A DNA stretch of 39,729 nt from positions 1-39,729 of the IMG/VR virus record IMGVR_UViG_3300020034_000448; one strand, written 5' to 3'. This DNA is from a virus. The notes under the pieces are model-generated. The model ran no database searches. It was not told the DNA's origin and worked only from the letters and a program-made list of their open reading frames with translations. Of this stretch, positions 1 through 39,729 are shown in pieces (the first letter of the stretch is position 1; every line of letters starts with the position of its first letter). Position numbers and translations under genes: made by a program.

Positions 1-1074
1 CTACAACCACACACCACCATCACCTGGACAAATAATGGTACCGACATCTTCTGCTGCAGCCGCATATGGTTGACTTGCGGCAATAAGCGGGTAGTCATCA
101 ATATTGTCATAGATGAATTCGATGAGCGTGTTGTGATCGCGTTCTGAATCTACCATACATTTGAATGCAAACGATCCAATAACTCCGGCCCCAGGCATCG
201 TTGTTTCAGAGTTGGAAAATGATTCCATACCATCATTGAAGTTTGAAAACTTAATACCAAGTGCATCAATGATCACTGAAAGTCGGGGAATGGAAAGTCC
301 CATTGCTTTAGCAGAAACAAAATTCCTTATCAATCTCAATAACTCTTGAAATGCTGGCGACATGTCTTCCGGCTTCTCAGTATTCACCAACGTCACCAGT
401 GCAGTGAATTGAGCGCTCCCAATAATTTTTTTAACAGCATCCTCAGTAGTTATGATGTCACGATACATCATATTGAAAACCTTGCGACTAAGTGAAATAT
501 GCTGATGGTCTCCGAATGTTTTAGCTGAATTAAAAAACCATGTCTTCTGAACTTCATACAATGGATCATTCTTCCAAGGGTTGACTGTAACCACTCCCTC
601 CAATACAAATGTATCAAGCATGTTTACGAGCTCATCCAGCAGCTCATCTGCTTTTTTACAAATATCCCACTTAAAATCCTTGTACCTCCATTGGGATGTA
701 GGCCGGACAGATCCGTCTGCAGAACCACGTTCATTAGCACCTGTATCAGAAATCAATAAATTAATTTCAGGGCCGAAATGCATAATAGTGAAATAGGCCA
801 CCGTGTCCTGAAGCTTCTCTAATATTTTTGCAAACTGTGCAGGTTCAACTACAATCGTAATGCCCTCTAAATATGGCGATGCTATGGCATTATACATTGC
901 CTCCCCGATCACCGGTATAACATATTTCTGAGTTGCCTTCCGGATTGTAGGTTCAATAGTATCCCAGGCGGTGTTCGCATTAATGGCCGCATAATGCTCC
1001 CTGAAATTGGTATCACCAATTGTGTAATCCTTGGCGTTTGGCTGTGTTTTTAACTTTTTGAAGACTAAATCCAT
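1..1074 (-). CDS. DUF6712-like phage structural protein
   Basis: A complete 357-aa protein, ending in TAG at the left edge of the window. The N-terminal third (a helix with WDTIEPTIRKATQKYVIPVI) resembles the Bacteroidetes phage family I recall as DUF6712, a connector-like protein of unknown function; this is family memory, not a search. No signal peptide or membrane segment is visible. It is the last visible gene of the packaging block and is separated from terminase by a 325-bp gap with its own promoter-like element 33 nt before the ATG, so it probably forms a separate transcription unit. A role in the head-tail connector is inference from position and recalled similarity. Confidence 0.55.
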   Translation of the reverse strand: MDLVFKKLKTQPNAKDYTIGDTNFREHYAAINANTAWDTIEPTIRKATQKYVIPVIGEAMYNAIASPYLEGITIVVEPAQFAKILEKLQDTVAYFTIMHFGPEINLLISDTGANERGSADGSVRPTSQWRYKDFKWDICKKADELLDELVNMLDTFVLEGVVTVNPWKNDPLYEVQKTWFFNSAKTFGDHQHISLSRKVFNMMYRDIITTEDAVKKIIGSAQFTALVTLVNTEKPEDMSPAFQELLRLIRNFVSAKAMGLSIPRLSVIIDALGIKFSNFNDGMESFSNSETTMPGAGVIGSFAFKCMVDSERDHNTLIEFIYDNIDDYPLIAASQPYAAAAEDVGTIICPGDGGVWL

Positions 1075-1399
1075 ATTGTGAATGTATAAAGTGTTAACGG
1101 TTCATTTATAGGACATTAAATCATGAAAAGGCACCCTTTGAAAGCACCCCTGTTTATAAACCATCAGCGCACCATCACGAATGTTTGACCAAATTAGGTG
1201 AAAAATCGGGATATATGGCCACCCATGGCGCAGGATACAATACGCTGTGTGGAGCGCCCCAGCCGCCGATAGGCTTCGCCTCGATCGATAAAATAAAATA
1301 AATGGGGGTGTGTTACAGAATTCGGCATTCAGCCAAGAGCGGTGTTCGACCTGAAGGTCTCACGAGTTATGTTTGTCGCCTAAAAAAGGCGACGTTTTT
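1075..1399. other. intergenic region with regulatory elements, no convincing gene
   Basis: A 325-bp gap between terminase and the 357-aa gene. It holds the TGTCCTATA element (1107-1116), CCATCAGCG/CCATCA copies in the opposite orientation to the phased repeats seen elsewhere (1161-1179), one TTTGACC copy (1184-1190) and a hairpin abutting the terminase stop (1375-1401). A 43-codon minus-strand reading frame exists in the middle but its composition is not convincing. Confidence 0.5.
1107..1116 (-). promoter_or_regulatory. TGTCCTATA element, copy 1
   Basis: The minus strand reads ATGTCCTATA, 33 nt before the ATG of the 357-aa gene. It is one of at least seven copies in the window, all on the minus strand and in gaps. 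The spacing matches three other copies to within one base. The function, promoter core or RNA-processing site, is inferred. Confidence 0.5.
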
Positions 1400-1401
1400 T
1401 T
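1375..1401 (+). terminator. hairpin with T-run next to the terminase stop
   Basis: GTCGCC pairs with GGCGAC around a TAAAAAA loop and is followed by G and seven T. Read on the plus strand this is a standard factor-independent terminator. On the minus strand, the strand of all neighbouring genes, the T-run falls in the loop and no T-run follows, so it may only protect the 3' end of the terminase message. The terminase stop codon overlaps the T-run. Confidence 0.5.
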
Positions 1402-2869
1402 ACCATACCTCGCAGCCCATACCATACTCAACCTGGAAATGCTTCTGCATTAGATAATAATCAAGGGCATCTGGATAGTGTGTAGCGTGTTCCTGGCTAA
1501 ATGTTCTGTCCTTCTCATTGCTCTTATCTTTCTTGCCTTCAGGAGTTGTTCCAGTCATCTGTATGGAGATGATGACATCTTTGCAGGTGATCTGATTAAA
1601 TTGGATGCGAGGGCCGGACGTGTTCTCAGCAAAAAGTTCGTTTACATATCTGCGGCGCGTTTCGTGACTATCTGACCTTTTAGATGCCTTAAGTTCAGTC
1701 TGCCATCCATTCTTTATGAACCGGAGCTGTGTTTGCTCAAATAGCGTGATTGGATTGGGTGTTTTATCATTTGCTCGTGGCTCACCCCATATACGTACAT
1801 ACTTCATACGGTGATCTTTGTAGTGGTTACAAATCATATCCACTAATTCATCAATACCCATATTCTCTTTAACATGGAATGCATTAATGCAACGTTCGTA
1901 TTCCTGGGATTGCTTGTTATATGCCTGGAAGATCAGAGCGCAATTAAACCATCCACCGAAATCAAATGATATGTCAAGAATCTGTCTTGTATCATAATCG
2001 GAAAAGGTATCCGTCATATACCCTCTCTCACCTAGTGAGTAGGTGATCAACGGTTCATAGGTGTGACGTACATCATCAAACTTGAAATAAAACATCTGAT
2101 CGGTACGAATCAGGTTTTGATTTAGGATTTCAATATTGAATATGCGTGGATCCATAATCTTGCGCTGAGACTCCACCCAATCAGCTCCAAGCAATTCAAG
2201 GTTGTCATATGCTGTGGCCTCACTCCAAAAAAAAGTCTTAGGATCAGCCTTAGCCTTAGCTTCATATTCCAAAATATACTGACCTGTACTGAGCCATGGA
2301 GCTGATGTGTATAAAGACTTCTGCCCATGCAGGGGATCTGTGAACTTATCCTTGTTGCCACGCACAGACGGAAACAAAACCTTTTGCATCACATCCTTCT
2401 TTACCAGGGCAGCTTCATCAATATCACCTCCATCATAACTACCTCCTCGCACTCCATCAGGGCTATCCATTGACAGCATTTCTACACCAAATCCATTGTG
2501 CAAAGAAATTGTATAGTCGTATTTACGAGGAGCGCTGTACGGTTTCTCGAAGTGTGCAGGTGGCTTTTGGCATACTACATAATGTCCACGCTTTTGCCTC
2601 CAATCATATTCTTCAAGACCAACCGCAGTAAAAAATTTAAGTATTGGAGGAAGTGATTTAGTAAGTATCTGATGATATGTAGATGATGAAAGAAAAAATA
2701 AGGCCCGTGGAAGTCTTAAATAACGTTTATAATTTTTTATGCCAATAAGAGTAGTCTTACCTGTACCTCTTCCCCACTTATGTACCTGTATCTCATGCTC
2801 ATCATTAACTGACTCACTCTGCTTCTCGTTTATCCATATCTCTTTATCCGCGGGTTTCGATAATTGCAT
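1400..2869 (-). CDS. terL: terminase large subunit
   Basis: A 489-aa packaging motor: an N-terminal ATPase that drives DNA into the prohead and a C-terminal nuclease that cuts the concatemer. Visible motifs are Walker A GRGTGKT at residues 33-39, a Walker B-like GGDIDEAA near residue 150, an RNase H-like nuclease acid motif LDISFDFGG near residue 300, and a C-terminal acid motif YPDALDYY (D467, D470). The length is normal for the family. The start ATG lies inside the upstream gene (26-bp overlap), which suggests coupled translation with the putative small subunit. It is followed by a hairpin. The identification is strong on motifs alone. Confidence 0.93.
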   Translation of the reverse strand: MQLSKPADKEIWINEKQSESVNDEHEIQVHKWGRGTGKTTLIGIKNYKRYLRLPRALFFLSSSTYHQILTKSLPPILKFFTAVGLEEYDWRQKRGHYVVCQKPPAHFEKPYSAPRKYDYTISLHNGFGVEMLSMDSPDGVRGGSYDGGDIDEAALVKKDVMQKVLFPSVRGNKDKFTDPLHGQKSLYTSAPWLSTGQYILEYEAKAKADPKTFFWSEATAYDNLELLGADWVESQRKIMDPRIFNIEILNQNLIRTDQMFYFKFDDVRHTYEPLITYSLGERGYMTDTFSDYDTRQILDISFDFGGWFNCALIFQAYNKQSQEYERCINAFHVKENMGIDELVDMICNHYKDHRMKYVRIWGEPRANDKTPNPITLFEQTQLRFIKNGWQTELKASKRSDSHETRRRYVNELFAENTSGPRIQFNQITCKDVIISIQMTGTTPEGKKDKSNEKDRTFSQEHATHYPDALDYYLMQKHFQVEYGMGCEVW

Positions 2870-3419
2870 CTTCTGCTTGTATTTTTTTAGTGGTGAAAAT
2901 CACATTCGGCAGCTGTGGAATGACAGGATCCTTTGAAGATCCGGATGCATCTTTTTTATCCAGGTCGGCAATAGCCCGGAGCGCCTTACGCTCCGCGTCG
3001 ATATCACCTCCATCCCAGGCTTTGTCAGCATTGCGCAGATAGCGGTCGCGCAACTTCTCACGATCGAAATCAGCATCACGCATGATCAATTTCCCAAAAA
3101 GTTGCTTCGCATCGCGTACCAGGTGAGTGACTTCTCCGAGCGAGAGTTTTTTCCCGGGGATGGCATGCTTCAGCACTGCCATAGCTTCACGATCAGTGCT
3201 ATAATTCCGCAGACATGCATGCGCTACTTTCAATGAATCCAGATACCTGATATCCTGATCCGGCAACTGGAAATGTCGCGGCCACAGCATCGATTGAAAT
3301 ATCCGATCCACGCGTGACAGCCTATTATAATCCTCCCGGATGATCTCGGGCTTATCCACTGCATCAGGAAAGCTCTGCAGCGAATGCTCTGAAATCGTCA
3401 ATTCTTCTTTCGTAGCCAT
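2844..3419 (-). CDS. putative terminase small subunit
   Basis: A 191-aa charged, helical protein directly before terminase and overlapping it by 26 bp. The centre (near residues 95-155) is a long amphipathic helical region with the segment VRDAKQLFGKL. No clear helix-turn-helix is visible by eye. Position and overlap favour the DNA-recognition subunit of terminase, but sequence support is weak. It also overlaps the upstream 181-aa gene by 56 bp, so the three genes are tightly packed. Confidence 0.4.
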   Translation of the reverse strand: MATKEELTISEHSLQSFPDAVDKPEIIREDYNRLSRVDRIFQSMLWPRHFQLPDQDIRYLDSLKVAHACLRNYSTDREAMAVLKHAIPGKKLSLGEVTHLVRDAKQLFGKLIMRDADFDREKLRDRYLRNADKAWDGGDIDAERKALRAIADLDKKDASGSSKDPVIPQLPNVIFTTKKIQAEDAIIETRG

Positions 3420-3909
3420 TTATTATTCTTTGATCAGGTGATGATTTTAATCGTTCTTCTTTCAGCTGTTTGGTGATCTGACTTATCCTGGTACGGACTG
3501 ATTTGAGCTTCTTTTCTTTCGACCGGCCGTCTTCCGGCACAAACCTGCCTTTTGTTTTTTCAGGAGGAAGTTTTCCGGTTTTTTCAACGTATGCGATATC
3601 ACGCTTGACATTGATGATCTGAGATTGCAAATCTTGTATCTGCATACTCAAATCAGCGCGCTGTACGTCGCTTATACAGTCCCATAGTCGGTTAGAGAGT
3701 AATGCACGCTTGCTATAGAGGCTTCCCTGACGCGTGAAGAGTGAATCTTTTGATGGAGATTCTATTTGGGCCTCCGGATTTGCAAGTGCGATCAATAGAT
3801 ATTCGCAGGATAGCGGTGTATAGCCTTTTGAGATCACTGACATCAATGGATGACCAGGTGATGTCTGACGAAGAGTTACATACTTTTTTTCAAATTCTTC
3901 ACGCCTCAT
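3364..3909 (-). CDS. uncharacterised coiled-coil protein of the packaging block
   Basis: A 181-aa protein not recognised. The second half (about residues 85-170) is rich in Lys, Arg, Glu and Gln with heptad-like spacing, consistent with a coiled coil. It begins 4 bp after the portal stop and overlaps the next gene by 56 bp, so it belongs to the portal-terminase transcription unit. It could be the DNA-binding small terminase instead of its neighbour. No membrane segment or signal peptide. Confidence 0.6.
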   Translation of the reverse strand: MRREEFEKKYVTLRQTSPGHPLMSVISKGYTPLSCEYLLIALANPEAQIESPSKDSLFTRQGSLYSKRALLSNRLWDCISDVQRADLSMQIQDLQSQIINVKRDIAYVEKTGKLPPEKTKGRFVPEDGRSKEKKLKSVRTRISQITKQLKEERLKSSPDQRIINGYERRIDDFRAFAAELS

Positions 3910-3913
3910 TACG

Positions 3914-5275
3914 TCATGCTGCAGTAGCTTGATCTGTCACGGCCACAGGTTGAGATCCTTTCGCATTATCGTCAAGCTTCGTGATCTCGATGTCGCGGAA
4001 TCCATACTGAATATTCGTAGGCCATCCATTGATTTTTTTAATCAGATTGATATCCTTCAGCAATATCCTCCGTGGAGCAGGTGTATGAATAGCCAGGTAC
4101 ATCAGGAATGCATTCCGGATCTCGGATCCTGATGATAAGCGACCTTGTGTTTCAATATTGGCGATCGTAGGATGAATGGCTTGTGCGGAAATTGCGGCCT
4201 GCAGAGTTTTTTCATAAAGTTTCAGCATTGATTCATCCTTCAGGTCCGCTGCTATCGCATCGATGATGATACCCGGATATTCCTTCATCAACTGCAGATT
4301 CACATCATAATCTGTGAAAAGCGCCCTGCCGGCATTCTCTGCACCTGCAAGCAGATTATTGACTTTAGCCATGAATGCTGATTTCTTCGCGACCTCGTCA
4401 TCCTTGGCTCTCTTCAATGCATCACCGGCCGTGGCCACTGGTGCAGTGTAGAAATATCCCTTCGGTACCTTGATGTGATACCGGATCGTGTACCCATTCC
4501 GGATATTAGCCTGGTGGAACTGTGGTATCACATTGGCCAGCTGGATCCAGTCAAGAGATCCCCACCAGAATGGCTCATAGTAGTAATCGTCTGATATCAG
4601 ATCATCACCGGTGTGGTAGATGAATGATCGCTGCTCCGACTTACTATCGTATGCAGGCACTGCCATCACTCTACGCTCCTCAGTGGTCAATGGCGTATTT
4701 TGAAATCTGGCAGCCCATCCTCCGGATAAATAATAAGTATCTATCCGGCCCTTTTTATTTTGGATCCCAGCCCGAGTATGACGACTTTTCTGCGCTTTGA
4801 TCATGTCGATGTGCCCTTTTGCATTACGTGCAGCCTCCATGAACTTGTTGGAATGCATGATCAGGTTAGAGCATTGTATCGAGAGATAATCATCGATCTC
4901 CACTTTGTCAAAAAACTCCTTTGCCACTGCCGGCATCTCCACCTCCACGATATTGCGCTTCATATCCAGATCCGCGATGAATTCTTCTTTATACGCATAC
5001 AGGCCACCACCCAGGATGATGTCACGCTTCGTCTTCAGCAGTGCCGGCACGATACTATTCTCCTTGATGATCTGCTCACGAAATTGTGGAAGATCATTTT
5101 GCCGGCCCCAATTCCGGATCTTGACATCATTGCCCTGGTAGCGGATGGTACCGGTACCATTGGTGCAATCATCACGATGACTGGCGAATGTGACCAATAC
5201 AGAAGAAGCAGGTCCTGCGATGACATATGCATCCTTAGCGATGTGGTCAATATTCGGTTTTGATTTTGAGGACAT
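3914..5275 (-). CDS. putative portal protein
   Basis: A 453-aa protein with the general layout of a phage portal: an N-terminal segment with NDLPQFREQII followed by helices (KENSIVPALLKTKRDIILGG), a central beta-rich region and a C-terminal helical region ending in a flexible Ala/Gln tail. It would form the dodecameric channel at the capsid vertex and dock terminase. Its size and its place in the terminase operon fit; I know of comparable Bacteroidetes phage portals that begin with a similar segment. It precedes terminase, the reverse of the usual order. Confidence 0.7.
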   Translation of the reverse strand: MSSKSKPNIDHIAKDAYVIAGPASSVLVTFASHRDDCTNGTGTIRYQGNDVKIRNWGRQNDLPQFREQIIKENSIVPALLKTKRDIILGGGLYAYKEEFIADLDMKRNIVEVEMPAVAKEFFDKVEIDDYLSIQCSNLIMHSNKFMEAARNAKGHIDMIKAQKSRHTRAGIQNKKGRIDTYYLSGGWAARFQNTPLTTEERRVMAVPAYDSKSEQRSFIYHTGDDLISDDYYYEPFWWGSLDWIQLANVIPQFHQANIRNGYTIRYHIKVPKGYFYTAPVATAGDALKRAKDDEVAKKSAFMAKVNNLLAGAENAGRALFTDYDVNLQLMKEYPGIIIDAIAADLKDESMLKLYEKTLQAAISAQAIHPTIANIETQGRLSSGSEIRNAFLMYLAIHTPAPRRILLKDINLIKKINGWPTNIQYGFRDIEITKLDDNAKGSQPVAVTDQATAA

Positions 5276-5284
5276 AGGAGGGAG

Positions 5285-5593
5285 TTAATGCACGACCCGG
5301 AATGAGTTGTACTGGATGATATGTGAGATGAGTGGCGTGAGTAGCTTGCTGCCGGCTTCCTGATCGATGATTGGAAGGGCATCGTGTTCTTTGTAGAGGA
5401 ATTTACCCTGGGTGCCCTCTTTGGGCCTCAGCTGAGTGTCCGGAGTGAATCCATACAATGCCCGGGATACTAATTTGATAGCACCGCGACGTCTTTTGCC
5501 CGAGATCACGAAGCGTAGGAGGAATGAACCCGTCTCCGGGGTCATCGCTCTGATCTCTGCCAGCATCTGTGATATCGTGATCGTGCGTGCCAT
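5285..5593 (-). CDS. small conserved phage protein before portal
   Basis: A 102-aa basic protein, first gene of the packaging operon, 9 bp before the portal start. The N-terminus (ARTITISQMLAEIRAM) is helical and the rest mixed; no known motif is seen. The ATG lies 34 nt after a TGTCCTATA-type element and about 115 nt after the inferred start of transcription from the Bacteroidetes-type promoter. The function is unknown. Confidence 0.65.
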   Translation of the reverse strand: MARTITISQMLAEIRAMTPETGSFLLRFVISGKRRRGAIKLVSRALYGFTPDTQLRPKEGTQGKFLYKEHDALPIIDQEAGSKLLTPLISHIIQYNSFRVVH

Positions 5594-5626
5594 TTGATCA
5601 AAGATGAACCCTGATCAAGGTGAGAC

Positions 5627-5636
5627 TATAGGACGC
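5627..5636 (-). promoter_or_regulatory. TGTCCTATA element, copy 2 (GCGTCCTATA)
   Basis: A one-base variant of the repeated element, 34 nt before the first packaging gene. Because a separate Bacteroidetes-type promoter lies upstream, this copy would sit inside the leader of that transcript, which is compatible with a second promoter or a processing site. Confidence 0.4.
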
Positions 5637-5691
5637 AAATTTTTTTCTCTTACACCCCCGCCAAAACACCCCCCTGAAAAGTGCCTAAAAT

Positions 5692-5835
5692 GGCGGTCAA
5701 AGTGGTCAACATGGCAAATTTACTTTATCAGAAACTTATAAACAATTCTCTATCAGTTATTAACAATATTAGAAAATCCGTCCACTTTTTGACCACTAAA
5801 AAACGGTCAAATCCAGTTTGACCACTTTCTGACCA
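5692..5835. repeat. GGTCAAA/TTTGACC repeat clusters (candidate operators)
   Basis: Six GGTCA/TGACC words lie in 144 bp: 5695-5701, 5704-5710, 5788-5794, 5805-5811, 5817-5823 and about 5829-5835. The 11-mer AAAGTGGTCAA (5699-5709) is the exact reverse complement of TTGACCACTTT (5818-5828). Another TTGACCACTT lies at 6093-6102. One cluster covers the inferred transcription start and the other lies upstream of the promoter between them, as expected for a repressor that loops DNA. An origin iteron set is the alternative. Confidence 0.6.
5715..5745 (-). promoter_or_regulatory. Bacteroidetes-type promoter for the packaging operon
   Basis: The minus strand reads TTG, 20 bases, then TAAATTTG, matching the known Bacteroidetes primary-sigma consensus (TTG near -33, TAnnTTTG near -7). 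Transcription would start near 5708 and run into the packaging genes. It is the only clean match I found in the minus-strand gaps I checked. Confidence 0.6.
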
Positions 5836-5942
5836 GAAAATACTCTCCGGAGCAGGTATTTATTACATTTAGAGTGACGGAGCCGAAAGGATGGACTAGG
5901 TAGCAGTGGGTTTTTGAGTTTGAATATGTTTGGGAACTCATT

Positions 5943-5966
5943 AAAAAAGGGGCCGTAAAGCCCCTT
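5943..5966 (-). terminator. factor-independent terminator after the cargo genes
   Basis: On the minus strand AAGGGGC pairs with GCCCCTT (7 bp, 6-nt loop) and the stem runs into a T-run. It would stop leftward transcription from the cargo island before the packaging promoter. Confidence 0.8.
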
Positions 5967-5979
5967 ATCCTAAGACATT

Positions 5980-6051
5980 CGACAGATGGTGTAATGGTTA
6001 GCATCTGGTTTTACCAAAGCCAGGGACCGGGTTCGAATCCCGGTTTGTTGA
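5980..6051 (+). tRNA. tRNA-like gene, anticodon read as ACC
   Basis: A full cloverleaf can be drawn in 72 nt: acceptor stem CGACAGA with TTTGTTG (7 pairs including two G-T), D-arm GTG/CAT with TAATGGTTAG in the loop, anticodon stem TGGTT/AGCCA with loop TTACCAA, a 4-nt variable loop, T-arm CCGGG/CCCGG with TTCGAAT, and discriminator A; CCA is not encoded. The central loop bases give anticodon ACC (Gly, codon GGU), which is very rare in bacteria, and the C1-G72 pair with A73 is not typical of Gly. A TATGTTTG box at 5925-5932 could be its -7 element but no TTG partner is visible. It is on the plus strand, unlike nearly all genes here. It may be a divergent phage tRNA or a remnant. Confidence 0.75.
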
Positions 6052-6141
6052 CTCCGTTTATTTCCAGACTCCCATTGCATGGTTCCAGACTGTTGACCAC
6101 TTGACGATGTATTTAATGAGGTCATCAAGTCCCTCATACCC

Positions 6142-6203
6142 TATAAAGGTATATCATATCCCGAAAGTTCATGCCAGATTTCGGGATATGATATACCTTT
6201 ATA
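6142..6203. repeat. perfect 25-bp inverted repeat with 12-nt spacer
   Basis: The arms 6142-6166 and 6179-6203 are exact reverse complements over 25 bases, flanking the spacer GTTCATGCCAGA. The arms are AT-rich at the outside and contain CCCGAAA/TTTCGGG at the inside. It starts 18 bp after the stop of the 53-aa minus-strand gene. It could act as an RNA hairpin closing that operon, or as a DNA site for a recombinase, resolvase or replication protein. No T-run follows on either strand. Confidence 0.9.
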
Positions 6204-6221
6204 TTTCAATTTATACTGAAA

Positions 6222-6383
6222 TCAACCAATTATCTTCCGGATGTTCTCTCCAACTTTTTCCCACGCCTTCGAGACTAAATCACCATCGGTATTGCTGTCC
6301 TGAATCTCACCTGTAAATATTATTCGAAAACCATTTGCCAGGGCTTCCTGCCCTCTTAAGAATGCCTCTCTGATTTTTTCCAT
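6222..6383 (-). CDS. small uncharacterised protein (53 aa)
   Basis: A short open frame from ATG at 6383 to TGA at 6222, in the gap after the 73-aa gene and in the same direction. The product is mixed charged and hydrophobic (starts MEKIREAFLRGQEALANG) and looks like normal protein. It is not recognised. It is the last gene of the cargo operon before the 25-bp inverted repeat. Confidence 0.45.
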   Translation of the reverse strand: MEKIREAFLRGQEALANGFRIIFTGEIQDSNTDGDLVSKAWEKVGENIRKIIG

Positions 6384-6410
6384 ACGCTACATAACATCAA
6401 ATCGCTGAGA

Positions 6411-6632
6411 TCAATTCAAGTCTTCTATCCGTGTCAACGGCACCATGCTGAATGATGCCCGGGAAGTGTGGGTTTTCTGATATCCGATGACATGTATAGG
6501 AAATGGATGAGTAGACTTGATCCGGATAGAGAAATAGAATCCCTCCTCATTCTTCACCCATACATCCTCAATGACTGACTCCCGGATCTGGTCATCTGAT
6601 TTCTTGGGTGGACAGCTTTCGGCATTCATCAT
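6411..6632 (-). CDS. uncharacterised cargo protein (73 aa)
   Basis: A 73-aa hydrophilic protein with no signal peptide. The middle (KNEEGFYFSIRIKSTHPFPI) looks like beta strands. It lies 36 bp downstream of an exported protein gene, in the same direction. It is not recognised; membership of the cargo operon is inferred from spacing. Confidence 0.5.
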   Translation of the reverse strand: MMNAESCPPKKSDDQIRESVIEDVWVKNEEGFYFSIRIKSTHPFPIHVIGYQKTHTSRASFSMVPLTRIEDLN

Positions 6633-6668
6633 ATCTCAAATATCCAAGTTTTCCAGCTTTTCTGCAAG

Positions 6669-7214
6669 TCAAAACGTTCCTCCCATCTTCTTATAATAAT
6701 ACAGGCAATTGGATATCATGTCTATCTGATATTGATTTATCCGAAATGAGCTTACATATTTTGAGCCCACTATTTGAATTTCAGCTTTCTTGCTTTTTGC
6801 TAAAGCCTCAATCAATGGTAGATCGCTGCTTGATACACTATTGTCGGACCACTCCAGCTCCTTTCCTTGAGTATAATCTCTATCAACATCACCATTAATT
6901 ATAAACTCAAATGGCTCATCATCTATGGAAAATCTATACGTATCCGGATTCAACCAGGATGTGCCTTGAATGTATATTCTAAAATTGAATGGGAGGCCAT
7001 CTACTGTTGCAAAATAACAATATACAAGCCTTTGGTTCATGATTGCACCAATGCCTTTTGGCTTATACCAGGTCTTCTTTTCAGTATCAAACTTATCTGC
7101 CTTAATTCTGAAAAATGAATCTATCTCTTTCTGAAGCTTTGGATCAATTGGCGTTTGAGCAAATGATAAAGTACTTAAGACGGTTAAAATTGTAAAAATG
7201 ATTATAGGCCTCAT
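6669..7214 (-). CDS. secreted cargo protein
   Basis: A 181-aa protein with a clear Sec signal peptide (hydrophobic core IIIFTILTVLSTLSFAQ, cleavage probably after FA or at the FAQ typical of Bacteroidetes). The mature part is beta-rich with several Trp and Tyr and has no motif I recognise. It follows a lipoprotein gene by 21 bp. Such exported genes in a phage are usually cargo (morons) that alter the host surface or periplasm; this role is inference. Confidence 0.65.
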   Translation of the reverse strand: MRPIIIFTILTVLSTLSFAQTPIDPKLQKEIDSFFRIKADKFDTEKKTWYKPKGIGAIMNQRLVYCYFATVDGLPFNFRIYIQGTSWLNPDTYRFSIDDEPFEFIINGDVDRDYTQGKELEWSDNSVSSSDLPLIEALAKSKKAEIQIVGSKYVSSFRINQYQIDMISNCLYYYKKMGGTF

Positions 7215-7235
7215 AAATTTTCATTTTCAAATATG

Positions 7236-7835
7236 CTAGAATACCATGCTTAGGTCGCTCCTCTTTTTAATTCTAAAATCAGATGTTTGAAGTAATTCCA
7301 TACTATCATGGCAAGTTTGGACGAGCGACTTATCAGAATAGCATACCTTAAATAACACCTTGTAGAACATAAAAGTAGTTGAATCGATGGTATTCTCGCT
7401 ATGAGCCTTAACTAAGCTGTCGCCTATTGATCTATACTTATCACCAAGATCTAAGTACATCTTCGCCGTCTCTAGATCATCGTCAAGATCGTTTTTTGCT
7501 TCCGTATAGAGAGACCACATTCTAAGTGCAGAATAACTTCTCGCCAATGAGAGGTCCAAATCTAACCGCTTCTGGTAATTTTTTCCTAATGCCAAAAACA
7601 AGTTTGCTGAATCGACTGTTTGGCCGATAAAAATTACAACTTGGTCCTTTTTTGTAAATGTATCAACATCGAGTAATCTAATTGAATCCACGGTTAGAGT
7701 GGAATCCATCTCATATAGTATTTGTTTTTCATAGATTACGAGAGTCTTCTCAATTGCTTTATGAAGTTTCTTTTCAGCGCTAGAACATGAGCAAATAACA
7801 ACGCATAGCAATAATAATTTAAAGGTGGTTTTCAT
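7236..7835 (-). CDS. lipoprotein, cargo gene
   Basis: A 199-aa protein with an N-terminal lipoprotein signal (KLLLLCVVICSCSS; Cys in the lipobox region) followed by a helical, Asp- and Ser-rich domain. It should be anchored in the host envelope. It starts the minus-strand cargo operon (lipoprotein, secreted protein, 73 aa, 53 aa), which ends at the inverted repeat and the terminator near 5950. No family is recognised. Confidence 0.65.
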   Translation of the reverse strand: MKTTFKLLLLCVVICSCSSAEKKLHKAIEKTLVIYEKQILYEMDSTLTVDSIRLLDVDTFTKKDQVVIFIGQTVDSANLFLALGKNYQKRLDLDLSLARSYSALRMWSLYTEAKNDLDDDLETAKMYLDLGDKYRSIGDSLVKAHSENTIDSTTFMFYKVLFKVCYSDKSLVQTCHDSMELLQTSDFRIKKRSDLSMVF

Positions 7836-8052
7836 TCAATAATAATTTTTCGTTCCACCGAATTTAATAATAATTCTTACATTGGTCACGCGAATCACTT
7901 TGATTACTTCTTTTGCGGGCAATCAGGACATAGAACGAACATCTGTGTCCCGTAAACCAAAGAACTGGATGGCATGGGGTTGTAAGTATCCCAATCTTTC
8001 ATTGCCCTGCAATGGAGTGGTTCGCAGTGACCATCCTTATGTTATTTGTTTT

Positions 8053-8424
8053 ATGCGAACCACAAACAAAAATCACAATCCGGAGAAGCACAGTACCCGG
8101 AAAGCGACGTCACAGGCGACGAAACAGCCTCTCCCACAAAGCGCCATCATGATACTGCGATGCGTGCGTATGTTTTTCACCCAGGGCAATCAGCTGGAGA
8201 AAGTCAGATCCATCATCGATGATCGTGATGAGTACCTGGAGCTATGGCAGCTCCTTGAGAAAGCTGACCAGACCGGTGATCACGATGTCAATTATCCCAG
8301 GGATATGATATCCACCCGCGTATTTGAGTCACATCAGCTCATCCTGTTCATCTTAGAGCTGCATGAGTATTACCGGAAGCTGGTGGAGGTGGATGATCAT
8401 CAGATATTCGAGTTCTACAGGTAG
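8053..8424 (+). CDS. plus-strand cargo protein, paralogue A
   Basis: A 123-aa protein starting at the ATG at 8053. An upstream TTG frame start at 7882 is less likely because the paralogue aligns only from here (NPEKHS with GPEKNS). It shares ATKQPLP, an acidic stretch and QLLEKAD-like and HELYRKL-like helical segments with the gene at 8616-8981. It is helical, soluble and not recognised. It is one of only two protein genes on the plus strand. Confidence 0.55.
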   Translation: MRTTNKNHNPEKHSTRKATSQATKQPLPQSAIMILRCVRMFFTQGNQLEKVRSIIDDRDEYLELWQLLEKADQTGDHDVNYPRDMISTRVFESHQLILFILELHEYYRKLVEVDDHQIFEFYR

Positions 8425-8432
8425 ACAGTAAC

Positions 8433-8448
8433 GGGCGTATGCATGCCC
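8433..8448. repeat. intercistronic hairpin repeat, short copy
   Basis: GGGCGTATGCATGCCC, a shortened copy of the GGGCGTATTGCATACGCCC-like hairpin found at 13843, 19468 and 25435. It lies between the two plus-strand paralogues. Confidence 0.5.
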
Positions 8449-8615
8449 ATGGTCATATGCATCTTGTGAAGGCCCTGAGTAGCGATATTCGGGGCTTTTG
8501 TTTTCTTAACGACAAAATATCAGGCATCCTTGCGCTGTTAAATATATCCTTCACTCCACACCAGTAGTGCCCCATCAAGTGAGGCGTGAATGCGAAAGCT
8601 ACCCTCAATATTGAA

Positions 8616-8981
8616 ATGAACCAACGCGGCAATACTCGCGGTCCTGAGAAGAATAGTATCGGGCCTGCAGCGTACAAGGCTACGAAACAGCCTTTACCCG
8701 ATGAGTTGATGGCCATGCTTCAGGAGACCGGCACTTTCTTCTCCGGGAGCACGGCACAGCAGAAGATCACCGACATGCATAGCCTGGTAGATGACTGGCT
8801 CACATTACACTTTTTACTCGAAAAGGCAGATCCGGGACCATATCCGGAATTCAATTTTGAACTGAACAGGCTACACCTGGCTAACATTATTCACACATCG
8901 CACAAGCTTACAGAATACATCACCCAGATGGAAGAACTCTACAGAAGATTATTGATCACCCATCCATTCCTATTCACCTGA
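8616..8981 (+). CDS. plus-strand cargo protein, paralogue B
   Basis: A 121-aa protein from the ATG at 8616 (a GTG at 8586 is also in frame). It aligns with paralogue A over most of its length: KATKQPLP, the Phe-Phe-x-Gly segment, LLEKAD and a C-terminal ELYRRL helix. It is probably all-helical and cytoplasmic. Its TGA is followed directly by the TCA (TGA on the other strand) that ends the tape measure gene, so the two converge with no spacer. The function is unknown; the pair is likely an accessory insertion. Confidence 0.6.
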   Translation: MNQRGNTRGPEKNSIGPAAYKATKQPLPDELMAMLQETGTFFSGSTAQQKITDMHSLVDDWLTLHFLLEKADPGPYPEFNFELNRLHLANIIHTSHKLTEYITQMEELYRRLLITHPFLFT

Positions 8982-11900
8982 TCAGCTTGCATGTGCCAGG
9001 CTGCGGATGTAGTCGATGTCTGATTTCTTAGATTCGATATCAGTGTAGGCTACATTCGCTTTTATTTCTTTGGGCCATGATCGCACAGCAGAAGATATTT
9101 CTCGAAGTAATTTCAACATCTCCGGATCAGATGATGCCGATGTGTTGTTAGTCACATACTGCACAGACTGCAATGGTCGTGTAGATACAGTAGTGTATCC
9201 ACCATCCGCAAATCCACGCTTCGCGACACGATATCGTTCGAGCTGATGTATGATAGGTCCTGACACAGGATCTGTCACCAGCTCCTCATTCGCTACCCAT
9301 TCATGCTCATGCACGATGCCTGCTACTTTCTTCCCTGTACTATCCCGATACTTTCCGGGACCTGTGTGACCACCATATCTGAATGACTGACTATCTATCA
9401 CTGATAGCTGTATGCCTGTAGCGATCACAGCTGCACCAGCTGCAAATAAATTAGGTAAGGCTTCAACTACTGCCAGTGCACCTTGTACAACAGCTTCTGA
9501 GCGTGCTACTTTCTTACGGTCGCGTGCAGCTTTCTTTTCTGCAGCTTCACGATCACGACGTGCTTCGGCCTGTATCTTTTTGGTGAGTACAGAATCACCT
9601 TCAGCAGCTTTCAACCTGGCATCTGCTACACGATCAATGGCGTCAAGTTCAAGCCTTAATGTATTTTCGATTCGATCACTGTCAACCTGAAATATGCTAT
9701 CCGCTACATTATGTGCAGTGGATAGTGCAGCATCTTTTGCCTGCTGCTCATGCAACTTTACCTTATCATCATGATCTTTTCCGGATGACGAAGGTCCCTC
9801 AGCACCTGTAAACTTGAATGAAATATCTGATTGCTGGCGGTCATTTTCATCAATTTCCGTCTGTATTGCGGCAGCTTCAGGACTATTTGCCGCAAAAAGT
9901 TTTTTGCGTTGCTCCAGTATCTTGCGATCATAAATGAGATTGATGTGCAACCTTTCCTTTTGCAGCTCTTCCTCATCAATAGCCAGTTGCTCACCAACTA
10001 CTCTACTTGCATGAAGTGCTGCTGATTTTTGTATCTCAAGATTTTCAATGGTAGATTGAAAATCATCATCTTCTATCAGTTTCGCTATTTCTGCCTGGTG
10101 CTCACCTATCTCACGCGCTGCTTTGAAATACGCATCAGTAGTGATATCGATTGATTGCAATTGAGCTTTCTCAATGTCAAGGTTCGATTGCTTGTTGATA
10201 ATCTCCGCCTTACGGGCTTTCTCCTGGGCGAGCAGTCCGAGGTCATTCAATTCATCAAGACGTAGCTCACGCTCTTTATTGATGAGGTTGATGGTGTTGT
10301 CCAGCTCGATTTTATTTTGCTTCTCTAGGATCTTCAGTTCAGAGTCTGTAATTTCCTGTTCCAGTTTGACCACTTGAGCCACAGTCAATCGCTCTTTTTC
10401 TTCTGATGCTTTGGAGAATATATCTATCTGGAGCTGTGCTATTTTATTGCTGGATTCGAGTTCGATTACCTCACGTTGTAATGCCGCCTGCTCATCTGAC
10501 TGTACAATTGCTTCATTCGCACGTATACGGGTCTGCTTATCCTCTTCAATTAATCCTGCGAGTTCATTAAACCTTTTTTTCTCCTTTGATAATTTTGAAT
10601 TGGATGGATCTCCGTCAGTACCTCCATCCGGTGTTTTAGGGTTGAGTATAGCGTCAAGATTGACTCCCAATTTTGTAGCCACTTCAGATACAAGTTTAAG
10701 ATCATCGGCCAATTGATCACGCTCCTTTGCATTTTCTTTTATGGCATCGGTAAATTTGTCTACACCAGCCTGAGCGTCTCCAAGAAACTTTCGATCTTTT
10801 CCTGAGGAATTGGCACCTGGTAAAACATCAGCAGCTGTCACTAAATGATCAGGCTTGGCAGCTTCTTCTGCAAGTCTATTTTTTGCTTTTTCTAACTCAT
10901 GGGCCAGCTTTGCATTTTCTATTTGGTTTTTAACCTGCTTATTGATCACATCCTGGACGGCCTCTTCCGCTGCAAGAATTGTAATTTTTTGAAGTAATGA
11001 TTTATTTACTGCTGTCTGAGCAGCTTCAATTTCAATCAGAGATGATTTCTCTGTCAAAAGATTTGGTAGATACTCGCCATACTTCGTGTTGATCTCTTTG
11101 ATTAGTTGAATCCTATTTTGTTCAGTAAGATTGCCGGCTTTGAGAGTATTGATCTGTAGATTAAATTGGGCCTGCAGCTCCCTGGTGATATCACTATGAC
11201 GTTTAAGTGGGGATAAAACATTGGCGACTGCATTAGTTAATTTTGTATAGCCAGTCAATAAACTTGAAAGCGTTGATTCTTTTAGTTGAGCAAAAAATTG
11301 AGAGATTCTGCCTGTTGCCCGGCCAGCATCTTCTGCACTTGCTGCAAACTCTGCTTGGGCATCACGACTTTTCTCCGTGATTAATTTCAGGATGGCTTGT
11401 GCCTTAGCCTGGGCGAGTGCTTTACCTGTGAGCTTGTCAAGGCCTTCTGCAGCTAGTTTGTTTTTAATATCGCTTTCAGATATTGCAATACCATATTCTT
11501 TGAGGCCATTGGTTTGTCCCAGTAGTGCTTTTTGTACAGTTGTAGTAGTTTCTTCAATAGTTTTATTCCCTTCAGCCCATTCATTCAGTGGACCTACTAT
11601 TCCTAATGCTTCAGTTGACATCTTCGCAGTCTCTTCCCGCATGAATCCTAATGGCACAAGCGATGCACCGATCGTTGACGCAAGTGATGCATACTTTTCT
11701 TCTGTGACACCGAGTGACTGTGCATTAACCTTGGCGAAGTCTTCAACAATGCTGATGGCATCACCGAATGTCCTATTAGTTTTATCGCGCATGTCTTCCA
11801 GTGCCACTGTGCCACCCGTGACAAAGTTTTTAAGCTGTACGCCCCATCTGATCACACGATCAACAGCAAAAAATGCAACCGAAGCAGCGACTCCTTTATT

Positions 11901-12326
11901 AAAAATATCAACCAGTGGGTTTACTTTTTTTGGCAATCCATTCAGCTCAGTATCTATCCTGTGAAGACTTGCTTCATGAGCCTTCAACTTAGCATCAACA
12001 CCAGAGAGTTGTTTGAATTTGTCAATGTACGCCTGAGTACCCGGAGTGAGCTTTGTGAGTTCCAGCTTGATATCCTTAAACTCAGCCTCAAGACTTTTGG
12101 CCTGCTGCACTGCACCGCGTGTGAGTGCATTGTGCTCAGCAAGTTTATCATTGACTCCCTTCAATTTTGAGGCCACTTCAATGTATTCCTCAGTTCCTGG
12201 TGTGAGTGAATCAATCGCTATTTTAAGATTGCGAGCTTCATTCTTTAAGTCCCTTAGTTGACCGCCTGCTTCTGCGCCGTCTATAGATACTTTGAGGTTT
12301 ACGGTATCTGTACGAATATTACCCAT
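8982..12326 (-). CDS. tail tape measure protein
   Basis: A 1114-aa protein, by far the longest of the tail genes. The N-terminus (about residues 1-130) has repeated helical units with LTPGTEEYIE and LTPGTQAYID, followed by a hydrophobic stretch near 145-165. Long coiled coils rich in Glu, Lys and Gln follow (about residues 400-900), then an Ala-rich hydrophobic region (ALAVVEALPNLFAAGAAVIA) near 965-985 and a Gly-rich tail. This is the standard layout of a tape measure protein that sets tail length and is ejected with DNA. It fits a long flexible tail. Confidence 0.9.
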   Translation of the reverse strand: MGNIRTDTVNLKVSIDGAEAGGQLRDLKNEARNLKIAIDSLTPGTEEYIEVASKLKGVNDKLAEHNALTRGAVQQAKSLEAEFKDIKLELTKLTPGTQAYIDKFKQLSGVDAKLKAHEASLHRIDTELNGLPKKVNPLVDIFNKGVAASVAFFAVDRVIRWGVQLKNFVTGGTVALEDMRDKTNRTFGDAISIVEDFAKVNAQSLGVTEEKYASLASTIGASLVPLGFMREETAKMSTEALGIVGPLNEWAEGNKTIEETTTTVQKALLGQTNGLKEYGIAISESDIKNKLAAEGLDKLTGKALAQAKAQAILKLITEKSRDAQAEFAASAEDAGRATGRISQFFAQLKESTLSSLLTGYTKLTNAVANVLSPLKRHSDITRELQAQFNLQINTLKAGNLTEQNRIQLIKEINTKYGEYLPNLLTEKSSLIEIEAAQTAVNKSLLQKITILAAEEAVQDVINKQVKNQIENAKLAHELEKAKNRLAEEAAKPDHLVTAADVLPGANSSGKDRKFLGDAQAGVDKFTDAIKENAKERDQLADDLKLVSEVATKLGVNLDAILNPKTPDGGTDGDPSNSKLSKEKKRFNELAGLIEEDKQTRIRANEAIVQSDEQAALQREVIELESSNKIAQLQIDIFSKASEEKERLTVAQVVKLEQEITDSELKILEKQNKIELDNTINLINKERELRLDELNDLGLLAQEKARKAEIINKQSNLDIEKAQLQSIDITTDAYFKAAREIGEHQAEIAKLIEDDDFQSTIENLEIQKSAALHASRVVGEQLAIDEEELQKERLHINLIYDRKILEQRKKLFAANSPEAAAIQTEIDENDRQQSDISFKFTGAEGPSSSGKDHDDKVKLHEQQAKDAALSTAHNVADSIFQVDSDRIENTLRLELDAIDRVADARLKAAEGDSVLTKKIQAEARRDREAAEKKAARDRKKVARSEAVVQGALAVVEALPNLFAAGAAVIATGIQLSVIDSQSFRYGGHTGPGKYRDSTGKKVAGIVHEHEWVANEELVTDPVSGPIIHQLERYRVAKRGFADGGYTTVSTRPLQSVQYVTNNTSASSDPEMLKLLREISSAVRSWPKEIKANVAYTDIESKKSDIDYIRSLAHAS

Positions 12327-12364
12327 GTGAAGAATTTATAATGAATGGCTTGATTTTATAACTT

Positions 12365-12925
12365 TTATAATTTCAATGCAGTACCTATGCTTTTATTTGT
12401 TGCTTCCGCCATCGCAGCCTGGAGGAGTGGATACAAATCATAAAGTGATGCTGATTTAGTCTTATTATACCACCTGCGTTTCGGTAGTTTTGTCTTTGTT
12501 TTTGCTACACGCCATGCGAGATCACGTATCACTCTTGGATCGGTCAGCGATAGATTCATTTGTTCAGCCCGTTCACTGTAGAAGGCATTTGGATCCTGTG
12601 TCAATTTTGATTTTATCCACTCTTCCATTGCATCAATGTTTACTCTCTTAGAGTATACTACTCGCCGCATGTCAAATAATCGACCATACGAATTGAATAT
12701 AAACTCTGCTACTACCTGGTGACGTTCAGAATCCGCCAGCACCTTTATCCTCCACTCGTTTTGAAGGTCACCTGATGCTAATAGTTTAAACCCAACTATA
12801 TTCTTCTGGAGCTTTCCCTTCAATTCAACACTCCATCCTTCTAGAATGCGTTGAAATGGTGCCAACAATGCAGCCCTCGCATCACCTTCTGCTATTAGTC
12901 TTAATTCATTTTCTGTTAGAGCCAT
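12365..12925 (-). CDS. putative tail completion or neck protein
   Basis: A 186-aa protein between the tail-tube candidate and the tape measure. It has a helical N-terminus (ALLAPFQRILEGW), a segment SGDLQNEWRIKV followed by beta strands that faintly recalls HK97 gp10-like proteins, and a basic C-terminus. The family assignment is tentative. It is the first gene after the terminator at 12941-12971, so it and the tape measure may have their own promoter. Confidence 0.5.
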   Translation of the reverse strand: MALTENELRLIAEGDARAALLAPFQRILEGWSVELKGKLQKNIVGFKLLASGDLQNEWRIKVLADSERHQVVAEFIFNSYGRLFDMRRVVYSKRVNIDAMEEWIKSKLTQDPNAFYSERAEQMNLSLTDPRVIRDLAWRVAKTKTKLPKRRWYNKTKSASLYDLYPLLQAAMAEATNKSIGTALKL

Positions 12926-12940
12926 GGACCTGTATCAATG

Positions 12941-12971
12941 AAAAAAGTCCACCCGGTGTGCAGGTGGACTT
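12941..12971 (-). terminator. factor-independent terminator after the head and tail-tube genes
   Basis: AAGTCCACC (12945-12953) pairs with GGTGGACTT (12963-12971) around a 9-nt loop. On the minus strand the stem is followed by a run of T. A second T-rich stretch follows on the plus side, so it may work in both directions. It closes the protease-capsid-tail tube operon. Confidence 0.8.
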
Positions 12972-13031
12972 CCTCTCTTTTTTTTAACTAAATCAAAAAC
13001 ATAAATCAATTATGAAAAAATACTTATACCC

Positions 13032-13286
13032 TCATTCTGTATAGTCCACGAGCCACCATCTGGCGAGCTCCGGATATCTGGCGATGCATGCTGCTACTTC
13101 TGCATCATTCATCTCTGCAGGCCGGAGTTCTTTGCGTCCGTGGAGGAGATGACCTTCTCCATACTGTGGACCTTTGTAGGTGTACTTCCGATCAGCAGTG
13201 ACGGTGGTATTCGCACCATTGTTTTCGCCGCTTTTGTTTTCGCCTTCTTCATCGCCTTCCATTTTATTACGAGGTTTTTTACGCAT
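13032..13286 (-). CDS. uncharacterised protein between tail tube and tape measure
   Basis: An 84-aa protein from the ATG at 13286, 11 bp after the upstream stop. An earlier ATG at 13352 would overlap the upstream gene by 55 bp. The N-terminus is basic then Glu/Asn-rich and disordered; the C-terminal 40 residues (DAEVAACIARYPELARWW) look like a small helical domain. Its position matches that of tail assembly chaperones in other phages, but nothing in the sequence proves that. Confidence 0.55.
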   Translation of the reverse strand: MRKKPRNKMEGDEEGENKSGENNGANTTVTADRKYTYKGPQYGEGHLLHGRKELRPAEMNDAEVAACIARYPELARWWLVDYTE

Positions 13287-13297
13287 TGATTGATTGA

Positions 13298-13810
13298 CTA
13301 CAGTGTGATGACTCCGTTGTAGTACAGGCACAGATCCGGATGATCTGTCCATGATATCGTTATAGCCATACCTGGCTTGTCATCAGTCTGCTCGATGATG
13401 GATATTTCACATCCGTAGTCAATATCACCGACCAGACGTTTGTTACCCATCTTATCCGGTACGATCGCCATGAACTCACCACGGACAGTGGAGTTGTAAA
13501 CATTGGAGACTTCTGGAGCGATACCGGCGATGAAGTAAGTGACAGTGGTCTTGTACGACTTAGTCTCCCCTTCCCCTTGTGTCTCGGTCTTGAATGAGGA
13601 TCCGACCTTATCGAAATGCTGCGCATAGAATTTCTTCGTGGCTACCATCTCGATGTCATCAGCGATGACCATGGCTGTGGCAGCAGGAATAGTATCTACA
13701 TCATCTTTGCATGCGATGTAGAGTGTACCTGTCAGACCCTTGGCTACTTTACGACCGGCTTTACATGCCGCAAGGACTGTTTCTAGATTTTCACAACAAT
13801 TTTCTGGCAT
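13298..13810 (-). CDS. putative major tail tube protein
   Basis: A 170-aa beta-rich protein. The order capsid, small gene, this gene, small gene, tape measure is typical for a major tail protein. It has the alternating strand pattern of tube proteins (YKTTVTYFIAGIAPEVSNVY, then GEFMAIVPDKMGNKRLVGDI). Two adjacent Cys near the N-terminus (PENCCENLE) are unusual. The call rests on context and length. Confidence 0.55.
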   Translation of the reverse strand: MPENCCENLETVLAACKAGRKVAKGLTGTLYIACKDDVDTIPAATAMVIADDIEMVATKKFYAQHFDKVGSSFKTETQGEGETKSYKTTVTYFIAGIAPEVSNVYNSTVRGEFMAIVPDKMGNKRLVGDIDYGCEISIIEQTDDKPGMAITISWTDHPDLCLYYNGVITL

Positions 13811-13842
13811 TTCAATTAGGATTTATGTGGGGATTATTGAAT

Positions 13843-13860
13843 GGGCGTATGCGATACGCC
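13843..13860. repeat. intercistronic hairpin repeat
   Basis: GGGCGTATGCGATACGCC: a 7-bp stem GGCGTAT/ATACGCC with loop GCG. It lies 18 nt after the stop of the 97-aa gene on the minus strand. It belongs to a family with copies at 8433, 19468 and 25435. Confidence 0.65.
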
Positions 13861-13878
13861 ATTACTTCTGTCTTTTGG

Positions 13879-14172
13879 TTACGAGAATAAGTTAGGCCGG
13901 GCTTCTTTAAGCCAGGCGAGTAGTGCAGGATCATTCGCCAGATCTTCTCGTGTGATAGTGATCATCTTTCCGGATTTACGGATGTCGATCGCGGTACGGT
14001 TGAATCCGGTGGGTGGTGTATTACCTGCATCACCTTCCTTTTTTTTGCCACCATTTTTTGAGGCGGTGGTTTTGTCTGTTTCGTCTGCCATTTCGATTTT
14101 ATTGAGGCGTTTTAAAATATTATTTGTGACATGTTCCAGCGCTTCAAATCGCACCGGATCTACAGTAGCCAT
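13879..14172 (-). CDS. small protein after the major capsid gene
   Basis: A 97-aa protein starting 2 bp after the capsid stop. It has an N-terminal helix (RFEALEHVTNNILKRLNKIE), a Lys/Gly-rich disordered middle, and a C-terminal globular piece ending in a WLKEARPNLF motif. No known domain is recognised. A head or head-tail accessory role is inferred only from position. Confidence 0.6.
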   Translation of the reverse strand: MATVDPVRFEALEHVTNNILKRLNKIEMADETDKTTASKNGGKKKEGDAGNTPPTGFNRTAIDIRKSGKMITITREDLANDPALLAWLKEARPNLFS

Positions 14173-14174
14173 GA

Positions 14175-15149
14175 CTATGCACCATCGTTGATACGAAGCA
14201 CTTTATTGGACATGATACCGATACCTGCACCGAACTTGAAGTCGATCATAAGGTCGAGTGCCCTGTGATTCTTCTCGATCATGATAGTGTCTCCATCATT
14301 AGCACCATCATATGCATGGTATAAGTTGGCTGGATCTGTGAATATGATCTTGTCAGTCACATCCATACCTACAGTAGGTACAAGCCATGCTGGTGCAAAA
14401 TCAAGACGTACCATTTCAGTACCATTCATCTGCTCAACCTTGGTATACTTGCTGATCTGATCGCGATATGCGCGCAGATACAATGAATAAGTGTCAAGTG
14501 ATACGAATCCAAAAGTCTTAGCCCTCCGCTGTGCTGGTGATAATCCTGCGTGCACAGCTTCACACTGGTCGATGATATCCGCTTCAGTTAATGCACCAGT
14601 GGACACCTCTGTTATTTCGGATGCAGTGACAGCATCTGCGATTTGCTTGAGGAATCCATTGACCAGGTTGGTCAGAGGATCTGTGACTGCTGATCCAGTC
14701 TTGACGCCAGTCCATATAGCAGTTTCTTTTTCCTCCGCCATTTTTTCAAAAACCTTACCCAGCACGAATGCCTGAAATGGAAAATCATCCACCTTGAATC
14801 CTGGCTTGCGTGACATACCCAGGTATTGCTCTTCATACTCCTGAGGATAAACCTGAAGATCCACTTTCGCAGGACTCACGGTGATGGTACGTGGCTTATA
14901 GTCAATCGCTCCGACAGTAGGATCGAAAGTTTTCTTCCACCTGTGCACGAGTGTGCCCAGCAACATTTCTGTCAGGATCTTCTCACCTTTCACTCCTTCG
15001 AGTGGTGTGATCAGATCACCTGTGGAGAACCCGGAGAATAGCTTCGAAAGCAATTGCTCCTGGTAGGTCCGGATATAATTCTGAAATGATGCTGCCTCTG
15101 TGAAATCAACAGAGGCGGACATCATCGCTAGCAGATTAGGAAATTTCAT
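14175..15149 (-). CDS. major capsid protein, HK97-fold type
   Basis: A 324-aa protein following the protease/scaffold gene. It shows an N-terminal helical segment (YIRTYQEQLLSKLFSGFSTG), a central helical region (EKMAEEKETAIWTGVKTG), a segment resembling the A-domain (DTYSLYLRAYRDQISKY) and late beta strands (DLMIDFKFGAGIGIM). Length, order and secondary-structure pattern fit an HK97-fold capsid protein of the Bacteroidetes phage type. It has no obvious N-terminal delta domain because scaffolding appears to be part of the upstream protease gene. Confidence 0.8.
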   Translation of the reverse strand: MKFPNLLAMMSASVDFTEAASFQNYIRTYQEQLLSKLFSGFSTGDLITPLEGVKGEKILTEMLLGTLVHRWKKTFDPTVGAIDYKPRTITVSPAKVDLQVYPQEYEEQYLGMSRKPGFKVDDFPFQAFVLGKVFEKMAEEKETAIWTGVKTGSAVTDPLTNLVNGFLKQIADAVTASEITEVSTGALTEADIIDQCEAVHAGLSPAQRRAKTFGFVSLDTYSLYLRAYRDQISKYTKVEQMNGTEMVRLDFAPAWLVPTVGMDVTDKIIFTDPANLYHAYDGANDGDTIMIEKNHRALDLMIDFKFGAGIGIMSNKVLRINDGA

Positions 15150-15209
15150 GGGGTTGTGGTTTGTAGTTTATTTATTTGAGACCTTAATCGTTGATATGCT
15201 GGTGATTGG

Positions 15210-16304
15210 TTACTTGACAGTTTGAGCGGCGGCCATCTTCCGGGCCTTGACATTCATCGGATGATTTTCGAACTCACGACCATTAGCTCCACCTGTAGAT
15301 GGTGCTTCATCTTCTGATGCGAATTCGGTCACTGTACCGACAGGTTTCTTTTCAAGCTCTGCGATGCGGTCATCCTTTGTCTTGATCTGAGATTTGAGAC
15401 CGGTGATCTCCTCAGTCATCGTCTTCTTGAATTCAGTGAACTGATCACTGAGTGATTTCAACTCCGGTGATGTTGTCACATCTTCCTTCTGAGTTGTGGC
15501 TGCTGGCGCAGGTGTTTCTTTTGGATCCATTGATTTAGATTTGAATATGCTTGGGAATAATTTGGCTAGTGAGAATTGATATTTGTCTCCGAAGAATGCC
15601 TGCAGCTTTGGGAAGTGATCTTCATTTTCCCGCATGAACTCCAAAAAATTAGGAGCATCATGTATCTCTGCGAGTGCACGTGCTACATTGTTCTGGCCAT
15701 CATTTGACATGAGGCTGTCAGTGAGTGCACCCTGGTCTACAATGTCACAAGAGAATAGTCGCGCGAACTCTACGAATACAGGTTTGTTTTTGAATTGCTT
15801 CTCCGGACCTGACCACCAGTTGGACTGGACATAGACCTTCACGCCTTTGTCATCGTACTGGTAGAATCCTGCAGATTCAAATTTGATGGAGCACATCACA
15901 GCTTGTGGATCCTCTTCTGCGAGATCCATAAACCACTCTGCCATATCCTTCATCGCAGGAGACTTGTCAGCTGCTTTGTAGACGGAGAGCTGTGCACGGA
16001 ATTCTGTACCATCAGCAGATACTTTCCCTCCATCGAATCTTCCGAGTTGGAAGTAAAGAGCATCCCACCGGTGACCCATGTTGCACTGAACACGTCCGCC
16101 CATTTCCTTGCGGATGTATTTGCTCATGTCAGAGAGGAATGATGCCTCTACACTGAATCCATGACCGTCAGCTTCACCTGTGCGGATGAGCAGGACATCA
16201 TCTATAGTGCGGCCTTCGCGATCGATGCTCAGTTTAGTCTCAGCATTGGACTTAGTTCTGAACTCGATAGTTAATGGCTTTGCTTTAGGGATGTCGATCT
16301 CCAT
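15210..16304 (-). CDS. prohead protease fused to scaffold
   Basis: A 364-aa protein from the ATG at 16304. An upstream TTG at 16346 is in frame but lies inside the TGTCCTATA element; the 16304 start sits 33 nt from the element, the same as at other copies. Residues about 1-215 look like a phage prohead protease (candidate catalytic His in CNMGHRW, Ser in MCSIKFE; the SCDIVDQGALTDSLM segment is typical). Residues about 255-345 are a disordered Pro/Ala/Thr linker and a coiled coil with repeated Glu/Lys, as in scaffolds. The Met in SKSMDPKETPAP could be an internal start for free scaffold. Its partner is the capsid gene 60 bp downstream. Confidence 0.75.
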   Translation of the reverse strand: MEIDIPKAKPLTIEFRTKSNAETKLSIDREGRTIDDVLLIRTGEADGHGFSVEASFLSDMSKYIRKEMGGRVQCNMGHRWDALYFQLGRFDGGKVSADGTEFRAQLSVYKAADKSPAMKDMAEWFMDLAEEDPQAVMCSIKFESAGFYQYDDKGVKVYVQSNWWSGPEKQFKNKPVFVEFARLFSCDIVDQGALTDSLMSNDGQNNVARALAEIHDAPNFLEFMRENEDHFPKLQAFFGDKYQFSLAKLFPSIFKSKSMDPKETPAPAATTQKEDVTTSPELKSLSDQFTEFKKTMTEEITGLKSQIKTKDDRIAELEKKPVGTVTEFASEDEAPSTGGANGREFENHPMNVKARKMAAAQTVK

Positions 16305-16336
16305 GCGGTGAAGATGCATGTGAGGCATGTTTCGGC

Positions 16337-16401
16337 TATAGGACAAGGCTCACTACACTTGGTGACCGCTGATGTGCGCTGATATAAATGATGGCGCTGA
16401 T
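16337..16401 (-). promoter_or_regulatory. TGTCCTATA element, copy 3, with phased GCTGAT repeats
   Basis: TTGTCCTATA (16337-16346) is followed on the upstream side by TGAT words starting at plus-strand positions 16370, 16380, 16389 and 16398, spaced 10, 9 and 9. Three are in the form CGCTGAT. A GGTGACCGCTGATG block is shared with copy 7. The arrangement looks like an activator-dependent late promoter for the protease-capsid operon; the activator is unknown. Confidence 0.6.
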
Positions 16402-16405
16402 AAAT

Positions 16406-16436
16406 AAAAAAAGCACGACACTGCTGTCAGGCTTTT
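16406..16436 (-). terminator. factor-independent terminator between fibre and head operons
   Basis: On the minus strand AAGCCTGACA pairs with TGTCGTGCTT around GCAG, with a two-base internal mismatch, and is followed by seven T. It would end the exported-protein operon just before the protease-capsid promoter. Confidence 0.8.
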
Positions 16437-16478
16437 CGTATGACACACTCTACCCAGTGTATTTTTTATTTCTTATGG

Positions 16479-17057
16479 CTACGGGAATACATCCACCTCC
16501 AGATACATGGTACCTGCGAGATTGGCGGCAGCTCCGGCCGCGTCGAATATCTTGATGACTACTGTGCTGTCTGTAATACTATAGGCGTGCGCTACCAGTC
16601 CGGTAGCATTGCCCACCGAAGTGGTCACGAAAGTTTTATTGGCGGTGAATGCATCATCAAGCTCCCATACATATATGCCTGTGCTGGTGTATGTATATGC
16701 CCCTGCGCCCGATAGCTCATTATCGACTACCACCGCCGTGGGTGCCGACGTCGATGCCTGACTTAGGACTGCGAGATATTTACTATGATCGACACCGATA
16801 GGATCGTCATCAGTACCCACTCCCTGCATCGATGCATCGTGTACAGGTGGCTGCCACATATCAGCAGTGCGGTGCATGCTACGGAATGAGGAGATATCAT
16901 TGAATGTCGATCCTCCGAATATGCCGGCACATGATACCGAGATGCCTGACTGATCAGGTGGAGAAAGATCAGCCGCTGGAGTCAATGCATGTATTAACAT
17001 AAGTGCGAACGTGAGCAGTAATGCACCGAACGAAAGATTTTTGAGATTAAAGTTCAT
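16479..17057 (-). CDS. exported protein with fibre-like motif
   Basis: A 192-aa protein with a strong signal peptide (SFGALLLTFALMLIHALTPA). The mature part contains QPPVHDASMQGVGTDDDPIG, a form of the D-x-x-M/L-x-G-x-GT-x(3)-P-L-G motif found in many phage tail fibres, then a beta-rich Ala/Thr/Val region. The same motif is in the 206-aa gene at 18775. It is the last gene of the operon. A surface or virion adhesin role is inferred; a Sec signal is odd for a virion protein. Confidence 0.65.
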   Translation of the reverse strand: MNFNLKNLSFGALLLTFALMLIHALTPAADLSPPDQSGISVSCAGIFGGSTFNDISSFRSMHRTADMWQPPVHDASMQGVGTDDDPIGVDHSKYLAVLSQASTSAPTAVVVDNELSGAGAYTYTSTGIYVWELDDAFTANKTFVTTSVGNATGLVAHAYSITDSTVVIKIFDAAGAAANLAGTMYLEVDVFP

Positions 17058-17101
17058 GAGTTTGGATTTGAAGATTGATAGATGGTGGTGGTGACTACAG
17101 G

Positions 17102-17530
17102 TCAGTCAGCTACATATTGATATATCCCTTTGACGCGGAATACGTCGACAGCTACTTTGTATTGATTGGCCAGATCTCCCACGGTGAATGTGTCATAGCC
17201 GCGCCTGATCTCCGAGATCAATATCCTGCCGATCACTCCTGCAGTCGTATCGATACGCCAGATGGGTACCACGTAGAATGTATTGAGCTTAGTCCTGACA
17301 GCGGCACCGATAGCTGCTACTGCTGTGGAGTCATTAGCATTGTCCAGTGTACCCGGAACAGTGATATCAAATGGCTGGTATACAGGAGACGTCAGCTTAG
17401 CCACTGTCGGGATGTTGGCATGTGTAGGCAGATTCTTGGTCGAGATATTAGTAGTCCAGGCACTGGTGAGCTGTGCCGACATCTGCATCGAGAGGAATGC
17501 GCAAAGGAAGAATGAGATAAATAATTTCAT
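17102..17530 (-). CDS. exported protein of the fibre cluster
   Basis: A 142-aa protein with a classic Bacteroidetes signal peptide (LFISFFLCAFLSMQMSAQ, cleavage at SA-Q). The mature domain is about 120 aa, beta-rich with many Thr and Val, and matches no family I recognise. It lies between two other exported proteins in the same direction, with a TGTCCTACA element 52 nt before the ATG. Confidence 0.65.
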   Translation of the reverse strand: MKLFISFFLCAFLSMQMSAQLTSAWTTNISTKNLPTHANIPTVAKLTSPVYQPFDITVPGTLDNANDSTAVAAIGAAVRTKLNTFYVVPIWRIDTTAGVIGRILISEIRRGYDTFTVGDLANQYKVAVDVFRVKGIYQYVAD

Positions 17531-17581
17531 GTCGATAGTTTTTTTTGACTAATCAAATATTGCACACGAGGTATGTATCAC

Positions 17582-17591
17582 TGTAGGACAT
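17582..17591 (-). promoter_or_regulatory. TGTCCTATA element, copy 4 (ATGTCCTACA)
   Basis: The minus strand reads ATGTCCTACA in the short gap after the 272-aa gene, 52 nt before the next ATG. No phased repeats lie behind it because the upstream DNA is coding, so it is a weaker member of the set. Confidence 0.35.
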
Positions 17592-18409
17592 CATGCCCGG
17601 GTGATCACTGTATATCCTTCGTTAAGCAACGATAGTAATTCATCATCATCCATGCATCGGTCACGCGCATCGATAATGGTACCTTCTTCTGCATATGCTC
17701 GTGATGAGCCTCCTGATCCAAAATTGTTTAGAACCTGATTCCATCCGAGTGATTCGAATATGAGTGGGATGGAGTCGTTGACAGTGTTCCATCGGAAGTC
17801 TGCGCGTTCTCTTCCGAGCTGGCAGGTACCTTTGATATCATTGGAGAGTGTGTCACGCTGCGATACTGTAGATTCAAGCTGCCTGAAGTTGAAGGACCTG
17901 CAGGAAGGATGTGTCTTGATAATCTCCCTGAAATGAGAATATGTAATGATACCTCCGAAGTAAAATGCCTGTATTGAAAATGTCGGCCATTGATTAAGAT
18001 CATCTGACCGGGTGTGCACTTTCAATTGGAAGATCGTCTTGTCGTTTGTACCCTCCACGAATACCACGAACTTAAACCAGTCATCGAGATAGATCTTGTA
18101 TTGATATTGCGGAGCGAACTTCTTGAGTGTAGCGATGATGCTGTCTGGCTTGCCGGGCTGATCGAGATACAGTGTCGTGCTGTATGCACCTGCATAGAAT
18201 GTGACCGGTGTCTGTGGCTCATTCAGATCAAGATACATGGTGAGGAATGCTGGCTCGATGACTTCTGCAGGGATGCATGGTGTGTCGATCACTACCGGCT
18301 CAGGATTGTTGAGGTCATCACATCCGTAGCAGCATGAGTGCAATGTGACGATAGCATACACTAATGCAGCGCATGCAATGAGGAGGAATGGAGGGAGAAA
18401 TTTTTTCAT
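17591..18409 (-). CDS. membrane-anchored or lipoprotein-like protein of the fibre cluster
   Basis: A 272-aa protein whose N-terminus (FLPPFLLIACAALVYAIVTL) is a membrane segment or signal, followed by HSCCYGCDD with three clustered Cys, so it could be a lipoprotein or an N-terminal anchor. The rest is mixed alpha/beta (DDWFKFVVFVEGTNDKTIFQ) with no known domain. Its ATG overlaps the stop of the 29-aa micro-gene (ATGA). Confidence 0.6.
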   Translation of the reverse strand: MKKFLPPFLLIACAALVYAIVTLHSCCYGCDDLNNPEPVVIDTPCIPAEVIEPAFLTMYLDLNEPQTPVTFYAGAYSTTLYLDQPGKPDSIIATLKKFAPQYQYKIYLDDWFKFVVFVEGTNDKTIFQLKVHTRSDDLNQWPTFSIQAFYFGGIITYSHFREIIKTHPSCRSFNFRQLESTVSQRDTLSNDIKGTCQLGRERADFRWNTVNDSIPLIFESLGWNQVLNNFGSGGSSRAYAEEGTIIDARDRCMDDDELLSLLNEGYTVITRA

Positions 18410-18495
18410 TTATAATTTATTTTAAGATCAAACCAAATCGGACACCACCAGTACTTACCCTGAATGAATCCGTAAGAATCTACTCGTGTTTTCAT
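18406..18495 (-). CDS. 29-aa micro-gene
   Basis: ATG at 18495 to TGA at 18406. The ATG overlaps the TGA of the 61-aa gene (ATGA), and its own TGA overlaps the ATG of the 272-aa gene (ATGA). The product is aromatic-rich (GFIQGKYWWCPIWFDL). Two precise 4-bp overlaps, one at each end, are the main evidence that it is translated, as part of a coupled chain. No function is known. Confidence 0.5.
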   Translation of the reverse strand: MKTRVDSYGFIQGKYWWCPIWFDLKINYK

Positions 18496-18677
18496 GATAT
18501 TGCTTTTTGGTATTCATCAATGATCATCTTGTGCATGGTACGCCGTGACAATGTTTTCGTTCTGTCCTCTCTTGATATCTTAGTTAGTACTTTATCCCTC
18601 CACTTATCACCCATGAGCTTGAATATGTCTTGCTCTATTGATACCACTTCGTCCAGATTTGATTTTGTGATTCTCAT
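18492..18677 (-). CDS. small uncharacterised protein (61 aa)
   Basis: A 61-aa hydrophilic, basic helical protein (KLMGDKWRDKVLTKISREDR). Its ATG overlaps the stop of the 35-aa lipoprotein gene and its stop overlaps the 29-aa gene, both as ATGA. The tight coupling suggests stoichiometric production with its neighbours. It lacks a signal peptide, unlike most genes around it. Confidence 0.55.
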   Translation of the reverse strand: MRITKSNLDEVVSIEQDIFKLMGDKWRDKVLTKISREDRTKTLSRRTMHKMIIDEYQKAIS

Positions 18678-18781
18678 GGCATCGCTGTTACAACCTGTCT
18701 CTCAACTCTCCTGTCACAGTCCGATATATTTCTTTGGAGCGTGCATGATGTGATGAGAAGGAAAAGAAGGTACTTTACCAT
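18674..18781 (-). CDS. 35-aa lipoprotein micro-gene
   Basis: ATG at 18781 (overlapping the preceding stop as ATGGTAA) to TGA at 18674. The product begins MVKYLLFLLITSC, a short lipoprotein signal with lipobox ITSC, leaving a mature peptide of about 23 residues, polar with one further Cys. Very small lipoproteins in phages are often outer-membrane spanins, but the neighbouring protein is not an obvious inner-membrane partner. It is supported by overlaps at both ends and a coherent lipobox. Confidence 0.55.
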   Translation of the reverse strand: MVKYLLFLLITSCTLQRNISDCDRRVERQVVTAMP

Positions 18782-19395
18782 GTTGTGAGTGGAGTTCGTA
18801 CCCATGTATTAGTGGCTATACAGACATACAGGAAATTATCATCCCATGCAATTTGTCCAGTTACACCATTATCCGATGATGTTTCAGGGGTATACGGAAA
18901 CCCTATTGCGAAAAAACCACTCACATCAAGCCCCTCTAATCTGGGATCGTTAGTATTTATTCCAAACTTTCCATTGTGGTTTGTATTGTCAAAGAAAACA
19001 CGATTGTTATTATCCTGTATTTCGATAATATTGCCATTATTTGAAGCGGACACATTTCCTATTGTAGATACCCCTGTAGCATCACCTAGCCTAATTCCAC
19101 TCTTTTGTCCTTCTATTGACAATTGATTTCCAAAAATAAATACGTTCCTATCAGTTGTTAAGTCCTGCGCTTCTGCCAGCACAGCATCAATCCCCGGAGT
19201 AGAGCCACCAACTGTAGTCAGATCATATTTCGTAGCGATCCATTCTACTGTATCGCATCCGAGGATATCATCATCAGTGCCGGTGCCGATCATAGTATCA
19301 TCATGACGCGGAGGCTGCCAGTCTACTACAACTTTGGCACTGATGGCACCGATGAAGAGTATGCCGAGCAGAAAATATAATATCCTTGATTTCAT
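18775..19395 (-). CDS. exported tail-fibre-like protein
   Basis: A 206-aa protein with a signal peptide (ILYFLLGILFIGAISA). It contains QPPRHDDTMIGTGTDDDILG near residues 27-46, matching the motif in the 192-aa protein, and a C-terminal GQIAWDDNFLYVC...TNTWVRT segment that is frequent at the tips of phage fibres. It begins the coupled chain of small genes and follows the large fibre gene by 96 bp containing a hairpin and a TGTCCTATA element. Confidence 0.7.
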   Translation of the reverse strand: MKSRILYFLLGILFIGAISAKVVVDWQPPRHDDTMIGTGTDDDILGCDTVEWIATKYDLTTVGGSTPGIDAVLAEAQDLTTDRNVFIFGNQLSIEGQKSGIRLGDATGVSTIGNVSASNNGNIIEIQDNNNRVFFDNTNHNGKFGINTNDPRLEGLDVSGFFAIGFPYTPETSSDNGVTGQIAWDDNFLYVCIATNTWVRTPLTTW

Positions 19396-19451
19396 GATGT
19401 CGTGTTTAATTGAATAGTGATCCTAAAGATGTGTGCTGGCAAGTCCATAGA

Positions 19452-19461
19452 TATAGGACAT
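19452..19461 (-). promoter_or_regulatory. TGTCCTATA element, copy 5
   Basis: The minus strand reads ATGTCCTATA, 57 nt before the ATG of the 206-aa gene and 7 bp after the hairpin repeat at 19468. Confidence 0.45.
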
Positions 19462-19467
19462 ATGAGG

Positions 19468-19486
19468 GGGCGGATGCAATACGCCC
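19468..19486. repeat. intercistronic hairpin repeat
   Basis: GGGCGGATGCAATACGCCC, a near-palindrome with one mismatch, directly after the stop of the 822-aa fibre gene on the minus strand (5-nt gap). The flank ACGCCCTTAC is the same as at 25435. Confidence 0.65.
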
Positions 19487-19491
19487 TTACG

Positions 19492-21960
19492 TCAATTGTG
19501 CAGCCAGGCGGATCCGTATCCACACTCCCATATGGCGCTTTCTCCGGGATTGATGGTGAGGATGCCATTGATGGTGTCGCCTGATCCGGGTGCTGATACG
19601 GTGATCGCGCCTGATCCGGATGCATTCTGTATCTGGAACCAATAGCCCATCGTGGTGGATGATGCATCAGGTAGTGCGGCGGTCTTAGCCCCTGTGGCTG
19701 TCATCGCTAGTCCATTAGGAGAATTGTCAGTTAACGTCTCTGAAGCAAATGCACTGACTGCCCACTGGTGCCTGTCAATATATGCCCTGAACTTTCCGTG
19801 TACGTGTAGCGTGTCAACCGCGAAGCTTCCACTTATAAGCCCAAGCGTATAGTTACTATTAGATTGCTCTATGGACAATACTCCCGTCTGAGTGGTGATG
19901 CCTGCGCCTGCGCCTGCGCCTATGAATGTATTGATCGAGCCAGAGGTGAGGTCCTGCCCAGCGGCAGTGCCTATCACTACATTATATTCACCGGTAGTCA
20001 ATGCGCTGGCCGATGTGTACCCGACTACAGTATTGCCCTCACCGGTGAGAGCTGTGCCTATACCTGATCCGATGAGCGTATTGTAGTCACCTATATTGGA
20101 TGATCCAGATCCGGCAGTGCTCGCTCCGAGGATCGTGACGCCAGTGTTGAATGTATTTGATGTGTTGCGGCCGGACAGATATCCGATCACGGTATTAGTC
20201 CCCTGCATGTTGCGGCCGGCATAGCGTCCGATCATGACAGGACCTATCTCTCCAGATCCACTAGCCGGCAGATCTCCTGCTCCAAGACCTATGAAGACTC
20301 CTGCAGTAGCATTCTGACGACTACGTGCAGCGTCTTTTCCAATGGCTACATTACCACCTTTGGTAGCATTCAGTCTGAGCGCATCATAGCCGATGGCCAC
20401 ATTGGAGGAATCTACTGTACTGGCTGCTGCATTATTCCCTGCTCCGATACCGATGAATACATTTTTGGATCCGGATACCGATGTGGCTGTAATTCCACTC
20501 AGTACAGTATTACTATTGACATCAGCTATACGTCCGAGGCCGCGAAAGTCAAATGGATACGCGGGCTTGATGTTGATCCCCACCCTATTGTTAGTCCCGT
20601 CGATCGACAGCGTGCGTGCATCAAATGTGATGGAGTCGGTCATTGTCACCTGCACATTGGCCGGTGTGGTGCCATTGCCTCCATAGATCCCATTCATGCC
20701 GGTGATGGATGATGGATTGATCCACTCGATCTGTGATCCGGTAGACTTTAATATATACGATGCTGTGCCGGCAGATCCCGTCCGGTCGCGCAGTGCATCA
20801 CGTATACGCAGTGATGCATTGAGCCGGAATGTATCAGCGAGCATATCACCACTGAAGAATGCTGCTGCATCATTACTATTGTCGATGCGCATCATGTTAG
20901 ATGCAGTCACATTCTGACCTGCACCTGCACCTATCATGATATTACCATAGCCTACATTGTTTTGGCCGGACTGATATCCGATGAATACATTCTGTGTACC
21001 ATTAGTCGACTCCCCGGCGAATGATCCGATCGCGACATTGGCACTATTAGTCGTCATGGTATACAGCGCACGATGTCCCAATGCTACATTGTCAAATCCT
21101 GTAGTCATCGCGTGTGCAGGAAAAGATCCCGCGGCCAGATTCCGTACACCGGTGGTCAGTGCCTGCCCGGATTCAAGTCCCAGGAGTGTATTGTATGTAC
21201 CGGTGGTGAGGAATAGACCACCATTAGCACCGGCCACAGTATTACCCTGACCGGTCAGTGTAGTGTTGCCACCGGATAGAAATGTATTGCTCGTACCCTG
21301 CACCGATAGTATAGGTCCTGCCACATGCAGCTTATATCCGGCGAATGGTGTGATAGTACCGATACCCACACGACCACCACTGATGGTATGCCTTATGAAG
21401 AGCGTCCCATTGTCAAACTTCAGATCATCCAGTATCATCGCATGCACATGTGAAGGCACGGTACCTGATCCATCATATATGCCGTGTATCCCTCCTGCGA
21501 CCGTACCCAGGGCGATGCATGATGTGTCTCCATCTTCGATGATGCAGATGATGCTGTCACCCTCGAAGTATACCGAGTCACTCAGTATGAGACATGTAGT
21601 GTCAAGCTCCACGATGGTGCAGATCGTGTCTCCATGGATGGTAGTAATATTTGATGTGGCGATCGTGTCGATGTCCAGCTGGATGGAGTCGAGGATGTAC
21701 TGTTTGAGATTCTCCTGCCAGTAATTACCATCTGCATGCGAGATGAATGTGTAGCCTTGCTTGATGTGCGTGGTGTCAGCGGCAGGGATATTGGCCTTAG
21801 CCTTCCCGGTGTTGAGAGAATCGACGTAGGTGAAGTCTCGCTGTGGAAATAGTCGCTGGGAAAAAAGGATGGAGCAGGGAGCAAGGAGCAGGGTCGCTAA
21901 CAGTGCAAGTTTAATGATCGCTTTATATATACGCATGTAAGATGCTTTAGATGAATGCAT
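19492..21960 (-). CDS. large exported fibre/adhesin with YadA-like repeats
   Basis: An 822-aa protein. A signal peptide (IIKLALLATLLLAPCSILFS, cleavage near FSQ) favours a start at the second ATG (21936), though 21960 overlaps the upstream stop as TAATG. Residues about 40-150 are Asp/Thr/Ile-rich. Two blocks then follow, each with a GIYxGxGTxPxxV lead, an FDxxTLxI strand, and many NVAIGxxAG / NTVxGxxSG repeats, as in left-handed beta-roll heads of trimeric adhesins. The C-terminal about 80 residues form a separate tip (ALPDASSTTMGYWFQIQNAS). No S74 peptidase is seen. It probably binds host or cell surfaces. Confidence 0.75.
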   Translation of the reverse strand: MHSSKASYMRIYKAIIKLALLATLLLAPCSILFSQRLFPQRDFTYVDSLNTGKAKANIPAADTTHIKQGYTFISHADGNYWQENLKQYILDSIQLDIDTIATSNITTIHGDTICTIVELDTTCLILSDSVYFEGDSIICIIEDGDTSCIALGTVAGGIHGIYDGSGTVPSHVHAMILDDLKFDNGTLFIRHTISGGRVGIGTITPFAGYKLHVAGPILSVQGTSNTFLSGGNTTLTGQGNTVAGANGGLFLTTGTYNTLLGLESGQALTTGVRNLAAGSFPAHAMTTGFDNVALGHRALYTMTTNSANVAIGSFAGESTNGTQNVFIGYQSGQNNVGYGNIMIGAGAGQNVTASNMMRIDNSNDAAAFFSGDMLADTFRLNASLRIRDALRDRTGSAGTASYILKSTGSQIEWINPSSITGMNGIYGGNGTTPANVQVTMTDSITFDARTLSIDGTNNRVGINIKPAYPFDFRGLGRIADVNSNTVLSGITATSVSGSKNVFIGIGAGNNAAASTVDSSNVAIGYDALRLNATKGGNVAIGKDAARSRQNATAGVFIGLGAGDLPASGSGEIGPVMIGRYAGRNMQGTNTVIGYLSGRNTSNTFNTGVTILGASTAGSGSSNIGDYNTLIGSGIGTALTGEGNTVVGYTSASALTTGEYNVVIGTAAGQDLTSGSINTFIGAGAGAGITTQTGVLSIEQSNSNYTLGLISGSFAVDTLHVHGKFRAYIDRHQWAVSAFASETLTDNSPNGLAMTATGAKTAALPDASSTTMGYWFQIQNASGSGAITVSAPGSGDTINGILTINPGESAIWECGYGSAWLHN

Positions 21961-22931
21961 TAGAGTGCGATGGGCAGTATCTTGTCAAAGAAGTAAAACT
22001 CACATCTGGAATTGGCCAGCTCGCTTTCGAAGTATGCCCGACGTGTGGAGAAGTCGATGTAGTAGCCCTCCGGATGCAGATAGCTGAGCCATCTCGGACC
22101 TTGCTTAGTGAGCATCCGTCTGGATATCTCCATCTGAGTATCATACGTGGGATCCGGATAGTCGCCAGGATCAGGCAGCGGATAGCCGACCGGGATGGTG
22201 ACATATGGGAGCGTGTATCCATCAGGTACATCGATCTTGTAGTATGTATGCGATGGCCTGCTGAGCAATACCGATCTGCCGGTGTAGTCTATGAAGTATA
22301 CTGAGCCATCGATCGTGGTGACCATCTGGCTTAGGTTGAGAGCATTTCCCGTATCTGCTGGTGTGTAGGCAATATTGGTCGGGTAGATGCTGACACAGCA
22401 TACTTCCTCACCTCCACCACCTCCACCAGGAGGAGCAGGAGCTGTAGGTATATCACCGGATCCGGACATACCGGGATAGAGGTAGTCACACACGGCATTG
22501 AATGTGATGTTGTATCCATTCTTCGCGGGGCCGGTATCTCCGGTGGATCCGCCCCACCGCAGGATAGCATCATAGAGATAGTACTGATTGTCATAGCGGT
22601 CTATGGCGATGGCGAATACAGGTCTATTCCGCATCCGCATGAGCAGTGTCTCCACTTCCATCCGCATGCGTGGTACAAAGCATGAGGCTACAGATCTGTA
22701 GAAGTCACCACCGGAAAAGGTAGCACTACTGATCGTGTAGGATGCTGACCGCCGCTCGTAGCTGAAGGAATAGATCTTGTCCACATCCACAAATGTGAAT
22801 CCCGTGCCTGGTGCAGGTGGCAGGTAGCCGGCACCCACTCCCACGACATTACTCATGGGGGTGAATATGATAGCTTTGAGCCCGACCATGGACCCACAGA
22901 TCTTCTGTATGGAATATAATGTGGTGTGCAC
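21960..22931 (-). CDS. conserved Bacteroidetes phage structural protein
   Basis: About 323 aa from a GTG at 22931; another candidate is the ATG at 22889, and the frame is open from 23027. The N-terminal half follows a pattern I know from Bacteroidetes phages: a VGLKAIIFTP strand, an FEYERRSASYT-like strand pair, helix MRMEVETLLMRMRNRP, FAIAIDRYDNQYYLYDA, and GDTGPAKNGYNITFNA. A Gly-rich linker (residues about 170) and Cys pair separate it from a C-terminal domain. It is likely a tail or baseplate component before the fibre gene. Confidence 0.6.
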   Translation of the reverse strand: MHTTLYSIQKICGSMVGLKAIIFTPMSNVVGVGAGYLPPAPGTGFTFVDVDKIYSFSYERRSASYTISSATFSGGDFYRSVASCFVPRMRMEVETLLMRMRNRPVFAIAIDRYDNQYYLYDAILRWGGSTGDTGPAKNGYNITFNAVCDYLYPGMSGSGDIPTAPAPPGGGGGGEEVCCVSIYPTNIAYTPADTGNALNLSQMVTTIDGSVYFIDYTGRSVLLSRPSHTYYKIDVPDGYTLPYVTIPVGYPLPDPGDYPDPTYDTQMEISRRMLTKQGPRWLSYLHPEGYYIDFSTRRAYFESELANSRCEFYFFDKILPIAL

Positions 22932-22957
22932 CGCTGCTAATGTAGCAGCATGAGGAG

Positions 22958-23644
22958 CTAAGGCATTAGGACAGAGCCTGATGAGACCATGTCGCGGAAG
23001 GATCGGAGGTGATAAGACACATTGCACCGGTACCTTCCGAGCTTATCCGCGATATCGGATGGCCTCCATCCATGTGCGGCCATGGCATAGATGATCACCT
23101 TGATCACCATATGCAGGATAGGCCTGCCATCCGGTGTCATGTACAATGATGGATCAGCAGAAATGACCCGGGAGGCATACTCAAAAGACAGATTAATGTC
23201 GTCCCGATGCCGTTGAAATTTTCGTAGGACAGGTTTCAGTGATTTAGTTTCAAAATTTGTGCTGTTTTTCTTCACTTTGAATCTTTGCCACCTTTTGTAG
23301 GCGGTACCGTAGTCGAGATCGTCGATCGTGAGGCCGATCATGACATAGTATTCTTTCATGGCTACTTCTGCATGGCCGCCCAGATCTACAGCCCGGCACA
23401 TGTGCTGTATCATTTCATCCATGTGGATCTCGTAGAGATTGGCACCGGCATCTTCCCGCACACAGGCCAGCACTTCACTCTTCCCGTGCAGGATGATCTC
23501 CCGCATCATGTCCCGGGGCGTAGGCACCTGTGGCTTGAATGACAGAAGGGGCATCAGTGTATGGGATGGCGTCACGCGGATCTCATGGGATCCATACTTG
23601 GTGACCAGGGAGTGATATGTGAGGGGGTGAACCCTAAGAATCAT
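22958..23644 (-). CDS. helix-turn-helix protein resembling DnaA C-terminal domain
   Basis: A 228-aa protein from the ATG at 23644 (a GTG at 23668 is also in frame). The C-terminal 60 residues, with IIYAMAAHGWRPSDIADKLG then RCNVSYHLRSFRDM, match the helix-turn-helix layout of DnaA domain IV. The rest is helical and not recognised. It lies inside the tail operon with no regulatory neighbours. It may bind DNA as a regulator or packaging or replication factor; which is unknown. Confidence 0.55.
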   Translation of the reverse strand: MILRVHPLTYHSLVTKYGSHEIRVTPSHTLMPLLSFKPQVPTPRDMMREIILHGKSEVLACVREDAGANLYEIHMDEMIQHMCRAVDLGGHAEVAMKEYYVMIGLTIDDLDYGTAYKRWQRFKVKKNSTNFETKSLKPVLRKFQRHRDDINLSFEYASRVISADPSLYMTPDGRPILHMVIKVIIYAMAAHGWRPSDIADKLGRYRCNVSYHLRSFRDMVSSGSVLMP

Positions 23645-23705
23645 GAGGGAGCATAATTCAGCGAGCACAATGTATTAAATTATTCTATCATGCGATGTGG
23701 TTTCA

Positions 23706-25418
23706 TCAGAGTGTACTCATCATGGTGGCTTCAATAGGGCTGATGCCACGCATGGTGAGTGTGTACCTCATCCGGGATATGAAGTAGTTCTGATTCTCAA
23801 TCCGGTACTTATTGTAAAACCTAAAGCTCAGCAGGTCTGATATGGTGAGTAGGAGGCTCCTGGTGACGTCGCTCTTATTGGCGAGCATATGATATACCTG
23901 GGACCACCACTGAGCATATATCCCATACTGGCCATCCCAGTGAAGAGAATAGTCACCTACTTTGTCACCACGTATATTGTAAGCAGTGGCATTGGCCATA
24001 GGGTATGTCTCTGAGTGACCTACATCTGCAGGTTGCATCCCGCGATAGATCATCATCCGGAAGCTGGTCAGCGGAGTCTTGTAGCTGGACTGTCCTGAAT
24101 TCTCTATCACAGTGTATCCTATATGCCTGATGTGTGGAAGCATCCACTCCTGAAATGTGATCGTGTCGTCAACATCTCCATTGAGCTTGATATTCCAGCT
24201 GTTCCACATAGGGATGAGCGGTGAGATATATTTTTCACCTTTTACATTTTTGATGACCGGATTGTGATACTGTGCGGTATAAGGAATATCACTACCAGGT
24301 AGTGGGATAAAATAAATGGAGTTGTCTGCTTTAGTATAATATGGGCCGATGGTAAATGCAGCCTGAAGTATACGCGCTGTCAAGCCTTCGCCAAATATTA
24401 ATCCTGGTGGCGCTGTGATGCCGGAGTATCTGACGCTGAGATCATCGTTAGTGTCAATGTCATATCTGAGCTGACTGATCAAATTGATATCCTCTGTGTA
24501 TCCGAAATCTGCACCTGCCTTAGATGTCCAGTCTGCAGCGATAGGTGAATTGATCATGTCACGGAATGGCTTGATCAGCGCAGTCTTGTTGAAGTGATCA
24601 TAGAACAATCCAAGTCCGAAGGTGGAACATATCGCACGCAGGAATTCGACAGCTGTACGAAACGGTACATGATGAGCCAGGTTGATAGTCTCAGCCCATT
24701 CATCAACTGTGCGATATATGCTGCGATTGTTGTACAGGATGATCTGCTTGAGTTCATCAGTGATCTGCCACTGATTGTCGAGAGTGTATCCCTGGTACTT
24801 GAATATTTGTTTCAGCAAATAGTCTACCCGTATGAATGGCATGGCGCTGCTTGGCGCCTGCTCGATAAACTCTGATGTGACTACATCCCAAAAATTCTGA
24901 TATCGGAATATGGGAAATGGAAGATCGGTAGTATCGAAATATAATGGATTGAATACCGGGCAGAAGATGTAATCGTAGTCAAGTGGATTGACTGCTGTAT
25001 CCTTCGCGTGTGCAAGTCGTGTGGCAGTGTCTGCACCTATGCTGCGATCACCACCCAGGTCGATTGCTTCAAGCGATGTAGATCCTATCTCTTTGACTTC
25101 ATTGAATACCATGAAGAGCTCTGCACGCTTATTGCCTGATTTCTTCATGTATGCTTTACCGATATACAATGGGACACCTTCGCACCATACTTCGCAGTAT
25201 TCATCATTCAGCAGTGTGGCATTACGATCTAATCTATCAATCCGTCCGATGATACCTATATTGATTTCATCCAGCGGGATGTCTAATGGAAATGAATATC
25301 CACCTTTCAACTCATCTACACTTTCCATGATGATAGCCATGGGGTGATATATATCAAAGGTGAGTGCGGTGTCAGCGTACAGCGATATGAATTTATTTTT
25401 GATCTTGATACCGAGCAT
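23706..25418 (-). CDS. tail hub or baseplate protein
   Basis: A 570-aa protein. The N-terminus (near residues 25-55: ESVDELKGGYSFPLDIPLDE) is typical of the tail-hub family of Bacteroidetes phages, in which an early S/Y-x-P-F/L-x-IP segment recurs. The rest is mixed alpha/beta with a helical piece (YLLKQIFKYQGYTLDNQ) and late beta strands. It directly follows the 404-aa gene. It probably forms the tail tip to which fibres attach. Function is by family resemblance. Confidence 0.6.
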   Translation of the reverse strand: MLGIKIKNKFISLYADTALTFDIYHPMAIIMESVDELKGGYSFPLDIPLDEINIGIIGRIDRLDRNATLLNDEYCEVWCEGVPLYIGKAYMKKSGNKRAELFMVFNEVKEIGSTSLEAIDLGGDRSIGADTATRLAHAKDTAVNPLDYDYIFCPVFNPLYFDTTDLPFPIFRYQNFWDVVTSEFIEQAPSSAMPFIRVDYLLKQIFKYQGYTLDNQWQITDELKQIILYNNRSIYRTVDEWAETINLAHHVPFRTAVEFLRAICSTFGLGLFYDHFNKTALIKPFRDMINSPIAADWTSKAGADFGYTEDINLISQLRYDIDTNDDLSVRYSGITAPPGLIFGEGLTARILQAAFTIGPYYTKADNSIYFIPLPGSDIPYTAQYHNPVIKNVKGEKYISPLIPMWNSWNIKLNGDVDDTITFQEWMLPHIRHIGYTVIENSGQSSYKTPLTSFRMMIYRGMQPADVGHSETYPMANATAYNIRGDKVGDYSLHWDGQYGIYAQWWSQVYHMLANKSDVTRSLLLTISDLLSFRFYNKYRIENQNYFISRMRYTLTMRGISPIEATMMSTL

Positions 25419-25434
25419 TCACTTTAGTCAATGT

Positions 25435-25453
25435 GGACGTATGCAATACGCCC
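25435..25453. repeat. intercistronic hairpin repeat
   Basis: GGACGTATGCAATACGCCC, one mismatch from a palindrome, 3 nt after the TAG of the 404-aa gene on the minus strand. A member of the family at 8433, 13843 and 19468. Confidence 0.65.
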
Positions 25454-25456
25454 TTA

Positions 25457-26671
25457 CTAGTAGATATTAAATCCATCATCCAGATATGCATTGGATATGG
25501 TGATCTCAATATTATACGGTGGTGCTGACTCATCATACAGATCCAGTGCATTAGTCTCACATCGGATACGCTTGAATCGCATCTCCTCCACATCGATCAT
25601 CCACAGCTGGCCGCGTATGAGCTGCCTGAGGTGATTGATATACCATACAGGATACTGACCAGTATTGAGCGTGACGATAGGTGTACCTTCTGTACGGAAG
25701 TCATTGATGTCACCATCGCGGATAGTGAAGTCCGTCCACCTGGTGCGGCGGAATGTCTCCCGCTCTACTCTATCAGCATGTCGCACAGGTCCACGGAAGC
25801 GCACTGACTCAAAGCCTCCGAATCCATTGTACATCAGCATCACTCTCTCCCAGGGTGAGCAGATCTGATCCAGCACATAGAAAACCGTGAAAAAATTAGT
25901 GATCCCACGCTGCAGGCTTACATTGTATCCGATAGGTGTCTTGCCTACCGTGAGATGATCTGCTACATGCAGCTGCTCATACCCGGACTGTACCCAGTAT
26001 GCCTTTCCTGCAGTGATCTCATCCATCAATACAGAATTGTAGAATGAGGATGTGCCGTCATCATATCGCACTGTGACCTCTACCCTGATATCAGATGATA
26101 CCAGTGATATGAAGTATATCCAGTCAGGCTGCTCAGGACTCACCGGCTTGAGAAATACAGCAGCACTATCCCGCTTGAAGTAATATGAATGCATGCCTAT
26201 GCCGTATCCGCCGAATGGAAGTGACTGCACATGATCTGCCGGCAGCCCGCCATGTATCGCGAGATATGTATCTGATGTCTCCAATGCCTCCGGCGTGACA
26301 GGATCTCCATACTGATCAGCATGCTTGAAATAAAACTCTATAGTCATACCCACCGCCTCTGCATACTGAGGTGTGGCCACGACTGAGATTGAAAACTCAG
26401 ATGGAATGGCAAATTCAGGTACACGGGGAATACACTTCGATACATCAAATGTTATCCGTTTGTCAATGCTGCTATACGGACCGCGCAGTGTATCAATCAA
26501 GACATCACCACCACTATCCACACGCCATATCTCAAGACGGCAGCTGAGATTAGGTTGTGATGGAATGTATGCACCTGCACTACCTGTAAACTCACTACTC
26601 TCCACTGTGACAAAGATTGGATTGCGTGTGAGATTGTACGGATTAGGTGCGGTGATGATCGTGGATGGCAC
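25457..26671 (-). CDS. distal tail protein
   Basis: A 404-aa protein starting with GTG at 26671 (no ATG is available in frame before the upstream stop). It opens with NPYNLTRNPIFVTVES, like the N-L-x-R-N-P segment of Bacteroidetes phage distal tail proteins, and is beta-rich throughout with many Tyr, Trp and Phe. It pairs with the tail hub gene downstream. No catalytic motif is seen. Confidence 0.55.
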   Translation of the reverse strand: MPSTIITAPNPYNLTRNPIFVTVESSEFTGSAGAYIPSQPNLSCRLEIWRVDSGGDVLIDTLRGPYSSIDKRITFDVSKCIPRVPEFAIPSEFSISVVATPQYAEAVGMTIEFYFKHADQYGDPVTPEALETSDTYLAIHGGLPADHVQSLPFGGYGIGMHSYYFKRDSAAVFLKPVSPEQPDWIYFISLVSSDIRVEVTVRYDDGTSSFYNSVLMDEITAGKAYWVQSGYEQLHVADHLTVGKTPIGYNVSLQRGITNFFTVFYVLDQICSPWERVMLMYNGFGGFESVRFRGPVRHADRVERETFRRTRWTDFTIRDGDINDFRTEGTPIVTLNTGQYPVWYINHLRQLIRGQLWMIDVEEMRFKRIRCETNALDLYDESAPPYNIEITISNAYLDDGFNIY

Positions 26672-26682
26672 AGGGATTACAG

Positions 26683-26931
26683 TTAAGCTGGTGAATCTTG
26701 TGGATCTATTTCGTTGTCATCGACAACTCCATATCTATTGACAATAGCATCTGCAATCTCATTGTATATGCACGATGCTAATATTGCGATAAGGTAATAC
26801 AACAGTGATCCTGAAGTGGCAAACGCAACATATCCCACTGCCACACCGAGGTAATATTTTTGAGCATAAGGATGCAAAAACGTTGTGACAATAAACTTCC
26901 ACATGAAGTATTTCAGCTTTTTTGTATTCAT
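26683..26931 (-). CDS. small membrane protein, holin-like
   Basis: An 82-aa protein with two hydrophobic segments (VAVGYVAFATSGSLLYYLIA and the following LASCIYNEIA region) and an acidic tail. The layout resembles small holin-like membrane proteins of Bacteroidetes phages, but it sits among tail genes, so membrane anchoring during infection is also possible. Confidence 0.55.
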   Translation of the reverse strand: MNTKKLKYFMWKFIVTTFLHPYAQKYYLGVAVGYVAFATSGSLLYYLIAILASCIYNEIADAIVNRYGVVDDNEIDPQDSPA

Positions 26932-26943
26932 ATCATTTTTATT

Positions 26944-27750
26944 TTAAACAGGTAATTCAGGTACAAAAGGAACAGACCATCCGGCTGTCATGCGGTTGTC
27001 TATCTGTGCATATGCGTGGTATTGCTTTTCATCGACAGTGATCTCAATCCATACCGTGATGATTCTATACTTAAGGCCCTGCTCAGCAGGCAGTGCCACA
27101 TCTGGTGAAAGGTTGATCTCGTCATCTTCTACCTCTGCCACTTCGGGTTGCCGGAATTCCTCTCTCCAATAAAACTTAGACGTATATCCATCGGGCGCTA
27201 TGCTCGTGTCTTCTAGTGTGATGGCGACATCCAGCAGTGCATCTTCGTCTATCTCATTGTCCCATTTGAACTGAGGTAATATGATGCTGTCAGGATCAAT
27301 CGCTGATGTCATACATATGCGCTGATCTACCTGCACTGATATAGGTACCACCCATCCGGATACACCATCACTGCTGTAATGCATGCGTGGCTCTATCATG
27401 AGATCATCCACCAGTATGATCCCGTACTCATCAATCTCTGTATGCTCTTTGATGCATGCGCATATCGATAGTGCTATGCCATGTGATATATCCTGATTGA
27501 TATCATGATGTTCTGCTTTACCACCAGGATTAAGATTGTAGACGAATATCCGTGTAGTGAGTGTGGCAGGTCCTTCACCGATCGGAATGCGGTGAGAAGG
27601 TGTCTCAATATCTACACATGGATACTCCACCTTGGTGAGTGTAGCTTCTTCAAATCTGATATCATCACCGGTGATGACCTTGCGTACAGCCGGATGAGCC
27701 AATGCTACGGCCTTGAGATATGCGGTGAGGTCTGCAGGTGTACGGATCAT
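26944..27750 (-). CDS. putative tail terminator or connector protein
   Basis: A 268-aa protein overlapping the upstream gene by 4 bp (ATGA). Its N-terminal half (TPADLTAYLKAVALAHPAVR, then strands to YNLNPGGKAEHHDIN) recalls Bacteroidetes phage proteins with an N-terminal helix and beta sheet, similar to tail terminators. The C-terminal 100 residues are acidic. The assignment is tentative. Confidence 0.45.
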   Translation of the reverse strand: MIRTPADLTAYLKAVALAHPAVRKVITGDDIRFEEATLTKVEYPCVDIETPSHRIPIGEGPATLTTRIFVYNLNPGGKAEHHDINQDISHGIALSICACIKEHTEIDEYGIILVDDLMIEPRMHYSSDGVSGWVVPISVQVDQRICMTSAIDPDSIILPQFKWDNEIDEDALLDVAITLEDTSIAPDGYTSKFYWREEFRQPEVAEVEDDEINLSPDVALPAEQGLKYRIITVWIEITVDEKQYHAYAQIDNRMTAGWSVPFVPELPV

Positions 27751-28610
27751 ACGCTGTGTCGATTACTGGCCTTGTCTATCGCAGCCTTGTCTTTGAGATA
27801 CTGGATCTTCTTCATGACCAGGTGCTGACAGATGGAATGGATATCTGTGTGATGCACTGATTCCACATTGCCAAATAGCAGATCACTGGCTATGCTCATG
27901 AATGTACCCCACCACCTGAAGTCAGGTCCGGAGTCTTCTTCCTGGGACAGCAGTGGATCCTCATCTTCTGTCACCGGTTCTACCTGCTTAAATATCCAGT
28001 CACCATACGTGTCGTAGATAAACTGAATATTAGCCGATGCCAACATGGTGATGTATGCTTTGATGCCTGCGGGAAGCTGCGCGATATCAGGAAGCCATGT
28101 AGCCGCCTGTGCACTTGACACAAGCTTCACACGCTTGTCACTGAATGTATCAGCATTGATGCCGGCAGGCCGCAGCATGATGGATATCAGCTTATCCTGC
28201 GACATCTGATCACCTCCGGAGATGAATGCATCGTAGTAGTCATTGATCAGTGCATACTCAAGACAAGTCACATTAGTAAATCGTGCTGCCGGCAGATGAT
28301 ACATCGTGTCATCGATCATCATCTTGTGACATACAGGCACCGGTGATGTACGATCGATCTCCATCCAGTCCAGTATGTGCAGCATGTCGAATAGCTGATC
28401 ATCGGTGATCCTCTTCCACACTGACCAGGGCAGGCGTGACATCTCACGCAGATTGACCAGCTGTGGATGCTCCAGTGTCATGAGTCTATCTATCGCTGCC
28501 CATACATCAGCAGGCTGCATCTCATCCCATGTGGATGGTATACTACGCCTGAATGTAAGTGCGGGCCACCTGAAATAACTCGAAGTGGCCCGGACAGATA
28601 TTTTATTCAT
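27747..28610 (-). CDS. conserved tail-region protein
   Basis: A 287-aa protein with an N-terminal segment SYFRWPALTFRRSIPSTWDE, helices (QLFDMLHILDWMEIDRTSP) and an acidic linker near residue 225. This style is common in Bacteroidetes phage tail operons, possibly as an assembly chaperone. It is coupled to the next gene by ATGA. No motif proves the function. Confidence 0.5.
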   Translation of the reverse strand: MNKISVRATSSYFRWPALTFRRSIPSTWDEMQPADVWAAIDRLMTLEHPQLVNLREMSRLPWSVWKRITDDQLFDMLHILDWMEIDRTSPVPVCHKMMIDDTMYHLPAARFTNVTCLEYALINDYYDAFISGGDQMSQDKLISIMLRPAGINADTFSDKRVKLVSSAQAATWLPDIAQLPAGIKAYITMLASANIQFIYDTYGDWIFKQVEPVTEDEDPLLSQEEDSGPDFRWWGTFMSIASDLLFGNVESVHHTDIHSICQHLVMKKIQYLKDKAAIDKASNRHSV

Positions 28611-28626
28611 ACTGATCGGAAGTAGA

Positions 28627-28989
28627 TTAAGCTGCTGTGATCGCCTTGATGTCGCGGAAGTAATTGTAGTTGTACACGATCATCGTGACGGTACGCTTGA
28701 TGATCGCTTCGATCTTGCCCGTCTCAAGTCCAGGCAGATCAAACTCTGCTACAAAATCAGCGACAAGCAGATCCAGCTCTTCGCGAGACAGGTCCTTCCA
28801 TTCCTCTTTGATACCGGCCATAGCAGATATCAATCCGGGTATCTTAATACCGACCTGTCCGATGGCAGAAAGCTTCTCTACAAGGGAGACATGATCATCA
28901 TGATCTGAATCCACATTGGATATGATCTCTGTGCCTGAGATAATAAATTTGACCAGCTTCTGCAGGTCTGTAATTCCTTTGTCACTCAT
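28627..28989 (-). CDS. small helical phage protein
   Basis: A 120-aa helical acidic protein (VADFVAEFDLPGLETGKIEA). It leads the tail operon, with a TGTCCTACG element and phased repeats 74 nt before its ATG. I recall similar proteins in Bacteroidetes phages next to lysis and tail genes without known function. Confidence 0.55.
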   Translation of the reverse strand: MSDKGITDLQKLVKFIISGTEIISNVDSDHDDHVSLVEKLSAIGQVGIKIPGLISAMAGIKEEWKDLSREELDLLVADFVAEFDLPGLETGKIEAIIKRTVTMIVYNYNYFRDIKAITAA

Positions 28990-29062
28990 GGTGTATAGAT
29001 TGAAAGATTTGGAATGATTAAATTAAGTGAGGCAGGAAGGTAGCCGGGGACGGGGGTGATAA

Positions 29063-29110
29063 CGTAGGACATACCGCTGATGAGCGATGATAAGGATGAT
29101 GGACGCTGAT
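29063..29110 (-). promoter_or_regulatory. TGTCCTATA element, copy 6, with phased repeats
   Basis: The minus strand reads ATGTCCTACG (29063-29072). TGAT words lie at plus-strand positions 29078, 29088, 29097 and 29107, spaced 10, 9 and 10. Two are CGCTGAT. This would be the promoter region of the tail operon. A strong hairpin of the GGATATCC type lies just beyond it at about 29129-29160. Confidence 0.6.
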
Positions 29111-29191
29111 AAATGGTCATGAATATCCATGGGCCTTTGCACCCGGATATCCAATGAATAAAACCAACCTGAGAATGATTCTTGAGGGAAA

Positions 29192-29632
29192 TTATGTGAT
29201 GGTGAGCCAGATCTCGTCGTCGTGAAGGCTCTCGATATAATTGTAGAATCCCTGGTAAGCAGTACCGCTGTCTATGCCTTTGAAATTGCCGCTGGATTTC
29301 TCGAATGCAAGTGTCATGTTAGGGCCTATGCAGCCATGGCTTTCTTCCACCCTATTGAATATGTGGATCTCGATGCCATCAAACCCTGGTACATCGAGGA
29401 TGCGCATCACCCAGGTATGGCCATAGTCTTTTTTATACTTCTCATTGAACCTGGTATCTGTAGCTTTCTGGCAGCGGTAGCGGCCGGCAGGTATGCAGGT
29501 GATACCATGTATCTTGACCACACGCTTACCGTCTTCTATGGTGAAGAACAGGAACTTGTCTCCATGCCAGAATGCACCAGCTGTGCTGTTGAATGTGTGG
29601 AGGATACGGTTGAGGGATAGTTCTACAGACAT
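29192..29632 (-). CDS. DUF5675 protein, likely peptidoglycan-acting lysis enzyme
   Basis: A 146-aa protein with the order typical of DUF5675: a GRYRCQ strand after CIPAG, a strand with IEIHIFNRVEESHGCIG (His and Cys), and a final strand. The IHxxN...GC arrangement resembles the His-Cys site of YkuD L,D-transpeptidase folds. In Bacteroidetes phages this family often sits with holin-like genes, as here, so cell-wall attack at lysis is a reasonable inference. Confidence 0.7.
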   Translation of the reverse strand: MSVELSLNRILHTFNSTAGAFWHGDKFLFFTIEDGKRVVKIHGITCIPAGRYRCQKATDTRFNEKYKKDYGHTWVMRILDVPGFDGIEIHIFNRVEESHGCIGPNMTLAFEKSSGNFKGIDSGTAYQGFYNYIESLHDDEIWLTIT

Positions 29633-29636
29633 AGGA

Positions 29637-29954
29637 TTAGTTTGTAGCGGCTTTGTATTGATCGAATCCTACCTTCTGCAAAGCAGCAGTATTATTATTG
29701 ATGATCATCATCATTTGGGTGAGGGTAGCGAGGTTCTCTTCATAGCGTGCTTCATAACATTGCTTCATCTCACCTTTCAGCTCCTTGATCTCGCCAGTCG
29801 AGTACCAGGCGAATATCAATAAGAGCAGCAGGGAAATGCCCTGTAGATTGATCTGCCTCTTCAGGAAGTCGACTATCCACTGGATAAGGGTGAGCTGTGT
29901 TTCAGCGGCAGTTGCTTCAGCTGTGGTAGGTGGTGGGGCGTTAGAGGGTTCCAT
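29637..29954 (-). CDS. membrane protein with coiled coil, lysis block
   Basis: A 105-aa protein with a Pro/Thr/Ala N-terminus, one membrane segment (ISLLLLLIFAWYSTGEI) and a coiled-coil-like tail with Glu, Lys and Asn. It overlaps the upstream gene by 14 bp. One segment plus a coiled coil resembles inner-membrane spanins or accessory holins. Confidence 0.6.
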   Translation of the reverse strand: MEPSNAPPPTTAEATAAETQLTLIQWIVDFLKRQINLQGISLLLLLIFAWYSTGEIKELKGEMKQCYEARYEENLATLTQMMMIINNNTAALQKVGFDQYKAATN

Positions 29955-30216
29955 TAGGTCTTTTTGTAGTTATTTTCTTCGAGCCCATGATAGACGCTAT
30001 GCTTATGGCCAGATATGCTGATGCATTTTTTATCCCGTTTGCCTCGCAGGAACATGCTTCCCGGATAGCGCTGAGCACCTCAGGTCGATTGATCACTACC
30101 TGGCTGGCCAGCAAGAAGGCGCATATAGGGGCGTATATCTTCGGATGAGTCTGCTGTATCTTATTGAGCGGAGCCAATATCCATTTGATGGCATATTGGA
30201 TGATGAGCTTCTTCAT
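29941..30216 (-). CDS. small membrane protein, possible holin
   Basis: A 91-aa protein with two moderately hydrophobic segments (PICAFLLASQVVINRP and ASAYLAISIASIMG) and basic ends. It starts the lysis block, with a TGTCCTATA element 34 nt before its ATG, so it probably begins a transcription unit. Holin is inferred from size, hydrophobicity and neighbours. Confidence 0.5.
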   Translation of the reverse strand: MKKLIIQYAIKWILAPLNKIQQTHPKIYAPICAFLLASQVVINRPEVLSAIREACSCEANGIKNASAYLAISIASIMGSKKITTKRPNGTL

Positions 30217-30249
30217 GGGGGTGAAGATCGCAGTGGTGGAGAAGACCAG

Positions 30250-30305
30250 TATAGGACAGATGAAGGTGGCTAAACTACATGTGGTGACCGCTGATGGGAT
30301 CTGAT
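30250..30305 (-). promoter_or_regulatory. TGTCCTATA element, copy 7, with GCTGAT repeats
   Basis: The minus strand reads CTGTCCTATA (30250-30259), 34 nt before the ATG of the 91-aa gene. TGAT words lie at 30292 and 30302 (10 apart). The block GGTGACCGCTGATG is shared with copy 3. Confidence 0.6.
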
Positions 30306-30313
30306 GGATTCCA

Positions 30314-30715
30314 CTATGGTTTTGCTATTAATAAAAGTTTGTTCCAAAAAATGTCGAGAGTATCACGGTCATGTTGCATCATAAATGACATTCGCCTGGT
30401 CTGGCGGACTTCAACCCGGGATGGTAGGTTTTGAAAAATTTCATCAAATGCATTCATCTTAATATTGGCGAGAGTGAATTCATGAAATAGGAGTGCGTAT
30501 TTACGTCTATTGAGCAAGTCCCTTTCATCAAGATCAAACAACTCCTCATATCGGATTTTGGTGGTGTCGTTAATTTCTATCTTGTCTCGCTTCAAAACCT
30601 CCATTGTTTTAATGTATGCCTCAACCCAAGTCATGCCATTAGGTAAGAGATTATCAGGCATCTCAATCCTTTCAATTTCATCCGGGTCGTGATCGTCGTC
30701 GTCTTCTTCCCACAT
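30314..30715 (-). CDS. uncharacterised acidic protein
   Basis: A 133-aa protein with a highly acidic N-terminus (EEDDDDHDPDEIERIE), then helices. It is not recognised. It lies at the downstream end of the early region, before the lysis promoter. No membrane segment or catalytic motif is apparent. Confidence 0.5.
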   Translation of the reverse strand: MWEEDDDDHDPDEIERIEMPDNLLPNGMTWVEAYIKTMEVLKRDKIEINDTTKIRYEELFDLDERDLLNRRKYALLFHEFTLANIKMNAFDEIFQNLPSRVEVRQTRRMSFMMQHDRDTLDIFWNKLLLIAKP

Positions 30716-30730
30716 ACTGCTATGCTTAAT

Positions 30731-31045
30731 TTATTTAAAAGGTGGCATTGGATCAAACTGAATGGTGTTATCCTCAAAATTCATCCAGATAAATCCTATA
30801 TCAATATCCATGCTTACGCCATTGTCTATGATCCAGTATGTCAATATTTCTTTGGATGGATCTGAACTATAGTGCCTAAAGGTACATCTCTCCATTTGTT
30901 CCTCAGTAGGCTCGTGCTTTAGGAGCTTGGTGAGAATAGTCCGGATGAGCTCTTGCTTGCTGGTCCTGATGGAATCTCCAAGAGATTGATAATACTGATA
31001 GAGAAAGTTTCTGTCCAGCAGGTTCGGGATATTTGTGTCTGTCAT
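30731..31045 (-). CDS. uncharacterised early-region protein
   Basis: A 104-aa protein starting from the ATG at 31045 (an in-frame TTG at 31054 is less likely). It has a helical N-terminus (LLKHEPTEEQMERC) and a beta-rich C-terminus (TYWIIDNGVSMDIDIGFIW). It is not recognised. Confidence 0.5.
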   Translation of the reverse strand: MTDTNIPNLLDRNFLYQYYQSLGDSIRTSKQELIRTILTKLLKHEPTEEQMERCTFRHYSSDPSKEILTYWIIDNGVSMDIDIGFIWMNFEDNTIQFDPMPPFK

Positions 31046-31093
31046 TTTAGCCAATTGAGGAAGTGTCTGTCGTTATGATTGCTTTGAAAGAGA

Positions 31094-31318
31094 TCAAGGT
31101 TGGCCTTTTCTATACCTTCCACTTTGCGGATAAAGGAAAACCTCAGCATACCTTACTTCATCCAATAGTCGACGCTGCTCAACAGACATGTTGTCATAAA
31201 GAAAGGAGCTATCAAAGCCAAGGTGCTTGCAAGCTTTCCCAAATGACACTCTATTCTTCATCAGTTTAATAGCCGAATTAAATCGAGAGTCAATTAACTG
31301 TTGAGAGGCTTTAACCAT
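31094..31318 (-). CDS. small HTH-like protein
   Basis: A 74-aa protein with a possible helix-turn-helix (SFGKACKHLGFDSSFLYDNM) followed by a basic tail ending in RYRKGQP. It could bind DNA. It is not assigned to a family. Confidence 0.5.
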   Translation of the reverse strand: MVKASQQLIDSRFNSAIKLMKNRVSFGKACKHLGFDSSFLYDNMSVEQRRLLDEVRYAEVFLYPQSGRYRKGQP

Positions 31319-31361
31319 TCATCATGATTGCTTGGTCATGAATTCTTTTTCATCTCCATCC

Positions 31362-31580
31362 TTATAGGGGGTCCAATTGAACCAGCTTACCTGAGGCAGC
31401 AGCTACTTTTTGAAGTGCTGACTTAGCGGTTTTAATAATTTCGAGCAATACATTTCTTGATTGTGATGTGAATGGAATGGTGATATCCTTTGATGCCTGC
31501 TCACTGTCTTCAATGAGGCCGCTTAAAGCCATCTGAATGACAAGTACCTCTTTTGGAACTAATAGTAATCTGTCTGCCAT
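31362..31580 (-). CDS. uncharacterised small protein
   Basis: A 72-aa helical protein (LEIIKTAKSALQKVAAASGK). It follows the 89-aa coiled-coil gene by 10 bp. It is not recognised. Confidence 0.5.
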   Translation of the reverse strand: MADRLLLVPKEVLVIQMALSGLIEDSEQASKDITIPFTSQSRNVLLEIIKTAKSALQKVAAASGKLVQLDPL

Positions 31581-31590
31581 TTAATTTATT

Positions 31591-31860
31591 TTATTTTAAC
31601 CAGTCTTCAAGTGGTGTTTCTTTTCTTTCAACATCCACCGTTGTGAATGTTCTGCCTTCACGGGTTCTGAGTGGCTTCAAATTTGTGCGCTTATCTGGAT
31701 GTACCAGCACTCGTGACCTCTTTACGGTGAGCTTCTCTAAAACCACAATCCTTTTTTGAAGTGAATCGTTTTGTGCATGAAGCTCTTGAATTTGCTTTGT
31801 GGCGATATCGAACATTTTACGATAGTTGCTTTCGACTCTTGCTTCGGAGGATATGTTCAT
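31591..31860 (-). CDS. coiled-coil protein
   Basis: An 89-aa protein whose first half is a coiled coil (KQIQELHAQNDSLQKRIVVL) and whose second half is basic, ending in a Trp-Leu-Lys. Its ATG overlaps the stop of the 154-aa gene (ATGA). The function is unknown. Confidence 0.55.
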   Translation of the reverse strand: MNISSEARVESNYRKMFDIATKQIQELHAQNDSLQKRIVVLEKLTVKRSRVLVHPDKRTNLKPLRTREGRTFTTVDVERKETPLEDWLK

Positions 31861-32321
31861 GGGTGTTGTTTTTCAGGGGGTGATTGTAATCTGAGGTTAA
31901 GTTTTCCTGAGGCTACTTTGTCATATAGTGTTTCATCATTCTTTACATCATACACGAATGGCAGGAACATCTGGAGCGCTTCTGCCTGTCCCAGGATGAT
32001 CATGGAGCACTGTACTTCTGTCCAGTCAGACAGGATCTTCCAGGCTGTACGATTGGCCTGAGCCAGTACTCTTTCCTTAGTGCCGGCAATTGGTTTTTTA
32101 ACCTCCTTAAAAAGGACGTTGAATGCTTCATCTACCTGCGCCTTCAGCCTGAATGCAAGTGGACCCATCTTCGGATCTGTGAATAGAAAGGTGATGCCGG
32201 AGCATACCTTCTCGTGATAACTTTTGTTGATGTTGGATGCACCGATCTGGACAAGCAAGTCTTCGATGTGTGCCATGGACCTTGAGGCGGGAACTTCGGA
32301 GGTGTAGTTTTTGATGTTCAT
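31857..32321 (-). CDS. conserved phage protein of unknown function
   Basis: A 154-aa protein starting MNIKNYTSEVP. I recall related proteins with the same opening in many phages and prophages without known function. It has a Cys in VCSGITF and a helical second half (TEVQCSMIILGQAEALQMF). It overlaps its neighbour by one base (TAATG). Confidence 0.55.
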   Translation of the reverse strand: MNIKNYTSEVPASRSMAHIEDLLVQIGASNINKSYHEKVCSGITFLFTDPKMGPLAFRLKAQVDEAFNVLFKEVKKPIAGTKERVLAQANRTAWKILSDWTEVQCSMIILGQAEALQMFLPFVYDVKNDETLYDKVASGKLNLRLQSPPEKQHP

Positions 32322-32728
32322 TATGTATGCATATTAAATTTCAGATATTCAAATGAGACAATTGTTTTTATGCTGGTATTGTCTGGGTGCGGATCGTGTG
32401 CTAATCCATTTTTCCACACCACGGCATGGTTAAATTCTCCTCTGGGACTTTTGCCGATCGCAATCACGTATCCATCTGTATCCTCAGCGTCCAAGTCATG
32501 TTCATCTAAATTTTCAATCGACAAACCAAAATATTCAAATCCTTTGTTCCTTAAAATATTAACCATTAACTCGTAATATTCGGGCCAGGTCTCGTCCATG
32601 TCAGAATATTGTGGAGAAGGAAAATCGTCGATATCACATTCAAGTATTGATGCAAAGCATGCCCTCCAGCAATCGCCGACAATACCATTTTCTGGATCGT
32701 GAGTATGTGTTTGAAAGACTCGTATCAT
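32321..32728 (-). CDS. papain-like small protein
   Basis: A 135-aa protein with GDCWRACFASIL near the N-terminus (candidate nucleophile Cys) and FNHAVVWKNGLAHDPHPDN near the C-terminus (candidate His and Asp). This Cys...His...Asp layout fits a papain-like fold seen in small phage proteins. The substrate is unknown; it could be a protease, amidase or transferase. It starts after a terminator, so its expression is probably separate from upstream genes. Confidence 0.6.
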   Translation of the reverse strand: MIRVFQTHTHDPENGIVGDCWRACFASILECDIDDFPSPQYSDMDETWPEYYELMVNILRNKGFEYFGLSIENLDEHDLDAEDTDGYVIAIGKSPRGEFNHAVVWKNGLAHDPHPDNTSIKTIVSFEYLKFNMHT

Positions 32729-32750
32729 TTGTGAGCTGAAGTAGTTTTTT

Positions 32751-32803
32751 AAAAAAAAAGGGGGATACTGTCCGGTTTCCGAGGCCGGGGTTATGCATCC
32801 CCC
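32751..32803 (-). terminator. terminator containing the upstream stop codon
   Basis: On the minus strand GGGGGAT pairs with ATCCCCC across a GC-rich inner part (with CCGG pairs), followed by a run of nine T. The TAA of the 222-aa gene lies inside the hairpin at 32791-32793. Confidence 0.8.
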
Positions 32804-33459
32804 TGACTTAGTAATAAAGGATCAACACTTGCTTGATTTATTTTTTCGAATGAGATAACCCATACCCATGGATTTGATTCCCATGAATCTTTTCCACTTA
32901 TAGATTCCCACAAACTTTCGAACGATTCTTCTGGGAGAATAAACCTGAAATCTTTATAGCCATAATGCCAACACATATGTCCGTCATCTTCAATGGCTAT
33001 CCCTTCGGCGATTGCATCTTCTTCGCTGATATCATTGAGTCTTTCAATTCTGATATCAGTGATGCGAAGAAATATCCTGGCAGCTGCACGTGGCATGTGA
33101 ATAGATGGCTTCCAAATAATGCCTGTGTACTTGCCGTATTGCTCGTTTGCTTTATAAAACAACTGGCCACCATTCATACTTGAAAGTCCATTATGTGAGA
33201 ATGTTTCACGCACCCAGAGAGTATCGCCTGGCTCACCATAAGGGCAAAACTTAGCAATTGATTCACCTCGATCAGTATCCCACTTCCAAGGCTTCCATGT
33301 GTCATTATAAAACTGCTCCCAATCAAGTGGTGGATTCTTCATATATGAAACTCCGTTATCATCTGGTTGTGGCTTAATGATTCTCCTAGTCATTGATTTT
33401 CTTTCAGCCAGGATAGCTTGAACCATTGGTGCGGAGAATATGATGGGATGCTCTTTCAT
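32791..33459 (-). CDS. ASCH-like phage protein
   Basis: A 222-aa protein with an RxxMTRRIIKPQ-type segment and GEPGDTLWVRETF, both typical of the phage ASCH-like proteins often labelled morphogenetic. The ASCH fold is known to bind RNA or nucleotides. It is coupled to the DUF1643 gene by ATGA. It is probably a nucleic-acid or nucleotide-binding accessory protein. Confidence 0.7.
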   Translation of the reverse strand: MKEHPIIFSAPMVQAILAERKSMTRRIIKPQPDDNGVSYMKNPPLDWEQFYNDTWKPWKWDTDRGESIAKFCPYGEPGDTLWVRETFSHNGLSSMNGGQLFYKANEQYGKYTGIIWKPSIHMPRAAARIFLRITDIRIERLNDISEEDAIAEGIAIEDDGHMCWHYGYKDFRFILPEESFESLWESISGKDSWESNPWVWVISFEKINQASVDPLLLSQGDA

Positions 33460-33929
33460 GATGATTGATTATAAATCATTGGCGACAGAGTATACGGGCA
33501 ATACAGCGGATGCCTGGGTGATCCATCTTTATTGATAATAAGTGCTTTCGCTTTTTGGAAATATCTTTGCATTGCTTCAACCCTTGGTTTCGCCTGATCG
33601 AATGATCCCCATGCAAATATCACTTCGCTGCAAAATGAAGCGGCCACCTTTATGATGACATCGTTCTCTCCTATGAACATACAGTCTTCTAATTTTTTAG
33701 GATCAGTAGATATGAATGGAAATAAGTTGGCCATGTATACTGCACCATATCCCCATTTTTTAGCAAAGCCAATTACTCTTCTGATGGTAGCATCATCTTC
33801 AGTCTCATTTGCGGTTGATGGATTTAGGCCAATAAACATTATAGATATTTTGGTGCAATCCCACTGTCGCCATAATAGAAACCTGTATTTTCTACAGTCT
33901 GAAAATCTTGCGGATCTGTTCATGGACAA
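33456..33929 (-). CDS. DUF1643 protein
   Basis: A 157-aa protein with the DUF1643 signature: RYRFLLWR-like start, IMFIGLNPSTANETEDDATI, and the NLFPFISTDP segment. The family is common in phages and bacteria and has no settled function; nearby methyltransferases suggest a DNA-modification neighbourhood but that is only context. Confidence 0.8.
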   Translation of the reverse strand: MSMNRSARFSDCRKYRFLLWRQWDCTKISIMFIGLNPSTANETEDDATIRRVIGFAKKWGYGAVYMANLFPFISTDPKKLEDCMFIGENDVIIKVAASFCSEVIFAWGSFDQAKPRVEAMQRYFQKAKALIINKDGSPRHPLYCPYTLSPMIYNQSS

Positions 33930-33930
33930 A

Positions 33931-34830
33931 TTAGTTTTTTGAAAAGTATCTTTTGATTTCAGTGCCTACCCAATGACCAACCGGCACACTAACTCCATTG
34001 CCGATCATTCTGTACGCGGATGTGGCCGAACAATTGAAGTGAAAGCTATCAGGCACTCCCTGTAATCTTGCATACTCGCGAACTGAGTAGGGCCTGACTC
34101 CCATAGGAAATCGTTTGTCGCGGAGTAACCTAGTGGATTTATCTTTCGCATAATGCGCTAGTGCAGTAGGAGCGATATCACCGGCTGATGGATCTGAGAT
34201 AATGGGCAGATCACGATACATTCCAGCCATACGATGTTTGATCGCATTTGGCCATTTTACAATTGGATCACGCTCTATGATGGCGCTGAGCTTTATCGGA
34301 GTTACTTTCTTTGGTTCTCTCCAATCGAATGGCTTGCGGCTACCGATAATTATCAACCTGTTCCGTCTCTGCGGCAACCATGTCTCTGTCTTGATCGGAC
34401 AAAAGGTTACCACATAATATCCTGGTAGCTTTGTCATCGCCTCCATAACAACAGGGAATGCCAGCATACCAGGAACATTCTCAGCCACGAATATATCCGG
34501 CAATCCAATAGCCATGTGACGAAATGCATGGAGATACATCTCATCACCGGTCCTGGTACTATGTAAATCAGACAGGGCGCTGTATTTAGTACACGGGTAG
34601 GTAAAGAACATTACATTCGCGCCAGCATCACCAGCAACAAGTTTCTTTGTGATATCAATGTGGGTAACCTTGTGGTTAAAATTGTGTGTTTGAACTTTGC
34701 AACAATCGATGTCTAGTTCAAATGATTCAGCTATTTCAATTCCAGCCATATTCAATCCGATATCGAATAAGCCAGCTCCGGAGAAATAACTCTTGGTAAT
34801 TATGCTGCTGAGTGATTTATTCTTGCGCAT
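33931..34830 (-). CDS. C5-cytosine DNA methyltransferase
   Basis: A 299-aa enzyme that transfers a methyl group from AdoMet to C5 of cytosine. All main motifs are present in order: I FSGAGLFDIG, IV TYPCTKYS with the catalytic Cys, VI AENVPGM, VIII QRRNRLIIIG and X MIGNGVSVPVG. The start is the ATG at 34830, two bases after the upstream stop; a GTG at 34863 would overlap it. It likely protects phage DNA against host restriction. No matching nuclease is visible. Confidence 0.9.
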   Translation of the reverse strand: MRKNKSLSSIITKSYFSGAGLFDIGLNMAGIEIAESFELDIDCCKVQTHNFNHKVTHIDITKKLVAGDAGANVMFFTYPCTKYSALSDLHSTRTGDEMYLHAFRHMAIGLPDIFVAENVPGMLAFPVVMEAMTKLPGYYVVTFCPIKTETWLPQRRNRLIIIGSRKPFDWREPKKVTPIKLSAIIERDPIVKWPNAIKHRMAGMYRDLPIISDPSAGDIAPTALAHYAKDKSTRLLRDKRFPMGVRPYSVREYARLQGVPDSFHFNCSATSAYRMIGNGVSVPVGHWVGTEIKRYFSKN

Positions 34831-34832
34831 GA

Positions 34833-35660
34833 TTAGTTTTTGAAAATGTCCTGTGTACCACACACATTAGTGTAATTCCATACCAGCACTTCAGTCTTGT
34901 GACTGGCGGATCTTCGTGGCGCTTGGATCCGGTGAGTTATTTCTTTCTTCTGCCAGCCATTTCTGATGATGTATTCTTCAAGCACCTGGCTGTTGTAATT
35001 ACTCAGCATAAATTTTCCAAGACAATCAGATTCAAGCCAGTTTAATAATATGGCGTAGTCTTCCCAAGTATAACCGGCATAGTGACCCTGATCGGATCCG
35101 GCATATGGTGGATCCAGATAGTGGAATGCTTTATCGACATTTCGTGAATTGAGGACATAGATGGCATCTTCATTCTCGATGTATGCATGTTCAATGCGAC
35201 TGACCAGCAACTCTGTAAATTGCTCCTTGCGACGCTTTAATGTATCAGGTACAGACACGCTCATATTGTTAGAGTATTTATACCCCCCCCCAATTTTATT
35301 TGAGTAAGCGAAGTTTGTACATAGCCAGAATGCCCATGCCAGTCGAACCCTGTACAGCTTACAGGTTTTCTGAGGTTTTTCTCTTTTGTGCTTCAGAATA
35401 ATATCGAGTGCCTCACGATGTATCCTGCGCGATATCAGAGTAGCATTGATCAGTCGTTTTAGATCAGGAAAGTGATTCTTGAGGGTACGGTAAAAGTTGA
35501 TCACCAGGTTGCCTGAATCAAATGCATGGCCTATGCGATAGACGATAAGCCATTCTTTCATTTCAGCACCAGGAGCAAGTATCGGTAAGTCGGTTGCAAC
35601 CGGACCTCTGACAATTTTCTTAGGGTTGAAATATTCATTTATTGCGTCGAGTATCTTCAT
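34833..35660 (-). CDS. D12-class adenine methyltransferase-like protein, motif I not seen
   Basis: A 275-aa protein. The catalytic LDPPYAGSD motif lies near residue 180-190 and the following region (WEDYAILLNWLES, then FMLSNYN) fits Dam-type enzymes, as does NLVINFYRTLKN earlier. The usual N-terminal W-x-G-G-K and FxGxG AdoMet motifs are not recognisable before it, and only 6 bp separate it from the primase gene, so there is no room for a lost N-terminus. It may be inactive, work with a partner, or bind AdoMet in an unusual way. Confidence 0.7.
   Translation of the reverse strand: MKILDAINEYFNPKKIVRGPVATDLPILAPGAEMKEWLIVYRIGHAFDSGNLVINFYRTLKNHFPDLKRLINATLISRRIHREALDIILKHKREKPQKTCKLYRVRLAWAFWLCTNFAYSNKIGGGYKYSNNMSVSVPDTLKRRKEQFTELLVSRIEHAYIENEDAIYVLNSRNVDKAFHYLDPPYAGSDQGHYAGYTWEDYAILLNWLESDCLGKFMLSNYNSQVLEEYIIRNGWQKKEITHRIQAPRRSASHKTEVLVWNYTNVCGTQDIFKN
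35283..35291. repeat. G9 homopolymer inside the adenine methyltransferase-like gene
   Basis: Nine C in a row on the plus strand, encoding Gly-Gly-Gly in the gene. It is the longest G/C run in the window noticed by eye. Slippage by one base would frameshift the gene before the DPPY motif. Confidence 0.85.
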
Positions 35661-35666
35661 AAGGAT

Positions 35667-38612
35667 TTATTTAAAATCTGGTCTTGCTTCGAAATTTAGT
35701 TTTGCCTGGGATGCGTCAAAGTGCTCATCCGCTATAGTGAAGAATTCTATTCCACCGGTACGGTCACGAATATCTTTGTGACCTGCCCGGAGTGGATTGT
35801 AATCGAAATCATCATACTTGCAGTAAGCTTGCAGCCTTAACTTGAAAGCCGAAGGATCAAGCCATCTACGCAGATTAGGATACTGGTGGTGTACCTTATT
35901 CAGGACTTCTAGCAGCTCCCACCTGACATTGATATGAACCCCTCCACGATAATAGTATGTCTGTAAAAAGTCGAGGAGATGCTCTCCTATATAGTCGCGT
36001 AGCTTACGACGCTGTATATCTTTCTTCGAGGCAAATGTGACAAGGCCATGCTTCATATACAGTGAAAGACAGGTGGCCATGAAGTTGTAGAAGTAATTCC
36101 ACTGATCGTAATTCCACTCTTTGAACATCTCGTGACCAAATACATCACGAGGTGTACGGTCTTCATTGAAGAAGTCCGAGAATGCTATAATGTGCTGCCT
36201 GCGCAGATAACTTTTATCATCGCCCCTGATGGAGAAATTAGTATTGAATATCATTTTTCGAAGACCCACAAAGTATTTTCCAATACTCTTGGCATTGACC
36301 CACAATCCTCTGGTGATAGCTGATTTGAATGCTCCAAAATTAAAATTGCGCGGACAATCATCAAACACCACCAATCTATTTCGATCATCCACACCTTCGT
36401 ATAGAAACTTATCATCTGTCACGTCTCCCTGGTCGGCAGGTATGACAACCGTGGGAATAATATGCTCAAACATGGTGGAGTAAATGGACTTGCCTGTACC
36501 TCCCTGCTGCTTGGCAGTATCCTGCGCATCCATCGCAATGATGGCCTTTAGGTTGCTACTGCGGTGATATGAGCATAATACATATCCAGCAGCCAACATC
36601 TTGTCAGCCAAAGCACACATCATGACTTCAATGCGCTCATCCTGCTGGTCGGCACCTGTATTTTGCCACAAAAAATCACTTGTCGCTTTAACGTACTGTA
36701 TGATATCAATGACTAAATCTTCCTGTCCCTGATCCACCTCTGTGATCCATGCTTTATCTCCAGTTTCAGATTTTGAAATTTCAAAATTGATCAATGGGTC
36801 AAGGCGCTTAGGCGAAAATGGAATCACATCATTTTCCCATACCTGACCAGGCAATTCTTTGTGATCATGCTGGCTAACTCCATCAGATGTAATCTTCCAG
36901 AATGAATCTTTGAATATGAAATATTGTGTATCCGGATCTGGTGTTAGAAATTTTGGTGACACCGGATACATATTCGTCAGACGCTTTTCACTGAGGTATG
37001 AATCGTCGCCGGTCATAATCAATTTAAATACTGGACGGTCGTTGAGAGCTTCGGTGAAATCCTGAACATATTCTTTGATCTCATGCCCAGACTTCTCATA
37101 TATAATGTTGTCTGCTATTTGAACAAACCTGTATGATTTTTTGTGAATCTGCAATTTTCCAAAGCCCCGATTTTTTAAAAAATATCTAATGTTGATATGA
37201 TCAAACTTCATAGTCATGCGACCATCTTTGTCTTCATCCATGTACCAGTATTTTTCGCCTGGCTTGATAGGATGAAGGAAGTCAAAGACATCCTTGGAGG
37301 CATCATACTTGTATTCCGTTTTTCCTATAGAGAACTTTTCAATATTCTTCAGCTCGTCCTTATGGTGCTCCATGAATGATATGGGTGACTGCAAATGCCA
37401 TATCTCCTTTATGTCGTATTCTGACATCATGGTAAGATCAATAGCCCGTATCAATATGCTTTGATGAGTGTGCAGGTAAAGAGCATCATCAATTTCTTTT
37501 TTGATATCCAGATCCCATGGAGCTGCCATAAGCAAATCATCCATGCCCTTGTACTGCGGATCCACTCCATGAGCCATGAATAATTTTAGATTATGAAATG
37601 ATGGGCTATGGCGATAGGCGTCAAAGTATGTTTTGAATTTCTGGACTGCGCTGCAGAACATGAGCGGCCGGTATTCTGGCTTGTCATCTTTAGATCCTAG
37701 TGCCTGATAATCTGAGTCCAGGATAAATACGACACACTCCACCCTGCAATCAGTCATGAGCCGCTGAAACTCTGCCGGCATTTCATTAGCAACAGAAAAA
37801 TTGTATATGCCAGATATACCCACAGAAGGCACTCCCCTACATGTGAGTGCATCAGCTTTTTTCTCACCCTCTATGACTATGAGGGTTTTGATTTGATCTT
37901 TATTTGAAAAAGATTTGCGGACGGATTCCGGAATCCAGAGATGATTGCCTCCATTCCGTGGAGAATTATACCTGGTAGGCTTACCGGATTTGTCTAAATG
38001 CGCGTGCGGGAATGCAAACCTGATGCGGATATAAGGCCTATTCTTCTGGCTCTTGGGAGGGCAATACATGATGGGCTTACCATCCAGATCCAGATAATGC
38101 AATAGCATATCACCCCCTACTATGGGGTAGCCTTGCTTATCAAGTGATCCGGCAGTATACCGATTGAGGGTGATGCCTTCCTCATTAGTCCATTGCTGAG
38201 CTTCTTCAGGTATTCCGGATCCATGAAGCTGTGCATTGCGAAAGTCTGTTGATAATTTGTTGGAAGATGCTACCGGCAGATGATCCGGGTGCACGTAAGA
38301 CTGCTCTGCCGTGATATCGACGTTGAGATGATTAGCTAACCATTCCATGGCGTCCAAGTACTTCATGCCTTTAAATTGGATCAGGTATCCAATGGCACCG
38401 GCACCACCTCGTTTACATTTGAAGCATTTTACAACATCTTTTGCAAGATTAACTGAGAAGCTTTTATCATCACCACACGCGAGGCATTTTCCTTTTTCAG
38501 ATCTGCCGGATCGGTTAGTCTCCTGATATAGATGTACGATCTCAAGAAGATGAGGCTTGGCAGCTTCTATGAGCTTATCACCTTTTTCTTTTTGAATGAA
38601 TTTTATCGACAT
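35667..38612 (-). CDS. primase-helicase (zinc ribbon, Toprim-like, SF3 helicase)
   Basis: A 981-aa replication protein. A CHC2-like zinc ribbon has Cys at 43, 46, 63 and 66. A Toprim/DUF3854-like region near 240-300 contains IVIEGEKKADAL and FILDSD. A superfamily 3-like helicase follows: Walker A GGTGKS near residue 705, Walker B LVVFDDC near 750, and a sensor with MIFNTNFSIRGDD near 790. Together they give primer synthesis and unwinding. No DNA polymerase is visible, so the host enzyme or a gene outside the window would be needed. Confidence 0.85.
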   Translation of the reverse strand: MSIKFIQKEKGDKLIEAAKPHLLEIVHLYQETNRSGRSEKGKCLACGDDKSFSVNLAKDVVKCFKCKRGGAGAIGYLIQFKGMKYLDAMEWLANHLNVDITAEQSYVHPDHLPVASSNKLSTDFRNAQLHGSGIPEEAQQWTNEEGITLNRYTAGSLDKQGYPIVGGDMLLHYLDLDGKPIMYCPPKSQKNRPYIRIRFAFPHAHLDKSGKPTRYNSPRNGGNHLWIPESVRKSFSNKDQIKTLIVIEGEKKADALTCRGVPSVGISGIYNFSVANEMPAEFQRLMTDCRVECVVFILDSDYQALGSKDDKPEYRPLMFCSAVQKFKTYFDAYRHSPSFHNLKLFMAHGVDPQYKGMDDLLMAAPWDLDIKKEIDDALYLHTHQSILIRAIDLTMMSEYDIKEIWHLQSPISFMEHHKDELKNIEKFSIGKTEYKYDASKDVFDFLHPIKPGEKYWYMDEDKDGRMTMKFDHINIRYFLKNRGFGKLQIHKKSYRFVQIADNIIYEKSGHEIKEYVQDFTEALNDRPVFKLIMTGDDSYLSEKRLTNMYPVSPKFLTPDPDTQYFIFKDSFWKITSDGVSQHDHKELPGQVWENDVIPFSPKRLDPLINFEISKSETGDKAWITEVDQGQEDLVIDIIQYVKATSDFLWQNTGADQQDERIEVMMCALADKMLAAGYVLCSYHRSSNLKAIIAMDAQDTAKQQGGTGKSIYSTMFEHIIPTVVIPADQGDVTDDKFLYEGVDDRNRLVVFDDCPRNFNFGAFKSAITRGLWVNAKSIGKYFVGLRKMIFNTNFSIRGDDKSYLRRQHIIAFSDFFNEDRTPRDVFGHEMFKEWNYDQWNYFYNFMATCLSLYMKHGLVTFASKKDIQRRKLRDYIGEHLLDFLQTYYYRGGVHINVRWELLEVLNKVHHQYPNLRRWLDPSAFKLRLQAYCKYDDFDYNPLRAGHKDIRDRTGGIEFFTIADEHFDASQAKLNFEARPDFK

Positions 38613-38632
38613 CAGGGAGGGAACGTGTGGTG

Positions 38633-39058
38633 CTAAGCGAAATGATTATTCAACTCAGTCAATAGCTGACCGAGGCTCATGCCTGGATGATCCATATTAT
38701 AAATCTTAAATCGGCGTGTAAAACTTGCATCATCTGAAATGGTTTCAGGTGGAATGCTGCTGGAGATAAAGATGAATCCGGGTTGTATTTCAAATGGTTC
38801 CTCAAGTCTTCTGACGACAATTACACCACGACTTATGTCCGTAAAAAAATAAGTCAGATGGACTTGATGTTTGATGCCATCGACAACTATTAACTGAGTG
38901 TCTTTGTCACACTGATTAAAGAAATATTTCTCTCGTTTTCTGCGATGATTAATTTCTATTGCTGAGACTATTACTGTTCGAAATACATTGGCCATTAATT
39001 TGGCAATGATAGTTTTGCCTGATGCAGGAGATCCGATTATTAAGATTGCTTTCTTCAT
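38633..39058 (-). CDS. small P-loop ATPase
   Basis: A 141-aa protein with Walker A GSPASGKT near residues 8-15, a Walker B-like strand (TQLIVVDGI), a sensor-like strand (GFIFISSSI) and an Arg-finger candidate (FTRRFKIY). It resembles a minimal AAA-type ATPase. It is coupled to the upstream regulator (ATGA) and precedes the primase-helicase, so it may load or aid replication proteins. Confidence 0.7.
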   Translation of the reverse strand: MKKAILIIGSPASGKTIIAKLMANVFRTVIVSAIEINHRRKREKYFFNQCDKDTQLIVVDGIKHQVHLTYFFTDISRGVIVVRRLEEPFEIQPGFIFISSSIPPETISDDASFTRRFKIYNMDHPGMSLGQLLTELNNHFA

Positions 39059-39390
39059 GCTAGCTGTTTGCTTTTTCGGGTGACTATCATCTGTGATGGA
39101 AGAAGTACTGAAATGTCATGAGTGGAGTCAAACATCTTTCCCTCGCCTGTCCACAGCCATAGGTAACTGACGTTGTAGTGTGTGTGGAGCGCTACTTCTT
39201 CACCTCTTGACATAGTCAATTTTGATCCATCAAGTAATGCATGCACAGTAGTTCCTACCAATCTGGCGATATCGTGGATGTCAGTGCCAGTTTGGATCAG
39301 GCTGAGAACAGCTTTTCGTGCACGATTAGTAATCTCGTGATCGACACACTTGATCTGAATGACTGAGATTGAATTTGGATTTTTTTTCAT
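39055..39390 (-). CDS. XRE-like regulator
   Basis: A 111-aa protein starting at the ATG at 39390 (a TTG at 39396 is also in frame). The segment IHDIARLVGTTVHALLDGSK is a helix-turn-helix, and NVSYLWLWTGEGKMFD is the tail commonly seen in Bacteroidetes phage XRE-type regulators. A terminator sits directly upstream, so its transcription may depend on read-through or its own promoter. Confidence 0.7.
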   Translation of the reverse strand: MKKNPNSISVIQIKCVDHEITNRARKAVLSLIQTGTDIHDIARLVGTTVHALLDGSKLTMSRGEEVALHTHYNVSYLWLWTGEGKMFDSTHDISVLLPSQMIVTRKSKQLA

Positions 39391-39394
39391 GGGC

Positions 39395-39445
39395 AAAAAA
39401 AATATGGGGCGGCTTGGGTTGTTATGGCTGGACTTCTGCCGCCCC
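39395..39445 (-). terminator. terminator or attenuator just before the XRE-like gene
   Basis: On the minus strand GGGGCGGC pairs with GCCGCCCC (8 bp) around a 24-nt loop, followed by ATAT and eight T. The T-run ends five bases before the ATG of the next gene, so it could act as an attenuator between the two regulators. Confidence 0.8.
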
Positions 39446-39465
39446 TGGTTGAATGAACATCTGTG

Positions 39466-39729
39466 CTAGTGATTGACGAGGTCATCGATACCGACTTCGA
39501 AGTATGTCGAAAGTGCCAGAAGCTGATCTGTCTTGAGGTAGCCGGAAGAGTTTTGTTTTGCCATCCGAATATTCCTGAACTGGCGATCTGAAACCTTAAG
39601 GATCTTAAGAGCTTCGGCGCGGATGACAGAGGCCTTTTTACCCGTTTTTAGTGCCTTGGATTCAATTAGTTGGTCGATTCTATAAAGCTTTTTACTTGCT
39701 TTTGATTTTCGGGGGGTAGCTACTGGCAT
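39466..39729 (-). CDS. XRE/Cro-like regulator, possibly incomplete at the window edge
   Basis: An 87-aa protein starting exactly at the right edge, so the true start may lie outside. It has a basic N-terminus, then a helix-turn-helix (ILKVSDRQFRNIRMAKQNS) and a second helical part ending in STYFEVGIDDLVN, the usual end of Cro/CI-type domains. It is likely a transcription regulator of the early region. Confidence 0.7.
   Translation of the reverse strand: MPVATPRKSKASKKLYRIDQLIESKALKTGKKASVIRAEALKILKVSDRQFRNIRMAKQNSSGYLKTDQLLALSTYFEVGIDDLVNH

Follow-up and report, generated by a model that had tools for sequence, protein, structure and literature searches.

Tailed-phage virions are taken to assemble wholly in the cytoplasm, and the locus described here raises the question of what a row of genes with export-type N-termini is doing inside a late structural operon. 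Here, we analyse a window of 39,729 nucleotides, this being the whole stretch of DNA studied, which is a Bacteroidota-type provirus record whose late operon includes a cassette of seven consecutive open reading frames (ORFs) at 16479-21960. All seven lie on the minus strand and are separated by short gaps, and every ORF that the initial annotation had named in this contiguous cassette is found there; the features located below in and around the operon are on the same strand.

The cassette sits inside the structural operon, with tail-type genes on one side and the capsid gene on the other. The neighbouring 355-aa protein (21960..23027) received no signal call. Directly downstream of the cassette, a 378-aa protein (15210..16346) occupies the place of the prohead protease or scaffold, an assignment made by position only, as it adjoins the gene for the major capsid protein (14175..15149). 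The latter, again without a signal call, shares 30% identity with the Microcystis phage Mea-Yong924-1 capsid over 97%. Its relatives (L020-L027) are without a fibre cassette at the corresponding place, and in IMG/VR no close relatives turned up for the capsid protein or for the 570-, 206- and 192-aa proteins; for the five cassette proteins of the window, close relatives were likewise not found in the searches made.

Signals were detected with an ad hoc, rule-based Sec/lipoprotein caller rather than SignalP, with a false-positive rate of 5-10% per gene on shuffled N-termini and calls on 5/63 spurious antisense ORFs. The signals previously proposed for the 822-, 206-, 272-, 142- and 192-aa products and a 35-aa product were all called, the 61-aa ORF alone receiving none, such that export-signal-like N-termini occur in 6/7 cassette ORFs vs 3/39 genes elsewhere (Fisher p = 5.9e-5; clustering against permuted gene order, p = 0.0015). 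The called N-termini have the positive n-region, hydrophobic core and small residues at -3/-1 of the Sec/signal peptidase I (SPI) pattern. Gln at +1, the Q-rule, which is a feature of SPI processing (PMC5837995), is seen in two of five proteins, the 822-aa (S/Q, the slash marking the predicted cut) and the 142-aa (MSA/Q, assigned by eye). Two of the calls outside the cassette belong to exported-type genes at 6669..7835 on the minus strand, namely a Q-rule gene (6669-7214; 181 aa, SFA/Q) and a lipoprotein-like gene (7236-7835; 199 aa), while the third, at 38633-39058, seems to be a false positive from a P-loop.

The largest product, an 822-aa fibre/tail-spike-like protein (19492..21960; signal score 3.3), matches PHROG 4636 (tail spike, 1e-20), 6002 (1e-18) and 23837 (2e-8), with no Pfam domain at E up to 0.5, no NCBIfam match and no match among 50 related viral records. 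Its true start is most likely an internal ATG, Met9, at 21936, which would open a predicted Sec/SPI signal peptide (21859..21936), MRIYKAIIKLALLATLLLAPCSILFS, with Q next in the Q-rule position. Residues 218-698 (19867..21309), where the PHROG stretches fall, form a YadA-head-like/spike region of NVAIGxxA-type repeats. A YadA-type trimeric autotransporter was considered and rejected, the C-terminal membrane-anchor domain not being found in Pfam.

Two smaller proteins share a module just inside their signals. The 206-aa exported-type, fibre-like protein (18775..19395; signal ISA/KVV, score 3.46) carries a WQPP...GTDDD..G.D module (19216..19320) that is common to the 192-aa exported-type protein (16479..17057; signal score 3.43; BLASTP E = 4e-10 between the two). 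At the other end of the 206-aa protein, residues 170-206 (18778..18888) form a tail-protein module that is 62% identical to Klebsiella phage FBKp24 and is found in 123 phage records, mainly in tail/structural proteins. These include the signal-bearing phi46:3 gp80 and Nekkels gp54, as well as Klebsiella and cyanobacterial phage proteins that have no signal (FBKp24, GADU21 and S-CAM8). The C-terminal part of the 192-aa protein is 31% identical to the signal-free gp37 of Flavobacterium phage 11b (E = 2e-4, from a search of a small set). A search of GTDB genomes for close relatives of this protein found nothing, and 395 Bacteroidota-phylum genomes gave no match to it.

The remaining ORFs are less easily placed. 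The 272-aa cysteine-rich protein (17591..18409; signal score 3.91) has a hydrophobic N-terminus that could be cleaved by SPI, belong to a lipoprotein or stay uncut as an anchor; no family or homologue was found in Pfam, PHROG, PADLOC or NCBIfam. The 142-aa exported-type protein (17102..17530) similarly returned no family and no homologue, and single-sequence AlphaFold models of the two were unusable (pLDDT 42 and 35, respectively). Fibre motifs, which the initial annotation had ascribed to several of these products, are supported by homology in the 822- and 206-aa proteins, weakly in the 192-aa protein and not in the 272- and 142-aa proteins; the latter pair counts against reading the cassette as a fibre block. 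Next to the 61-aa ORF (18492..18677) is the 35-aa ORF (18674..18781; lipobox LLITS-C), which is doubtful as a gene because it is too short to be proven real. Type IX secretion cargo was rejected as an identity for the cassette proteins, as no C-terminal sorting domain was found in Pfam or NCBIfam.

Similar arrangements recur in other phages. Contiguous signal-bearing blocks of three to five genes are present in Cellulophaga phages phi10:1, phi19:1, phi46:3, phi13:2, Nekkels and Ingeline (three families), the phi13:2 block having one small signal-free gene inside, and two IMG/VR contigs (G410 and G404) carry large signal-bearing fibre/pectate-lyase pairs. The majority of Bacteroidota phages examined are without such a cassette. 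The closest known counterparts, gp91-95 of phi10:1 and gp101-104 of phi19:1 (Assiduviridae), are distal fibre/pectate-lyase cassettes that resemble the window in being contiguous, fibre/spike-like late genes with Sec-type N-termini, in having a short common module after the signal and in their distal tail position. They differ in that the Q-rule holds nearly throughout, against two of five proteins in the window, and in that virion MS/MS attribution exists for phi10:1 and phi19:1 only; sequence homology between the Cellulophaga cassettes and the window is confined to the C-terminal module of the 206-aa protein, common to phi46:3 and Nekkels. Ingeline (Duneviridae), a phage with an integrase gene, has four signal-bearing genes in a row (gp31-34), with the head-maturation protease following a few kilobases later. 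The window cassette likewise lies ahead of the protease/capsid position; however, Ingeline includes a pectate lyase and there is no direct homology between the two cassettes. Phage 6H, also of the Duneviridae, is without one. Ordinary tail spikes and fibres (PHROG 4636 and 17312) have repeat and C-terminal modules homologous to those of the window but no export signal.

In phi10:1 and phi19:1, signals are present in 8/8 distal structural proteins annotated from MS/MS vs 0/10 other MS/MS-listed proteins, this evidence being the depositors' annotation in the deposited records rather than peptide data, with envelope contamination of the virion preparations possible. The initial annotation had set normal virion fibres, uncleaved, against export; the attribution of these equivalents to virions, in cleaved or uncleaved form, goes part of the way towards that outcome. 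Within the Cellulophaga set, 15/16 distinct N-termini fit the Q-rule, against a background of 6/56. In the gp93 family (about 62% identity overall), the signal and roughly 100 further residues are nearly invariant while the body diverges, codons 1-45 having 13 columns that vary only synonymously and 0 that change the amino acid, and codons 46-120 having 12 and 1, respectively. The 20-codon signal itself has 6 synonymous-only and 0 amino-acid-changing columns, a conservation at the amino-acid level beyond generic export needs that would also suit an uncleaved docking role. One N-terminus of 38-42 residues is common to a fibre and to pectate lyases.

Building on the cassette, its signals, the fibre homology, the recurrence and the virion MS/MS attribution in two other phages, we propose, with middling confidence, that the cassette encodes receptor-binding fibres that are exported by Sec, cleaved by SPI and, at lysis, attached to particles already assembled in the cytoplasm. 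It would be the distal tail-fibre (receptor-binding) block within the late structural operon of a temperate Bacteroidota siphovirus-like phage. Briefly, the fibre proteins would be made late and cross the inner membrane via the host Sec system, and SPI would cut them, typically exposing an N-terminal Gln, with folding or trimerisation of the products to follow, either in the periplasm or on the envelope. Cytoplasmic assembly would meanwhile yield head and tail, and once lysis brings the compartments together the exported fibres would dock onto the tail, much as P22 tailspikes can be added to already finished particles. Export, cleavage, timing and docking at lysis are steps that we infer, as is the transfer of the whole scheme to the phage of the window. 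That some phages may export fibres and mount them on the leaving particle is suggested because two viruses of the same phylum, with virion proteins identified by MS/MS, match. More tentatively, the scheme may extend to several lineages of Bacteroidota tailed phages, with heads and tails cytoplasmic and with fibres and depolymerases Sec-exported, SPI-processed and mounted only at lysis via a conserved post-signal peptide, possibly after pyroglutamylation or glycosylation. The O-glycosylation motif D-S/T-(A,I,L,V,M,T) is enriched in the window cassette (19 observed vs 7.8 expected) and G404 (16 vs 5.1), and depleted in phi10:1 (5 vs 12.9) and phi46:3 (3 vs 15.4); on account of this depletion in Cellulophaga proteins, periplasmic O-glycosylation was rejected as a general reason for export.

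Having a signal-like N-terminus is not in itself proof of export, because such leaders also occur on capsid and tail-tube-like proteins of some related phages, which must assemble in the cytoplasm. The hydrophobic N-termini could accordingly be retained, or cut by a phage protease, as docking or membrane-assembly peptides of virion proteins mounted in the cytoplasm. Capsid signals have been suggested to be cut by the prohead protease (PMC10367356), and the invariance of the gp93-family signal fits this explanation too. We nevertheless regard it as rather unlikely, since the Q-rule site kept in 15/16 fibre N-termini has a known meaning only for SPI processing and since equivalent bodies in other phages, such as the signal-free homologues phi17:2 gp54 and phi12:1 gp50, have unrelated, non-hydrophobic N-termini.

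Alternatively, the exported proteins could coat the envelope of infected cells or lysogens, for adhesion, receptor masking or superinfection exclusion, and would then reach virion preparations only as contaminants. Phages of other hosts block receptors with exported lipoproteins (T5 Llp). The signals look real, the 822-aa repeats resemble adhesin heads, and Q-rule phage proteins have been proposed as envelope modifiers (PMC10367356). Set against this are the tight placement of the cassette within the late structural operon, where no Bacteroidetes -33/-7 promoter was matched in or just ahead of it and sigma-70-like matches around it are at chance level, the lack of outer-membrane anchor or type IX domains in Pfam and of PADLOC defence-family matches, and the structural annotation of the equivalents from MS/MS. 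Decoration, one of two outcomes initially suggested, is thus left with no positive evidence and we think it unlikely, whereas the other, that virions gain the proteins during exit, is better supported by the recurrence and the phi10:1/phi19:1 MS/MS annotation. Far less probable is that the phage captured exported host proteins whose signals are passengers with no phage function: VGIGTxTPxxKLHVxG and YadA-like repeats do occur in exported Bacteroidota proteins, but the gp93-family signal and its following residues are under strong purifying selection, and several unrelated bodies encoded one after another each carry a signal.

Signal peptides of Bacteroidota phages are not in themselves new, Porphyromonas gingivalis phages having been reported to encode Q-rule proteins, that is, with Bacteroidetes-type signal peptides (PMC10367356); their function is not known, envelope modification was proposed, and no link to fibres or virions was made. 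What stands of the earlier suggestion of an undescribed system is the connection between Sec signals and virion fibres, for which no prior description was found in the literature searched. The export of fibres is testable in cultured Cellulophaga phages, and would give a role to some of the 'unknown' Q-rule proteins of Bacteroidota phages. If fibres are indeed exported first, host export enzymes and envelope conditions would join phage assembly, host modifications could be placed on fibres, and infected cells yet to lyse might carry phage fibres in or on their envelope, affecting superinfection and aggregation, while the free N-terminal module could be used for swapping receptor-binding bodies.

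The cassette on the minus strand (window 16479-21960) comprises seven consecutive ORFs, which from the operon's 5' end encode products of 822, 206, 35, 61, 272, 142 and 192 aa and are followed by the genes for a 378-aa protein and the capsid. Our own rule-based caller, which combines a positive n-region, a hydrophobic 9-12-mer and either the -3/-1 rule or a lipobox, and which is falsely positive on 5-10% of shuffled N-termini and 5/63 antisense ORFs, predicts export signals in 6/7 cassette ORFs versus 3/39 other window genes, one of these three being a clear miscall on a P-loop. The run of signal-bearing ORFs described in the initial annotation is thus borne out (Fisher p = 5.9e-5; gene-order permutation p = 0.0015), with the details that Met9 is the better start for the 822-aa protein, that the 35-aa ORF is doubtful as a gene, and that for the 142-aa protein the caller's preferred cleavage site differs from the one judged likely, MSA↓QLTS. 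Two further exported-type genes (181 aa, SFA↓Q, and 199 aa, lipoprotein-like) lie at 6669-7835, between the tape-measure and portal regions; Q-rule proteins of similar size recur in other contigs, one in this size range, with DUF4468, being encoded at 11839-12399 of contig L115.

Homology places part of the cassette among virion proteins. The YadA-head-like repeats of the 822-aa protein match tail-spike and virion-protein families, while the last 37 residues of the 206-aa protein form a module that recurs in 123 records from Klebsiella, Synechococcus, Mycobacterium and Cellulophaga phages, most of them with a tail or structural annotation. After their signals, the 206- and 192-aa proteins have a WQPP..HD...GTDDD..G.D module in common (E = 4e-10), and the rest of the latter resembles gp37 of Flavobacterium phage 11b (E = 2e-4, small search), which, unlike the window's protein, has no signal. 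The 272- and 142-aa proteins had no relatives in any library searched and their alignment-free AlphaFold models were unusable. Of the products to several of which fibre motifs were earlier ascribed, the 822- and 206-aa proteins have fibre homology, the 192-aa protein has it weakly, and these two lack it. D-S/T-(AILVMT) is the Bacteroidetes O-glycosylation consensus; it occurs 19 times in the cassette versus 7.8 in shuffled sequence (~2.4-fold), with no enrichment in the window's other structural proteins (19 versus 17). Contig G404 shows the enrichment as well, but the Cellulophaga proteins show depletion, which makes the motif a local feature at most.

Equivalent signal-bearing blocks of 3-5 neighbouring genes are found in the Cellulophaga phages phi10:1, phi19:1 and Nekkels (Assiduviridae), phi46:3 and phi13:2 (Pachyviridae) and Ingeline (Duneviridae), where a structural protein, a pectate lyase and a tail fibre begin with canonical signals. 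The deposited records of phi10:1 and phi19:1 name proteins detected by virion MS/MS, a status that is the depositors' annotation and compatible with envelope contamination. Signals are present in 8/8 listed fibre-block proteins (phi10:1 gp91-94; phi19:1 gp101-104), the assignment of these distal proteins to that class being our own, and in 0/10 of the remaining listed proteins (portal, head, connector, tail).

Judged from cleavage-site composition and codon conservation, these signals look functional. Gln directly follows the cleavage site in 15/16 distinct fibre-block N-termini; in the background set, 6/56 N-termini have a small residue and then Gln within that stretch. A +1 Gln marks signal peptidase I substrates in Bacteroidetes, a feature known as the Q-rule (PMC5837995). 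Across the three 777-aa pectate-lyase proteins, codons 1-45 contain 13 synonymous-only columns and no amino-acid-changing one, and codons 46-120 contain 12 and one; over five phages, codons 1-45 give 14 and none. The bodies diverge, with whole-protein identity of ~62% in two of three comparisons, a pattern that reads as a conserved N-terminal virion-attachment module, including the signal, joined to a variable C-terminal body. A tail fibre and pectate lyases of two kinds have a second module in common, a signal plus ~20 residues, that differs among them by a few amino-acid changes. Bodies also occur with other N-termini: that of phi10:1 gp93 shares, over 650 residues, ~50% identity with phi17:2 gp54, in which 314 signal-free residues replace the signal-bearing N-terminus; phi12:1 gp50 and phi17:2 gp50, relatives of the Ingeline fibre body, lack signals; and the C-terminal module of the window's 206-aa protein is also found on signal-free Klebsiella and cyanobacterial phage proteins. 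The bodies are therefore ordinary virion fibres, for which the signal-bearing N-terminus is an alternative front end.

The block is not universal among Bacteroidota phages: none was called in phi12:1, phi17:2, phi38:1 (part), B40-8, 11b, P2559S, 6H, FCL-2, RAP44, P12024S, P12002L or crAss001 (one stretch). Among 42 primase-related IMG/VR contigs, two carry signal-bearing pairs (G410, a fibre-like protein of 666 aa and a PHROG 27797 pectate lyase of 522 aa; G404, proteins of 1059 and 214 aa encoded within the tail module) and one, L112, a single large signal-bearing beta-helix protein, counts that are lower bounds because the contigs were read piecewise with a simple gene caller.

The window, a 39,729-base IMG/VR virus record whose main genes all lie on the minus strand and include identifiable capsid, terminase and portal genes, has a stop codon as its first bases and a start codon as its last, from which we infer an excised provirus. 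Its capsid relatives (Microcystis phage Mea-Yong924-1 and prophage-like loci in two Sphingobacteriaceae MAGs) and its primase, which has 26-35% identity to primases of numerous viral contigs, make a Bacteroidota host most likely. For Mea-Yong924-1 (L002) and Mae-Yong924-2 (L005) themselves, the host seems more likely to be a Bacteroidota bacterium than Microcystis, because their structural genes and gene order are common to the MAG loci (L020, L021) and L002 encodes a Q-rule signal protein (37136-37699). A 135-aa window product (32321-32728), with the arrangement GDCWRACFASIL...NHAVVW, resembles a small enzyme of the papain-like or C39-like type.

The chief rival to export is that the hydrophobic N-terminus is retained as a docking peptide, which would account for signal conservation beyond the needs of generic export and for the signal-like leaders that related phages have on capsid and tail-tube-like proteins, which must assemble in the cytoplasm. 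Major capsid proteins related to the window's begin with such leaders in L002 (21041-22126), L020/L021 (9857-10939), L023 (9803-10900), L024 (2456-3574), L025 (9707-10855) and L026 (9821-10936), the window's own capsid protein lacking one; capsid signals are also mentioned for Porphyromonas phages (PMC10367356). Adjoining the capsid gene of record L003, a protein of the 220-240-aa class with a signal-like N-terminus (24788-25489) appears tail-tube-like by position and an NNMGG motif, and putative members of its family, likewise with signal-like N-termini, are encoded at L040 17845, L041 20697, L050 11358 and L043 18129, several of the five having a Q-rule site (SIVIA↓Q). Decoration of the cell envelope, the second rival and one of two roles first proposed for the cassette, fits the signals but neither the operon position nor the MS/MS notes; the other proposal, gain by the virion at exit, is the reading we favour.

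Q-rule signal peptides in Bacteroidota phages have been reported, with function unknown there (PMC10367356), and the term 'signal peptide' is absent from the flavophage paper describing Nekkels (PMC8776804). No paper tying Q-rule signals to virion fibres was found among the open-access full texts searched, so the novelty of the link is provisional. Gene arrangement, predicted signals, homology and, in two other phages, MS/MS attribution are seen directly; from these we infer, by extension to the window's phage, that fibre proteins would cross by Sec and be processed by signal peptidase I, and that lysis, by joining the compartments, would allow the exported fibres to be mounted on the tail.
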